Source: Microglena sp. YARC (Eukaryota; Chlorophyta; Chlorophyceae; Chlamydomonadales; Chlamydomonadaceae). Taken from it: a stretch of 64,000 nt of DNA. A program made the position numbers and the translations under genes. This document shows, in pieces, positions 1-64,000 of this stretch. The stretch spans positions 58,938,195 through 59,002,194 of the forward strand of contig CM039462.1 of NCBI GenBank assembly GCA_022414725.1, written 5' to 3'. How positions within the stretch are numbered: the stretch's first letter is position 1; each line of letters starts with the position of its first letter. A model generated the notes under the pieces. That model made no database searches. It was given only the letters and a program-made list of their open reading frames with translations, and had not been told where the DNA came from.

Positions 1-495
1 TTGAACGCTGCCAACGTATCCAGTGGAACATTTAATCAGGCTCGTATCCCTGCTCTCGACGCATCACAAATCACTACAGGTACATTTGATGCAGCACGCA
101 TCCCTTCATCATCATCATCATACGACTTCTCGAGTGCACACGATTATTTTATTAACACCACCTTCACAAATTGGATTTTAACTAATGCGATAAATAATAC
201 TATTGTGTCTCATGTTGCTAATTCAACAAATTTCACTATAAAGCAGGCTGGTTTGTACACATTTGCATTAAAAAAACTAATTACATGGGCACACCTTGAT
301 ACACATGAGTTCCGTCTCGGCATATCGAGTACCAATTATTCTTCCCAAATGAGAGCATCATCAATTGCATACGGGTTACAACCAAGTATTACGTTGTACA
401 TAAATGCGAATGATGTGATCACTACACAATTACGGTTCCCTGGGGGGGCAGGGTATGTGTACGGACCATCTGAGTTACAAATATTTAAGCACTAA
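1..495 (+). CDS. Fibre-like protein, C-terminal part (5' end outside window)
   Basis: The frame is open at base 1, so the N-terminus lies outside the window. The visible 164 residues start with two short repeats of the type SGTFNQARIP and TTGTFDAARIP (about residues 8-36). This pattern is frequent in fibre or adhesin proteins of giant algal viruses and phages. A Ser-rich hinge follows, then a roughly 125-residue beta-rich domain whose layout (alternating hydrophobic strands, terminal LQIF) resembles C1q/TNF-like jelly-roll heads. The role is probably virion surface attachment; this is inferred. A mariner-type element begins 24 bases after the stop. Family assignment is moderate because no catalytic motif exists to confirm it. 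Confidence 0.6.
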   Translation: MNAANVSSGTFNQARIPALDASQITTGTFDAARIPSSSSSYDFSSAHDYFINTTFTNWILTNAINNTIVSHVANSTNFTIKQAGLYTFALKKLITWAHLDTHEFRLGISSTNYSSQMRASSIAYGLQPSITLYINANDVITTQLRFPGGAGYVYGPSELQIFKH

Positions 496-634
496 CGATT
501 ACAAATTTGCAAGACCTACAGTCAACGGAATACTTAAATGAAACCGCTTCGTGTACGGCACACCTTGCGGTGTAACCTAATATTGTCGCGACCACCGGAG
601 GGGGACCGAGTGGTGTCTACAACAATACGAGCTT

Positions 635-1815
635 TTATTCATCAACAACAACAGAGCTGCTGTGGGCAAATGGAAGAGGTCGTCCTAGACCCATCAATTC
701 CATGCAGTGCAGCCTTGCGATTGTGAGAGCAGAAGAGCGATCCCGGTCCGAGTAAATGCATGTTTCTGGAGGTTCCCAGAGGTACCGCTCGATCGATTTT
801 TGAGAATCGACAAGGGAAGTGGCGAAGCCACCCCTCCTGTGCTTCTCTTGTGCGCCTTTACGTTTATTGTACAACCTTACCCCTAAGTGGTCGCAATCAG
901 CGACCTTTGGCATCGTTTTCGATTTCGTGTGACCAAAACGTTCACCACCCAACCTAAGCTTCACGTCTGCTGAACAAACGCTTGGGATCTTGTAAATACG
1001 TTCTTTTTCTTTACCCGTCTCCCACGACATAAGAGTCGTTTTGAACTCATCTGTCACAGAAACGTCCTCTTTGAAAATTCTTGTACACGATGCGAACATG
1101 GCCCCAGTGGGAACTGCAACTTCTCCCGGTCCAGTAGGCTTCAGTTTCGTGATGGCAGATCCGTAGGCCACGCAAACCTTCATATCAGGAAGTTCTTTCA
1201 TCATGCACCGCTTGATACCCGCCCAGAAAGAGTCTTTGACCTTTCGTTTTCCCTGTAACGCTGCAAGTTGTCACGGGATTCTCGGCGTCGCAAAGCCAAT
1301 CTCCACCACTCTTCAGAAAAGTTAGCGTAATTTGACAAGTACGCCGAGATCTTATCCGTCCTCGATGTACTCAAAGCTGCTCCATTTTCACGCAGAGACT
1401 CCCACATAGGAATAATGTCAGCAAAACGCAGTTCCTTCTGCCTTGTCTGCTTCTTGATACCCGACTTGTGGTAAAATGCACCACGTGTCAGCGTCCATGT
1501 CTTATTTTTATCGTCTGCCAAATACGTTACCGTAGCGATGTTGCTCCGTCCTGGGTCCACACCCAGGACGACGATACCCATATCGGGCAATATCGTTTTA
1601 AGTGAGCCGTCGTATTTTTCTGCGATCTTGATACCTTCTTCTTTACGAGGGTTCTTACAGGTCTTCTTCAGATCTGAGACAAGGACCTGTACTGTCTTGC
1701 TGTACTGCATGCTCAAGGAGACTCCGTCAGTACAGATGCTGCAGTCGAAAACCCACCCATTCTTGACAGGTGGTTTTCTGAAGAAGGAACCTGTGACTGT
1801 TTTTTGGGCATGATG
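635..1815 (-). pseudogene. Fanzor (TnpB-like) RNA-guided nuclease, 5'-truncated and frameshifted
   Basis: Two minus-strand frames join into one Fanzor-like protein. The upstream part has the KNGWVFDCSICTDGVSLS segment that precedes the RuvC core, then RuvC-I as VVLGVDPGRSN with the expected Asp. The downstream frame (from about 1240) has the RuvC-II-like stretch KVCVAYGSA followed by VTDEFKTT, and ends with the RuvC-III-type DRDRSSALTIARL and GLGRPLPF, the usual end of Fanzor proteins. The reading frame shifts near 1235-1245. The N-terminal region is missing because a deletion has joined the gene to the transposase. Fanzors are eukaryotic and giant-virus relatives of TnpB that use a guide RNA from the element end. 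The truncation makes activity unlikely. Confidence 0.72.
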
Positions 1816-2266
1816 CAATAAATGCAACGAAGTCCGTCTTCTTCACAGATCCTTTCTTCACAACGAACTCTTTCCTACCATCTGAAAAAACTGCCATCAA
1901 CAAACTGTGGTGTACCCACCCACCAGTAGTTTTAACGATAACAGGTTTTCCTACAGGGGAATACCCATAATGTGGCTTGAGACACTCACTAAACCCACAT
2001 TCGTCTGCTGATACTAAAATTTTCCCAGCATTGATTGTCTCCTTGTACCTACTACAAAATTCATTGAAAAGTGGAACTAAGTCCCCTTTACACTGTCCAC
2101 GGAGTTTGCTCCTTTTTCTTGTAAAACCAATGAGTTTTATGAAACGATACACTGTTTTAGTTGATAATCGTACATTGTGAGTACTTTTGAAAAAAGCAAT
2201 GACGCCTCTTGCGGTTGTGCATTGAGTTGACAATAAAAACGATTTTCTAACGGCGATGTCGTACAT
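1816..2266 (-). pseudogene. IS630/Tc1-type DDE transposase, 3'-truncated
   Basis: The protein starts at 2266, just inside the right terminal repeat, with MYDIAVRKSFLL. It carries a helix-turn-helix region (LSTKTVYRFIKLIGFTRKR) and the second catalytic block VSADECGFSECLKPHYGYSP, characteristic of IS630/Tc1 transposases of the DDE_3 type. The coding sequence continues through VKKTDFVAFIAS and then, near 1815, changes into Fanzor sequence. The last acidic residue and the C-terminus are lost. The element is thus not autonomous in its present form. Confidence 0.75.
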
Positions 2267-2313
2267 TTATTTCCATCTGATATATGTTTCATTTTACTGT
2301 TCCGCCGACTGTA

Positions 2314-2435
2314 GATCCATCAATTCCATGCAGTGCAGCCTTGCGATTGAGAGCAGAAGAGCGATCCCGGTCCGAGTAAATGCATGTTTCGATTATTTCC
2401 ATCTGATATGTTTCATTTTACTGTTCCGCCGACTG
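2314..2435 (-). mobile_element. Internally deleted second fragment of the Fanzor/mariner element
   Basis: Bases 2314-2390 repeat the segment at about 690-765 (the Fanzor 3' coding region). They are followed directly by a second copy of the inner terminal region and terminal repeat (TTCCGCCGACTG, ending at 2435, then TA). It lies immediately after the full element's TA duplication. It is a MITE-like deletion product or a tandem remnant. Confidence 0.65.
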
Positions 2436-2802
2436 TATGTGGTCCAATCCATTGTTTCGCTTGCGCATTTTTCGTACGAACGAACAGATCTGTGAAGTCG
2501 AAAACTAAGCGTGAGTATGAGAGGCCATCGCAGAATGACTCGAGCACTTCGTCTGGGACAGTATCAAATCGAGCCGGGGTATCCGGTTCCCTTGAAGGAA
2601 GCCACATTCGTGCGGCTCGTATGTGTATGCGTGGCATCATAAGCCCTTGATCTTTGTAAAAATTTAGGATGTCGTCGAGCTCGTCGAAGACCTCGTCGTA
2701 GTAATCGAATATGTCTTCGCCGTTCACGAGAATAGTAAACGGGTCGCGCACGTCCACCACGAGGTGCTCAAGGCGGTCCCTCAGAAGATTGAAGAGTACC
2801 AT
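2413..2802 (-). CDS. Unrecognised acidic protein, C-terminus replaced by transposon end
   Basis: This 129-residue ORF begins MVLFNLLRDRLEHLVVDVRD. It is acidic in its centre (EDIFDYYDEVFDELDDILNF) and leucine/phenylalanine rich. I do not recognise a family. Its last residues (HTVGGTVK) are encoded by the mariner-type terminal repeat, so the native C-terminus has been lost by insertion near 2436. It is divergent from the membrane-protein gene at 2847, with only 44 bases between the starts, which is viral-like packing. The frame is clean and composition is protein-like, but function is unknown. Confidence 0.5.
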   Translation of the reverse strand: MVLFNLLRDRLEHLVVDVRDPFTILVNGEDIFDYYDEVFDELDDILNFYKDQGLMMPRIHIRAARMWLPSREPDTPARFDTVPDEVLESFCDGLSYSRLVFDFTDLFVRTKNAQAKQWIGPHTVGGTVK

Positions 2803-2846
2803 TTATTGGTTTAAATTACTTACAAATTGTAAATAATATTACAAAA

Positions 2847-3578
2847 ATGTGTTGGAACGCGCAGATAAGTTTGTGTACGTTCATATTTGCGCTCGCCGCC
2901 TCGATCATATCGCTCGTCAGCGGGTACGGTCACTGGCGAGAGTTTGTTCTCTTCATGTCGTTCGCGAGCATGCAGTTGCTGGAGTTTTTCGTTTGGACAT
3001 ACATTGGCAACGCATCCGTCAATAGGATTCTCTCGGCGCTGGGGCTCGCTTTGATCATGTTGCAACCCATCGCAGCAGGACTCTACATTAATGGGGCACG
3101 CAACGCATTGATTTATTCGGCTTTGTATACGGTGTTCCTCATTTTCTTTTTTGCATCTCATGCGCCATTCGACTTCTCAACCGTAGTGAACTCCAACGGA
3201 CACCTTCAGTGGAACTGGCTGAATACGTCTGCCATCGTGACTATCCTGTGGACCGCGTTCGTATTGAGCGCGATCTGGATGTCTTGCAAGACTCCCGCTA
3301 GCAAACTTCTTACGTCTACCCTGATTGTTTCGCTGACACTCGTATCTTGGCTGAACTTCAAGCGTAGCGGGACATGGGGTACCATCTACTGCTCATTTGT
3401 GAATATTGCGTTTTTGTTCATCATGACCAAAGTGTTTTACAGGTTGTACACGGAAACTCCCCCTACAGTCAGCGGAACTGGGTGTTTCTTTGTAAAAGCT
3501 TCTCCTCATCCTCATCCCCTTCATAATCTACAAGTTCTACAACGTCATCATGTTGGTCAGCCTCATGTACCAACATGA
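2847..3578 (+). CDS. Multi-pass membrane protein of giant-virus type
   Basis: The protein begins MCWNAQISLCTF and has about seven hydrophobic segments (roughly residues 9-27, 34-54, 61-81, 86-104, 127-145, 152-170 and 178-200). The second contains the QLLEFFVW block. A seven-pass protein with an MCWN start and this block resembles a conserved membrane protein family I associate with giant viruses of protists; that association is from memory and not checked. The predicted location is the virion inner membrane or host membranes. The native sequence probably ends near residue 205: from base 3464 the frame runs into another copy of the terminal repeat CTACAGTCAGCGGAA, so the last 35-40 residues are transposon-derived. 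Confidence 0.65.
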   Translation: MCWNAQISLCTFIFALAASIISLVSGYGHWREFVLFMSFASMQLLEFFVWTYIGNASVNRILSALGLALIMLQPIAAGLYINGARNALIYSALYTVFLIFFFASHAPFDFSTVVNSNGHLQWNWLNTSAIVTILWTAFVLSAIWMSCKTPASKLLTSTLIVSLTLVSWLNFKRSGTWGTIYCSFVNIAFLFIMTKVFYRLYTETPPTVSGTGCFFVKASPHPHPLHNLQVLQRHHVGQPHVPT

Positions 3579-3674
3579 CCCCAATTGTACCCCGAAAACG
3601 TTTTGATATAATCTGGATCTTCAGACAGGCTCTCTCGAACATTCATCTCTCGTAATGTAGGACGCAAAATTGAT

Positions 3675-3795
3675 TACAAGCTGACAGGTTCTTTACAGAA
3701 CGCAGTGTCGAGCGAAGTGTAGAAGATAAACACATACAAGAGGATTTTGGGGGACTCGGGATATTATGTAACATAATTCCCTTGTCCGAGTGTAC
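3675..3795. repeat. Direct repeat, left copy (about 121 bp)
   Basis: This block, starting TACAAGCTGACAGGTTC and ending at the sequence CCGAGTGTAC, recurs at 5321-5442 with a few substitutions and small indels. The two copies sit upstream and downstream of the PRTase-like gene. They may be intergenic viral control regions or the scar of a segmental duplication. Confidence 0.75.
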
Positions 3796-3894
3796 AGTGA
3801 ATGATTGTGTATGTGAGTCCACAGCTAACCGCAGCTAAATCCCACTGCAAACTGGGACAATGTAAAATAATTACATTTTCATATTGTAACAAAC

Positions 3895-5297
3895 ATGCCG
3901 TTGATATCCATCCCCTGGGAGCGATTGTCATCCCGTATAAGTGACTCGGACTTGCGGGGCGACATGGTGCGCGGCGCATCCTTGTCCCTGATTCCCTACG
4001 CGTCGGTCATGCGCGAGTACCTTGGAGAGGCTGCGGGCGCCGCGGTCGAGGCCGCACAGGAATTACTGAGTCCTCGGCTCGTCGGCTTCGATGAGTTCGA
4101 GGCGCGTTGGATTAAAATGGTGGACGACATTTCCGAAAAAATCCTCTGCGAGACAGACGTCGAGTTCTCTTTCCTAATGATGGTCTCTAAGGCCAAGTCG
4201 GACACGTGGATGTTCTACAGGACCATGAAGATGATGCGGACGCGCGTCCCCCCTGACCGTTGGTCCGATGTCAGAAAACGAATTCACGTTGTGTACTTTC
4301 AGGACTTCGTCAATAAGAATAGAGACATCGTGTACATCCCCACACTGCCGGTAGTGATCGTGATTCTTGACGACGTCGTTTACTCTGGTATGCAGATGCG
4401 GTCAAAGATCTCAATGGGTTGTGAATTCCTCATCACGACAGATTGGTTAATACAAGAGATTCTGATAACGGTATGCAAGTACTTCGGAAGATAATCAGGA
4501 ATGAGCGACGGAAATTCGCGTCTAAAAAATCAACGAAGACCCCGAAAATCAAATTGAATGTGCAAGAAGTTTTTTCGGATACCAAAACTGATGTCGCGAG
4601 GCGTTTGTACGAGGCCGACGTTGCTGTATGCATAAGCATCAATCGTCCGGATGGAAAGATCACGTATGCGTTATCTCTTTTCGAGGTGATGGAACTTTTG
4701 AATTACAGAATTATGAACAAATACACGAACAATGATGATGATTTATTTCCTGATTTATTCCAGGTACATAAACTGAAGAGCAAGGGCGCCACCGTTCATC
4801 GCACTGGAGTCACGACAGTCGTGTTCTCGCACAAGGTGGCGGACACTGTGTCCATCCCGACGAAAGCGATCATGATGGGACCCACACTGAGGCATTTCAT
4901 TTCACAATCGTGTGTCAAAAACGCGATATGCGATGGCTTGATACCCAAGGACGCGATAGTACAGACATGCAGGATGCGGGAATTGGTGCGGTGCGCACCT
5001 GAGAAGTTTGATCACAATATTATAATATTCAAGGACACACAGAAAGTCGTTCGGCATCCGAGTCAATTGACATTGATCCCCGATAAGGTGCACCGAAGAT
5101 TTGAGACGATGCCGTTTTTCATCCCCATGTTGAAACCTTCATCCTCATGGGGCATACGCTTCGGAAAGCTGATTCACGATATCGATACGGACTGGTCCGT
5201 GGACGTCGAAGAAGAAGCGATGCACAACCGGTGCACACAACCAACGTACAAGAAGATAATCAACAAAAAAAGTAATGGATCACTGGGATTCACATGA
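3895..5297 (+). pseudogene. PRTase-like giant-virus protein split by a frameshift
   Basis: The first frame (3895-4494) contains the phosphoribosyltransferase-type signature VVIVILDDVVYSGMQM at residues 153-168: hydrophobic strand, two acidic residues, then a Ser-Gly loop. The second frame (open from 4443 to 5297) continues with VVFSHKVADTVSIP and PFFIPMLKP, blocks that fit the C-terminal half of uncharacterised giant-virus proteins carrying such a signature. The two frames overlap at 4443-4494, so a single indel there separates what was probably one protein of about 460 residues. The start at 3895 follows a short AT-rich stretch. The substrate is unknown, and the motif alone does not prove catalysis. 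Confidence 0.55.
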
Positions 5298-5320
5298 TCC
5301 ATTACTTTTTACAAGCTTTT

Positions 5321-5442
5321 TACAAGCTGACATGTTCTTTACAGAACGCAGTGTCGAGAGAAGTGTAGAAGATAAACACATACAAGATGACTTTGGGAGG
5401 ACTTTGGATATTATGTAACATAATTCCCTTGTCCGAGTGTAC
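5321..5442. repeat. Direct repeat, right copy
   Basis: This is the second copy of the block at 3675-3795, in the same orientation, just after the PRTase-like gene and upstream of the next viral gene. Confidence 0.75.
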
Positions 5443-5518
5443 CAGTGGTCAGTGTTCGCGACACCATTGGTGACAAGACTTTTCATTTTTATTTTATGTT
5501 CAGTGTATTGAAAAAGGA

Positions 5519-5779
5519 ATGGCTCAACCCCAAACAGGCGGACGTGAGTTGGGTCGCGGCGTTACCGCGCGGACTATCGAAATATCAAATCCATCCGAAG
5601 CTACCGATACCGATACCTTTAAGAACATCCTCGTGTCTGCGCTGGCAGATGTAAAGAAAACCAAGAGCCGGCGGGCGTGGATTCTGTATGTGTTGGATAA
5701 GAACAAGAATGGAATAACCCGTGTGAAATTGACAACCTCCGGGGAAAAGGAACAATTTTGCTCAAATGTGTTAATTTAA
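5519..5779 (+). CDS. Small hypothetical protein
   Basis: This 86-residue ORF begins MAQPQTGGRELGRG at 5519 and contains a basic patch (VKKTKSRRAW) followed by a predicted beta strand (ILYVLDKNKNGITRVKL). No family is recognised. It ends 22 bases before the kinase start and has the same orientation, so it could be a separate viral gene or the displaced N-lobe of the kinase. The intervening bases contain stop codons in all frames. Confidence 0.45.
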   Translation: MAQPQTGGRELGRGVTARTIEISNPSEATDTDTFKNILVSALADVKKTKSRRAWILYVLDKNKNGITRVKLTTSGEKEQFCSNVLI

Positions 5780-5801
5780 CACATGTGTTTAAAACACAAA
5801 A

Positions 5802-6761
5802 GTGTCCGACAAGTTTGTGTGCAAGGACCTAAACAGCGCCACTGCGTTCAATGAGGAGATCCGTACAACTGAGCTGCTTTTCCGTAACGTGAGCGCGTCC
5901 GGTCTCGCGAAGTCGACAACCTGTTCTTCGATTCCATTTAAGCGCTTCAATGTGGTCGGTATTGATCTCGGCGGAAAAGCTATTCTGTCTCGTGACAGCG
6001 GCTTTTACGTGTTCTCTCTTAGGTGCTCGATGAGCGCCGCATCCAAGGTAATCTCCTCCGATGCAGACATGGACAAGTTCGTCCGTGAGACCCTCGAGAA
6101 CTTCGACGTGATCCACCGTGCCGGGATCATCCACGGCGACGTCAAGCTTGACAACATGATTTACTGTGCCAATGACAACCACTACCGTCTGATCGACTGG
6201 GGCAAGACTGCCGACCATGCTGACATGGTTGCCAGATATGTGGACAATACGCGGTTCGGGTTCGTGAACAACACCTCCTCTCCAATGGCTTGGTTCTGCA
6301 GTGGACTGAATTACGCCGCTTCGCTCGTGTTCATGACCATGATCGTCACTCGACACATGGAGCGAGTGGCGATGTGTCCTCCGATGCGTGCATTGGTAGC
6401 GCACGCGTACACGTCCTTCAACCTGGCTGTGCGATCGATTCTCGGCGGTAATCCACTGTTCAAGCTTGACAAGGTCACCGACAAGAAGCTGCGTCTCGAC
6501 CTTCTTGATCGTTACGCGCAATCCTTTGACCTTTACGACATCGGTCTGATCTTGACGGCGTTCGTGTGCATTTACGACGATGCTCTGTCGGTTCGCATGC
6601 GCGAGCGCGCGCTGGCATTGGCGTTCCGTCTGGTGGACTACGGCGACCCATTGGCGCACCTGTCAACCGCGCGTGATGCGCTGCGATGGTGGGTGCAGGA
6701 AAGCAAGCGTAGTACCAATACTACATCGGGGCGTAGCCGCAGCAAACGTGGACTGTATTAA
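5802..6761 (+). CDS. Viral protein kinase-like protein
   Basis: The frame starts at a GTG (5802); no upstream ATG is in frame without a stop. The 319 residues contain the catalytic loop as HGDVKLDNMIY (111-121), with Gly in place of Arg in HRD but the catalytic Asp, Lys and Asn retained. A DWG in the place of DFG follows at 132-134. The N-lobe is short, and neither a glycine-rich loop nor a clear ATP-anchoring Lys is visible in the first 90 residues. Such divergent kinase-like proteins are common in nucleocytoviruses. The C-terminus is basic (SGRSRSKRG). The stop overlaps by four bases with the stop of the convergent S74-type fibre gene, an arrangement typical of compact viral genomes. Confidence 0.75.
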   Translation: MSDKFVCKDLNSATAFNEEIRTTELLFRNVSASGLAKSTTCSSIPFKRFNVVGIDLGGKAILSRDSGFYVFSLRCSMSAASKVISSDADMDKFVRETLENFDVIHRAGIIHGDVKLDNMIYCANDNHYRLIDWGKTADHADMVARYVDNTRFGFVNNTSSPMAWFCSGLNYAASLVFMTMIVTRHMERVAMCPPMRALVAHAYTSFNLAVRSILGGNPLFKLDKVTDKKLRLDLLDRYAQSFDLYDIGLILTAFVCIYDDALSVRMRERALALAFRLVDYGDPLAHLSTARDALRWWVQESKRSTNTTSGRSRSKRGLY

Positions 6762-7385
6762 GATAAAGATGCGGGGTATCCAATTTTATTGAAGTGTACA
6801 TTATTACCATCCTGCTGCCGTGATTCGTGACACAAGATTGCTATATTACTATGCGCAATCTGGAGATCGGCATCTTTTTCTTGAATGGATTTTATCAGGT
6901 AAGGGATGAGACCAACGTAGTTCAAGAACGCAATGTTGGAACCCCAATCCTTGTAATCCGGATCGATGGATGGATCGGAAGAGGATGTGATGGCAGTATA
7001 GTGTACAGAGCGTTGCTGTCGGCGCCCTCGGGGATCGTCACCAGATACCTCAGCTCAGGAGCATCGTAAAAGATCTCCTGAGCTATCAGACCCGACTCTC
7101 TCTTAAAATATGCGTTGTTGTTGGTTGTGTAGTCCATGGCGGACCACTTGTTGTATGTCTGCGGCCTGAGCTTTTTGAGAGTGGAGGTGGCTTCCTCGAT
7201 GAAAACTTCATCGGATTTGATGCGGTCATCGGAAGAAGGGGTGAAGGAGGCGGCTGTCGCCGCGCCTACTACTGCCAGAGTCCCGTTACCTTTGATCCTA
7301 GCGAGCTCAGAGGATGTGGTTGATGACGTTCCGGCGTAAATTACATGAGCGGATCCTATTTGATCGACTTGATATCTAAGAGTAC
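6758..7385 (-). pseudogene. Fibre protein with S74-type intramolecular chaperone domain, broken
   Basis: Read on the minus strand, the frame enters from the transposase junction near 7385 and gives SSDDRIKSDEVFIEEATSTL, then KLRPQTYNKW and FKRESGLIAQEIFYDAPELR. After a frameshift near 6995 it continues with DPDYKDWGSNIAFLNYVGLI and YLIKSIQEK. This is the standard order of the S74 intramolecular chaperone/autoprotease domain: SDDR with the Ser-Asp cleavage dyad, IAQE, and a C-terminal helix. That domain folds trimeric tail-spike and fibre proteins and cleaves itself off. The fibre part upstream is missing because a Tc1-type element lies there. Confidence 0.72.
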
Positions 7386-7978
7386 TGAGATGAAATAGCG
7401 AGTAATAAAGTGAACTTCACATGACGGAGGTTACTCATTGTCTTCGTAGTTAATCTAGAACCGATCTTGCTGTATCCATATTTGCTGTGTTCGCCAGAGT
7501 AAAATCCTGCTTCGTCGATACAAACAACGTTAGAGCTTTCTCTGTACTTGTCACAAAACATTTCTACATTTTCTTTTGAATGTCCGTAGAGAACTGTGGG
7601 AAACGCCTTCTTCCTAGAAAATCCACATTGTTTTATGTGTCTCGATGCCGTACTGATCGATAATCTCACATTACAACTCTTGCAAATTATAACGACCAAA
7701 TCCTTGCATGTTATGAAGGGGTTCTCTGCAATATTATTGGATATCGTGGAACGTAAAAGCATGGACAATTCTTTCCTTTTTCGTTTTAAACGCTTACTTT
7801 TACCCACCTGATCAGCATTGACCCATCTATGTAGTGAGCTCTTGGACACGTTGTATATATTACAAACCTTCCTGAGACTCCTCAAAAAATATTTGTAGTG
7901 AACCACGGACCTGAACCTGGTTTCAGGGGATATCATTCAAATTATACTGAGTGTCCCAAAATTATTTGAGAACAACTG
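7376..7978 (-). mobile_element. Second Tc1/IS630-type element, 3'-truncated, with transposase remnant
   Basis: The terminal repeat (read on the minus strand: CAGTTGTTCTCAAATAA followed by TTTGGGACAC) lies at 7951-7978, with TA outside it. The transposase starts at 7936 (MISPETRFRSVVHYKYFL). It has a helix-turn-helix (SKSSLHRWV), a basic patch, a second HTH (LSISTASRHIKQCGFSRKKA) and the catalytic block VVCIDEAGFYSGEHSKYGYS. It ends after HVKFTLLLAIS at the junction with the fibre gene, so the last acidic residue is lost. It is a different family from the element at 519-2311. Confidence 0.75.
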
Positions 7979-8040
7979 TATGTAAAAATGTTACAAAAAA
8001 ATAGCGTCAAGGTACTGCCTTTTTTTTTAAATGTACAAGT

Positions 8041-8260
8041 AATGGGCGTTCCTGCTTCCGAACGGATTTTTTATTTTACTGAAATCTTACGATAAATATT
8101 GTAAGATCGTTTTCGCAAATTAATTGGTTTTGCTTTTTTGGTGTATTTTACGAAAATATCTTACAATTTATTTTGTAAGATCGTTTTCGCAAATTGATTG
8201 ATTTTGCTTTTTTTGGTGTATTTTACGAAAAATATCTTACAATTTATTATGTAAGATTGT
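8041..8260. repeat. Left terminal and subterminal palindromes of copy 1
   Basis: Behind the terminal repeat are three 20-bp near-palindromes of the form CTTACAAT-N-ATTGTAAG at 8086-8105, 8160-8179 and 8236-8255, separated by similar spacers (GATCGTTTTCGCAAATTRAT). The same palindromes occur in the ends of copy 2. They are candidate transposase-binding sites. Confidence 0.7.
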
Positions 8261-8561
8261 TTTGTTGCATTCCGGAGAAAGAGACTATTCCCTTCAATTT
8301 CAATTGTAACATTGATTTGCTCGTTTGGAGAGAGAGAAAGTTCCTTCGAAGTATTCCAATACAAAATCAATTGTAGAGGACAGTCAAGAGGAAGGTGAAA
8401 GCTGTTTACAAAGTCTTGAACGCATTGCTCATAATTATTTATCTCACAACTCACAACTCAACAGTTCGAAAGTACAACTTAGTACTTATGACAGGCTATC
8501 ACGTTGTAGAAAGAGGGCCAATGCTAACTTGTTGGGTAACAACAGCGCCTGTACAATCGCT

Positions 8562-8700
8562 GCACTAGAATCTCCTCCTCCATGCCCCCATCCCCATCTT
8601 CCTCCTCCTCCATCTCCTCCTCCTTAGCAATGTCTACATTGTCTCCATCCGATTGCACAGCCTCTGCCTTGGTGTCCTTCTCAATGGATTGGCAGGTTGA
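8562..8700 (-). pseudogene. Stray 3' end of the DUF7869 gene
   Basis: The CTC/TCC-rich stretch at 8562-8700 matches, in inverse orientation, the Glu-rich 3' end of the DUF7869 gene as found at 16430-16540 and 47190-47310. The copy is displaced into the left half of the element and shows that copy 1 has been rearranged. The Glu-rich low complexity creates several spurious ORFs here. Confidence 0.55.
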
Positions 8701-8984
8701 CCCCTTTGCATGACTCCTTGCTGTGCATTGATTGCCATGCCCAGCACCTTCTCTGGCAGCTTGACCCCTTTGCATGACCTGGCAGCTTGACCCCTTTGCA
8801 TGACCCCTTGATGTGCATTGATTGACCCCCTTGCCGGGCCCCCCTTTGCTGCGCATGCATGAAAGACTGTTTTGATAAGTCGGTAAGGCTTTGCTTCATG
8901 CCTTGCGCTTTCACCTCTTTTCATGCCTTGCGCTTTCACCTCCTTTCATGCCTTGCGCAAATTGCCTTTCGCATCATGCATTGC

Positions 8985-9235
8985 TTTGCTGCGCATCCGC
9001 ATTAGCACCGGGTGGCCCTGCATGGTCCCGAGTTGCACCTAATTCTCGCACCTTTTGCGCAATGCATTTCACTGCTATGGGAATTCACTTCAGCTCTGTT
9101 CTCATGATCTGCTGCTTTGCCTTTCGCTTTCTGCATCGCCTTGCTGCGCATCTGCATTAGCACCGGGTGGTTGTGAATAACCCCCGAGTTGCTTCTAATT
9201 CTCGCACCCTTTGCGCAATGCATTTCACTGTCACT
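8985..9235. repeat. Duplicated 86-bp block in element copy 1
   Basis: Two copies of a block starting TTGCTGCGCATC and containing GCATTAGCACCGGGTGG and TTTGCGCAATGCATTTCAC lie at about 8985-9075 and 9145-9235. The rest of 8700-9980 has short direct repeats (TTGACCCCTTTGCATGA three times; CATGCCTTGCGCTTTCACC twice) and no convincing gene. Confidence 0.6.
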
Positions 9236-9974
9236 GTCCTGCCTAGCACCTTCTCTAGTGGATGCTGGCAGATAGCCAGGAGCACTGGCGCTCGGAGCAC
9301 TGGATAGGTCTGCCTACCTGCATGGCGGTTACCGCCTGCACCTGCCAGACCAGACCAGGACACGCGCCGGGCCAGCACCTGCGCCGGAGTACTGGCGAAC
9401 AGCTCTGCACCGCCTGCACCTTCCTGAGGCCTGCCTACCTGCATGATGGTTACCCGCTTGCACTGCGTCAGAGTAATGGCGGACAGTACTGCATACCCAT
9501 ATGGCATGCATCCTTAGCTACCGTTCCAAGATTTCCATAGCGTCTGGTTTGGTTATGAATTGCATTGTAGTGGTAGACTGCAATTGTAGCCCAGACTTAG
9601 CTGCCTTGTGCCTGTGTTGACCAAGTTACTGCTTGCCAACAGGTTGCCTTGTTTATTGTTAATCTTTGCCGGGAGTGTGGTTGGGTGTTTATGTTGTGAT
9701 TGGTACTTTACATGACACTGACATATGGATCATGTACACCTGCAGTTCTTCTATTTTACTGTGTTCTTGCCCACCTCGGCCACCTACCTATTTACTAGGT
9801 TTGTTTTAGTGGCCCAGTACTGCAATAGGTAAAGCAAAGATGTGTAGTTGAGGCCTGCTTGACTTGCATAGCATGACTGATGAAATGTCACAGCCCAGAA
9901 GAATTTAGCCCTTTTGCCTGTTCCGTCTAGGCATTCGGTGGATCAAGTTTTCTTTGACAGGTTTTAGGATTGAT

Positions 9975-11165
9975 TTTTTTATGATCGGGAGGACTATGGG
10001 TATGCCGAGCACATGTTTTCTGAAACATTCGCTCCATGGGTCTGTCAATGCTCCCGATTATGATCGGGAGGACTGTGTGTATTCCGAATTTGGTTTTCTC
10101 AATCATTCGCTCGTTGGGTTTGACAATGCTCCCGATTATGATCGGGAGGACTCTGTGTATTCCGAATTTGGTTTTCTCAATCATTCGCTCGTTGGGTTTG
10201 TCAATGCTCCCGATTATGATCGGGAGGACTGTGGGTATTCTGAGTTTGGTTTTTCTCAATCATTCGTTCGTTGGGTTTGACAATGCTCCCGATTATGATA
10301 GGGAGGACTATGGGTATGCCGAGTCAATTAAAAAAAAAAAAAAAAAATGCCGAGTACCTGTTTTCTGAATCATTTGCTCGTTAGGTTTGTAAGTGCTCCC
10401 GATTATGATCGGGAGGACTGTGTGTATTCCGCATTTTGTTTTCTCAATCATTCGCTCGTTGGGTTTGTCAAAGTTCCCGATTATGATCGGGAGGACTCTG
10501 TGTATTCCGAATTTGGTTTTCTCAATCATTCGCTCGTTGGGTTTGTCAATGTTCCCGATTATGATCGGGAGGTCTGTGGGTATTCTGAGTTTGGTTTTTC
10601 TCAATCATTCGCTCGTTAGGATTGACAATGCTCCCGATTATGATAGGGAGGACTATGGGTATGCCGAGTACAAAAAAAAAAAAAAAAAAATGCCGAGTAC
10701 ATGTTTTCTGAATCATTCGCTCGTTGGGTTTGTCAGTGCTCCCGATTATGATCGGGAGGACTGTGTATATTCCGAATTTGGTTTTCTCAATTATTTGCTC
10801 GTTGGGTTTGACAATGCTCCCGATTATGATTGGAAGGACTATGGGTATGCCGAGCACATGTTTTCTGAATCATTCGCTCGATGGGTTTGTCAGTGCTCCC
10901 GATTATGATCGGGAGGACTGTGTGTATTCCGAATTTTTTTTCTCAATCATTCGCTCGTTGGGTTTGTCAATGCTCCCGATTATGATCGGGAGGACTGTGT
11001 GTATTCCGAATTTGGTTTTCTCAATCATTCGCTCGTTGGGTTTGTCAATGCTCCCGATTATGATCGGGAGGACCGTGGGTATTCTGAGTTTGGTTTTTCT
11101 CAATCATTCGTTCGTTGGGTTTGACAGTGCTCCCGATTATGATCGGGAGGACTATGGGTATTCTG
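9975..11165 (+). repeat. 79-bp palindrome array in an intron (copy 1, plus orientation)
   Basis: About 15 units carry the palindrome CTCCCGATTATGATCGGGAG followed by GACTGTG and a conserved TTCTCAATCATTCGCTCGTT segment, with a period of 79 bp. Oligo-A runs at 10329-10346 and 10671-10690 divide the array into groups of four or five units. The array is followed by a pyrimidine tract and a splice acceptor at 11253-11254, so it lies inside an intron. The long ORFs across it are only the repeat read through. Confidence 0.85.
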
Positions 11166-11254
11166 AGTTTGGTTTTTCTCTATATCTGAATCTGATTTTG
11201 AATCTGAATCTGAATCTCAATCATTTGATTTACCAACCTATTTGTCTTCCGCAG

Positions 11255-11541
11255 GGTGTACAATGACAGTACAGTGGAAGTTAAACTCCAATCGGACGGG
11301 AATGTTTTGGGATGCGGCGTCATGGACGAATGGACCAAGGAGCGCCAAGTGCCAATGAACATCGAAGTCGTTGTTGGTGGACCAGACTTCTATGTTACGG
11401 CTACGCACGCTCATTGGTTGAGGTTTCGCGGCGAATGCAGGCATATGTGCGGAGCATTCTAGTCGACACTCACCCTTGCGGAAGTCAAGACAGCCCAGCT
11501 GCTTGAAGTCACTAGCATTCGGAGGCCCATGTCAGGAGCTG
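11255..11541 (+). pseudogene. Exon 2 fragment of the ParB/methyltransferase-like gene, plus-strand copy
   Basis: Directly after the acceptor CTTCCGCAG the sequence encodes VYNDSTVEVKLQSDGNV, LGCGVMDEWTKERQ and THAHWLRFRGECRHMCGA. This is the counterpart of the exon at 53643 in copy 2. The frame is lost near 11460, and the sequence joins an inverted copy of the same gene near 11541-11546. Confidence 0.65.
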
Positions 11542-11545
11542 GGCT

Positions 11546-12380
11546 ATAAGGAGATACCAATTTGAATACGATGACCTTACAAAGTTGTCGGCGATCTGTC
11601 CTCTTCGTTGATTGTAGGAAGCTGACCTCGTCGCGCCTTTCCTGACTTCTTCGCGGAGGCTGTAGGAAATGTAAAGAGTGCAGAAGTTACGCAATATCCT
11701 ATCGAAATTGAAAGCGGCAAGTGCGGTCAGCACACAATGGTTGTTTCGAACGGTGTACATCCCACCGCGTACATAACATTCGAAATGTACCTGTCAGATT
11801 TGAAATTTTAACCTGAGCCACGGTGCAGCAGTACAGTCCGTTCGATTGCTCTCTTACCGGCGTCAGGTGAAGGCCCTTTTGGTGTACATCGAGGTGACGT
11901 CCTCCTGTCGCTAGGACCAAACTCCTCGAAATCGCTCATGAGCTTTCCTTCGCATGTCTCAACCCACGCCCTAGTTTCCTCAAGCTCTTTGTCGGCGATA
12001 AATTCGCCCCTCGCCGACCCTGACAGGCTTGCTGCGCATTGTCAACTACCAACCCAAGAGCCTGAATGTGAACTGGTATCCATGATAGGGCTCCTAACAT
12101 GGGCCTCCGAATGCTAGTGACTTCAAGCAACTGGGCTGTCTTGACTTCCGCAAGGGTGAGTGTCGACCAGAATGCATCTGCTCCGCACATATGCCTGCAT
12201 TCGCCGCGAAACCTCAACCATTGAGCGTGCGTAGCCGTAACATAGAAGTCTGGTCCACCAACAACGACTTCGATGTTCATTGGCACTTGGCGCTCCTTGG
12301 TCCATTCGTCCATGACGCTGCATCCCAAATCCTTCCCGTCCGATTGGAGTTTTACTTCCACGGTACTGTCATTGTAGACC
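11546..12380 (-). pseudogene. Exons 2-3 of the ParB/methyltransferase-like gene, minus-strand copy
   Basis: The minus-strand acceptor lies at about 12381 (TTTCGCAG). The exon then encodes MEVKLQSDGKDLGCSVMDEW (from 12361), FYVTATHAQWLRFRGECRHM and, after frameshifts, the segment GLYCCTVAQVKISNLTG. A further short basic exon with the donor GTAAGG lies near 11575. These match 53643-54434 in copy 2. The copy is inverted relative to 11255-11541, so the two form the core of a large imperfect palindrome. Confidence 0.6.
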
Positions 12381-12482
12381 CTGCGAAAGACAAATAGGTT
12401 GGTAAAGCAAATGATTGAGATTCAGATTCAGATTCAAAATCAGATTCAGATATAGAGAAAAACCAAACTCAGAATACCCATA

Positions 12483-14125
12483 GTCCTCCCGATCATAATC
12501 GGGAGCACTGTCAAACCCAACGAACGAATGATTGAGAAAAACCAAACTCAGAATACCCACGGTCCTCCCGATCATAATCGGGAGCATTGACAAACCCAAC
12601 GAGCGAATGATTGAGAAAACCAAATTCGGAATACACACATTCCTCCCGATCATAATCGGGAGCAGTGACAAACCCAACGAGCGAATGATTGAGAAAACAA
12701 AACTCGGAATACACACAGTCCTCCCGATCATAATCGGGAGCACTGACAAACCCAACGAGCGAATGATTCAGGTAACATGTACTCGGCATTTTTTATTTTT
12801 TTATTTTTGTACTCGGCATACCCATAGTCCTCCTGATCATAATCGGGAGCATTGTCAAACCCAACGAACGAATGATTGAGAAAAACCAAACTCAGAATAC
12901 CCACGGTCCTCCCGATCATAATCGGGAGCATTGACAAACCCAACGAGCGAATGATTGAGAAAACCAAATTCGGAATACACACATTCCTCCCGATCATAAT
13001 CGGGAGCAGTGACAAACCCAACGAGCGAATGATTGAGAAAACAAAACTCGGAATACACACAGTCCTCCCGATCATAATCGGGAGCACTGACAAACCCAAC
13101 GAGCGAATGATTCAGGAAACATGTACTCGGCATTTTTTATTTTTTTATTTTTGTACTCGGCATACCCATAGTCCTCCTGATCATAATCGGGAGCATTGTC
13201 AAACCCAACGAACGAATGATTGAGAAAAACCAAAATCAGAATACCCACGGTCCTCCCGATCATAATCGGGAGCATTGACAAACCCAACGAGCGAATGATT
13301 GAGAAAACCAAATTCGGAATACACAGAGTCCTCCGATCATAATCGGGAGCATTGTCAAACTCAACGATCGAATGATTGAGAAAACCAAATTCGGAATACA
13401 CACATTCCTCCCGATCATAATCGGGAGCAGTGACAAAACCCAACGAGCGAATGATTGAGAAAACAAAACTCGGAATACACACAGTCCTCCCGATCATAAT
13501 CGGGAGCACTGACAAACCCAACGAGCGAATGATTCAGGTAACATGTAGTCGGCATTTTTTTTTTTTTTTTTTTGTACTCGGCATACCTATAGTCCTCCCG
13601 ATCATAATCGGGAGCATTGTCAAACCCAACGAACGAATGATTGAGAAAAACCAAACTCAGAATACCCACAGTCCTCCTGATCATAATCGAGAGCATTGAC
13701 AAACCCAACGAGCGAATGATTGAGAAAACCAAATTCGGAATACACAGAGTCCTCCCGATCATAATCGGGAGCATTGTCAAACCCAACGAGCGAATGATTG
13801 AGAAAACCAAATTCGGAATACACACAGTCCTCCCGATCATAATCGAGAGCACTGACAAACCTAACGAGCAAATGATTCAGAAAACATGTACTCAGCATTT
13901 TTTTTTTTTGTTTTGTACTCGGCATACCCATAGTCCTCCCTATCATAATCGGGAGCATTGTCAAACCCAACGAACGAATGATTGAGAAAAACCAAACTCA
14001 GAATACCCACAGTCCTCTTGATCATAATCGGGAGCATTGTCAAACCCAACGAGCGAATGATTGAGAAAAACCAAACTCAGAATACCCACAGTCCTCCGAT
14101 CATAATCGGGAGCATTGTCAAACCC
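12483..14125 (-). repeat. 79-bp palindrome array (copy 1, minus orientation)
   Basis: About 20 further units have the same palindrome in inverse orientation. The segments 12500-12843 and 12844-13187 are almost identical, a higher-order repeat of 344 bp that includes a T-rich divider (12790-12808, 13134-13152). Other dividers are at 13555-13573 and 13898-13908. It is the inverted partner of 9975-11165. Confidence 0.85.
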
Positions 14126-14165
14126 CAACGAGCGAATGATTGAGAAAACCAAACTCGGAATACAC

Positions 14166-16559
14166 ACAAACTCTTCTTGCACGTATCCGCTGATGCAATG
14201 GACAACAAGAAGACTAATCTTCTTCAGTCACGCCACTTCTCACATACAAAGAAGACTGCAGGAGGTGATCTTCTAAAGACACGCATCATGTGTGAGTACA
14301 AATACAGCGCACGTAGGACATGTCCTCCCGATCATAATCGGGAGCATACACAGTATTTTAAAACTTGAAATGATTACTTAACAAAATAATGCTAATATTC
14401 TGACTTCATGTTTCCTTCTATGTTAACTCAGGATTATTCTCCCAGGGAAGAGGCTTCATTGGTTATTGGGCTTTGCCATTCTACTCGCAGTCCATCAATC
14501 TGACTATATCATGCTTCCAACATTTCTTCAACCGGGTCCTTGAAGAAGAGGGGCAGCTTCCACCGTATTGCTTCTTGCAAATGGACAACGCGGCAAAGGA
14601 CAACAAGAACGCTTTCATGTTCGCATACTTGTCCTTGCTGGTTGAGATGAACTGGTTTGAGGAGTGTACGTCCATTTCCTCCCTCCCAGACACACACATA
14701 GCAATCTTGACCAAAAGTACTCTGTGATTCTCGCAAGGTTAAAGAACATGGAAGTGTACACCCTGGACCATCTGATGGGCATTGTTGGTAACTTATTCAA
14801 GAGAATGGGCCCTTACACAAGGCAAGACGTCGTGACCTCTATAGGGGACTTCTCCGCTGTCCTCCTAGACAACGTTTACAAGTTGTTCGGACATGGCACT
14901 AGCACCGTCAAAGGAGTTAATCGCCGTTTACACGCATTCAAGATAATGAAAGGTCCCAACGGGAGAGGTCGGTAAGAATACTGATATACTGATATTTACA
15001 AAATTAAATGCTACCGTGCGTGTATGTACTGTCTGCACAATGCTCCCGATTATGCTCGGGAGGAATATGGGTGTGCCATGTCCTCATTGATTTTACATGT
15101 ACAGTCTTCAATAGAAACTAAATGATACAAAGGAAGTTGTACCTAGGACCTAGGATGTATTATCCAAGGGATGCTCCCGAGTATAGTCGGGAGGAATATG
15201 GGTGTCCTAAATGATTCACTAATATACAATACATGTTTGCACACCAACAATTGCAGGGTCTACTACAAGGAGTATGACGAGTCAGGATCTTGGAGAGGAC
15301 AGAGGGACAATGACCTGAACCTATTTACGTCCTCCAAGGCTTCCCACTGGTGGACACCATAACAGTATTTAAGGAAAGCCCCCAAGATCAAGATTGAAGA
15401 GCTCGAGAATATCGAGGCAAACTGGGCGGCTGTCTGAAGACTATTCATAACGAGAAGCCCGGAGGTGACGTCCTTGCAGCCACATGGCCGATGGTCCTGT
15501 ACAAACCGCCGGTGACGACCGTGCAGACCCGTAGCTGATGTCCGTGTACGACACGCAGCGGAGGACCTTTGGTTCTAGAACCAGCAGCCCGATGACCAGC
15601 AGCCGATGGATGAACCAGCAGCCGATGCCCAACTCCCCATGCCCAATCCTCAAACATATTGCCGAGATGCTTTCGTGAAACTTGGGAAGCCAGCAATAAG
15701 TGGTTGGTGGACTGATTTCTCAAAGTTGAGAAGAGTTATTGGAGCACTCAAACCCAGATGATGCTGTGACTGGGGAGTACCCGAAAGACCAACATTTTGT
15801 CGACTTCCCATCGGAGTTGTCAGAACCAGTCGTGCTTCTGACACAGTCTGAGAAATCAATGGCCAAGCGCTGATAGCAGCATGGATGACTTGTCCATGGA
15901 CGTGTGTCAGACCTTTTACTGCAAGTAACGAGATTTGCCAAGACTAAGAAGGTTGCACACACTTTGAGACTATATGGAAAGGCCAGAGGAGGAGATGTGT
16001 TGTACTTATATTCTCACAAGCGGACGAAGCCGATAGAAGAATAGCCACGAGCCCACTACTGATTTGGTTGTTTGTCATGTCGCTGTGGTCAAGGTACAAA
16101 TGGATGACTCTAGCGAGATTGAGAGGATGGGACGTGGTGGAGGTCAAATCCTACCATGAATGGAGAAGTGAATGTGTGTATTTAAAGCCCTTACTCTGGG
16201 GCTCAGAATTTGGTGTTACACATGAAACACCCAACTTGGCCGAAGATTGGATGACCACAAGCTGTGTGCCTATTACCGTGGGGTTAGGAGAAAAGCACAT
16301 GACGGCATATTCCCATGACGCATTTCAATTTAGCTGCGAAACCCCCAAGGGTTATGAGATCAGAGAAAGTACCACACAATCATGCTCCTAGCTTGTCATC
16401 ATGAGAGACACCAGGGCAGAGCTGTGCAATCGATGGAGACAACTGCAGACATTGCTGAAGAGGAGAGATGGAGGAGGAGGAAATGGGGATGGACATGGAG
16501 GAGGAGAGAGAGAAGAGAGACAGGAGGGGGGAGGAGGAGAGTAAAATGTTGACACATAG
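14166..16559 (+). pseudogene. DUF7869 transposase-like gene, 5'-truncated (copy 1)
   Basis: Three exons are visible: the end of one at 14166-14291 (SADAMDNKKTNLLQSRHF), then 14432-14971, then 15257-16559. The splice signals are TAACTCAG before 14432, GTAAGA after 14971 and ATTGCAG before 15257. Exon two has CFLQMDNAAKDNKNAFMFAY and, after a frameshift near 14665, FLPPRHTHSNLDQKYSV. The Gly of the conserved GHTH is Arg here. The last exon ends in a Glu-rich tail and has many frameshifts. Both introns contain one or more CTCCCGA...TCGGGAG palindromes (about 14326, 15043 and 15174). The first half of the gene is missing at the array junction near 14165. Confidence 0.7.
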
Positions 16560-16913
16560 CCTTTTGTACTAAATAGAAAAATTAAGATGAATTATACTTA
16601 CGATTTTATGAAGATGTACAAAACTGAATAATCTGCCTGCCCCACCTTATAACCTCCGCTTTTCCTTTATTTCACATTATAATTGTAAGACAGAAATGAT
16701 TTAACACCTTTTTGTTACAAAATATGCATATTCAACGTTTTTAACATTCGCAATCTGTACGTTTCTCCGTCTTTCAAGCTCATTTCAAGCATATTTTGTC
16801 AAAATTGACTACAATCTTACGTTTTTATCAAGATTGAATTTGACAAAAGCATCAAAAGACCCCAAAAATGATTGTAAGATCTGGAAATCCGTTCGAAGCA
16901 AGGAACGCCCATT
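16560..16913. repeat. Right terminal region of copy 1
   Basis: This is an AT-rich non-coding end with degenerate CTTAC...GTAAG motifs. It has the same segment as the left end of copy 2 (TGAGCTTGAAAGACGGAGAA, inverted here) and terminates in the inverted repeat. No gene is seen. Confidence 0.65.
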
Positions 16914-16917
16914 AAGT

Positions 16918-17320
16918 AATAAGTAAAGTGCGCGATGTCGGCCCCCCCTACCCGTCAAAAACTCCTACGCATCCTCTGGCACCCGCTGTTCCCGGGAGCA
17001 ATCGTCCGTTTTTGGTCCCTGAGGTGGAATCCAAAATTAGCATGATTAATTACGACGAAGCGCTAAGAGTTCTTATCCCCATTCTTCTCCGGATTCCTAA
17101 TGGTTTCCAAGACGCAGATTCCGGGGGCAGCAATGTGTGGCGTGAGCAGAGAACGACGACACATTCGCGACCTTGTGAGCAAGACTGTCGCTTGTGGTCT
17201 ATCGTCGAGTCATTGAAAGCCGTTCTCTGCCTCCTCAGCGGAGGTCTCTAGCCGACTTCTCTACCCTCATCGACACAACCAAGGATTCGAGGATTCCGCG
17301 CACACGATTTTCTCCGCCCT
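16918..17320 (+). other. Unassigned stretch before the gap
   Basis: An ORF from 16928 reads through SKISMINYDEALRVLIPILL but no family is recognised. An alternative ATG at 16935 gives a shorter frame. Base composition is higher in GC than the preceding transposon end, so this is again the invaded region. The sequence is interrupted by the gap. Confidence 0.3.
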
Positions 17321-18320
17321 NNNNNNNNNNNNNNNNNNNNNNNNNNNNNNNNNNNNNNNNNNNNNNNNNNNNNNNNNNNNNNNNNNNNNNNNNNNNNNNN
17401 NNNNNNNNNNNNNNNNNNNNNNNNNNNNNNNNNNNNNNNNNNNNNNNNNNNNNNNNNNNNNNNNNNNNNNNNNNNNNNNNNNNNNNNNNNNNNNNNNNNN
17501 NNNNNNNNNNNNNNNNNNNNNNNNNNNNNNNNNNNNNNNNNNNNNNNNNNNNNNNNNNNNNNNNNNNNNNNNNNNNNNNNNNNNNNNNNNNNNNNNNNNN
17601 NNNNNNNNNNNNNNNNNNNNNNNNNNNNNNNNNNNNNNNNNNNNNNNNNNNNNNNNNNNNNNNNNNNNNNNNNNNNNNNNNNNNNNNNNNNNNNNNNNNN
17701 NNNNNNNNNNNNNNNNNNNNNNNNNNNNNNNNNNNNNNNNNNNNNNNNNNNNNNNNNNNNNNNNNNNNNNNNNNNNNNNNNNNNNNNNNNNNNNNNNNNN
17801 NNNNNNNNNNNNNNNNNNNNNNNNNNNNNNNNNNNNNNNNNNNNNNNNNNNNNNNNNNNNNNNNNNNNNNNNNNNNNNNNNNNNNNNNNNNNNNNNNNNN
17901 NNNNNNNNNNNNNNNNNNNNNNNNNNNNNNNNNNNNNNNNNNNNNNNNNNNNNNNNNNNNNNNNNNNNNNNNNNNNNNNNNNNNNNNNNNNNNNNNNNNN
18001 NNNNNNNNNNNNNNNNNNNNNNNNNNNNNNNNNNNNNNNNNNNNNNNNNNNNNNNNNNNNNNNNNNNNNNNNNNNNNNNNNNNNNNNNNNNNNNNNNNNN
18101 NNNNNNNNNNNNNNNNNNNNNNNNNNNNNNNNNNNNNNNNNNNNNNNNNNNNNNNNNNNNNNNNNNNNNNNNNNNNNNNNNNNNNNNNNNNNNNNNNNNN
18201 NNNNNNNNNNNNNNNNNNNNNNNNNNNNNNNNNNNNNNNNNNNNNNNNNNNNNNNNNNNNNNNNNNNNNNNNNNNNNNNNNNNNNNNNNNNNNNNNNNNN
18301 NNNNNNNNNNNNNNNNNNNN
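17321..18320. other. Assembly gap (1,000 N)
   Basis: Exactly 1,000 undetermined bases, the usual placeholder for a scaffold gap of unknown size. Any ORF that spans it is meaningless. Confidence 0.99.
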
Positions 18321-18329
18321 TCACTGACC

Positions 18330-18910
18330 CAAAAAATGAGCGTTTTTCACGCAAGAAGTCATCGAGTTCATTCCTGCATAGCTTGCAGGAAGGTGGTTGT
18401 TTCGCTCTCCCTGGTAATCCACTTTGCGCACGCTACTATGGTTTGTCGATCACTCGACTTTTCGGAACACTACTGTGCCCTCGACGATCTGTCGAAAGAC
18501 GCCGTTGTTTTGACTGCAAAGAGATTCCGGTTGCATATCGGAGGTTATGGGCAACAAATGTCTCGTCCCAGGACGAGCCCAACTGCAACGGATTGAAGGA
18601 ACGGCAGACCGTCCCCTGAACCGTGACGAACCACCGAAGCTTCTCATTCGTCTTGGTTCTTCTTCTCAGCAGAGAATTCCGGATTTGAACTCGTTTGCGT
18701 TACGTTAATTATCCTCATGTTGCTACCGCAGTTGTGACTCATCGATTGGTAGCAGGGTTGCAGTAATACATGTCGCCGAACATTCTCCTTCTTTAAGTCT
18801 GGCATCAAATTATGATTGGCTGAAGAATTCGGGTGAAAGGCCCTCCATGACACTCTCCGCCACACATCCACAGTTGATTTGAGGACGCACGACAACAGAG
18901 TCATCATCAT
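18330..18910 (-). pseudogene. Degenerate viral-like gene, paralogue 1
   Basis: The region aligns by eye to 20795-21404. Shared blocks include TTTTCGGAA near CTGTCGAAA, TTGACTGCAAAGAGA, GAAGCTTCTCATTCGTC and the segment encoding GDMYYC(D/N)PATNR on the minus strand. Frames change several times (18910-18644, then 18647-18450), so the gene is broken. Function is unrecognised. Confidence 0.4.
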
Positions 18911-19654
18911 GTCCGTGTCATTTCCCCCCCACCATGATTGATTTCAACGCCTTCGATCGCTCGCCAACGTCTGCCGTCCCCAGCCATAGAGCCTGCAAAC
19001 TGCCATCGGCGGTTTTAGTCCCTCTGGTCCGGCATGAGACGGCCTTGTGTACCGGATCAGCCTTAAAACTTCCCTGTCTCTCAAATCCAGGGCGCCGCTA
19101 CCATCATAGAGGTTGATATCGACGAGGCCGTCTCAGCATCCTCAACGCCACCCTCCATGGCCTAGGCCGCCACGTCTCCACCCTCACCTTCCATGCGCAC
19201 CCTTGACCCATTGGCACGTGTGTCCTCCTCGAATAGGAGAGTAATAGAACCACCGTTGCACTGTGGGCGGCCAGTCCCAGTCTTACTCACGGACCCTTTC
19301 AACAAGAAGTGCGCGACCTGGCCCTAGACGGTAAGTTCTCGCGCTCATGTACCAATTGTCCCTTCTTTATCTACGTCTGGAATGGAGCATCGCGTCCCTC
19401 TGACGCAATAGATGACAATAATATGAGTCAGTGCTCGGTGAAGTGTGCTGGCAATAAAGAAGGGGTCAGCTTTGTTTGTTTACACTTCATTCGAGGACGA
19501 TGAGCCGAGCGCACGGCGTCAAATGATGCAAAGCTTTTACCGCGGCCATAGTGTGAGAAATGGGGACATAGCAACCCACACATCGTACTGTATGCTAATA
19601 TGCGAAAGCATGAACCCAACGATGTGGATCATCATCGATTAACAGTTTAGTATC
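18911..19654. other. No recognisable gene
   Basis: Only short ORFs (up to about 65 codons) without recognisable motifs are present. The stretch is moderately GC rich. Nothing is supported here. Confidence 0.5.
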
Positions 19655-19737
19655 AGTTGACCCAATGTGGGTTTAATGAGCGTACTCAACGCAACATATG
19701 GGTATTCCCCTGTAGGAAAAGGCCTGTTATCGTAAGG
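19655..19737 (+). mobile_element. Fragment of the first mariner-type transposase
   Basis: The sequence CAATGTGGGTTTAATGAG followed by GGGTATTCCCCTGTAGGAAA matches the region of the transposase at 1950-2005 that encodes ECGFSECLKPHYGYSPVGKP, here on the plus strand with several substitutions. It is a short orphan piece of the catalytic domain. Confidence 0.65.
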
Positions 19738-20794
19738 TGTGCCGTATCTCCAGAAAGCGCAATTTCATTTTATAATATCGCGGTCGAGTTAAATAACAAT
19801 AATTACACCCCTATCACTCCTTTTTGACTTTAGTCTCCATTCTTGCAGTCTCTTTCCACTCTGTTCCTGTTGCCCGGATATTAACGACCGCCTCTGACCA
19901 AACTTGGTGCTGAAGGATGCCTCGTGTCTCCAATATGGGACTCTTTCGCAACGGATCTTGAGGTCCCCCCCCCCGATCCCACACCAAAAAAAATCCGACC
20001 AGCGTCCGAAGACGACCCGTCACCCCCTCAACCACTCTCCTCCCCTAGCCACTCCCGCTCAGAGGGGTTGGCGCTGTCGCAATACCAGCACTTCCACTTC
20101 GGTCGCGAGACGGGTAGGTTGTCGAAGATGCCTGGAGCTCCCTGGTCGACGAAGAGTGCTCGAATGAGCAGACTGCGCCAGCGCAGGACCTGCCAGGTTG
20201 GTAGGAATGCGTCGGCTAGTCTGCGCGGCGCTCAATTACCGTGCGCGCGCTGTGCGGTCGGGGTGTATCAAGAAATTTGAGCGCATAGGAGACCCAACAA
20301 ACCATTCTTTGACGAACTGCGTGTCTCCTCCGTCGAAACTTGGGAACAGATCTGCCTTCGCTGTGAAGATCATGTACTAAACCAGCCTGCATGAAGTCGA
20401 AAGAGTTCCCGGTGGCACAATGAGCGCGACCCGCAAAAACACCACACCTTCCCCCCCCGCAACTGCGCGTTGATCAACGCCTCGTATAACGCGATGTTGC
20501 TCCTTCATTTCTTCGGCCACCACAGTAGCCTCAACCGCCTCATTGGCTTGAGACCCGCGTTTCTGGTCATCACGTCCCCTGATGAAACGACCCTTTGTCA
20601 AAACTTTGTGCATGCCTACCGCTCCGTACTCCCCACAAAAAGTTACCCAATCAAGGGCACGAGAGTGCTCTTGCCGTTGTCCGGATGAAGTGAACGGCTA
20701 GGATTTCTTCTCTCTTGCGTCGGACCTGTTTATAGAGCCCCGAAAGAAGGCGCACGACGTCACGCTCATCCGTCCAGAGGCATTAACCTCCGCA
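19738..20794. other. No recognisable gene
   Basis: Overlapping short ORFs on both strands (for example 19924-20280 plus and 20377-20613 minus) show no domain. C- and A-homopolymers interrupt the reading. I cannot support a gene. Confidence 0.45.
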
Positions 20795-21514
20795 ATGAAA
20801 TCATCGAGTTCCATCCCTCTGCATCGCTTGAGGTGGTTGTTTCTGTCCTCTCCTGGTAATCCCACTTTTTCGCCCTACTAATGTTTGTCGGTCATGGTCT
20901 TCGACTTTTCGGAAGCATACTGTGTCCCTCGACGAGCTGTCGAAAACGCCGTTGTTGACTGCAAAGAGAATCCGGGTTGATATCGAGTTATCCGGCAAAT
21001 GTCCTTGTCAAGGACGAGAGATGCAAACGGATTGAAAGGAACGCAGAAAGTCCCCTAGACCGTGTCGACAAAACCACTGAAGCTTCTCATTCGTCTTGTT
21101 CTTTATTATCAACGCTGGAACGTGATGTGAATGCTATTTTTAGTTATTTGCTGATCCTCATGTTCGAACAGTTTGACCAGCGATTGGTAGCAGGATCGCA
21201 GTAATACATGTCGCCGACAGAGATTCTTCTTCTTGATTTCTGGGCACAACCTGATTCGTCTGAAGAATTCGGGTGAGGCCTCCATGAACTTCTCCGCCGC
21301 ACATCCTCAGTGATTGAGGACGACGACAACGAGTCCAACATTTCCCCCCTATGTGATCGTTGATGAGTGTTGTTGCACGAGGATAGATGTTCTGCGTGAT
21401 GCATATCATGTTCTTCGCCGTGGGAATCTTGAGCCTTGAAATATCATGGTTATGGATTGTGTTGATGACCTGCTTGTCTCGGATCTTGCATGCGTTGCAA
21501 CTGATGGATTGCAC
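20795..21514 (-). pseudogene. Degenerate viral-like gene, paralogue 2
   Basis: Minus-strand frames give CNACKIRDKQVINTIHNHDI at the 5' side (21514 downward), then SSSSITEDVRRRSSWRPHPN and SVGDMYYCDPATNRWSNC, and then NNGVFDSSSRDTVCFRKVED. The last two blocks are also present in the copy at 18330-18910. The Cys-rich GDMYYCDPATNRW block looks like a conserved structural motif. Three frames are needed, so the gene is broken. Family unknown. Confidence 0.4.
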
Positions 21515-21927
21515 ATTTACATATTGGCTTTTTCACTTCCCATATTCATAATGCGATTTGCACGTCGGTATCTCTTCACAATTGCCTGCCTAATTGGTGC
21601 AGAGCCCACGCGTATCCGGTGTCACTAAGGTCACGTTCCTTTTCATGAACCGCCGGGTCTCGTGGATCGGGAACTTGTCGATCAGCGAATCCATCAATAT
21701 TTGTCATCGCCCTCCACCCATGTATTGTTTTCTATGATGGCTCTTCGCTCCCGTTTTCCATATTGAACTCGATGCTATCGTGTAACGACATCCATTAATT
21801 ATGTTAAATTCGATTGTGGCCAAGTTGATAGCTTAGCTTCAGGTCCTTGTTAGTGGATCGCGATCCTTGTCGAGTTTCACACCCCAGTTGTTGTCGTTTG
21901 GTGTCCCATTTTGTCGGATCCGGTCAT

Positions 21928-22859
21928 TCAGGCGTACCCCATCGGCGTCATCCTCCATTGGCGAAGAAAGCAGAGGGTCCTTATAGAGTGATCTTTTGGC
22001 CGGCTTAAGATTGACGGACACTCGGCGGTGCGCTCACACCCTTTCGTGATTGGTGTAGAATCTATGAGGGGACTATTGTCTGCGAGAGAGCGCGCGCGAG
22101 GAGCGGCGGCGCTGATGTGGGTCGGTCCCGTTTCCACTGTGTTCTTTAACGCCATCCTCGGGGGGAAAATCAGCGACCACGATACTTCCAGCAGATCTGT
22201 ACTCTCTTGGGCTATAAATGCTCTCTCGAGTATGTCCAACGAGATTTGAGTTAGAGGGATTTCCACATCCATTCCATGATGCGAGTCGAAAGTCTTTCTT
22301 AGGCTGCGAGAAGTTGCTTCGTCACCACGGATCACCATTTCCTCCTGGCCGTGTTTGGTGATGGGCTGTGGCCCCGGCTTCGGATGCACACGGGATGCTC
22401 AGTATTCTGCAACGAGTGATATCGAGATCGCCTCAGTTCTGTACGTCACGTTTTCGCGAACAGATGCCTGCGGCAATATCGAATTGGTACGCCAGGCAGT
22501 GACCTTTCCAACGGGTTGGGCCTCATCCGGTTTCTTCGATCCGTACAAGAACCAACCTGCCGCGCCCGTTTGATCACACGCTTTCCGTCATATATCTTCC
22601 CGGGTCCAGTTTGCGAGCCAGCCAGGAATAAATGGTGCTCGAGAACGCCATGTGTTTCGGTTTGACAATCGAGGAGAGTCTCTAAGGCGAGTTGGATCTC
22701 TGGGTGTGTGATGATACTTGCCATGAACACTGTAGACCATCTTGTAGCACCCCTAGGTGTTGTCTTGCGCAGCTCTTGATATTGGCTCTGAGGATCAACG
22801 ACGTCCATGTGTGTCGCTGTCGACAAAAGTACTTGGTGGCCGCCACGAGCGCGTTCCAT
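21928..22859 (-). CDS. Two adjacent hypothetical ORFs, possibly one broken gene
   Basis: ORF 22446-22859 (137 residues) includes HPEIQLALETLLDCQTETHG and AGSQTGPGKIYDGKRVIK. ORF 21928-22389 (153 residues) includes LTQISLDILERAFIAQESTD. They are collinear on the minus strand with a 56-base interval. Composition is protein-like, but I recognise no family and overlapping plus-strand ORFs exist. The coding status is uncertain. Confidence 0.3.
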
Positions 22860-23205
22860 GGAAATTCTCTAGATGTGCTCTCTCGTGTGTAGATGGCTCT
22901 GGGGTCGCTCTGTCGCATGGTCCAGCATCAAACGATGACGGGCGAGTGTCTGTGTGGGCCTCGACGATAGACATGGGTGTCGACCCTCATCCCTGAGCGA
23001 GTGCACGTAGGCCTCTCGAACCGCCTGTGCTGAGGTCCACCATCAGGGATCAGCGAACTGAACGAAACATGGGGGTCCCCCATGGCACCCGTGGGGTTGC
23101 CTCTGTGTGGGCAGGGAAGTTATTGACATGTGCCGCCAACAGAAGAGCATCGAGGATGACATATAGAGTGTTTAATAAATCTGCCCATCACGTCTACTCG
23201 TCTTT

Positions 23206-23922
23206 ATGGAGCACTTTGAACGAAACCATCTGTGTTGTCCAAGATCTTTGATGGCAATATTTTCTGTTTTCTGTGGTATTCCGCACTGTTTGCCTTGCTT
23301 TCCCTTGCTCCATAACGTAGGTCCCTCAGGATCAAACTGCATAATTTTCGGCCTGAATTCTGTGAGGAGCCTGGATAAGAGAACCCAGTCGTTTCTCTTT
23401 GCTGTCTCCGATGAGGATCGTCCCTCCTTGAATTTAAATTCTTCGATCTGTCTGTACCGCCTGTTGGACAGCATGGACTGCCCCCTTTTTCATGGGGCAT
23501 CAGCAGAATCAGTTGCAGAAGTTAAAAAAACGACCCTCCATATGTTCAGCAATGAGTGCCATCAATACCAGGGATTTGTCTCGGTGCTGACTGGTAGTAG
23601 TAGTAATAATAATGCCGTATCGTTTTCACTTTATACCGAATCGATTGAATCGCCCTTCAACAGTAGCTCACTCCCCGACACATCAAATCACCAGTACTCA
23701 TCCACCAGAGGAAAAATAAGGACACTAAACCTAAACCAGCATTTGAATACTCAAAGAAGCCTAATCAATTGTAACTTAAACCATATGTTAACCACTGAGA
23801 AAAATGAGATTATTTGTTTGTCACATGGTCAAGTTGATGAAAATGAGAAAATGAGAAAATGTGATTTCTTGTTCGTTTTACATAGGCTTCACAAGTTACT
23901 CAGTTACACACACATTGATTGA
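23206..23922 (+). CDS. Uncertain ORF of 238 codons
   Basis: The frame is open for 717 bases, but its last third runs into a tandem repeat (23758 onward) and is Asn/Ser rich. A minus-strand ORF (23172-23474, with RNDWVLLSRLLTEFRPKIM) overlaps the first third and looks at least as protein-like. I cannot decide which strand, if either, is coding. Confidence 0.25.
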   Translation: MEHFERNHLCCPRSLMAIFSVFCGIPHCLPCFPLLHNVGPSGSNCIIFGLNSVRSLDKRTQSFLFAVSDEDRPSLNLNSSICLYRLLDSMDCPLFHGASAESVAEVKKTTLHMFSNECHQYQGFVSVLTGSSSNNNAVSFSLYTESIESPFNSSSLPDTSNHQYSSTRGKIRTLNLNQHLNTQRSLINCNLNHMLTTEKNEIICLSHGQVDENEKMRKCDFLFVLHRLHKLLSYTHID

Positions 23923-24405
23923 ATCCAAAAATGGAAAATAAAGTCCTAGCGTACCAAACGCATGAAGTGTTTTTCATTGAGACAGCAGAGTCTGCTTGAT
24001 CCCTATGTCCCTTCTCCCCACCACTTAATAAATCCAATTGTAAACTGTAAAACCATTGTAACCACGGAGAAAAATGAGATTATTAAACTGTTTGTCAGCA
24101 TGGTCAATTGAGAAAATGAGAAAATGTATTCTTTTGTTTTCCACATGGTTACAAGTTATACAGTTACACACACATGATTGAAATCCGAAAATGAAAATAA
24201 AGTCCTACCGAAACGCATGAAGTGTTTTTCATTGAGAGGAGTCTGCTTGATCCTATGTCCTTCTCCCCACCCTTAATAAATCCAATTGTAACTGTAACCA
24301 TTGTAACCACTGAGAAAAATGAGAGATTATTTGTTTGTCACATGGTCATAATGTGTTACAAGTTACTCATTTACAACACACAGTGATTGAATCGAAAATG
24401 ATAAC
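23758..24405. repeat. Three degenerate tandem copies of an about 240-bp unit
   Basis: Blocks such as CAATTGTAAC...CCATTGTAACCAC, GAGAAAAATGAGATTAT, CACATGGT and AAAATAAAGTCCTA recur at about 23758, 24027 and 24275 with many small indels. The third copy stops at a Tc1-type terminal repeat. No gene is seen. Confidence 0.65.
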
Positions 24406-24430
24406 ATTGTTCTCAAATAAAGTGGGACAC
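24402..24430. mobile_element. Orphan terminal repeat of the second Tc1-type element
   Basis: TTGTTCTCAAATAAAGTGGG at 24404 and the following ACAC match the terminal repeat at 7951-7978 of the second Tc1/IS630 element. It is a solo end or the limit of a deleted copy. Confidence 0.55.
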
Positions 24431-24596
24431 ACCGCATGGAATAATAGGGGGACTCATTCGCACGTCCACGGACGAAAACTGAGGAAACGATGTCGATAAT
24501 GGTATTTATTTGGAATTAAAAAAAAAAGAGGGGAGTACTTGGTCTCATCCCATGCGCTGCCGCACCTTTCAGGCGTGATATATCCAAAGCCACTAT

Positions 24597-25002
24597 CTAC
24601 TGTCGCAGGATCTGAATCAATGTTAGGGACAGTGTCATCAAAATGCGGAAGTCATCATATGCGGAATCAGCATGTGCGGAATCATCATATGCGGAATCAG
24701 CATGTGCGGAATCATCATATGTGGAATCAGCATGTGCGGAATCAATCATATGCGTAATCATCATCATCATCAGATGATCCGAGACTTGATGAAGCAACCG
24801 AAGTAGTACAAATCTCGGGTTCTCCGTTCATTCGGGACTGTAATCGGGCGCTTCCAATGTCAAGCCACGCGAGGGTGCGAGTGTTTTGACACCTATCGAA
24901 AGATGGGTACGTCGGGGATACGGGTGTAGAACAGGTAAATGAGCATTCAAGGGTCAAGCCACGCAGGAAGCATTTCCATGTCTCCATGCACCACTTCGCC
25001 AT
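24597..25002 (-). pseudogene. Hypothetical acidic protein with tandem DDSAHADSAY repeats
   Basis: The minus-strand frame from 25002 (MAKWCMETWKCFLRGLTLEC) leads into an Asp-rich tract (SSDDDDDYAYD). After a one-base shift near 24770 it continues through DDSAHADSAYDDSAHADSAY, encoded by a 30-bp tandem unit (CATCATATGCGGAATCAG type) at 24648-24752. Function is unrecognised. The short repeats may have grown by slippage. Confidence 0.35.
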
Positions 25003-25015
25003 AGAAAAGGGTTCA

Positions 25016-25640
25016 AATAGTTGGCAACATGTACTCTCCCTCCTCCGTCATATCCACTCAGATCGAGCGAGCGCAAAGATCATCCTTTTGAAGACTGTTA
25101 CTGCAAGATGATCCAGATGATCCCAGTGAAGGAACGCTCGCGAGAACACTCTTGTTTCACGGCAGGACAGAGCGCATGCGAAATATATCAAGTGCACCCC
25201 ATCGCGAGACGCGGTGACACTTTCGATACATTCAGTTGTGACAACCGTCTGCGAAAGTAGATAAGAGTGTCCAGAGTCCATACCTCCGTATTAGGACCAG
25301 CAGTATCAAAGCGAAGCTTTAGTGCCACCAATAGAAAGGTCGTGATTCACCAGAACACGTCAAAATGTGTCCTCACATTCATGATATGAATATGTTCAGT
25401 TGTCTGGTGACAGACTGTGGGAAATTCATTAGAAATTGTTTGGAGTTTTAGGGTTTTAAATTGGTTTGAGTTATTTCATTGTTTCCGGACTAATCCAATT
25501 CAATTTTTTTGATATATTTGTGGCAGAGGCATTCATCGAGCGACCGAGCCACTCGTGGATGTAGCCAGTCTCTATATGTGGACTGTGACAAACAGGCGGA
25601 AAGCGTGAGATAAGAAGGGGGATGTCAAGGCGATATCTTG
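25016..25640. other. No recognisable gene
   Basis: Short ORFs on both strands overlap (25021-25260 plus, 25048-25281 minus) with no motif. The segment 25300-25500 is AT rich and non-coding. Confidence 0.4.
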
Positions 25641-25925
25641 TCCACTCCGTCCGTCCGTCCGTCCGTCCATCTGGGACCACAAGGCCCCCAAAAATAGAGT
25701 GGGACTTCACGAATGAACAAAAGAGCATCGTGACATGCATGCGCGGCAACCGGCGCATATTCGTCCTCCTCGTCCTGTCGCAAACTCCATCGATCGAATC
25801 GATCGTAACCATCTGGGACCGAAGGCTCCCCAAAAATAGAATGGGAGTTCACGAACAAACAGAGAGCATCGTGAAGACATGACAAAAATGCATGCGCGGC
25901 AAACGGCGCATCTTCGTCCTTGGAT
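25641..25925. repeat. (CCGT)n microsatellite and an about 140-bp imperfect duplication
   Basis: A run of CCGT units at 25648-25668 precedes two copies of a block containing ATCTGGGACC, CCCCAAAAATAGA, GAGCATCGTGA and GCATGCGCGGCAA (about 25669-25760 and 25811-25905). On the minus strand both copies would encode a similar peptide (AAHA...SHSIFG). A gene is possible but not supported. Confidence 0.5.
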
Positions 25926-26027
25926 CTCTCTTGGACCTCGTAAAAACGCCCGATTATCACGGTATAAAGCTCGCGACAGCCATCTTGGCTGAGTCAAGCT
26001 TTCCTTCCCTTGTTGTATCATCCATCC

Positions 26028-26400
26028 ATGGCGCACCACACCCACCACATCGTGTACGCCCTCGTCGACGCGCGAGTTCCTAGGCAAGTCCCCGTTGGTC
26101 GTAAAGGTCGGCCGGACCAGCCATCCGTTCTGCAAGAGGCTCTCGCAGTACCCAATGGATCCCAGATCATTTTTGCCATCCATGTTCGAGATGCACAAGC
26201 GTGCGTGGATGCAGGCGACACTGCTCAGGGTACAATGCGCGGTGGTTACGATTCCAGAATCCAGCCCAGAAAAGAGATGTGGGTGCCGAGTACTTCGAGG
26301 TGGGCGAAAGCCACCGTTTACAATGGTATGTTAAGCGAACGTTTTGAAGTACGCCTGGTATGGCGAAGCCTGCGGTGAACGAACAGGATAGTGAGACAGT
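26028..26400 (+). pseudogene. GIY-YIG/T5orf172-like protein, frameshifted
   Basis: A plus-strand start at 26028 gives MAHHTHHIVYALVDARVP. After a shift near 26080 the second frame gives LVVKVGRTSHPFCKRLSQYP and later SPEKRCGCR. The order YALVD, then VKVGRT with a nearby Arg, resembles the core of GIY-YIG-related T5orf172/MUG113 domains, which are common in giant viruses. The catalytic Glu cannot be placed because the frame changes again after 26200. The assignment rests on short motifs. Confidence 0.4.
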
Positions 26401-26550
26401 GACTCGCGCGATGCTAGATGGGTTGGCGCTTTGCTTCGCTTCTTCCTCTCCCAAGCGTTTCTGAGAGAAGTTGATTCGCCATATTTTTTAGCACCTTTCC
26501 AAGCTGCAATTCATATAAAGGTGTCCCGCTTTGTTGAAGAAGACACACCA

Positions 26551-26990
26551 CCAATGACAATGTCCGAATCAAGGATACCTGATATTCCCAATGTATTGGT
26601 GGATGTAATATTGTCCCAGATATGCTGTTGCGTTGTGGAATCATTGAGATACGCCTGCCCACAGGCTCCCCTTTGAAGACGGTTCGTGCGGTCCCATTGC
26701 GCCGCCTTGTGGAGCGTATGTATGTTGAGTCAGGAGAGCGCCGACCTTCGTCGGCGATGACATATGGGAAACTATTTTCCAATTGGTCTGCGGGATCTTT
26801 CAGCAAAAAAGTGTGTGATGTGAAATGCTCGTATCGAAACGCGGTCATGCTGAATTCTCGGACGCGGATGTGTGAGTTGTGTGAACGCTCACCCGAATAC
26901 TTCCAAAGTGTATTGGCAAGTTTGGCAAAACGCATTTGTCAGACATGTCTACGGGAAAACACTATTTGCGATTTTGGCTGTCAACGATGA
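26551..26990 (+). pseudogene. F-box-like/zinc-finger protein, frameshifted
   Basis: The frame starting MTMSESRIPDIPNVLVDVIL resembles the first helix of an F-box. It shifts near 26620 into a second frame that reads VPLRRLVERMYVESGERRPS and ends with CELCERSPEYF and CQTCLRENTICDFGC. The two CxxC pairs suggest a zinc-binding module. The arrangement suits virus-encoded ubiquitin-ligase adaptors; function is inferred. Coding continues less clearly into 27,000-27,930. Confidence 0.4.
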
Positions 26991-27302
26991 CCTGAAGGGG
27001 GTTGGGTCCAGAGGTTGTTTCGTATATTTGTAGGGGACTGCCCTCCATCACAATTGGCATGTACAAACGATATGTCGACCTCACCCTGTACGACCTCACA
27101 TGTTCTCTGGAGCGCCGATGTGTATGCGCGTGCCGCGGGAGTTTTCCTTATAAAGGATGTCGGTTTGTTTCGGCGACAGTTCTTCTTATTCTTGCTACAC
27201 CGAGCTTTGCGAACTCGCAACAGCAAAAGTAATCGCGCGGACAAGGAGGCTGCACGACTCTCGTGCGTCTCCATGCGGAAGGCATCGTTGGGATGAATTG
27301 GG

Positions 27303-27743
27303 ATGACCACATCATGTCGTCTCAAGATCTTGCACATAGTGGTTCAAGTGCTGCGCAAGTGTGGTGCCCAAGGGTCAGCTGCTCGACAAGCTGTTGCCCA
27401 AGGATCAGTTGGTGGTGTCATGCACAAACAGCCGATAATTCTTGGGGTTACGCACGTCTCTGCTCATTCCGCAAGCTTACCGGCTTCATTACAAAATTTA
27501 TGCATTGATCTCAAAGACCTGCCCCTCGATGTCATAATTGCACATGCTGGCTCGATATCTTGTGCCGTGATGGCTGACGTTGCTTCCTCGGTGGGCGATT
27601 TCCCCAAGCTGACGCATGCCGTGTTTTCACGCAATTATGGAGATGCCATTAAGCAGGAATGTATCGCTTCACAAGATGCTGAAATTCGCAATCAAGTGCA
27701 CTGCATGGTTGCGAATATCGTGAAAAAGAATATGCGTGCGTGA
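27303..27743 (+). CDS. Hypothetical protein (possible continuation of the F-box-like gene)
   Basis: This 146-codon ORF contains LPASLQNLCIDLKDLPLDVI and SSVGDFPKLTHAVFSRNYGD with regular hydrophobic periodicity. No family is recognised. Its position and strand suggest it is the distal part of the zinc-finger gene upstream, separated by frameshifts in 26,990-27,300. Confidence 0.35.
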   Translation: MTTSCRLKILHIVVQVLRKCGAQGSAARQAVAQGSVGGVMHKQPIILGVTHVSAHSASLPASLQNLCIDLKDLPLDVIIAHAGSISCAVMADVASSVGDFPKLTHAVFSRNYGDAIKQECIASQDAEIRNQVHCMVANIVKKNMRA

Positions 27744-27928
27744 TTGGGACCCGATGTCTTCCGCGTGTGTTCGAGAGGTACGCGGATGCAAGTGGTCTCG
27801 TTATCGTTATCTATTTTTACAAGCTAAGTGTCGCGCATCGACGTATTATCCTGGATCAAACCCAGTGCACACGGTGTGTGTTGCAGACAAAATGTAATAA
27901 GGAAGTTCAAAAACAGTTTCGGACTTGA
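27740..27928 (+). CDS. Short Cys-containing ORF
   Basis: The ORF overlaps the previous one by four bases and encodes VIYFYKLSVAHRRIILDQTQ, then CTRCVLQTKC, another possible zinc-binding pair. It may be the end of the same broken gene. Confidence 0.3.
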   Translation: MIGTRCLPRVFERYADASGLVIVIYFYKLSVAHRRIILDQTQCTRCVLQTKCNKEVQKQFRT

Positions 27929-28314
27929 TCCCATCATGTGAAGGGTTCTCCGGTTCACCGCCCCCAGACGGGTGTATGATAATGAGGAATTGCAGACATC
28001 AGCTTAACACCTGTTTTTAAGTGGAAATTGGGGAAGTTTTAATTTACTGTTCCACCGACTATTCATTTCCGCACAGGAAAGAGAGAGAGAGAGAGAGTCG
28101 GGGACGAGGTGCCGCAGACCCAGAGGATTCAGAGGACCGCGTACAAGAGAGGTCAAAAGATGCTGTACCGCTTCTGATAGAAAATGTGGTATAAACACAA
28201 TGGTAAGTTGTATAAACCCTAACCCCAACGGTGGGGTTTAGGTGCCCAAACGGAGTATAAATTCTGGGAACAGGTTCGACAACACAGTAAACTCTCAACT
28301 CTCAACTCTCGACG

Positions 28315-28891
28315 ATATGTTTCAACAGGTTGACAACTTCGAGTTCACGAACACGGCCCCAGCTGTTTCGCTACCACTTGTGGTTCAACGGAGGACCCCT
28401 CAACGATCATTTGGAAACCGGTCGCCCAAAAGATGTGTGCTCCAACATGGGTTTCGCTGATCACTACTACAAATTCATGAAAGAGACGAGGATCTCCTCA
28501 AGAGTCACACAGCAAACCGTCGAGCCCCTACCACCCCGGTACCTCGAGTTCATGGTGCACGAGGCGACTGTCATTCTGACGAAAGCTCAGAATAACACTA
28601 CTGGTCAACGATATACCTGGGTTCGACGACAGGTTCCAGCACGTCCGCTACTACTTCTGGATGGGAGACTCCCCCACTGATGTACTGGAACCTGAGTTCG
28701 AGCCCCAGGCTATCGTCCTGGGTTACACTGGGCTCCACCACTTCGTTCGACAGTCCAGGAAACAAATGAAAAAGGACAGCGACCCGAATAGCGACCTCCT
28801 TCAACCCTACCTCGATTTCATGGTGTACGAGGGGACTGTGGTGCTAGAAAAAGCGGAAGCGATCCGTGCACTTCAAACTGTGTTATCATGA
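28315..28891 (+). pseudogene. Protein with two tandem about 80-residue domains, frameshifted
   Basis: The first domain (28330-28640 frame) reads FRYHLWFNGGPLNDHLETGR through FADHYYKFMKETR to RYLEFMVHEATVILTKAQN. The second domain (28661-28891 frame, entered through RYYFWMGDSPTDVLEPEFEP) reads GYTGLHHFVRQSRKQMKK and YLDFMVYEGTVVLEKAEAI. The two share the pattern R-Y-x-x-W, H-aromatic-aromatic and (L/F)-x-F-M-V-x-E-x-(A/T)-V-x-L-x-K-A. A frameshift near 28640-28680 separates them. The domain is not one I recognise. A palindromic ACCCCAACGGTGGGGTT lies upstream at 28222-28238. Confidence 0.45.
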
Positions 28892-29085
28892 GTTATCTCA
28901 GCGAGCTTTCCCGACTCCCTGCCCCTTTACGGCCAATCGAATCGGCTTTTGGCGAGGATCTTCTGGGCTTCTGGAGCAAAGCGCTGGATGACACTGTCAA
29001 TCCCGCGGATCCCATCAGAGATTATAGATTGTCCAATCATGCCCGCTACCCTTCTGCTCATTTAGCTATTGTGTCACTGAATTGA
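28888..29085 (+). CDS. Small hypothetical protein
   Basis: This 65-codon ORF begins MSYLSELSRLPAPLRPIESA and overlaps the stop of the preceding gene by four bases (ATGA arrangement). The close coupling supports a real viral gene or a broken continuation. No domain is recognised. Confidence 0.35.
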   Translation: MSYLSELSRLPAPLRPIESAFGEDLLGFWSKALDDTVNPADPIRDYRLSNHARYPSAHLAIVSLN

Positions 29086-29318
29086 GCAACACGTCTAGCA
29101 ACAGTACTTCTAGTTTCCATTTATTTTTAAATTTGATGTAACAACGATGATTAAATGATGCTGCTCCATGATTTCCCTCTCTCTCTCTCCCTGTCTCACA
29201 CGCAAACGTCGATAGAGAAAGATAAATCTCGATATAATGAATGTAGAAACCAACCCCATCCAGCAATCGACCACACGCAAACTGCGGATCACGGTCAAAT
29301 GTATTCATACACATGTAG

Positions 29319-30035
29319 TCAGTCAATGTTCAACGTCAGAAACTCTCTGTTCAGTCGGCTTCTGCACACTGAATAAGCAGGGTCAACGATAACTTTCCTC
29401 CACACGCGCTGGATCACGCGAACGCGTCGGTCTACCTCGACTGCCGCATCTTCTACAATCACCCAGTGCATTTTTCTTCGATTCTTATTCCACCTGATAA
29501 TTTTGAACGGATCCGCCATCTTCGCCATAGCGTGCGCAGGGTACGCGCGGTACTCGTCTAAAATTAAACAAATTACTGAATACCGTCCCTTGTTTTTCAG
29601 CTGTATCAGAGCGGTGTCTTTGCTGAGTGCTGCCACGACGAGATTGCGTTCTCTCTCGGATGCCTCGAAAAGCGACCACATGTCGAAAGAATCTATAGGT
29701 TTCTTCGCGTCCACCGTGCTTTCTAGGATGGTTTCCGCTTGGCTCTGATTTACGACGATCCTCTGGTCGTTGGGAATCGAGTTCTGATTGGACCACTTAT
29801 CAAAGCATTGACGGCAAAATTCTAGTCTAACCGTGTTCTTTAGAGATGTCGGAAGACATGAGCGACTGATAGACAACTTCCCATACTTTTCGACCCAGAC
29901 ACACAGTACAGTCTTCTTCGTCACGGCGCTTATTTGATCTCGATTGTCGTCATCGTCATCTTCATCTTCATCCTCCCATTTCTTCGTGTATTTTGGCGTG
30001 CTTGATTTTGATTTTACGACGACCGAGGAGGACAT
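29319..30035 (-). CDS. Giant-virus-type hypothetical protein
   Basis: The 238-residue protein starts at 30035 (MSSSVVVKSKSS) and has an acidic tract (EDEDEDDDDD, residues 22-31). A central region has possible metal ligands (LEFCRQCFDKW), and the C-terminal block VQRVWRKVI-type is seen as IQRVWRKVIVDPAYSVCRSR. The last pattern (hydrophobic, Gln-Arg, Trp-Arg, Pro-x-Tyr-x-Cys-Arg) is one I associate with several giant-virus proteins; this is from memory. The frame is intact over the whole length, which is rare in this window. The exact role is unknown. Confidence 0.6.
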   Translation of the reverse strand: MSSSVVVKSKSSTPKYTKKWEDEDEDDDDDNRDQISAVTKKTVLCVWVEKYGKLSISRSCLPTSLKNTVRLEFCRQCFDKWSNQNSIPNDQRIVVNQSQAETILESTVDAKKPIDSFDMWSLFEASERERNLVVAALSKDTALIQLKNKGRYSVICLILDEYRAYPAHAMAKMADPFKIIRWNKNRRKMHWVIVEDAAVEVDRRVRVIQRVWRKVIVDPAYSVCRSRLNREFLTLNID

Positions 30036-30067
30036 TATTTAATTTTATTCTACAAAGTATTTAGAAT

Positions 30068-30592
30068 ATGTTCAACGAAACATTTGACGCAAGCACAGCA
30101 CTGTCAAGTATTTTCTTATGGGTTTTGTTCGGACACCTGTCCAAACTATTAAACTGTGATTTGCAACGCATTATGGTTTCGCATCCATTTGTTGTGCATT
30201 TAATTGGAATCGCTACATTTTTCTTTCTTTTACAATATTGGACCAAGCAACAAAAACCACATATCGATTGTATGGTTCAAAGACTATATTTGTATACACA
30301 ATATTCATTATAATGACCAAGTCAAAGTGGTACTTTATTGCAACCAATATTAGGACTTTTGTTGATAGAGCCAAACACTAAAAAAAGCACGTAGCCATCC
30401 AAACAGAACGCGGTGACGATACAGATAAATTACAAAAAATACAAAAAGATATCAGCAATATATTAGTCATAATTATTCTATCATTGATTTTCATCGGAGC
30501 CGCGCATTATATGTATCTGCAACGCATAGAAATACAAAAACGATTTTTCGATGACCAAATTTTTCTTTGGAGTAACAACTTGCAAAACTAAA
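30068..30592 (+). pseudogene. Small giant-virus membrane protein, split by frameshifts
   Basis: The first frame (30068-30313) reads MFNETFDASTALSSIFLWVL, then LSKLLNCDLQRIMVSHPF and a hydrophobic FFFLLQYW segment. A second short frame from 30313 has MTKSKWYFIATN. A third frame (about 30389-30592) has HVAIQTERGDDTDKLQKIQK followed by a hydrophobic helix (ILVIIILSLIFIGAAHYMY). Together they give three or four membrane helices with a charged loop. The layout resembles a small membrane protein conserved in some giant viruses. At least two indels break it. It is divergent from the gene at 29319-30035. Confidence 0.5.
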
Positions 30593-30671
30593 ACACCGAC
30601 GTACAAAACATAATTGTCATAAAAACGCAGAAAAAACAATTCAGTCAATCTTTGTAACCGATACTGTCTTC

Positions 30672-30760
30672 AGTCGGCGGAACAGTAAAATGAAACATAT
30701 ATCAGATGGAAATAAACAACATCGCCGTTATAAAATTGGCGTTAAGAATGGTTTCTGACT
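30672..30760 (+). mobile_element. Solo end of the first mariner-type element
   Basis: CAGTCGGCGGAACAGTAAAA at 30672 and the following TGAAACATATATCAGATGG match the right end of the element at 519-2311 nearly exactly. They continue into the first transposase codons (ACATCGCCGTTA), then diverge. The other end is not found nearby. Confidence 0.75.
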
Positions 30761-30868
30761 TGGGTGTTTAAAACTTCTGTGTTTATTGGTTTTACAAGAA
30801 AAACAAAAACAACACTTATTTTTTGGCATTTTGGGCATGTTGCGTTTAAAATCTCACATATATAATAT

Positions 30869-32068
30869 ATGCATGTCATGCAAATACCATATTTGTTAAC
30901 AATAATACTTGGACTAGTTGCTCATGCACAAGCATAATATTACCATTAAATGAACAAAGCATTCTCGACCAAGTAAACGATTATAGAAGAATTCACTGCT
31001 CTCCACCAGTTTCATTTAATCCAGCAATTTCAATATCCGCACAAACACGGTCCGATTACCTTGCGAAAGAAAATAAGTTCGAACATAGTGATTCAGGTCG
31101 ATATGGAGAGAACCTTGGTTGGTTTTCGTTTTCAGCTTTAAATACCATAAATTTAACGCATTATTATACCAGGTCGGTAAGTTTGTGGTACGATGAAGTT
31201 GACTTCTACGATTTCAATACGCCCCGTTTTTCTCCATCTACTGGGTCATTTTACACAATTAGTTTGGAAAGCTACCACAGAAATCGGTATCGGTATTTCG
31301 TATTCAGAATCTAACAACAATATTCTTGTGTGTATGCAATACTACGTTCGTGGAAATCAAAACAGTGTTGCAGAATTTCAAAAAAATGTACTGACAGGAA
31401 ATTATAAATCTCTCATTCTTGAGAACTGCAACCTACCTAGTTCACCACAACATTCACCATCACCATCTCCTCGACCACAACAATCACCATCACCATCTCC
31501 TCGACCCCCTATCAAGACTCCAAAGAAGGTGAAGAAGGTCAAGAAATCGACTACGCACCACAACGAAATCGACCAATCACCACAACATTCACCACAAAAA
31601 TCGCCATCACCATCTCCTCGACCACAACAATCACCATCTCCTAGACCACAACAATCACCATCTCCTAGACCACAACCGCGACCACCAATGTCTCCATCTC
31701 CATCACCCATACAAACTAATGAGTATATAAAGGTGACAACCCGTTACCCTTTTTCACAAATTCCATCTCCGGACGAAATTGCAGTAACTTACGTAAATGA
31801 TACTCTTTGTCCAGCATATATCAACCTACTAAATCGCGAAAACATGATACAAAATACTTGTAAAATACAATTGGTATCATCCACTGCTGTATACTATGGG
31901 TCTTGGGTGTACGGTATAAGTTATAATCGGTTCAGAGAGATGTTACAAAGTTCGTATTTTACAAATGAAGCAAAGTTACCATGCGGTAGCACGGTCGCTG
32001 TGTACAACGTATCAACAAATGATTCATTCAGATATGCCGCCAATCGCGAAACGTGTTTAACTGTATAA
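30869..32068 (+). pseudogene. Secreted CAP/PR-1-domain protein with Pro/Ser-rich linker, frameshifted
   Basis: A signal peptide is encoded from 30869 (MHVMQIPYLLTIILGLVAHA, cleavage likely after AQA). After a frameshift near 30930 the CAP domain begins (NEQSILDQVNDYRRIH) and runs through HSDSGRYGENLGW to YDEVDFYDF. A second frameshift near 31238 leads into GHFTQLVWKAT, the CAP signature. A linker of SPSPRP-type repeats (about 31440-31720) and a C-terminal domain of about 115 residues (CPAYINLLNRENMIQNTCKI) follow. CAP proteins are secreted and bind lipids or act at cell surfaces. The stop codon lies at the edge of a transposon fragment, so the native end may be lost. Confidence 0.65.
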
Positions 32069-32095
32069 TTTGAATGATATCCCCTGAAACCAGAT
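32064..32095 (+). mobile_element. Fragment of the second Tc1-type element
   Basis: About 30 bases (ATAATTTGAATGATATCCCC and CTGAAACCAG) are identical to the segment around the transposase start at 7915-7945. The fragment directly follows the CAP gene stop. Confidence 0.65.
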
Positions 32096-32189
32096 ACAGG
32101 CAATGAATGATCTGCGGACGTCTTGCGAACTCCCACGTTTTCCGCCATCTTTGTCTGTCGTCGACTGAGGTGTGCTTGCATCATGCGGT

Positions 32190-32460
32190 CGATGCATCTC
32201 AATGACCACCAAACCCAATACAGATAGGGACATTTGATATTTGGACACCTTCTATTGTGACACCTTGTCAATACAGATACTGTCTTCAGGTGATTGACAC
32301 AAAAAATTCAAGGCATCTAAAGACACTGAATTTACATGTTCAAAGTACCCTGAAAACTGATGGCTAACATCGTGCGCATCAATAATCCTGTTCAAAGCGT
32401 TACTGCAATCAAATATATCTGATAGTCGGAGATTCTAGGTGCTCCCGCACATATACGAAA
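32190..32460. repeat. Degenerate RPB3/11 gene end interrupted by the ankyrin spacer block
   Basis: The flanks (ATCTCAATGACCACCAAACC at 32197 and GATAGTCGGAGATTCTAGGT at 32418) match two segments of the RPB3/11 gene at 32716 and 32773. Between them lies a copy of the spacer found after each ankyrin gene (TGTCTTCAGGTGATTGACAC to ATCGTGCGCATCAATAAT). This looks like a partial second copy of the polymerase gene into which spacer sequence was inserted. Confidence 0.55.
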
Positions 32461-32485
32461 CTTTGTCTGGATATTTTTTACAAGG

Positions 32486-32652
32486 AATGGGCGTTCCTGC
32501 CTCCCGGTGGATTTTTACTGGTTGCGAAACATGGCCTGGAGCGGAATTGTGATTCCTCTGTGCTGATATCTCAGGCTAGCGAGTCGTTCCTGGAGACTCT
32601 AAATTCTGAGTAGAAATTTCAAAAAATCCGCTGGGAGGAAGGAACGCCCATT
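32486..32652. mobile_element. MITE of the AATGGGCG family (167 bp)
   Basis: Terminal repeats AATGGGCGTTCCTGCCTCCC and, inverted, AATGGGCGTTCCTTCCTCCC flank an internal sequence without coding potential. The flanks are AAGG and TAGG, a 4-bp duplication with one mismatch. The ends resemble those of the two large transposons. Confidence 0.8.
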
Positions 32653-32660
32653 TAGGGGCA

Positions 32661-33826
32661 CTATTTAGTATTTTCTTTTCCGCTGACTGTAGCAGCGTAA
32701 GAACGTGTGAGGAACATCTCAATGGCCACCAAACCCATGCCCTTGAGCCCACAGAAACGAATCCACTCGATAGTCAGAGATTCCAGGTGCTTTCGCACAT
32801 ACAACAGCCCCTCCAATAAGACATCCGAGTACGCAGTCGGGGCTTCGTCCTGCCTCGCGAGCTGCATCTTAAATGTTATGTCGTCCACAAGAGGGTGCCG
32901 CTTGAAGTAGCCGACGTAACTCACACGGGACTTGCCACCGCGCCGAATCCAAAGGTCGTACGCGAGCCCATGTATTAAATTTCCCAAGGTATGGTCCAAA
33001 CCGGGAAAAAGAATGCTCCTCGCGCCACCCGGGACGGTCGAGTCCTCAAACGAGACGCGCTCGGCACGGACGTCTTCCGAGAGATCAATGATGTCTCGAA
33101 CAAGGAAGCGGAACCCTAGAAAAACGAGGTAGTAAGGGGACATGCTCGGGTTCACGCTCTCAACGAAAAAATCGAACTTGTCGGGAACCGAGTCGTCGTC
33201 CAAAACAGGCTCCTTGTAACGAAAATAGCAAGAGCAGACTGGAGAATATCTCGCATGATCCCGACCGGAGCCAAGCCTCGCAGTCACCGTGATGTTCACA
33301 GCCTCGCCGACGCCGCCACACATGATGTTGGGGCGCAAGACAGTAAGTAACACACTGTCACCCGACCGCTGGTCAACAGGAAACAGACGCTTCAAACGCT
33401 CCGTCTGGAACGAGACGCCTGACGCGTCACAACTACAAAGTCTCCGCTCACCACATCAAACACCTCATTCCCGTTGTTCCGCACGGCCAAGGTGCATTGG
33501 TAGTCGCCAGGGGCGAAGTTCTCCAACTCGTTGGGAGTCAGACACAAAGGCACAAGCGACACACGGAGAGCCAACATCTCGTTGTGCATCACGGACGTGT
33601 TCTCAAGTACGCGCACACCACCACCACCGCCCCCAGGAGGAACCCCAGTGTCGAACGCCGCGGTCTCCACACAAGCGATGATCGCACGACGCAACAAATT
33701 CACGATGCACATGTCGACGCCAGAAACTGAGAAGGACCCTCCGATGTTACCAGGTATGAAGTGATCCGTACCGACTGAGGGAGAAGGGATCACAGGAGCC
33801 AGAACGTCTCCTACACGAATCGACAT
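32661..33826 (-). pseudogene. RNA polymerase subunit RPB3/RPB11 fusion, one frameshift
   Basis: The start at 33826 (MSIRVGDVLAP) is preferred over upstream in-frame codons. The first part has the RPB3-type alpha motif VDMCIVNLLRRAIIACVETA and NTSVMHNEMLALRVSLVPL. A single shift near 33415 moves to the frame with LKRLFPVDQRSGDSVLLTVL, and then the RPB11-type block GLDHTLGNLIHGLAYD followed by SYVGYFKRHPLVDDITFKM. Fusion of the two alpha-like subunits is characteristic of several nucleocytovirus polymerases. They nucleate assembly of the virus-encoded RNA polymerase. The C-terminal TVSGKENTK is encoded by a mariner-type terminal repeat, so the true end is also altered. Confidence 0.8.
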
Positions 33827-33929
33827 TTCTAAAGCTACGACAGGAATAATACACAACAATATCTACATCATCGAAGAAAACATTTATACTCGGTTTCAAA
33901 AACCAAATCGAAACAATCTCCAAGGAAAC

Positions 33930-34097
33930 AATGGGCGTTCCTGCCTCCCGGCGTTTTTTTTGAATTTTCCAAGCAGAAGTTAGAGCCGTACGAACGACTC
34001 ACTCACTCGCCAACCAGAGATTTAGCTCTCCGCGGAATTGCGATTCCGACCAGACCAGGCTCCGAAACCAGTAAAAATCCCTCCGGGAGGCAGGAAC
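33930..34097. mobile_element. MITE copy at the ankyrin array border
   Basis: The left end AATGGGCGTTCCTGCCTCCC is complete. The right end stops at GGGAGGCAGGAAC and lacks the last seven bases. The interior (GTTAGAGCCGTACGAACGAC, GCGATTCCGACCAGAC) is the sequence that recurs beside each ankyrin gene. Confidence 0.75.
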
Positions 34098-34104
34098 AAA
34101 AGTA

Positions 34105-34330
34105 CTGGTGCAAATTGTCAATACAACAGATATTGTCTTCAGGAGATTGACACAAAACATTCAAGGACATAGAAGTTACATCTTCAAAGTAGCCTTAAAA
34201 GTCAAAGTGCTGGCTCATAATCAAATATTTCTGCTACATCTGGAATTATTGGGCACATGCAGCGATATTTTCGCTTGAGCAAACTGAACACATTTCTGAA
34301 AAGTTTGATGAGAGTGGATAAATACTTGCT
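34105..34330. repeat. Ankyrin-gene 3' spacer block
   Basis: The block contains GTGCAAATTGTCAATACAAC, TCAGGAGATTGACACAAAAC, ATTCAAGGACATAGAAGTTA and TCAAATATTTCTGCTACATC. It recurs with high similarity after every minus-strand ankyrin gene (36198-36400, 38945-39300, 41560-41885, 44385-44710, 62540-62740 continuing at 63433-63610) and defines the duplicated unit. The minus strand of some copies keeps an ORF (for example 44464-44706 with DFSGYFEDVTSVS), so the block may derive from a gene. Confidence 0.7.
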
Positions 34331-35734
34331 CTACGGTGGCAAGACCCAGCTGCTGTCAAGATTCACAATGGCCCTGTACTCGGGGCCAGCCACATCTGGA
34401 TCCATCAGCAGCTTGCAGACATCTGCGTGACCTTCCTTTGCAGCCTCACGCAAGGCCAAGCTGTGCGTAGAGTTCGCCCGGGCCCTGAACTCAATTCCAG
34501 CCACATCTGGATCCATCAGCAGCTTGCAGACATCTGCGTGACCTTCCTTTGCAGCCTCACGCAAGGCCAAGCTATGCGTAGAGTTCGCCCGGGCCCTGAA
34601 CTCAATTCCAGCCACATCTGGATCCATCAGCAGCTTGCAGACATCTGCGTGACCTTCCTTTGCAGCCTCACGCAAGGTCAAGCTGTGCGTAGAGTTCGCC
34701 CGGGCCCTGAACTCAAGTCCAGCCACATCTGGATCCATCAGCAGCTTGCAGACATCTGCGTGACCTGCCTTGGCAGCCTCACGCAAGGCCAAGCTGTCGC
34801 TAGCGTTTGCCAGGGCCCTGAACTCAATTCCAGCCACCTCTGGATCCATCAAAAGCGTGCAGACATCGGCGTGACCTGCCTTGGCAGCCGCCCCCAAAGC
34901 CCTGCTGTCTCTAGAGTTCGCCCTGGCCCTGAACTCAAGCCCAGCCACCTCTGGATCCATGAGCAGTTTGCAGACATCTGCGTGACCTTCATTTGCAGCC
35001 ACCCTCAAGGCCTTGCTGTCGACAGAGTTCGCCCGGGCCCTGAACTCAAGCCCAGCCACCTCTGGATCCATGAGCAGCTTGCAGACATCTGCGTGACCTT
35101 CCTGTGCAGCCACCCGCAAGGCCCAGCTGTTTATAGAGTTCGCCCTGGCCTTGAACTCAATTCCAGCCACCTCTGTATCCATGAGCAGCTTGCAGACATC
35201 TGCGTGACCTTCCTTTGCAGCCTCCCACAATGCCCAGCTTTGCGTAGAGTTCGCACGGGCCCTATACTCAATTCCAGCCACCTCTGGATCCATGAGCAGC
35301 TTGCAGACATCTGCGTGACCTTCCCTTGCAGCCAGCCACAATGCCCAGCTGTCGATAGAGTTCGCCAGGGCCCTGTACTCAAGTCCAGCCACCGCTGGAT
35401 CCATGAGCAGCTTGCAGACATCTGCGTGACCTGCCTTGGCAGCCACATAGAGAAGCTTGTTTTCATTTTGGTTCGCTCTCAATTGTAGTGCCCCCTGTAC
35501 AAGAGGATTGGACACCAAGCATACTTCTAGAATATCGGCGCGCCCCCCTTTCGCCATCATCTCTCCAACTCGCTGTGGTGGTTGGATCAGTCCGGTAAGG
35601 GGCCATCCAGAAAATCTTTTGTGCAGAGTTTTACACACTGATACAATCTTGGGGTTGGAAGAGAATAGGGCAATACGATCAAGAATGTCATGGGGAAACG
35701 TTAGGAATACCGATGATCGCGTGTGCGAATGCAT
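34331..35734 (-). CDS. F-box/ankyrin-repeat protein A
   Basis: I place the start at 35734 (MHSHTRSSVFLTF). The frame is open further upstream only because it runs through non-coding tandem repeats and a MITE; an ATG at 35761 is an alternative. Residues about 15-55 (FPHDILDRIALFSSNPKIVS, VCKTLHKRFSGW) form an F-box-like domain. Twelve or so ankyrin units of 37 residues follow, each with the core GHADVCKLLMDPEVAG. The protein is about 467 residues. F-box/ankyrin proteins of giant viruses are thought to be adaptors for host ubiquitin ligases. The nucleotide repeats of 111 bp are nearly identical, showing recent homogenisation. Confidence 0.8.
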   Translation of the reverse strand: MHSHTRSSVFLTFPHDILDRIALFSSNPKIVSVCKTLHKRFSGWPLTGLIQPPQRVGEMMAKGGRADILEVCLVSNPLVQGALQLRANQNENKLLYVAAKAGHADVCKLLMDPAVAGLEYRALANSIDSWALWLAAREGHADVCKLLMDPEVAGIEYRARANSTQSWALWEAAKEGHADVCKLLMDTEVAGIEFKARANSINSWALRVAAQEGHADVCKLLMDPEVAGLEFRARANSVDSKALRVAANEGHADVCKLLMDPEVAGLEFRARANSRDSRALGAAAKAGHADVCTLLMDPEVAGIEFRALANASDSLALREAAKAGHADVCKLLMDPDVAGLEFRARANSTHSLTLREAAKEGHADVCKLLMDPDVAGIEFRARANSTHSLALREAAKEGHADVCKLLMDPDVAGIEFRARANSTHSLALREAAKEGHADVCKLLMDPDVAGPEYRAIVNLDSSWVLPP

Positions 35735-35816
35735 GTTCGATGAACATATGTGTACATGCATGCAATCGCACAGGATGGTATAAATAAACAATGAGTTGGG
35801 ATAAACCCTGTAAACC

Positions 35817-36020
35817 CTTGGTTGCACTTGCCTGGCGGTATCTGCAAGCGTTAAGCTGTAAGCGGCACTTGCCTGGCGGTATCTGCAAGCGACAAGCGGC
35901 ACTTGCCTGGCGGTATCTGCAAGCAGCAAGCGGCAAGAGGCACTTTGCCTGGCGGTATCTGCAAGCGGTATAGAATGGGTGGCAAGAGGCACTTTGCCTG
36001 GCGGTTTCTGCAAGCGGTAT
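35817..36020. repeat. Tandem repeats upstream of ankyrin gene A
   Basis: Units such as CACTTGCCTGGCGGTATCTG and CAAGCGGCAAGCGG are repeated about five times between the MITE and the ankyrin start. Similar repeats precede genes C and E. They occupy the promoter region; a regulatory role is possible but not shown. Confidence 0.7.
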
Positions 36021-36029
36021 AGAATGTTC

Positions 36030-36191
36030 CTTCCTGCCTCCCGGCGATATTTTTGAATTTTCAAAGCAGAAGTTAGAGCCGTACGAACGACTCACTCACT
36101 CGCCAACAAGAGATTTAGCTCTCCGAGGAATTGCGATTCCGACCAGACCAGGTTCCGAAACCAGTCAAAATCCCTCCGGGAGGCAGGAACA
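36030..36191. mobile_element. MITE copy next to ankyrin gene A
   Basis: The interior is as in the copy at 33930 (GCAGAAGTTAGAGCCGTACG, TCCCTCCGGGAGGCAGGAAC). Both outermost ends are eroded and replaced by ankyrin-unit sequence, so this copy was duplicated together with the gene and did not insert separately. Confidence 0.7.
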
Positions 36192-36197
36192 AATGTA

Positions 36198-36400
36198 CTG
36201 GTGCAAATTGTCAATACAACAGATATTGTCTTAAGGAGATTGACACAAAACATTCAAGGACATAGAAGTTACATCTTCAAAGTAGCCTGAAAAGTCAAAG
36301 TGCTGGCTCATATCGTGCGCATCAATAATCATTTTCAAAGCGTTCCAGCCTCATAATCAAATATTTCTGCTACATCTGGAATTAACATTGCTGAAAAGTT
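36198..36400. repeat. Ankyrin 3' spacer block
   Basis: This is a copy of the spacer described at 34105-34330, without its minus-strand ankyrin gene. It precedes a plus-strand ankyrin fragment, so an inversion or separate insertion has occurred here. Confidence 0.65.
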
Positions 36401-36468
36401 TGAGGAGATTGAGCGCCCGATAAGATATCCTGAGAATCGGTAGTTGATTTGCCATGTTTGTCTGAGCG

Positions 36469-37364
36469 GCAGGACACGCGGACGTCTGCAAGCTGCTGAT
36501 GGACCAGGTGGTGGCGGGCCCCGGGTTCAGGGCGCGTGCGACCTACGGAGACAGCTGGGCATTGAGATTGGCTGCCCAGAACGGACACGCGGACGTCTGC
36601 AAGCTGCTGATGGATTCAGAGGTGGCTGGACTTGAGTTCAGGGCCAGGGCGAACGCTTGCAACAAATGGGCGTTCCTGCCTCCCGGCCGATTTTTTTAAA
36701 TTTCTAATCAGGATTTAGAGCCTCTTGAACGACTCGCTAGCTTGAGACATAAGCACCAAGGAATCACAATTCCGCTCCATACCATGTTTCGCAACCAGTC
36801 AAAATCGGCCGGGAGGCAGGAACGCCCATTAACAGCTGGGCATTGAGATTGGCTGCCCAGAACGGACACGCAGATGTGTGCAGACTACTTATGGACCCCA
36901 CGGCGGCAGGTGGCCCCGAGTTCCGGGCCCGGGCGAGCTACGGCGACAGGTGGGTCTCGTTTGCTGCAGCCAGGGAAGGCCATGCGGACGTCTGCAAGCT
37001 GCTGATGGCGGCCCCCGGGTTCCCGGCACGCGCGAACGCCGCCAACAGCAGGGCCCTGTGGGTGGCGGCCGCTGCAGGCCACGCAGACGTGTGCAGATTA
37101 CTAATGGACCCCGTCGTGGCAGGAGGCCACGAGCTCCGGGCCCGGGCGAACGCCGTCGACAGCAGGGCCTTTTGTGAGGCGGCCAAGGCAGGCCACGCGG
37201 ACGTGTGCAAACTACTAATGGACCCCGTGGTGGCGGGAGACGAGTTCGTGGAACGCGCGAACGCCGTCAACAGCATGGCCTTGTGCGAGGTGGACAAGAC
37301 AGGCTACGTGGAAGTCTGCAAGGTGCTGATGGATCTAGTAATGGTGGCGGCAGGCAGGCCATGA
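36469..37364 (+). pseudogene. Ankyrin-repeat gene fragment interrupted by a MITE
   Basis: The plus-strand frame reads GHADVCKLLMDQVVAGPGFR and DSWALRLAAQNGHADVCKLL, is interrupted by a MITE at 36665-36830, and resumes at about 36835 with a tetranucleotide duplication. It continues for five or six more units and ends VMVAAGRP. There is no F-box and no start codon upstream of the first unit, so the gene is 5'-truncated. The repeats are more GC rich and more diverged than those of the minus-strand genes, which suggests an older or separate family member. Confidence 0.7.
36665..36830. mobile_element. MITE of the AATGGGCG family with exact AACA duplication
   Basis: The 166-bp element has terminal repeats AATGGGCGTTCCTGCCTCCC (left) and the exact inverse at the right. 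It is flanked by AACA at 36661-36664 and 36831-36834. Removing it restores an uninterrupted ankyrin repeat. This gives a clean proof of the 4-bp target duplication of the family. Confidence 0.9.
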
Positions 37365-37367
37365 GTT

Positions 37368-37536
37368 CACGGAACGGTCGGTTCCTCCTCCATCGTGTAT
37401 TGTATGTGGTGTCCGCAAGGTTTCTACAGCAGTAGTTCAATCTACGAAAGTCCTTCTTCTTCACCTTAGCGAAGCATAACTCAATAGAATTATAAATGGT
37501 ATCCTCCCACCACAAGTTGTCCCATGGCGTCTGCAA
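37368..37536 (-). CDS. Possible short minus-strand gene start (F-box-like?)
   Basis: The frame from 37536 reads MQTPWDNLWWEDTIYNSIEL, then KKDFRRLNYCCRNLADTTYN. The spacing of hydrophobic residues and the Arg-Leu-Cys-Arg pattern are reminiscent of an F-box. It runs into the antisense of the ankyrin fragment after about 55 codons, and its start overlaps the plus-strand gene at 37524. It may be the remnant of an inverted gene. Confidence 0.3.
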
Positions 37537-37751
37537 ACAATGCGCCCCCCCCGGCTTGGACTCTCATATACAAAGCAACGTCATATTATCAGATCAAAGA
37601 TCTGGAGAGCGGCGAATTCAACTCGTTGGATCCATTCCAACCAACGCTTGGAATACTTGGACGTGTGTTTCTTTTGATCCCTTTGACCATTGTGGTATTA
37701 GTTGTCTATATCTTCCACATTTTGCTCGAAATTGCGTTCAGTAAAGTTTAA
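37524..37751 (+). CDS. Small single-pass membrane protein
   Basis: This 75-residue protein starts at an ATG in good context (CCCATGGCG). After a polar N-terminus (MASANNAPPPAWTLIYKATS) it has one strong hydrophobic segment at about 45-69 (ILGRVFLLIPLTIVVLVVYI) and ends FSKV. Such short tail-anchored-like proteins are common in viral inner membranes. No family is identified. An overlapping ORF in another frame (37496) lacks these features. Confidence 0.55.
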   Translation: MASANNAPPPAWTLIYKATSYYQIKDLESGEFNSLDPFQPTLGILGRVFLLIPLTIVVLVVYIFHILLEIAFSKV

Positions 37752-37977
37752 TTATGCGGCCTACCACATCTTCTAGTTTGCAAGGTTGTATTAGCCAAGG
37801 AGGGGTCCGATGCAGAACTGTTCACATTGAATATTGTGATATTGTAAATTACTGAACTTGTTTTGCAGCATCTGGATGAGAATCGTTGGAATATAATCTA
37901 ATTTGACGGGGAATATATAGGCACGATGAGCGAAGCGCAGAGGAAAAAATGTATAGACTGTGTATGTACACCGATCT

Positions 37978-38727
37978 ATGAACAATAAGAAGAAGACGCA
38001 CGAATCCTCTGTATGCAATGATGGTGTCAAACGCGTTCTCTATAAGGGCGATAACGGCTCATTCTTCGTTAAAATGAAGGGTAATGACTGTCGCATGATG
38101 TTCGTTCCGTTCACCAAACCCAAAAATGTAAAAACTCAGAATGGAGGTTTTGGTTTTGGTAAGGATCCTCGGACTAATGCCAATGCCCCACAACACTTTA
38201 TTGCACATGAATATACAGATTTTAATAGGTTGAAATACAATAACCCTGTCCCACAAAGTCGTCAGCTTAGACCACGGACTAAAGAAGAGCACAACTACTT
38301 CAATATTCTGTCTATAAAGAAAGAACAAGGAGAAATTGATGAATCTGAAACAAAAATATATAACAGTATACTGGTGCTAAAATCGCCTGAATACATGACT
38401 ACAGAAGAGCAAGCATCCCTCGCTTATCTGTCTAGAAAAAATGATTCACGTTTAAAAAAGGGAATTACTAAAGATGAAAAAAACATATTAACTAGATTGT
38501 TACAAAAAATTCGCGAAATTACTCGGACTAAAGATGAGGAAGAAGAATACGAATATCTTCAGAATACAATAAATTATATAAACACACAAGAAAAACAAGC
38601 ATCGAAGAATTACGAAATTGCTCAAGGTGAGAGAATTGTGGAACCCCTACAACTTGAATTTACTGACAGTAACAAAGAAAGACTTCAAGAATTATCCAAA
38701 CTAAAAAGTTACCCTTATTTTGTTTAA
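37978..38727 (+). CDS. Giant-virus-type hypothetical protein, Lys/Glu rich
   Basis: I prefer the ATG at 37978 (MNNKKKTHESSVCNDG); a GTG at 37960 is an alternative. The N-terminal block VKRVLYKGDNGSFFVKMKGN followed by MMFVPF resembles a short beta-hairpin motif (R-x-V/L-Y-x-G-x-x-G-x-x-F/Y) that I associate with giant-virus proteins. The remaining 180 residues are charged and mostly helical (KIREITRTKDEEEEYEYLQN), suggesting coiled coil. The frame is intact over 250 codons and more AT rich than the neighbouring ankyrin genes. Function is unknown. Confidence 0.6.
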   Translation: MNNKKKTHESSVCNDGVKRVLYKGDNGSFFVKMKGNDCRMMFVPFTKPKNVKTQNGGFGFGKDPRTNANAPQHFIAHEYTDFNRLKYNNPVPQSRQLRPRTKEEHNYFNILSIKKEQGEIDESETKIYNSILVLKSPEYMTTEEQASLAYLSRKNDSRLKKGITKDEKNILTRLLQKIREITRTKDEEEEYEYLQNTINYINTQEKQASKNYEIAQGERIVEPLQLEFTDSNKERLQELSKLKSYPYFV

Positions 38728-38787
38728 TCGATCCCAGGCGGCCGTCCGCGACTGGCTGAGGAGGTCCCGCAACGTGTAGACACCTGC

Positions 38788-38937
38788 CTCCCGGCGATTT
38801 TTTTGAATTTTCAAAGCAGAAGTTAGAGCCGTATGAACGACTCACTCGCTTACCAGAGATTTAGCTCTCTGCGAAATTGCGATTCCGACCAGACCAGGAT
38901 CCGAAACCAGTCAAAATCCCTCCGGGAGGCAGGAACA
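38788..38937. mobile_element. MITE copy between a viral gene and ankyrin gene C
   Basis: Internal MITE sequence is present with both outer ends eroded (starts CCTGCCTCCCGGCGATTTTT, ends GGGAGGCAGGAAC). It belongs to the duplicated ankyrin unit. Confidence 0.7.
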
Positions 38938-38944
38938 AATGTAC

Positions 38945-39385
38945 AGGCGCAAATTGTCTTTCTTTCTTACATGAAGGAATTAAAGTTTCATCAAGTTTTG
39001 TAACCGATCTTGTCAATTCAGGAGATTGACACAACACATTCAAGGACACAGAAGTTACATCTTCTTCAAAGTAGCCTGAAAGTCAAAGTGCTGGCTCACA
39101 TAGTGCGCTTCAATAATAATTTTCAAAGCGTTTCCTGCCTCATAATCAAATATTTATGCTACATCTGGAATTGTTGGGCACACGGCGAAATTTTCGCTTG
39201 AGCAAACTGAACACATTTCTGAAAAGTTTGAGGAGAGTATATAAATCTTGCCCTACGGTGGCAAGAAAGAAACGTGTCTTGCCTTACACAACAAGACCCA
39301 GCTGCTGTCAAGTTTCACAATGGCCCTGAAATTGAGTCCATTCACTGCTGGATCCATCATCAACTTGCAGACATCTGCGTGACCT
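38945..39385. repeat. Ankyrin 3' spacer block and gene C 3' end
   Basis: This is a copy of the spacer (TCAGGAGATTGACACAACAC, GCTCACATAGTGCGCTTCAA). It continues into a degenerate last ankyrin unit at 39290-39385 that lies after the stop codon of gene C. Confidence 0.65.
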
Positions 39386-40672
39386 TCATTGGCAACCTAC
39401 CCCAATGGCCCTATACTCAAGTCCAGCCACCGCTGGATCCATCAGCAGCTTGCAGACATCTGCGTGACCTTCCTTTGCAGCCTCCCACAATGCCCAGCTG
39501 TCGTTAGAGTCCGCCCGGGCCCTGAACTCAAGTCCAGCCACCGCTGGATCCATCAGCAGCTTGCAGACATCTGCGTGACCTGCCTTGGCAGCCGCCCCCA
39601 AGGCCCTGCTGTCTCTAGAGTTCGCCCTGGCCCTGAACTTGAGTCCAGCCACCGCTGGATCCATCAGCAGCTTGCAGACATCTGCGTGACCTTCATTGGC
39701 AGCCTCACACAAGGCCCTGCTGTCGCTGAAGTTCGCCCTGGCCCTGAACTTGAGTCCAGCCACCACTGGATCTATCAGCAGCTTGCATACATCTGCGTGA
39801 CCTTCCTTGGCAGCCGCCCCCAAGACCCTGCTGTCGTGAGAGTTCGCCCTGGCCCTGAACTCAAGTCCAGCCACCGCTGGATCCATGAGCAGCTTGCAGA
39901 CATCTGCGTGACCTTTCGTTGCAGCCGCCCACAAGGCACTGCTGGCAATAGAGTTCTCCCTGGCCCTAAACTCAATTCCAGCCACCTCTGGATCCATGAG
40001 CAGCTTGCAGACATCTGCGTGACCTTTCGTTGCAGCCGCCCCCAAGGCCCAGCTGTCTGTAGAGTTCGCCCTGGCCCTGAACTCAATTCCAGCCACCGCT
40101 GGATCCATGAGCAGCTTGCAGACATCTGCGTGACCTTCATTGGCAGCCTCACACAAGGCCCAGCTGTCGTTAGAGTTCGCCAGGGCCCTGAACTCAAGTC
40201 CAGCCACATCTGGATCCATCAGCAGCTTGCAGACATCTGCGTGACCTTCATTGGCAGCCGCCCACAATGCCCAGCTGTCTGTAGAGTTCGCCCTGGCCCT
40301 GAACTCCATTCCAGCCACCGCTGGATCCATGAGCAGCTTGCAGACATCTGCATGACCTTCCTCGGCAGCCACATGGAGAAGCTTGTTTTTATTTTGGTTC
40401 GCCCTCAATTGTAGTGCCCCCTTAAGCTGTACAAGAGGATTGGACACCAAGCGTAGTGCTAGAAGGTCGGCGCGCCCCCCTTTCGCCATCATCTCTCCAA
40501 CTCGCTGTGGTGGTTGGATCAGTCCGGTAAGGGGCCATCCTGAAAATCTGTTGTGCATAGTTTTACACACTAATACAATCTTTGGGTTGGAAGAGAATAT
40601 ATAGGCAATACGATCAAGAATGTCATGGGGACACGTAAGGAGTGGAAACGATGATCGCGTGTGCGAATGCAT
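39386..40672 (-). CDS. F-box/ankyrin-repeat protein C
   Basis: The start at 40672 (MHSHTRSSFPLLTCPHDILD) corresponds to that of gene A; upstream open frame lies in tandem repeats. The F-box-like segment (HDILDRIAYIFSSNPKIVLV, CKTMHNRFSGWPLTG) is followed by RVGEMMAKGGRADLLALRLV, a first diverged unit, and about nine 37-residue ankyrin units with GHADVCKLLMDP cores. The protein is 428 residues. The units are almost identical at the nucleotide level. The complementary strand is also open (39389-40414), a side effect of the codon pattern. Confidence 0.8.
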   Translation of the reverse strand: MHSHTRSSFPLLTCPHDILDRIAYIFSSNPKIVLVCKTMHNRFSGWPLTGLIQPPQRVGEMMAKGGRADLLALRLVSNPLVQLKGALQLRANQNKNKLLHVAAEEGHADVCKLLMDPAVAGMEFRARANSTDSWALWAAANEGHADVCKLLMDPDVAGLEFRALANSNDSWALCEAANEGHADVCKLLMDPAVAGIEFRARANSTDSWALGAAATKGHADVCKLLMDPEVAGIEFRARENSIASSALWAAATKGHADVCKLLMDPAVAGLEFRARANSHDSRVLGAAAKEGHADVCKLLIDPVVAGLKFRARANFSDSRALCEAANEGHADVCKLLMDPAVAGLKFRARANSRDSRALGAAAKAGHADVCKLLMDPAVAGLEFRARADSNDSWALWEAAKEGHADVCKLLMDPAVAGLEYRAIGVGCQ

Positions 40673-40754
40673 GTTCGATGAAAATGTGTGTACAAGCGCA
40701 CAGGATGGTATAAATAAACAATGAGTTGGGATAAACCCTATAAACCCTTGGTTG

Positions 40755-41392
40755 CACTTGCCTGGCGGTATCTGCAAGCGGTAAGCTGTAAGCGGCACTT
40801 GCCTGGAATGCAAGCGACAAGCGGCACTTGCCTGGCGGTATCTGCAAGCGGTTAGCTGTAAGAGGCACTTGCCTGGCGGTATCTGCAAGCGGTAAGCGTC
40901 AAGCGGCACTTGCCTGGAATGCAAGCGACAAGCTGCACTTGCCTGGAATGCAAGCGACAAGCGGAACTTGGCTGGAATACAAGCGACAAGCGGCACTTGC
41001 CTGGAATGCAAGCGACAAGCGGCACTTGCCTGGCGGTATCTGCAAGCGGTAAGCTGTAAGCGGCACTTGCCTGGAATGCAAGCGACAAGCGGCACTTGCC
41101 TGGCGGTATCTGCAAGCGGTAAGCTGTAAGAGGCACTTGCCTGGCGGTATCTGCAAGCGGTAAGCGGCAAGCGGCACTTGCCTGGAATGCAAGCGACAAG
41201 CTGCACTTGAGTGGAATGCAAGCGACAAGCGGAACTTGGCTGGAATACAAGCGACAAGCGGCACTTGCCTGGAATGCAAGCGACAAGCGGCACTTGCCTG
41301 GCGGTATCTGAAAGCGGCAAGCGGAACTTGCCTGGAATGCAAGCGACAAGCGGCACTTGCCTGGCGGTATCTGAAAGCGGTACAGAATGGGT
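40755..41392. repeat. Expanded tandem repeats upstream of ankyrin gene C
   Basis: About 15 degenerate units of GGCACTTGCCTGGCGGTATC or GGCACTTGCCTGGAATGCAA followed by AAGCGGTAAGC or AAGCGACAAGC are present. This is the longest version of the pre-ankyrin repeat. The ORFs that cross it on both strands have no independent support. Confidence 0.75.
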
Positions 41393-41395
41393 TTT

Positions 41396-41550
41396 CCTGC
41401 CTCCCGGCGATTTTTTTTGAATTTTCAAAAGCAAGATAGAGCCGTACGAACGACTCACTCGCCAACCAGAGATTTAGCTCTCTGCGGAATTGCGATTCCG
41501 ACCAGACCAGGATCCGAAACCAGTCAAAATCCCTCCGGGAGGCAGGAACA
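41396..41550. mobile_element. MITE copy upstream of the gene C repeats
   Basis: The same internal MITE sequence with ends eroded: TTTTCCTGCCTCCCGGCGAT at the left and TCCGGGAGGCAGGAACAAAT at the right. Confidence 0.7.
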
Positions 41551-41559
41551 AATGTACAG

Positions 41560-41949
41560 GCGCAAATTGTCTTTTTTCTTACACGAAGGAATTAAAGTTT
41601 CATCAAGTTTTGTAACCGATCTTGTCAATTCAGGAGATTGACACAAAACATTCAAGGACTGTAAAGACACAGAAGTTAGTTACATCTTCAAAGTAGCCTG
41701 AAAAGTCAAAGTGCTGGCTCACATCGTGCTCAATAATCAAATATTTCTGCTACATCTGGAATTATTGGGCACACGCAGCGATATTTTCGCTTGAGCAAAC
41801 TGAACACATTGCTTTGAAGTTGGAGGAGGAGTGGATAATACTTGCTCGAAGGTGGAAAGAAACGTGTCTTGCCTAACACAAGACCCAGCTGCTGTCAAGT
41901 TTCACAATGGCCCTGTACTCAGGGACAGCCGCCTCTGGATACATCAAAA
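41560..41949. repeat. Ankyrin 3' spacer block after gene D
   Basis: A copy of the spacer with a slightly longer central part (GGACTGTAAAGACACAGAAG). It ends in a degenerate ankyrin unit at 41880-41949 downstream of the gene D stop. Confidence 0.65.
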
Positions 41950-44271
41950 TCAAGCAGACTCGGTTTGACAGGCCTTCGCAGCCTCACGCAAGGCCCAGCT
42001 GTCGCTAGAGTTCGCCAGGGCCCTGAACTCAAGTCCAGCCACCTCTGGATCCATCAGCAGCTTGCAGACATCTGCGTGACCTGCCTTGGCAGCCGCCCAC
42101 AATGCCCTGCTGTCGCTAGAGTTCGCCAGGGCCCTGTACTCAACTCCAGCCACCGCTGGATCCATCAGCAGCTTGCAGACATCTGCGTGACCTGCCTTGG
42201 CAGCCTCATACAAGGCCCAGCTGTCGCTAGCGTTCGCCCTGGCCCTAAACTCAAGTCCAGCCACCGCTGGATCCATCAGCAGCTTGCAGACATCTGCGTG
42301 ACCTTCTTTGGCAGCCAGCCACAATGCCCTGCTGTCTCTAGAGTTAGCCCTGGCCCTGAACTCAAGTCCAGCCACCGCTGGATCCATCAGCAGCTTGCAG
42401 ACATCTGCGTGACCTGCCTTGGCAGCGAGCCACAATGCCATGCTGTCGCTAGAATTCGCCCGGGCCCTGAACTCAAGTCCAGCCACCTCTGGATCCATCA
42501 GCAGCTTGCAGACATCTGCGTAACCTTCCTTTGCAGCCGCCAACAAGGCACTGCTGTCGTTAGAGTTCGCCAGGGCCCTGAACTCAAGTCCAGCCACCGC
42601 TGGATCCATCAGCAGCTTGCAGACATCTGCGTGACCTGCATGGGCAGCCGCCCCCAATGCCCTGCTGTCGCTAGAGTTCGCCCTGGCCCTGAACTCAAGT
42701 CCAGCCACCTCTGGATCCATCAGCAGCTTGCAGACATCTTCGTGACCTGCCTTGGCAGCCGCCCACAATGCCCAGCTGTCTTTAGAGGTCGCCCTGGCCC
42801 TGAACTCAAGTCCAGCGACCGCTGGATCCATGAGAAGCTTGCAGACATCTGCGTGACCTTCCTTGGCAGCCGTCCACAATGCCCTGCTGTCCCTAGAGTT
42901 CGCCCGGGCCATGAACTCAAGTCCAGCCATCGCTGGATCCATCAGCAGCTTGCAGACATCTGCGTGACCGGCATTCGCAGCCTCACGCAAGGCCCAGCTG
43001 TTGACAGAGTTCGCCCGGGCCCTGAACTCAAGTCTAGCCACTGCTGGATCCATCAGCAACTTGCAGACATCTGCGGGACCTGCCTTGGCAGCCGCCCACA
43101 AGACCCAGCTGTCGCTAGTGTTCGCCCGGACCCTATACTCAAGTCCAGCCACCGCTGGATCCATCAGCAGCTTGCATACATCTGCGTGACCTGCCTTGGC
43201 AGCCTCCCACAATGCCCAGCTGTCGCTAGCGTTCGCCCTGGCCCTGAACTCAAGTCCAGCCACCTCTGGATCCATAAGCAGCTTGCAGACATCTGCGTGA
43301 CCTTCCTTGGCAGCCGCCCACAAGACCCAGCTGTCGCTAGTGTTCACCCGGGCTCTGAACTCAAGCCCAGCCACCGCTGGATCCATGAGCAGCTTGCAGA
43401 CATCTGCGTGACCTGCCTTGGCAGCCGCCCACAATGCGTCGCTAGAGTTTGACAGAGCCCTGAACTCAATTCCAGCCACCTCTGGATCCATCAGCAGCTT
43501 GCAGAAATCTGCGTGACCTGCCTTCACAGCCGCACACAAGGCCCAGCTGTCGCTAGCGTTCGCCCTGGCCCTGAACTCAATTCCCGCCACCTCTGGATCC
43601 ATGAGCAGCTTGCAGACATATGCGTGTCCTGCCTTGGCAGCCTCACGCATAACCCAGCTGTCGCTAGTGTTCGCCCCGGCCCTGAACTCAAGTCCAGCCA
43701 CCGCTGGATCCATCAGCAGCTTGCATACATCTGCGTGACCTGCCTTGGCAGCCGCACACAAGGCCCAGCTGTCGCTAGCGTTCGTCCGGGCCCTGAACTC
43801 ATGTCCAGACATCTCTGGATCCATGAGCAGCTTGCAGACATCTGCGTGACCTTCCTTGGCAGCCTTACGCAAGGCCCAGCTGTCGCTAGCGTTCGCCCTG
43901 GCCCTGAACTCAAGTCCAGCCACCGCTGGATCCATCAGCAGCTTGCATACATCTGCGTGACCTTCCTTGGCAGCCACATAGAGAAGCTTGTTTTCATTTT
44001 GGTTCGCCCTCAATTGTATGACCCCCTTAACCTGTACAAGAGGATTGGACACCAAGCATACTGATAGAAGGTCGGCGCGCCCCCCTTTCGCCATCATCTC
44101 TCCAACTCGCTGTGGTGGTTGGATCAGTCCGGTAAGGGGCCATCCTGAAAATCTGTTGCGCAGAGTTTTACACACTAATACAATCTTGGGGGTGGAAGAG
44201 AATAGGGCAATACGATCAAGAATGTCATGGGGACACGTAAGGAGTTCCTGCCTCCCGTACGAACGACTCAC
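41950..44271 (-). CDS. F-box/ankyrin-repeat protein D (longest copy, MITE-derived N-terminus)
   Basis: The 773-residue frame starts at 44271 inside MITE sequence (MSRSYGRQELLTCPHDILDR). The usual N-terminal MHSHTRSS and the upstream tandem repeats are missing because the MITE abuts codon 10 or so of the normal gene. An F-box-like domain (HDILDRIALFSSTPKIVLVC) and about 18 ankyrin units follow. One unit is shortened (SNSSDALWAAAKAGHADVCK). If expressed, it would use a promoter supplied by the MITE or beyond. Repeat identity is very high, so copy number may be collapsed or expanded in the assembly. Confidence 0.75.
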   Translation of the reverse strand: MSRSYGRQELLTCPHDILDRIALFSSTPKIVLVCKTLRNRFSGWPLTGLIQPPQRVGEMMAKGGRADLLSVCLVSNPLVQVKGVIQLRANQNENKLLYVAAKEGHADVCKLLMDPAVAGLEFRARANASDSWALRKAAKEGHADVCKLLMDPEMSGHEFRARTNASDSWALCAAAKAGHADVCKLLMDPAVAGLEFRAGANTSDSWVMREAAKAGHAYVCKLLMDPEVAGIEFRARANASDSWALCAAVKAGHADFCKLLMDPEVAGIEFRALSNSSDALWAAAKAGHADVCKLLMDPAVAGLEFRARVNTSDSWVLWAAAKEGHADVCKLLMDPEVAGLEFRARANASDSWALWEAAKAGHADVCKLLMDPAVAGLEYRVRANTSDSWVLWAAAKAGPADVCKLLMDPAVARLEFRARANSVNSWALREAANAGHADVCKLLMDPAMAGLEFMARANSRDSRALWTAAKEGHADVCKLLMDPAVAGLEFRARATSKDSWALWAAAKAGHEDVCKLLMDPEVAGLEFRARANSSDSRALGAAAHAGHADVCKLLMDPAVAGLEFRALANSNDSSALLAAAKEGYADVCKLLMDPEVAGLEFRARANSSDSMALWLAAKAGHADVCKLLMDPAVAGLEFRARANSRDSRALWLAAKEGHADVCKLLMDPAVAGLEFRARANASDSWALYEAAKAGHADVCKLLMDPAVAGVEYRALANSSDSRALWAAAKAGHADVCKLLMDPEVAGLEFRALANSSDSWALREAAKACQTESA

Positions 44272-44371
44272 TCACTCGCCAACTAGAGATTTAGCTCTCC
44301 GCGGAATTGCGATTCCGACCAGACAAGGCTCCGAAACCAGTCAAAATCTCTCCGGGAGGCAGTAACAAATG
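44246..44371. mobile_element. MITE remnant fused to ankyrin gene D
   Basis: Only TTCCTGCCTCCCGTACGAAC onward is retained: an internal deletion removes the segment between the terminal repeat and GTACGAACGAC. The right end is GGGAGGCAGTAAC. Confidence 0.65.
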
Positions 44372-44384
44372 TACTGGTGCAAAT

Positions 44385-44711
44385 TGTCTTTCTTTCTTAC
44401 ATTAAGGAATTAAAGTTTCATCAAGTTTAGTAACCGATCTTGTCAATACAACAAATATTGTCTTCAGGAGATTGATTGACACAAAACATTCAAGGACTGT
44501 AAAGACACAGAAGTTACATCTTCAAAGTAGCCTGAAAAGTCAACGTGCTGGCTCACATCGTGCGCATCAATAATCATTTTCAAAGCGTTCCTGCCTCCTA
44601 ATATTTCTGCTACATTTGGAATATATATTTTTGCTTGAGCAAACTGAACACATTTCTGAAAAGTTTGCTCTACGGTGGCAAGAAAGAAACGTGTCTTGTT
44701 TAACACAAGAC
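44385..44711. repeat. Ankyrin 3' spacer block after gene E
   Basis: A copy of the spacer in which the minus strand has an 80-codon ORF (44464-44706), including TVEQTFQKCVQFAQAKIYIP and DFSGYFEDVTSVSLQSLNVL. The conservation of this frame across spacer copies should be tested. Confidence 0.6.
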
Positions 44712-46776
44712 CTAGCTGCTGTCAAGATTCACAAGGGCCCTGTACTCGGGGCCAGACGCCTCTGTATCAATCAAAAGCAAGCAGACATCGGCGTGACCAG
44801 CCTTCGCAGCCGCCCCCAAAGCCCTGCTGTAGCTAGAGTTTGCGAGGGCCCTGAACTCACTTCCAGCCACCTCTGGATCCATCAGCAGCTTGCAGACATC
44901 TGCGTGACCTGCCTTGGCAGCCGCCCACAATGCCATGCTGTCGCTAGAGTTCGCCCTGGCCCTGAACTCAAGTCCAGCGACCTCTGGATCCATCAGCAGC
45001 TTGCAGACATCTGCGTGACCAGCCTTGGCAGCCGCCCACAAGACCCAGCTGTCACTAGAGTTCGCCTGGGCCCTGTACTCAACTCCAGCCACCTCTGGAT
45101 CCATGAGCAGCTTGCAGACATCTGCGTGACCTGCCTTGGCAGACGCCCCCAAGGGCCTGCTGTTGATATTGTTCGCCCTGGCCATGTGCTTGAGTCCAGC
45201 CACCTCTGGATCCATGAGCAGCTGGCAGACATCTGCGTGACCTTCCTTTGCAGCCGCCCACAAGGCCCTGCTGTCGATATGGTTCGCCCTGGCCATGTGC
45301 TTGAGTCCAGACACCGCTGGATCCATCAGCAGCTTGCAGACATCTGCGTGACCGGCCTTTGCAGCCGCCCACAAGGCCCTGCCGTTGATATGGTCCGCCC
45401 GGGCCCTGAACTCAATTCCAGCCACCGCTGGATCCATCAGCAGCTTGCAGACATCTGCGTGACCTTTCGTTGAAGCCGCCCACAAGGCCCAGCTGTTGAC
45501 AGAGTTCGCCTGGGCCCTGTACTCAAGTCCAGCCACCTCTGGATCCATGAGCAGCTTTCAGACATCTGCGTGACCTTCCTTGGCAGCCAGCCACAATGCC
45601 CAGCTGTCGATAGAGTTCGCTCGGGCCCTGAACTGAACTCCAGCCACCTCTGGATCCATGAGCAGCTTGCAGACATCTGCGTGACCTTCCTTGGTAGCCA
45701 CCCACAATGCCCAGCTGTCGCTAGAGTTCGCCACGGCCCTGAACTCAAGTCCAGCCACCGCTGGATCCATCAGCAGCTTGCAGACATCTGCGTGACCGGC
45801 CTTCGCAGCCGCCCACAAGGCCCTGCTGTCGCTAGAGTTCGCCAGGGCCCTGAACTCAAGTCCAGCCACATCTGGATCCATCAACAGCTTGCAGACATCT
45901 ACATGACCTGCCTTGGCAGCCTCACACAAGGCCCTGCTGTCTCTAGGGTTCGCCCGGGCCCTGAACTCAAGTCCAGCCACTGCTGGATCCATCAGCAGCT
46001 TGCAGACATCTGCGTGACCTTCCTTTGCAGCCACCCACAAGGCCCTGCTGTCTCTAGAGTTTGCCAGGGCTCTGAACTCAAGTCCAGCCACCGCTGGATC
46101 CATGAGCAGCTTGCAGACATCTGTGTGACCTTCCTTTGCAGCCTCCCACAATGCCCAGCTATCGCTAGAGTTTGCTAGGGCCCTATTCTCAAGTCCAGCC
46201 ACCTCTGGATCCAAGAGCAGCTTGCAGACATCTGCATGACCTTCCTTGGAAGCCAGAGACAATGCCCAGCTGTCTCTAGAGTTTGCTATAACCCTGTACT
46301 CAACTCCAGCCACCGCTGGATCCATCAGCAGCTTGCAGACATCTGCGTGACCTTCCTGTGCAGCCACCCACAAGGCCCTGCTGATTCTAGAGTTAGCCCA
46401 GGCCCTGAACTCAATTCCAGCCACCGCTGGATCCATCAGCAGCTTGCATACATCTGCGTGACCTTCCTTTGCAGCCAGCCACAATGCCAGCTGTCGCTAG
46501 AGTTTGCCAGGGCCCTGAACTCAAGTCCAGGCACATCTGGATCCATCAGCAGCTTGCAGACATCTGCGTGACCGTCCTTCGCAGCCGCCCACAAGGCCCT
46601 GCTGTCGCTAGAGTTCGCCAGGGCCCTGAACTCAAGTCCAGCCACCTCTGGATCCATCAGCAGCTTGCAGACATCTGCGTGACCTTTCTGTGCAGCCACC
46701 CGCAAGGCCCAGCTGTCTCTAGAGTTCGCCCTGGCCCTGAACACAATTCCAGCCACCTCTGTATCCATGAGCAGCT
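44712..46776 (-). pseudogene. F-box/ankyrin gene E, 3' part, split by transposon copy 2
   Basis: About 18 ankyrin units run in one frame from 46484 to 44712, apart from a stop at 45556-45558 where the Cys codon of DVCKLL has become TGA. A one-base deletion near 46488 shifts the frame upstream (46436-46768). The gene ends abruptly at 46776 at the insertion point of the large transposon and resumes at 61541. The three lesions make it a clear pseudogene. Its last units (45160-45330) have a diverged spacer (HMARANNINSRPL). Confidence 0.75.
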
Positions 46777-47123
46777 AATGGGCGTTCCTGCTTCCCAACG
46801 GATTTCCAATCTTACGATCACTTTTTGGGGGTCTTTTGATACTTTCCAAATGCAATCTTACGATAAAAATCGTAAGATTGTAGTCAATTTTTACAAAATA
46901 TGCTTGAAATGAGCTTGAAAGACGGAGAAACGTACAGATTTCGAATGCTACAACGTTGAAATGCCATATTTTGTAACAAAAGGTGTTAACATCAATTCGT
47001 GTCTTACAATTATAATTGTAAGAAATAAAGGGAAAGCGGACGGGTTAATAAGTCGGCAGGCAGAATTCAGCTTTTACATCTTACAATAAAAATCGTAAGT
47101 ATAATTCATTAGTAAAAAAACGG

Positions 47124-50100
47124 CTATGTGTCAAACATCTTACTCCTCCTCCTCCCCCCCTCCTCGTCCTCCTCTTCCTCCTCCTTCTCCTCCTCCATGT
47201 CCCCATCCCCATCTTCCTCCTCCTCCATCTCCTCCTCCTCAGCAATGTCTGCATTGTCTCCATCCGATTGCACAGCCTCTGCCCTGGTGTCCTTCTCAAT
47301 GGATTGACAAGCTAGGAGCATGCTTGTGTGGTACTTTCTCTGGATCTTCATACCCTTGGTGGGTTCGCAGCTAAATTGAATGCGTCAATGGGAATATCGC
47401 CGTCCATGTTGCTTTTCTCCTAACCCCCACGGTAATAGGCACAAGCTTGTGGTCCATCCAATCTTCTGGCCAAGTTGGGTATTTGTGTTTCAGTGTACAC
47501 CAACTTCTGAGCCCCAGAGTACAAGGGCTTTAAATACACACATTCCACTTCTCCATTCACTGGTAGTGATTTGACCTCCACCACGTCCCATCCTCTCAAT
47601 CCGCTAGAGTCATCCATTTGTACCTTGACCACAGCGACATGACCAACAACCAAATCAGTAGTGGGCTCGTAGGCTATTCTTCTATCCGGCTTCGTCCCTT
47701 GTGAAGAATATAAGTACAACACATCCTCCTCCTCTGGCCTTTCCATATTAGTCTCCAAAGTGTGTGCGACCTTCATAGTCTTGGCAATCTCGTTACTTGC
47801 AGGTAAAATGTCTGACACAATGGACAAGTCATCCAATGCTGCTATCAAGCGCTTGGCCATTGATTTCTCAGACTGCGTCAGAACACGACTGGTTGCTGAC
47901 AACTCCGATGGGAAGTCGACAAAAAATGTTGGTCTTTCGGGTACTCCCCAGTCACAGCATCATCTGGTTGAGTGCTCCAATAACTCTTCTCAACGTTGAA
48001 GAAATCAGTCCACCACTTATTGCTGGCTTCCAAGTTTCACGAAGCTTCTCGGCAATATGTTTGAAGGACTGGGCATGGATGGGCCATCGGCTGCTGGTTC
48101 ATCCATCGGCTGCTGGTCATCGGCTGCTGGTTCTAGAAGGTCCTCCGCTGCGTGTCGTACACGGACATCAGCTACGGGTCCTGCACGGTCGTCACGGCGG
48201 TTTTTTACAGGACCATCGGCCATGTGGCCTGCAAGGACGTCACCTCCGGGCTTCTCGTTATGAATAGTCTTCCAGACAGCCGCCCAGTTTGCCTCGATAT
48301 TCTCGAGCTCTTCAATCTTGATCTTGGGGGCTTCCTTAAATACTGTTCTGGTGTCCACCATTGGGAAGCCTTGGAGGACGTAAATAGGTTCAGCGTCATT
48401 GTCCCACTGTCCTCTCCAAGATCCTGACTCGTCATACTCCTTGTAATAGACCCCTGCAATTGTTGGTGTGCAAACATGTATTGTATATTAGTGAATCATT
48501 TAGGACACCCATATTCCTCCCGACTATACTCGGGAGCATCCTTGGATAATACATCCTAGGTCCTAGGTACAACTTCCTTTGTATCATTTAATTTATATTG
48601 AAGACTGTACATGTAAATCAATGAGGACATGGCACACCCACATTCCTCCCGAGCATAATCGGGAGCATTGTGCAGACAGTACATACACGCTTGGTAGCAT
48701 TTAATTTGTAAATATCAGTATATCAAGTATTCTTACCGACTCTCCCGTTGGGACCTTTCGTTATCTTGAATGCGTGTAAACGGCGATTAACTCCTTTGAC
48801 GGTGCTAGTGCCATGACCGAACAACTTGTAAACGTTGTCTAGGAGGACAGCGGAGAAGTCCCCTATAGAGGTCACGACGTCTTGCCTTGTGTAAGGGCCC
48901 ATTTTCTTGAATAAGTAAGTATAATACCAACAATGCCCATCAGATGGTCCAGGGTGTACACTTCCATGTTCTTTAACCCTTGCGAGATCACAGAGTACTT
49001 TTGGTCAAGATTGCTATGTGTGTGTCCGGGAGGGAGGAAATGGACGTACACTTCCTCAAACCAGTTCATCTCAACCAACAAGGACAAGTATGCGAACATG
49101 AAAGCGTTCTTGTTGTCCTTTGCCGCGTTGTCCATTTGCAAGAAGCAATACGGTGGAAGCTGCCCCTCTTCTTCAAGGACCCGGTTGAAGAAATGTTGGA
49201 AGCATGATATAGTCAGATTGATGGACTGCGAGTAGAATGGCAAAGCCCAATAACCAATGAAGCCTCTTCCCTGGGAGAATAATCCTGAGTTAACATAGAA
49301 GGAAACATGAAGTCAGAATATTAGCATTATTTTGTTAAGTAATCATTTCAAGTTTTAAATACTGTGTATGCTCCCGAATATGCTCGGGAGGACATGTCCT
49401 ACATGCGCTGTATTTGTACTCACCCATGATGCGTGTCTTTAGAAGTTCACCTCCTGCGGTCTTCTTTGTATGTGAGAAGTGGCGTGACTGAGGAAGATTA
49501 GTCTTCTTGTTGTCCATTGCATCAGCGGATGCGTGCAAGAAGAGCTTCGGATACTGTTCAGACAGTTTTTCACGGATGTCATACCTACGCGACCAATGGA
49601 AATCTGATTACGGTGCACAGCCTGACTCTGACGAAGTTCATCAACTGCTGGCTGAAACGTAGTGGTCAGGAGTCTGGCTCGGTACTTGACGCAGTCGTCG
49701 CACTTGGCAAAAGGCTGCCAAGTCTTTATCTTCACGTTCCACCAATGTGCATGCCATAGTTTACGCAAACTGCTGTATAATGTTCTGGGAGGAACCATGC
49801 CGTTCTTCTTCATGTCCCTAAAGACAGCTTGCTTGCTTGGAAATATGCCGCAATGTAAAAAAATCAAAGGGCGCATGACCTTAGATTTTTTCCTTCCTCT
49901 AGATCCTGGAGCATATGAAGTCTGGTGCGGCATTGACTCCCCAAACTCATCTACGAGAGATTTCATCGCAGCGTTGAAATTGTCCCTCAACACTGCGGGT
50001 GCACTCCTCTTCCTCCTCACCTTCACAGCAGGTTCAAACCTAGACAGGGTCCAATGGAACGAGGTTAGGTCGCTTATTGTTATGGATGCTCCCGATTATA

Positions 50101-50842
50101 ATCGGGAGGGTAGAATGGATCATTATACGGTTGCCTGATGTATTGGGTTGTCCCGAGCATAATTGGGAGGAAGCAAAGTGCACTGTAACCACATGAGAAT
50201 TCGAGATAACTTACTCTCTGTTGTTTTTGATCTGACCACTTATCGCAAGCCATGCATTTGAACCGATTACGGATGCAGCCTGATAAAATGACTTGCAAAC
50301 GTCAACGCCCAATATCCTGAACGAGCAAAATAATCGTTAAGTTCGAGTCATAATACATTCACGCATCAGGCTCATCAGGCACTTCAGGCGCAAGATCAAA
50401 TTATTGACAACCTACCTTTGTGAGTAATGGTTCTACACGGATGTAACAATTTCAAATTTCAAATTACAACCTACCTTGTCGACACACTCCTTGTCCCTGT
50501 CTTGCGATCCCGGTTGGTTGCCAGTGCATTCAATTCGATGTAGCATCGACGTTGCCTTTCGGCAGGTTCGAGCTCGGCGAATTCATTTCGTCGTTCGCGA
50601 ATTACATCCTGTGGGAGTACCAAGTGACATGTGTCCTTGCACTTACAGGTAATAAGCTTGTCGAATTGATTCACGGTATCAGAGTTGGTAACTATGTCGC
50701 TCTCTTCGGCTGGCACGGTTTCGATCGCATCGTCGCCACTGGAATTCTCGAAATCTAGTTGTCGACGTCGAGGTACCGGCAACATAGGCTCAACCCAGTG
50801 GTGTATGCCCAATCCAATTCCTGGGGAAGGGGTAGCGTCCAT
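47124..50842 (-). pseudogene. DUF7869-type putative transposase gene, five exons
   Basis: The exons, in transcription order, are 50842-50475, 50316-50215, 50039-49424, 49284-48737 and 48453-47124, with GT donors and CAG/TAG acceptors. Exon 1 starts MDATPSPGIGLGIHHWVEPM. Exon 2 has ILGVDVCKSFYQAASVIGS. Exon 3 has WQPFAKCDDCVKYRARLLTT and SADAMDNKKTNLPQSRHFSH. Exon 4 has FLQMDNAAKDNKNAFMFAYL and HFLPPGHTHSNLDQKYSVIS, the Asp-Asn and GHTHxxxDQ signatures of DUF7869, a domain of large eukaryotic transposons with an RNase-H-like order of acidic residues. Exon 5 ends in a Glu-rich tail. Frameshifts occur near 49590 and in exons 4 and 5. The introns hold the CTCCCGA palindromes at about 50090, 50150, 49370, 48655 and 48523. 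The transposase role is inferred from the domain and element context. Confidence 0.72.
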
Positions 50843-51172
50843 TTTGCCCCTTCTCCTCAAAGAAACTAAGCCTGCCAAGATGATAAGAAGGAATCGACAG
50901 TGGGCCTGCCGTCGGGTGAGTGATCGCGGAAGCCGGGACCAGCCAAATGTACCGGGGTCGATCTGTACCGCTACCAGCAGACTAGACCGGGACCAGCAAC
51001 TTCCGACTATACTCGGGAGCTTTGACATAGACCGGGCCTAGCAAACTGCAAGGGCTAATACTGTAAGAATCAATTCGGGAACACAAGACTGTATTTTGCA
51101 GTACGTGAATAACTAGAGGCCATAGTTCGACGCTGTCCAAGGTCCTATCAGTTTGCTTGCTATGTCGGTATT
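50843..51172. promoter_or_regulatory. Divergent intergenic region between the two transposon genes
   Basis: About 330 bases separate the two start codons. They include an imperfect palindrome half (CCGACTATACTCGGGAG at 51003-51019), similar to the intron palindromes, in the shared promoter region. No TATA-like element is obvious. The minus-strand ORF extends through it but lacks a better start than 50842. Confidence 0.45.
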
Positions 51173-52044
51173 ATGCCGCCGAAGGACCCTGACGAGGTGA
51201 ATTCTTTTAAGAGACCCCTTCTTCCTAACTTCCAACCTAAGCAAACCGATTCACGTCGTAAACAAACGCGGAGAGACATTTTCTCCAACTTCGTAACAAA
51301 CCATTCAAGGGTTGTTCCCGGGAAAATACCTAAGCAGCAGCCTGTGCAAACCTAAACCTTTACGCTCTGGTGCTGTAGCTACCCAGCCTGCGCAACCTCG
51401 ACGACCAGCTGCAGTGCCTGCGCAACCTCGACAACAGCTGCAGTGCCTGCGAAACATCGACTGTTGCAACCTAGGACTCTGTCCTTCAATACAGTTGAGA
51501 GCTTTGCGAACAGTAGCATGTCCCCTCCAAAAGGTGGTGGTGTCACAAGCAAGTCTAAACAAGTCCGTGCAGCAGAAAACTTACCTGAGGAACGTACACC
51601 AGGAGCTGATGCGGTAACACGTGAAGGGGTAAGAGAGGGGCCACCACAACAACCACCTATTGGTTGGGTTGAAGGACCTCACAACCCTGATGGACCCCTT
51701 GGATTTACCGAGATCGCCAGAGATGAAAGTGATGCAGACTCCAAATTGTATTGGGCACCATATGTCACCTTCACCTACGTGGGTAATGAAGAGGATCGAT
51801 TAGGCGTGCACAAGATAGGTATCGTCGCATGGGACATTGAACGAGATGCGCTTCTTCGCAAGGGTAGGAAGTCCCCTATCAGCTCTGCATAGACGACTTG
51901 ATGGACTATGGAGGAAGGACAGAACAAGATGGAAAGCAAATCTTTATTCCGTGCCCGGCTATAGTCAAGTAAGTTCAGATGGGTGTTGCTTATGAATTTG
52001 GACTGCATGTATTATGAGTACATGTTTTCTGTATCATTCTCTTG

Positions 52045-53590
52045 TTGGGTTTGTCAATGCTCCCGATTATGATCGGGAGGACTGTGCGTATTCCGAGTAC
52101 ATGTTTTTTGAATCATTCGCTCGTTTGGTTTGTCAATGCTCCCGATTATGATCGGGAGGACTGTGTGTATTCCGAGTTCATGTTTTCTGTATCATTCGCG
52201 CGTTGGGTTTGTCAATGCTCCCGATTACGATCGGGAGGACTGTGTGTATGCCGAGTACATGTTTTCTGTATCATTCTCTCGTTGGGTTTGTCAATGCTCC
52301 CGATTATGATCGGGAGGACTGTGTGTATGCCGAGTACATGTTTTCTTAATCATTCGCTCGTTGGGTTTGTCAATGCTCCCGATTATGATCGGGAGGACTG
52401 TGTGTATGCCGAGTACATGTTTTCTGTATCATTCGCGCGTTGGGTTTGTCAATGCTCCCGATTATGATCGGGAGGACTGTGTGTATGCCGAGTACATGTT
52501 TTTTGAATCATTCGCTCGTTGGGTTTGTCAATGCTCCCGATTATGATCGGGAGGACTGTGTGTATGCTGAGTACATGTTTTCTGTATCATTCGCGCGTTG
52601 GGTTTGTCAATGCTCCCGATTATGATCGGGAGGACTGTGTGTATTCCGAGTACATGTTTTCTGTATCATTCTCTCGTTGGGTTTGTCAATGCTCCCGACT
52701 ACGATCGGGAGGACTGTGTGTATGCCGAGTACTTGTTTTCTTAATCATTCGCTCGTTGGGTTTGTCAATGCTCCCGACTACGATCGGGAGGACTGTGAGT
52801 ATGCCGAGTACATGTTTCCTGTATCATTCGCTCGTTGGGTTTGTCAATGCTCCCGATTATGATCGGGAGGACTGTGTGTATTCCGAGTACATGTTTTCAG
52901 TATCATTCGCGCGTTGGGTTTGTCAATGCTCCCGATTATGATCGGGAGGACTGTGTGTATGCCGAGTACATGTTTTCTGTATCATTCGCGCGTTGGGTTT
53001 GTCAATGCTCCCGATTATGATCGGGAGGACTGTGTGTATTCCGAGTACATGTTTTCTGTATCATTCTCTCGTTGGGTATGTCAATGCTCCCGACTACGAT
53101 CGGGAGGACTGTGTGTATGCCGAGTACTTGTTTTCTTAATCATTCGCTCGTTGGGTTTGTCAATGCTCCCGACTACGATCGGGAGGACTGTGAGTATGCC
53201 GAGTACATGTTTCCTGTATCATTCGCTCGTTGGGTTTGTCAATGCTCCCGATTATGATCGGGAGGACTGTGTGTATTCCGAGTACATGTTTTCAGTATCA
53301 TTCGCGCGTTGGGTTTGTCAATGCTCCCGATTATGATCGGGAGGACTGTGTGTATGCCGAGTACATGTTTTCTGTATCATTCGCGCGTTGGGTTTGTCAA
53401 TGCTCCCGATTATGATCGGGAGGACTGTGTGTATGCCGAGTACATGTTTTCTGTATCATTCGCGCGTTGGGTTTGTCAATGCTCTCGATTATGATCGGGA
53501 GGACTGTGTGTATGCCGAGTACATGTTTTTTGTATCATTCTCTCGTTGGGTTTGTCAATGCTCCCGACTACGATCGGGAGGACTGTGGGT
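52045..53590 (+). repeat. 79-bp palindrome array in intron 1 of the ParB/methyltransferase-like gene
   Basis: About 20 units each contain CTCCCGATTATGATCGGGAG or a compensated variant (CTCCCGACTACGATCGGGAG), then GACTGTGTGTAT and a GCCGAGTACATGTTTTCTG segment. Higher-order duplication is visible: 52519-52914 is repeated at 52914-53309 (395 bp, five units). The array lies between the donor GTAAGT at 51969 and the acceptor at 53641-53642. Confidence 0.9.
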
Positions 53591-54589
53591 TTTTCTCTAC
53601 ATAATCTGAATCATTTGCTCTACCAACCTATTTCTTATGCAGCGTCCACGATGACGGTACCGTGGAAGTAACAGTCAACGCGGGCGAGCAGGTTTTGGGA
53701 TGCGGTGTCATGGACGAATGGACCAAGGCGCGCCAAGAGCCAATGAACATTGAAGTCGTTGCTGGTGGACCAGCCTTCAATGTTACGGCTACGCACACTC
53801 ACTGGTTGAGGTTTCGCGGCGAATGCAGGCCAATGTGTGGAGCTGATGCTTTCTGGTCGACACTCACCCTTGCGGGATCCAAGCCAGCCCAGATGAAGTT
53901 ACTAGCGTTCGGAGGCCCATGTCTGGAGCCCTTTCAAGCATACCAGTTCACATTCTTGCTCTACTCATGGTGGTATAAAATGCGCGGCCCTTCTGTTAGC
54001 GTCGGCAAGGGCGGATTTATCGCCGACAAAGACCTGGTGGAAAGTAAGGCGTGGGTTGAGACATGCGAAGGAAAGCTCGGGAACGATTTCAAGGACTTTG
54101 GTCCTGGCGACAGGAGGTCACCTCGATCTTTACAAAAAGAGCCTTCACCTGATGCCGGTAAGAGAGCAATCAAACGGACTGTACTGGTGCACCACGGCTC
54201 ATGTCGAATTTTCAAATCTGACAGGTACATTTTGAATATTACGTACGCTGTGAGATGTACACCGTTCGAAACAACCATTGTGTCCTAACCGCAACTGCCG
54301 CTTTCAAATTCGATAGGATATTGCGTAACTTCTGCACTCTTTCCATTTCCTTCAGGCTCCGCGAAGAAGGCAGGAAGGAAGCGACGAGATCAGCCCACTA
54401 CAATCAACGAAGAGGGCAGATCGCCGACAACTTTGTAAGTTCATCGTATTCAAATTGTTATCTCCTTTCGCAATCGATCACTCGTTCAGCGTGAATGAAC
54501 CATTGCAGTCAAGTCTATTCCCTGCATCGTAGTCATGTCAATCGCATCAACTTAAACACGCGCGTCACTGATTTTGAATACGGTCCTCC

Positions 54590-56745
54590 TTGGGCGTTCC
54601 GATTATAGCCGGGAGGACATCGGATGTCCAATGTTCAATCTTCCGCAATCTTATCTAATCAACTAAGTCAATGCTCCCGATTATAGTCGGGAGGACACTG
54701 GATGTTCAATGCTCAAACTTCCGCAATCATTCACTAATCAAGAATGTCAATGCTCCCGAGTATAATCGGCAGGACTCTGGATGTTCAATGCTCAATCTGC
54801 AGCAATAATTTACCAATCAACTATGTCAATGCTCCCGAGTATAATCGGCAGGACATCGGATGTTCAATGTTCAATCTTCCTCAATCTTTTCTAATCAACT
54901 ATGTCAAAGCTCCCGAGTATAGTCGGGAGGACATTGGATGTTCAATGTTCAATCTTCCGCAATCTTATCTAATCAACTAAGTCAATGCTCCCGATTATAG
55001 TCGGGAGGACACTGGATGTTCAATGCTCAAACTTCCGCAATCATTCACTTATCAAGTATGTCAATGCTCCCGAGTATAATCGGCAGGACTCTGGATGTTC
55101 AATGCTCAATCTGCAGCAATAATTTACCAATCTACTATGTCAATGCTCCCGAGTATAATCGGCAGGACACTGGATGTTCAATCTTCAACCTTCCGCAATA
55201 ATTTACCCATCAAATATGTCAAAGCTCCCGAGTATAGTCGGGAGGACATCGGATGTTCCATGTTCAATCTTCCGCAATCTTTTCTAATCAACTAAGTCAA
55301 TGCTCCCGATTATAGTCGGGAGGACACTGGATGTTCAATGCTCAAACTTCCGCAATCATTCACTAATCAAGTATGTCAATGCTCCCGAGTATAATCGGCA
55401 GGACACTGGATGTTCAATGCTCTAACTTCAGCAATCATTCACTAATCAAGTATGTAAATGCTCCCGAGTACAATCGGCAGGACACTGGATGTTCAATCTT
55501 CAATCTTCCGCAATAATTTACCAATCAACTATGTCAAAACTCCCGAGTATAGTCCGGAGGACATCGGATGATCAATGTTCAATCTTCCGCAATCTTATCT
55601 AATCAACTAAGTCAATGCTCCTGATTATAGTCGGGAGGACACTGGATGTTCAATGCTCGAACTACCGCAATCATTCACTAATCAAGTATGTCAATGTTCC
55701 CGAGTATAATCGGCAGGACACTGGATGTTCAATGCTCAAACTTCAGCAATCATTCACTATTCAAGTTTGTAAATGCTCCCGAGTATAATCGGCAGGACAC
55801 TGGATGTTCAATCTTCAATCTTCCACAATAATTTACCAATCAACTATGTCAAAGCTCCCGAGTATAGTACGGAGGACATCGGATGATCAATGTTCAATCT
55901 TCCGCAATCTTATCTAATCAACTAAGTCAATGCTCCCGATTATAGTCGGGAGGACACTGGATGTTCAATGCTCAAACTTCCGCAATCACTCACTAAACAA
56001 GTATGACAATGCTCCCGAGTATAATCGGCAGGACACTGGATGTTCAATCTTCAATCTTCCACAGTAATTTACTAATCAACTAAGTCAATGCTCCCGATTA
56101 TAGTCGGGAGGACATCGGATGTTCAATGTTCAATCTTCCGCAATCTTTTTCTAATCAACTAAGTCAATGCTCCCGATTATAGTCGGGAGGACACTAGATG
56201 TTCAATGCTCGAACTACCGCAATCATTCACTAATCAAGTATGTCAATGCTCCCGAGTATAATCGGCAGGACACTGGATGTTCAATGCTCAAACTTCCGCA
56301 ATCATTCACTAATCAAGTATGTCAATGCTCCCGAGTATGATCGGCAGGACACTGGATGTTCAATCTTCAATCTTCCGCAATAATTTACCAATCAACTATG
56401 TCAAAGCTCCCGATTATAGTCGGTAGGACATCGGATGTTCAATGTTCAATCTTCCTCAATCTTTTCTAATCAACTAAGTCAATGCTCCCGATTATAGTCG
56501 GGAGGACACTAGATGTTCAATGCTCAAACTACCGCAATCATTCACTAATCAAGTATGTCAATGCTCCCGAGTATAATCGGCAGGACACTTGATGTCCAAT
56601 CTTCAATCTGCCGCAATAATTTACCAATCAACTATGTCTAAGCTCCCGAGTATAATCGGCAGGACACTGGATATTCAATGTTTAATATTCCGCAATCTTT
56701 CTGTAATCAACTATGTCAATGCTCCCGACCATAGTCGGGAGACAC
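54590..56745 (+). repeat. 79-bp palindrome array in intron 3
   Basis: About 28 units share the same period and palindrome core but have a different linker (GACACTGGATGTTCAATGCT, CTTCCGCAATCATTCACTAA). Two palindrome types alternate: TTATAGTCGGGAGG (perfect) and GTATAATCGGCAGG (one mismatch). Same period but unrelated linker compared with intron 1 indicates independent amplification from a common 20-bp core. Confidence 0.9.
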
Positions 56746-58188
56746 TGGATGTTCAATGTTCTGACCCCTCACTAAGTCAAATATGTTTTATCAATCCTTC
56801 AGGTTTGCTGATCCCAAGAAGAACCCTGCTGGACACGAGGGCAAAGGCAAGCGTGCTGCGTCGCAGGCTGCAGACAATGCACCAGCCGCAAAGAAACAAA
56901 CTCCTGTACCGAACACAAGATTCATTCCTTGGAGGAGGATTCAGACTTGAACTCAAGAAGTTCTGTCGACACTGTGCCCGGGCCATCTGACGACGATGAT
57001 GCACCCAAAACCGCTCCTAAGAAAAGAGGTCGCGGTCAGCCTGGTTCTCAGAAGAAGACTATGACGAAGGCGAAGAGATCACCGGCAGGAGAGAAGAAAG
57101 GGGACAGCATTGGAAACATCAAAGGTGATTTGGCTAAGGCTAAGGCTTTCCTGACCGACAAGCATTTTGGTGGAGAGCATTCATTGGACTGCACGAAGTT
57201 CCTCCCTCCAAAGCTACCTGTCCGAATCCGTGTGTTGGACCCTGTTCGAGTCGATCAACTCCTCGCCAATTTTTTTGAAAACCACAATGGCCACTGGGAA
57301 GGTATTGTTCATGGACATCAGCAAGGACCTGAAGAATGTATCTCCAGGTTGGGCTAATATTGATCCAAGCAGGCTGGAACAGACGTTCAACAACATCTCC
57401 AATGTGAAAGGGGAGTTTGGCGAGCCATGGATCATCGGAGGGTACCACAGCTCCCAAGCCTTCATCAAGTGGGCAGCAGACCGCCCTGGTGAAATTCCTC
57501 TGCGCAATTGCTTCGTGTACCGGTTGTCAGAGGTGGAGGGTGCCACGTACGACGAGAAGCTTCAGAACGCTCGCCTCCTTTCCCTTTTGGACAACACAAG
57601 CGGCCAGTCGACTGAGGGGTACGACTCTCAGCCATTTTTGGTTTCTACCTTCCTGTGGCGTGAATTGTACCTTCAGGCAGGCTGTCCCGCTCGGACTGAG
57701 AAGGGGCATCAGTCAGACCAGTACAACAACTTCAAAACTCTGTGTGTCACCGGGACGAGAAGTTGACGAAGGCTGTTGCTAGCCAGGGGGGTGCCACCCG
57801 TGCCACGCTTCAAAGTCGTGAGCTTGGACGAAGAGTCCTACAAGAAGGCTTTCCTGATCATGTCCTCCATGGACGACCGGAGAAGATCGGCGCCGACCAC
57901 CTTGTTGAGCGCCTACAGAACGTGGAGCCTCCGCCTCCGCCAAACGATGAGGAGGAAGAGGAGGGGGACGACGAGGAAGCTGCACCTGGATCCCATGGGA
58001 AAAGGGCTAAGGGAAAGGCTAAGGACAAGATGAGGTCGGTCCTCGTTGAGGACATGAAGGAAACTATGAAGCTGCCACCTGGAGAGCTGAAGTTCTTCCT
58101 GAAGTCCGTGACCGACGACTTGTATGTCCACGAGTATGAAGCTTTCAAGATCAAGGACGAAGTGGACAATGTCGCGTTCACTACCGCG

Positions 58189-58534
58189 GTAGGTTCATGT
58201 TGTATATTAAGTTATTTTCAGAGTTGATCGGGATGATTGTGATGAAGTACGGTGGTGTGCAATTTTTCGTTATTGACAGCGGTTCACTTCTCGCATTGGA
58301 CGATGCTTCCGAGTATGATCGGGAGGACTGTGGGTGTGCCATGTCTCGTTATTGACATAAATTCACTTCTCGCTTTGGACGATGCTGACGAGTATGATCG
58401 GGAAGACTGTGCGTGTGCCATATCTAGTTATTGACGGCGAATCCCTTCTTGCATTGGATGATGCTGCCGATTATGATCGGGAGATGCTTCCTAGTATGAT
58501 CGTTATCATGACAAGAAAACTCTTTTATTCGCAG
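58189..58534 (+). repeat. Intron 4 with four palindrome motifs
   Basis: The intron (donor GTAGGT, acceptor TTCGCAG) contains degenerate palindromes near 58305, 58383, 58462 and 58487, at about 79-bp spacing (for example GATGCTTCCGAGTATGATCG). It looks like the beginning or the decay of an array. Confidence 0.7.
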
Positions 58535-59622
58535 ACGTTTGCATCGGCATACAAGGCTTCGTTGGTTCATTACAAGACAGAAGTGTCAGCGGGCTTCGTC
58601 ATCTACATCATCGACAGGCTTCTCAAGCAACACAATGTCTCGCCTGTGTCCTTTCGTGACGACTTGAAGTTACGCTTCAATTCTGGTTCGCCGCTTGACC
58701 TTGGGGCAAAGGGCTTCACGCACATGCACGCCTTCTTGGGCGATAACGCGGAACCCGCCGTTACCAACAAACCCCTTCCGCTGGGTGGCATCGCCTTCAG
58801 CAGCAAGGCAGCTTCTGAAATCTTGATCGGGGGCATTCGATCCGATGCTTCGATTCCCGCACATCAGGTCTTCTCCGGGTGGCTGAGGGACTATACCGCC
58901 CAGAGAAGGGATTGGTATGGTATACCACCTAGGGATGAAGTTTTGATGCCCAAGCTAACCATCACCGAGATCACGCAAGTGGGAGGTCTGCTGAGTTTCG
59001 CGACAGACAAGGAGGCGCTAAACCAGCTTCTCGACATGTGGTTTTCTGTGATCAGGACAAGGGTCCAGCAAAAAAACCAGGCACAGATTATCAGTACCCT
59101 GGCCGCTAGCATTGACGACATGAAGTTGCTAGTTCAGCCTGACCAGGAGTACCCAATGGCGACAGACGGCCTCCAACAACCAATCTGTGATGATATGTCC
59201 AAGTTCCTCGAGGCCTCCCGTGAACTGCTTTTCGCACACCCCATTCCGCCTCGCAGTATCCATCTCGATGCGTTGAACACCATCAGGGAGTCGTGGGTTT
59301 CCTCGTCATGGACTTAACAAGGCGGAGGAAAGATGGAGCAGCAGGGATTCCGATGTTGAACCTGACAGAGGAGGTCTTGTTGTCATTGGCAGTAAAGTAC
59401 GGTGATTTGCCAGTGTGGAAAAGGGGAGAGCCTTCCGAACGCTTTTTCCGTCTCTACGATGGTGGACAGATGTATCCACACCTGATGTCGGCAGCTACAG
59501 CAGTGTTCATGGACGCTGACCACCAGATTGGAGCCGGTCGGGTCCAGCTAGAGACGGCAACAGTCAGCGCGCACCTTTACAACATGAAGGCGAAAACATT
59601 CCAGTGTGATGAAATCCGTAAG

Positions 59623-59830
59623 GTGCGTAGATGTTTAAAATGATAGACTACAAGTTGAAAAGTTGACGCTCCGATCATAATCGGGAGGATGATTTGTTAA
59701 GCATGTCTTTTCACCACTTCAAAATCTATTACACATAATCCTTCCGATCACAGTCGGGAGCAACACGTTGTTCAACTTGTCTTCCAACCATAATCTAACT
59801 GACTTGTACATATTTCGTTTACTCTTGCAG
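59623..59830 (+). repeat. Intron 5 with two inverted palindrome motifs
   Basis: The intron (donor GTGCGT, acceptor TCTTGCAG) carries GCTCCGATCATAATCGGGAG at about 59668 and CTTCCGATCACAGTCGGGAG at about 59741. It is the smallest intron of this gene with the motif. Confidence 0.7.
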
Positions 59831-60857
59831 GTGCCTGGCAAACTGATCGACTTGGTGATCATCGACCCCTGTCTCACTGGCGATGAAAAGGGACCGTTGT
59901 GGCTCGTCGATGAAGACTCTTGGAGTTCGACTGATGTGATCGACATGCTGCGGAACTTAGCAGGCCAGAATCGGAAGTTTGCCTCAGTGTGCCATGTGGT
60001 CGTGTACACCAACCAAGAGGAAGGCAGCAGGTTCCTTGTGGCTTTCAGAGAAGCTGGCGTGGCTGACATTCGCCTTACCCACATTACACGCATGGGGCCA
60101 GACTTCAAGACACATTCCACCAGCATCGCCATCTCTGGGATCTTGCATCAAGGTGCGGGACAAGCGGGCCCGTCCTCGAAAGCTTCCATTTCTTCTTCTG
60201 GTCTTGCCGCTGCCATCACGGTCTTCCTACCGCCTATTGACGCACAGAAAAGTGCCATTGGACGCCCCGATTAGCGGCTGCTCGATGAGTCCCAAACAAG
60301 TTGGATACCGCAGGAGAAGTGTCGCCGAATTCCGTCACTTTGTGCGGGAGCTTAGCTCTGTTGGCAACTATGTGATGTGCATGCAAGCTGGCAATGCCTC
60401 GGGCATGCTAGCGGCTTTGCTAGAGAGGAGGAACGCCATTGGCTTGGACTGTATCACTCAGAAGCTTGGGGCTGCTGCATGGCGTTTGAACATGTTTGCA
60501 AAAACGGAGCAGGCTATTCTATCACGTCTCGAAGCCTGTACTGATGCAGATAATGAAACAAGGGTGAGGACGGCGGTACTGGTTCAGGAAGACATTGACG
60601 CAGAGTTTCGCGACAACCCTGCTGAGCCCAGTGAGGAAATGATGCAAAAGCTAGAGACGTGTCTCAAGACATATCGCGAGAAGAAAGCCGCAGATTGGCC
60701 TGAGGACGAGTTCGAGGCCTGCAAGGAGAAGGTTCTGGAAAGCTGCATCAGTGCAGGAACAGTAAAAGACCTGATGAGGACCAAGAAGTTAGATTTAGCC
60801 CTCGTTGGGTTGCGTGCCAACTTGTTCCCAGAGCAAGACGAGTCAGTTAGCACATGA

Positions 60858-61540
60858 TCTGTCAGCACTAAGTGCAGAAGTTAGCACCAATGGACTTGTT
60901 GGCAGCAGTGCAACATTAGCATTGTGCACAAGTTTCACGAGTGTACTTGTTTGCACCATCGAACACACATTTTGAGTGATTTCAGGATTCTAGGATGGCA
61001 GGTTGCAGATTTCAGGATTAAAATTTGTGTTATGTACATAATGAGCTTATGAGGTATGAAATTATGAATAATAAGTCCTGAGTTAGGAGTTATTAGTTCT
61101 GACTTGTATAAGGTACATATAAGTTCTGAGTTGTGAGTTATAAATTATGAGGTACACATAAGTACAGATTTCCGAGTCGTAAGTACTAAGTTGTAATTTT
61201 GAACTGTTGAGTTGTGAGTTTTGAGATAAATAATTATGAGCAATGCGTTCAAGACTTTGTAAACAGCTTTCACCTTCCTCTTGACTGTCCTCTACAATTG
61301 ATTTTGTATTCCAATACTTTCTCTCTCTCCAAACGAGCAAATCAATGTTACAATTGAAATTGAAGGGAATAGTCTCTTTCTCAGGAATACAACAAAACAA
61401 TCTTACAAAATAAATTGTAAGATATTTTCGTAAAAGCCACCAAAAAAGCAAAATCAATTAATTTGCGAAAACGATCTTACAATATTTATCGTAAGATTTC
61501 AGTAAAATAAAAAATCCGTTCGGAAGCAGGAACGCCCATT
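60858..61540. repeat. Right terminal region of copy 2
   Basis: This is AT-rich, non-coding sequence with short GAGTTATGAG-type repeats. It is followed by the segment shared with the left end of copy 1 (CAATTGAAATTGAAGGGAAT) and two subterminal palindromes. The ORF at 61083-61457 on the minus strand is not supported. Confidence 0.7.
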
Positions 61541-62198
61541 AGCTTGCAGACATCTGCGTGACCTTCCTTGGCAGCCTCCCACAATGCCCAGCTGGCGTTA
61601 GAGTTTGCCAGGGCTCTGATCTCAAGTCCAGCCACCTCTGGATCCAAGAGAAGCTTGCAGACATCTGCGTGACCGGCCTTCGCAGCCGCCCACAAGGCCC
61701 TGCTGTCGCTAGAGTTCGCCCGGGCCCTGAACTCAAGTCCAGCCACCTCTGGATCCATCAGCAGCTTGCAGACATCTGCGTGACCTTCCTGTGCAGCCAC
61801 CCGCAAGGCCCAGCTGTCTCTAGAGTTCGCCCTGGCCCTGAACTCAATTCCAGCCACCTCTGTATCCATGAGCAGCTTGCAGACATCTGCGTGACCTGCC
61901 TTGGCAGCCACATAGAGAAGCTTGTTTTCATTTGGGTCGCCCTCAATTGCAGGGCCCCCTTAACCTGTACAAGAGGATTGGACACCAAGCATTCTTCTAG
62001 AAGGTCGGCGCGCCCCCCTTTCGCCATCATCTCTCCAACTCGCTGTGGTGGTCGGATCAGTACGGTAATGGGCCATCCAGAAAATCTGTCGTGCAGAGTT
62101 TTACACACTAATACAATCTTGGGGTTGGAAGAGAATAGGGCAATACGATCAAGAATGTCATGGGGAAACGTTAGGAATGATTGCGTGGGCGAATGCAT
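61541..62198 (-). pseudogene. F-box/ankyrin gene E, 5' part
   Basis: The start is at 62198 (MHSPTQSFLTFPHDILDRIA). The F-box-like part, VCKTLHDRFSGWPITVLIRP and GGRADLLEECLVSNPLVQVK are intact. A frameshift near 61935 leads into the ankyrin frame (61486-61911). Three to four units follow before the transposon junction at 61541. Together with 44712-46776 it forms one gene that was cut by the transposon. Confidence 0.75.
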
Positions 62199-62259
62199 GT
62201 TCGATGAACATGTTTGTACATGCATGCAAGCGCACAGGATGGTATAAATAAATAATGAG

Positions 62260-62370
62260 TTGGGATAAACCCTATAAACCCTATAAACCCTATAAACCCT
62301 TGGTTGCACTTGCCTGGCATGCAAGCGGCAAGCGGCACTTGCCTGGCGGTATCTGCAAGCTTTACAGAAT
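62260..62370. repeat. Short tandem repeats upstream of ankyrin gene E
   Basis: Four copies of the 9-mer CCCTATAAA at 62274-62304 are followed by a minimal version of the CACTTGCCTGGCGGTATCTG repeat. In genes A and C the same position has only one or two AAACCC units. Confidence 0.6.
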
Positions 62371-62532
62371 GGTTCCTGCCTCCCGGCGATTCTTTTGAAT
62401 TTTCAAAGCAGAAGTTAGAGACGTACGAACGACTAACTCACTCGCCAACTAGATATTTAGATCTCCGCGGAATTGCGATTCCGACCAGACAAGGCTCCGA
62501 AACCAGTCAAAATCCATTCGGGAGGCAGGAAC
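62371..62532. mobile_element. MITE copy upstream of ankyrin gene E
   Basis: The MITE interior is present with eroded ends (GGTTCCTGCCTCCCGGCGAT at the left, TTCGGGAGGCAGGAACAAAT at the right). Confidence 0.7.
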
Positions 62533-62539
62533 AAATGTA

Positions 62540-62741
62540 CTGGTGCAAATTGTCTTACTTTCTTACATTAAGGAATTCAAGTTTCATCAAGTTTTGTAAC
62601 CGATCTTGTCAATACAACAAATATTGTCTTCTGGAGATTGACACAAAACATTCAAGGACTGTAAAGACATAGAAGTTACATCTTCAAAGTAGCCTGAAAA
62701 GTCAAAGTACTGTCTCTCATCGTGCGCATCAATAATCATTT
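62540..62741. repeat. Ankyrin 3' spacer block, left of the LINE
   Basis: A copy of the spacer (AATTGTCTTACTTTCTTACA, TTCTGGAGATTGACACAAAA). It is interrupted at ATCATTTCAT by the LINE and continues at 63433. Confidence 0.65.
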
Positions 62742-63432
62742 CATAAGCATCATTACATAAGAAGGATCAGATTCGTTCTATAGCACAGTTTAGAATGGGT
62801 TCCCATTGGCTGAACACAGAAAGAATGAGGGTGGTGGATAGAGCACACATCCCTCGCTCAATGAGACACTGTCAAATGTGTGGGTTCCAAAAACCTGAGG
62901 ATGAAATGCATATGTTTGAGTGCCCTTTTTATAATGATATTCGCCTCCGCTACCAGAAGCTGTTTACAGATATTTATAGGCATGTCCATGAGGATACCGA
63001 CTTAACCGTATGGAATGTGGAATTCTGCGATTCCACATTCAGAACCTTTATGAATGGAAATGGCACTAAGTCTTTTTGGAGCAACCTAGCCGACTATCTT
63101 TCTACTTGTAGAAGAGCAAGACAGGAAGCCCTGGACTGCTTAGTGGCACCGTAATTTATCATCCCTTTTTTCTTCTTCTTGTGACTTCTCATTTGTTAGC
63201 TTCTTACCTCCGCCACTGTAAGTGGTTGAGATCTGGGTCCGGCTCTAAGGGGTTTAATACCTACGCCACCAAAACGGTGGTTGGGAGTTTGGTTTGTTTG
63301 TCCTCGACACACCCCTGATGTAATGGGGTTTTTTGCTTTGTGGGTGCTTTTTCTTTTTGTTTAAAGCACAGAGTCTCATACACCCTCGCGGTGCCAAGTA
63401 GACTTTAACATGTAATGTAATGTAATGTAATT
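62742..63432 (+). mobile_element. 5'-truncated LINE (non-LTR retrotransposon)
   Basis: The insertion carries the C-terminal end of a reverse-transcriptase ORF (62795-63154) with RMRVVDRAHIPRSMRHCQMC, GFQKPEDEMHMFECPFYNDI and RLRYQKLF. This is the Cys-x-x-Cys...His-x(4)-Cys tail typical of LINE proteins. About 280 bases of 3' untranslated sequence follow and end in a TGTAA microsatellite. It lies inside the ankyrin spacer block. The flanks share ATTTCAT, a likely target-site duplication. Truncation at the 5' end is usual for LINEs. Confidence 0.8.
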
Positions 63433-63636
63433 TCATGCCTCATAATCAAATATTTCTGCTACATCTGGAATTATTGGGCACACGCAGCGATATTTTCGCT
63501 TGAGCAAACTGAAAACATTGCTGAAAAGTTTGAGGAGAGTGGATAAATACTTGCTCTACGGTGGCAAAAAAGAAACGTGTCCTGCCTAACACAAGATACA
63601 GCTGCTGTCAAGTTTCACAATGGCCCTGAACTCAAG
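63433..63636. repeat. Ankyrin 3' spacer block, right of the LINE
   Basis: The spacer continues (ATGCCTCATAATCAAATATT, GGGCACACGCAGCGATATTT) up to the end of ankyrin gene F. Confidence 0.65.
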
Positions 63637-64000
63637 TCAAGCCACCTCTGGATCCATGAGCAGCTTGCAGACATCTGCGTGACCTGCCTTAGCAGCCGCC
63701 CGCAAGGCCCTGCTGTTGACAGAGTTCGCCCGGGCCCTGAACTCAATTCCAGCCACCGCTGGATCCATCAGCAGCTTGCAGACATCGGCGTGACCTTCAT
63801 TGGCAGCCTCCCACAATGCCCAGCTGTCGCTAGTGTTCGCCTTGGCCCTGAACTCAAGTCCAGCCACCTCTGGATCCATGAGCAGCTTGCAGACATCTGC
63901 GTGACCTGCCTTGGCAGCCACCCTCAAGGCCTTGCTGTCGACAGAGTTCGCCCGGGCCCTGAACTCAATTCCAGCGACCTCTGGATCCATGAGCAGCTTG
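63637..64000 (-). CDS. F-box/ankyrin gene F, 3' end (runs past the window)
   Basis: About three ankyrin units are visible (NEGHADVCKLLMDPAVAGIE and similar) in an open frame that continues beyond base 64000. The stop at 63637 arises from CAAGTCAAGCC, where the other copies read CAAGTCCAGCC. The protein is therefore about a dozen residues shorter than it would otherwise be. Confidence 0.75.
   Translation of the reverse strand, partial: KLLMDPEVAGIEFRARANSVDSKALRVAAKAGHADVCKLLMDPEVAGLEFRAKANTSDSWALWEAANEGHADVCKLLMDPAVAGIEFRARANSVNSRALRAAAKAGHADVCKLLMDPEVA

Follow-up and report, generated by a model that had tools for sequence, protein, structure and literature searches.

The Sola superfamily of DNA transposons is said to have been originally described by Bao et al. 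in 2009. According to excerpts of PMC10741241, Sola elements have a DDD transposase, a 4-bp target site duplication (TSD) and terminal inverted repeats (TIRs) of 11-1124 bp; most are 2-9 kb long, some exceed 15 kb, and their ends are variable. According to excerpts of PMC12477816, Sola1-1_Ec32, a 21.5-kb element of Ectocarpus, has, besides its transposase gene, a ParB/methyltransferase gene transcribed from the other strand; the 1104-aa product combines a ParB-like part with an N4C or N6A methyltransferase. The same excerpts mention ParB/methyltransferase proteins in transposons of green and red algae, citing references 50 and 51 (Petroll et al. 2025).

Here we describe element A, a 14,764-bp DNA transposon at positions 46777-61540 of the window, which is the whole 64,000-nt stretch of DNA that was analysed. 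Set beside Sola by description rather than by protein comparison, the locus is alike in its 4-bp TSD, exact in three of the four complete elements found here, and would be alike in a putative DDD-type transposase, judged here from conserved aspartates. Its 29-bp TIR and the lengths of element A and of a second long copy, element B (8,873 bp), fit the ranges given in the excerpts of PMC10741241, where large sizes and variable ends are allowed. With Sola1-1_Ec32, as excerpted and again by description, element A shares a large size and a second gene opposite the transposase strand, and the 1104-aa product compares with about 1,177 residues in exons 4-6 of our gene 2. Element A differs, however, in having no detectable ParB part, in its degenerate methyltransferase motifs and in its length. 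A putative accessory gene also links it, by description, to the green and red algal elements mentioned in those excerpts. The reading that we favour as probable is a class II transposon family of a microbial eukaryote, with a DUF7869 transposase and gene 2 as an accessory gene, most likely placed in or beside Sola.

Ends, target sites and copies of the element

The boundaries of element A can be read directly. The left TIR of 29 bp (46777..46805, + strand) is identical at 28 of 29 positions to the right TIR (61512..61540, - strand), and AGCT stands on either side as the TSD (46773..46776 and 61541..61544), which bears out the original prediction of a large transposon with readable ends. The 15-mer AATGGGCGTTCCTGC matches exactly at 46777 (+) and at 61526-61540 (-), and with <=2 mismatches it has 10 copies in the window, whereas 100 shuffles gave 0.20 on average and never more than 2. 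The restored target that had been proposed was recovered as well, in that the window has 17 copies of the undisturbed sequence GAGCAGCTTGCAGACATCTG, within the same ankyrin arrays as the insertion of element A. The motif CTTACRAT/ATYGTAAG has seven matches in the left subterminal zone (46777..47176), three in the right (61141..61540) and none in the 13,964 interior bp of element A. When elements A and B were counted together, 17 matches fell in the outer 400 bp of their four ends, none in 22,037 interior bp and one in the remaining 40,363 bp.

Further complete elements with the same ends are present, all copies being counted within the window. Element B (8041..16913) lies in the orientation opposite to A and has the TSD AAGT; its first 147 bp correspond to the right end of A and its last ~2,750 bp to the left end. 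Its match to gene 1 starts only at about residue 291 and includes the DUF7869 part, while gene 2 is represented by fragments of exons 2-3 only, present twice and inverted. Two short elements measure 167 bp (32486..32652) and 166 bp (36665..36830). The exact duplications are therefore AGCT, AAGT and, for the 166-bp element, AACA, and the 167-bp element has flanks with a one-base mismatch (AAGG/TAGG). Considering that short elements with these ends could bracket DNA, unrelated genes might have been enclosed by chance between two of them. This seems extremely unlikely, because both outer ends recur in element B, again with the DUF7869 coding region between them, and a single AGCT duplication encloses the whole of element A. 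In viral contigs the 15-mer end sequence was found in 85 stretches, and 0 of the 85 continue with YTCC as the elements do; we took these stretches as chance or unrelated coding matches.

In the gene 1 exon pieces that were compared between A and B, there are 21 substitutions in 1,433 aligned bases, so the copies are young. The same comparison contains 37 gap events, of which 24 are concentrated in a single stretch of B, some 1 kb away from a 1000-N gap, and two frames are needed to read a flanking Rpb3/Rpb11-like gene. Given this excess of gaps near the 1000-N gap and the split flanking gene, many of the frame breaks are probably assembly errors. Decay was considered as the origin of the breaks and, for many of them, set aside, since gap events outnumber substitutions and the flanking gene is broken too. 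The window contains no complete, demonstrably active copy, as both genes are frame-broken in A, and B lacks gene 1 up to about residue 290.

Gene 1 and its DUF7869 domain

The two genes of element A are divergent, as originally predicted, and stand head to head, with gene 1 running from 50842 on the - strand and gene 2 from 51518 on the + strand. Gene 1 (47124..50842, -) was modelled with five predicted exons at about 50842-50475, 50316-50215, 50039-49424, 49284-48737 and 48453-47124, separated by four predicted introns, all GT-AG. The joined model has four frame breaks, and a fifth probably lies near the C-terminus, where the frame was taken from the relative P0001. The Pfam profile search confirmed the DUF7869 gene: PF25273 matched joined gene 1 at E 4.9e-38, with 131.1 bits against a gathering cut-off of 26, and the exon 4 ORF alone at E 1.8e-33. 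Weak matches below the cut-off in the scans of genes 1 and 2 (RBM1CTR, XRN_N, DUF3800, DUF6184 and PPL4) were discarded.

Fifteen relatives of gene 1 were found, and 11 of the 15 have a precomputed PF25273 match. Eleven relatives are distinct EukProt gene models with a median pairwise identity of 96%, which fits what is expected of a multicopy element. Close-peptide scans, which reach mainly close relatives, gave no relatives of exon 4 in viral contigs and no relatives of the DUF7869 alignment in viral or prokaryote contigs. Three aspartates are conserved in the family, in DxMD, MDN and HTHSNLDQ. Among the alignment rows that have a residue at P0007 positions 328, 410 and 452, D is found in 13 of 15, 6 of 6 and 16 of 16, respectively. 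The AlphaFold model of P0007, a full-length relative, had a mean pLDDT of 41.7, too poor to place the aspartates or the fold. Taken together, gene 1 is best read as a putative DDD transposase.

In this reading, the three aspartates would together make up a DDD metal site within a fold of the RNase-H type. The DUF7869 protein may attach to the element at its 29-bp ends and its subterminal repeats and excise it by cut-and-paste, and reinsertion at loosely chosen 4-bp sites would then duplicate these sites. It could be argued instead that the role of the DUF7869 protein is that of a passenger or regulator, with another, unseen transposase moving the element in trans, considering that the transposase role is deduced from sequence, that short gene-less copies have moved, and that gene 1 is broken in A and truncated in B. 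However, the DUF7869 part is common to both long elements at about 1.5% divergence whereas B retains little of gene 2, the aspartates are conserved, and Pfam gave no other transposase profile in the scanned pieces of genes 1 and 2. We therefore regard a transposase acting in trans as very unlikely and retain gene 1 as the putative transposase.

Gene 2, its methyltransferase-like region and intronic palindromes

Gene 2 (51518..60857, +) has a joined model of 1,547 residues from six predicted exons at about 51518-51968, 53643-54224, 54356-54434, 56803-58188, 58535-59622 and 59831-60857; its five predicted introns are all GT-AG, and the model contains six frame breaks. Intron 1 (51969..53642, +) and intron 3 (54435..56802, +) each contain a tandem array of a 79-bp unit, and have 20 and 28 copies, respectively, of a 20-nt palindrome. 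All 96 copies of this palindrome in the window lie inside elements A and B, and in element A 58 are in introns, one is in a leader and none is in a predicted exon.

The original prediction described gene 2 as ParB/methyltransferase-like. A Pfam profile search of gene 2 gave no match above the cut-off, so that of the profile check proposed for both proteins only the DUF7869 part succeeded; neither Pfam nor PHROGs gave a methyltransferase profile. Motifs were scored softly against general consensus sequences, with 1000 shuffles. The consensus of methyltransferase motifs X-I-II scored 62 on gene 2, compared with 52 for the best of 1000 shuffles, and motif IV scored 51, equalled by 2 of 1000 shuffles, in the order IV then I. 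The beta-class methyltransferase-like region (59831..60460, +) has DPCL at motif IV and QAGNASG at motif I. The catalytic motif of beta-class methyltransferases is of the DPPY type, and an intact motif of this type is absent from gene 2, with DPCL in its place. The C-terminus of gene 2 resembles, with moderate support, a DNA methyltransferase of the beta class whose catalytic motifs are degenerate, and catalysis is doubtful because of DPCL and QAGNASG. The ParB-like part, for which no coordinates had been given and whose presumed location is 57150..57760 (+), was not supported: neither Pfam, PHROGs nor PDB sequences gave a match up to E 10, and the score of the ParB consensus was at chance level, with 670 of 1000 shuffles reaching it.

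A protein search with gene 2 returned nothing at E <= 0.01 among 7,991 candidates scored, a search that low-complexity words may have swamped. With exons 5-6 as query, one match was obtained among 7,992 scored, P0016 (jgi), at 97% identity over 59% of the query. P0016 reads through one of the gene 2 frame breaks of the window, which indicates that a gene 2 copy without that break exists. A close-peptide scan, reaching mainly close relatives, gave no relatives of exon 5 in viral contigs, and exons 5-6 had no match to PDB sequences at E <= 1. Three PDB matches to the methyltransferase-like part (E 0.52-1.4) include no DNA methyltransferase, and its single tblastn match in phages, a hypothetical protein at E 2, was discarded. 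A single-sequence structure model of half the region was too poor to use (pLDDT 47.4). Gene 2 may encode an accessory protein that binds or modifies DNA, its C-terminus being methyltransferase-like.

Classification and significance

Ends of EnSpm/CACTA elements start with CACTA or CACTG, and those found here start with AATGG. The Kolobok target duplication is TTAA, and the duplications here are AGCT, AAGT and AACA. Ginger, with its Gypsy-like integrase core, was also set aside; gene 1 matches DUF7869 only, and the pieces of genes 1 and 2 that were scanned have no integrase profile.

The new superfamily raised in the original prediction was not demonstrated, considering that excerpts of PMC12477816 put a similar layout in print for Sola1-1_Ec32 and that the 4-bp TSD and DDD transposase are those of Sola in excerpts of PMC10741241. 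DUF7869 might nevertheless define a superfamily of its own apart from Sola, with the methyltransferase-like gene as a frequent partner. Among the papers searched none names DUF7869, the literature examined, in part as excerpts, gave no report of these ends or of this exact gene pair, and the close-peptide scans gave no prokaryote or viral-contig relatives. However, the 4-bp TSD and DDD features belong to Sola (excerpts of PMC10741241), the same kind of accessory gene is present in an Ectocarpus Sola1 (excerpts of PMC12477816), and the pair is not obligatory because element B lost most of gene 2. We hold a separate superfamily to be possible though not likely, and continue to favour a placement in or beside Sola. 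A further reading, which we consider unlikely, makes DUF7869 the transposase of a superfamily that is as yet undescribed and lives in microbial eukaryotes. Its large members would have a methyltransferase-like partner, confine their hairpin-bearing repeats strictly to spliceosomal introns and insert into giant-virus DNA, by which they could be taken from one host to another. The flanking genes look giant-virus-like, a resemblance that is unproven, and close-peptide scans, reaching mainly close relatives, gave no viral-contig relatives for three of them.

With its presence in two elements that have exact ends in common, together with repeats in the subterminal zones and duplications of 4 bp, DUF7869, a domain of unknown function, gains a testable job as a transposase. 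A similar gene layout is in print for a brown-alga transposon (excerpts of PMC12477816), and gene 2 makes this element a candidate addition to the few algal transposons in which prokaryote-like DNA-modifying proteins have been reported. Should the surroundings prove to be giant-virus DNA, the insertion would also be relevant to how transposons of this kind might pass from one host to another.

Ends, insertion site and related elements

Element A, the 14,764-bp DNA transposon at 46777-61540, is bordered on both sides by AATGGGCGTTCCTGC in opposite orientations. This 15-mer, with two mismatches allowed at most, occurred 10 times in the window; 100 shuffles gave 0.20 occurrences on average and 2 at the most. 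The termini of the element pair over 29 bp with a single mismatch, and AGCT lies directly outside both of them. The element sits within an ankyrin-repeat array whose 111-bp units are found repeatedly in the window, with similar units at 34386-35444, 39406-40370, 41909-46776, 61541-61911 and 63622-64000. Since the unbroken target GAGCAGCTTGCAGACATCTG was seen 17 times in the window, AGCT is the target-site duplication (TSD).

A second long element, element B (8041-16913; 8,873 bp), carries the two ends of element A in the opposite orientation, with AAGT as its TSD. Within the outer 400 bp of each end, CTTACRAT/ATYGTAAG was found 7 and 3 times in element A and 4 and 3 times in element B, while it was absent from the interiors of both (13,964 bp and 8,073 bp, respectively) and occurred once in the remaining 40,363 bp of the window. 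This distribution is the pattern expected for transposase binding sites, so that the repeats are candidates for such binding. Of the 884 residues of gene 1, the DUF7869 putative transposase gene of element A, element B matches only those from about 291 onward, and over the exon pieces compared the two elements show 21 substitutions along with 37 gap events in 1,433 aligned bases. Gene 2, the divergent partner gene, is represented there only by exon 2-3 material, present twice and inverted. Compared with element A, its exon 2 has 34 differences in 276 aligned bases and 84 in 581, so that element B looks like a mosaic. A run of exactly 1000 N lies about 400 bp past element B (17321-18320), and the end of the element closer to this run is gap-rich compared with element A.

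Two short elements share the same ends, at 32486-32652 (flanks AAGG/TAGG) and 36665-36830 (AACA/AACA), and are 88% identical to each other. Partial relatives of them were located at 33930-34097, 36031-36190, 38783-38936, 41386-41549 and 62372-62532, where the copies starting at 33930 and 41386 have a right end without the final bases of the terminal repeat. Further, shorter matches were found elsewhere in the window.

Surroundings of the elements

The flanking genes for a protein kinase (PF00069, E 1e-7) and a CAP protein (PF00188, E 3.4e-5) are single ORFs, and the flanking ankyrin arrays likewise read as single ORFs. An Rpb3/Rpb11-like gene on the minus strand (32664-33826) is spread over two frames, and neither of its profile matches, PF01193 (E 3.9e-5) and PF13656 (E 1.1e-4), attains its cut-off. 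This gene suggests that the DNA is that of a giant virus or an endogenised virus and that some indel errors persist in the assembly. A membrane protein with an MCWNA start is encoded at 2847-3575. Fused Rpb3/Rpb11, arrays of F-box/ankyrin paralogues and an MCWNA-starting membrane protein are traits of giant viruses; the F-box identity of the arrays in the window is our own assumption. Tentatively, we read the window as DNA of a giant virus, as an endogenised form of it, or as an algal contig into which such DNA has been inserted; close-peptide scans of viral contigs with three flanking genes gave no relative. Pieces of IS630/Tc1-type transposases are also present on the minus strand at 1733-2266 (DDE_3, E 1.1e-7) and 7382-7936 (HTH_Tnp_IS630, E 0.0007, below cut-off), and four perfect copies of the telomere-like sequence ATAAACCCT lie at 62265-62300.

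The two genes and their introns

Gene 1 starts at 50842 on the minus strand and has five predicted exons and four predicted introns, all GT-AG. In P0008, a protein relative, an additional stretch is read through precisely where intron 4 falls. The joined product scored 131.1 bits with DUF7869 (PF25273), for which the cut-off is 26, and a literature search for DUF7869 by name found no paper. When 7,994 candidates were scored, 15 relatives were obtained at E ≤ 0.001 (EukProt 11, all in one gene-name style; lgn 3; jgi 1), and the precomputed annotation lists PF25273 for 11 of these 15. Pairwise identity among the EukProt relatives was 82-98% over aligned columns (median 96%).

Relative P0007 (926 aa) covers the DUF7869 domain without gaps, and aspartates were aligned by its numbering. 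Among rows with a letter, aspartate was found at position 325 in 11 of 13, at 328 in 13 of 15, at 410 in 6 of 6 and at 452 in 16 of 16. The exceptions are P0005 with Gly at 325 and P0014 with Ile at 328, whose start is poorly aligned. The window's own exon-3 piece also departs, with Glu and Pro at 325 and 328, where its row is out of register. The first motif of the window itself, DAMD, lies in the frame after a break and is not among the aligned rows. The structure model of P0007 has a weak strand and helix pattern that is compatible with a DDD transposase, at a pLDDT of 41.7 that is too low for a demonstration.

Gene 2 starts at 51518 on the plus strand, with six predicted exons and five predicted introns, all GT-AG; joining the exons gives a model of 1,547 residues with six frame breaks. 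Pfam gave nothing above cut-off on the pieces scanned, and a PHROG search with the methyltransferase-like and ParB-like regions gave no match up to E 10. A soft motif test, in which the consensus strings were our own choice, had 1000 shuffled gene 2 sequences, 1000 shuffled consensuses and gene 1 as controls. At the C-terminus, beta-class methyltransferase motifs X-I-II scored 62, compared with 52 for the best shuffled sequence, 48 for the best shuffled consensus and 28 for gene 1. Motif IV scored 51, equalled or bettered by 2 of 1000 shuffled sequences and 4 of 1000 shuffled consensuses (gene 1, 28), and the motif order is that of the beta class. The ParB consensus reached 33 on gene 2, equalled or bettered by 670 and 717 of 1000 shuffles and exceeded by gene 1 (39), and its best-scoring place falls outside the ParB-like region. 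Of the ParB-like and methyltransferase-like parts named in the original prediction, only the second, at the C-terminus, is moderately supported by this soft test. Methyltransferase activity itself seems doubtful, because the motifs read DPCL and QAGNASG.

The introns carry a 20-nt palindrome, CTCCCGANTATNNTCGGGAG. Counting sites with three mismatches at most, the window has 96 copies, of which 59 are in element A and 37 in element B, and none is outside these two. The predicted introns of element A contain 58 of its copies and the gene 1 leader holds the remaining one; the predicted exons, 7,556 bp in all, have none. Copies are present in seven of the nine introns: introns 1 to 4 of gene 1 hold 0, 2, 1 and 2 copies, and introns 1 to 5 of gene 2 hold 20, 0, 28, 3 and 2. 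The sets of 20 and 28 are built as tandem arrays with a 79-bp unit, so few independent events are represented. Folding six intron pieces gave a single hairpin of 6 or 7 bp in four and paired neighbouring copies in two, with energies modestly lower than those of shuffles (z -0.31 to -2.15). The palindrome may be a splicing aid, an intron seed or a satellite tolerated in introns only.

Probable relationship to Sola

The part of the Sola description considered here gives this superfamily a DDD transposase, a 4-bp TSD, terminal inverted repeats (TIRs) of 11-1124 bp and a length of mostly 2-9 kb, with some elements above 15 kb (PMC10741241). The TSD, TIR and size of element A all lie within that description. 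The DDD part of the comparison rests on the conserved aspartates. The new superfamily that the original prediction had raised is not demonstrated. The agreement in TSD, TIR and size together with the conserved aspartates makes element A most likely a member of Sola or a neighbour of it.
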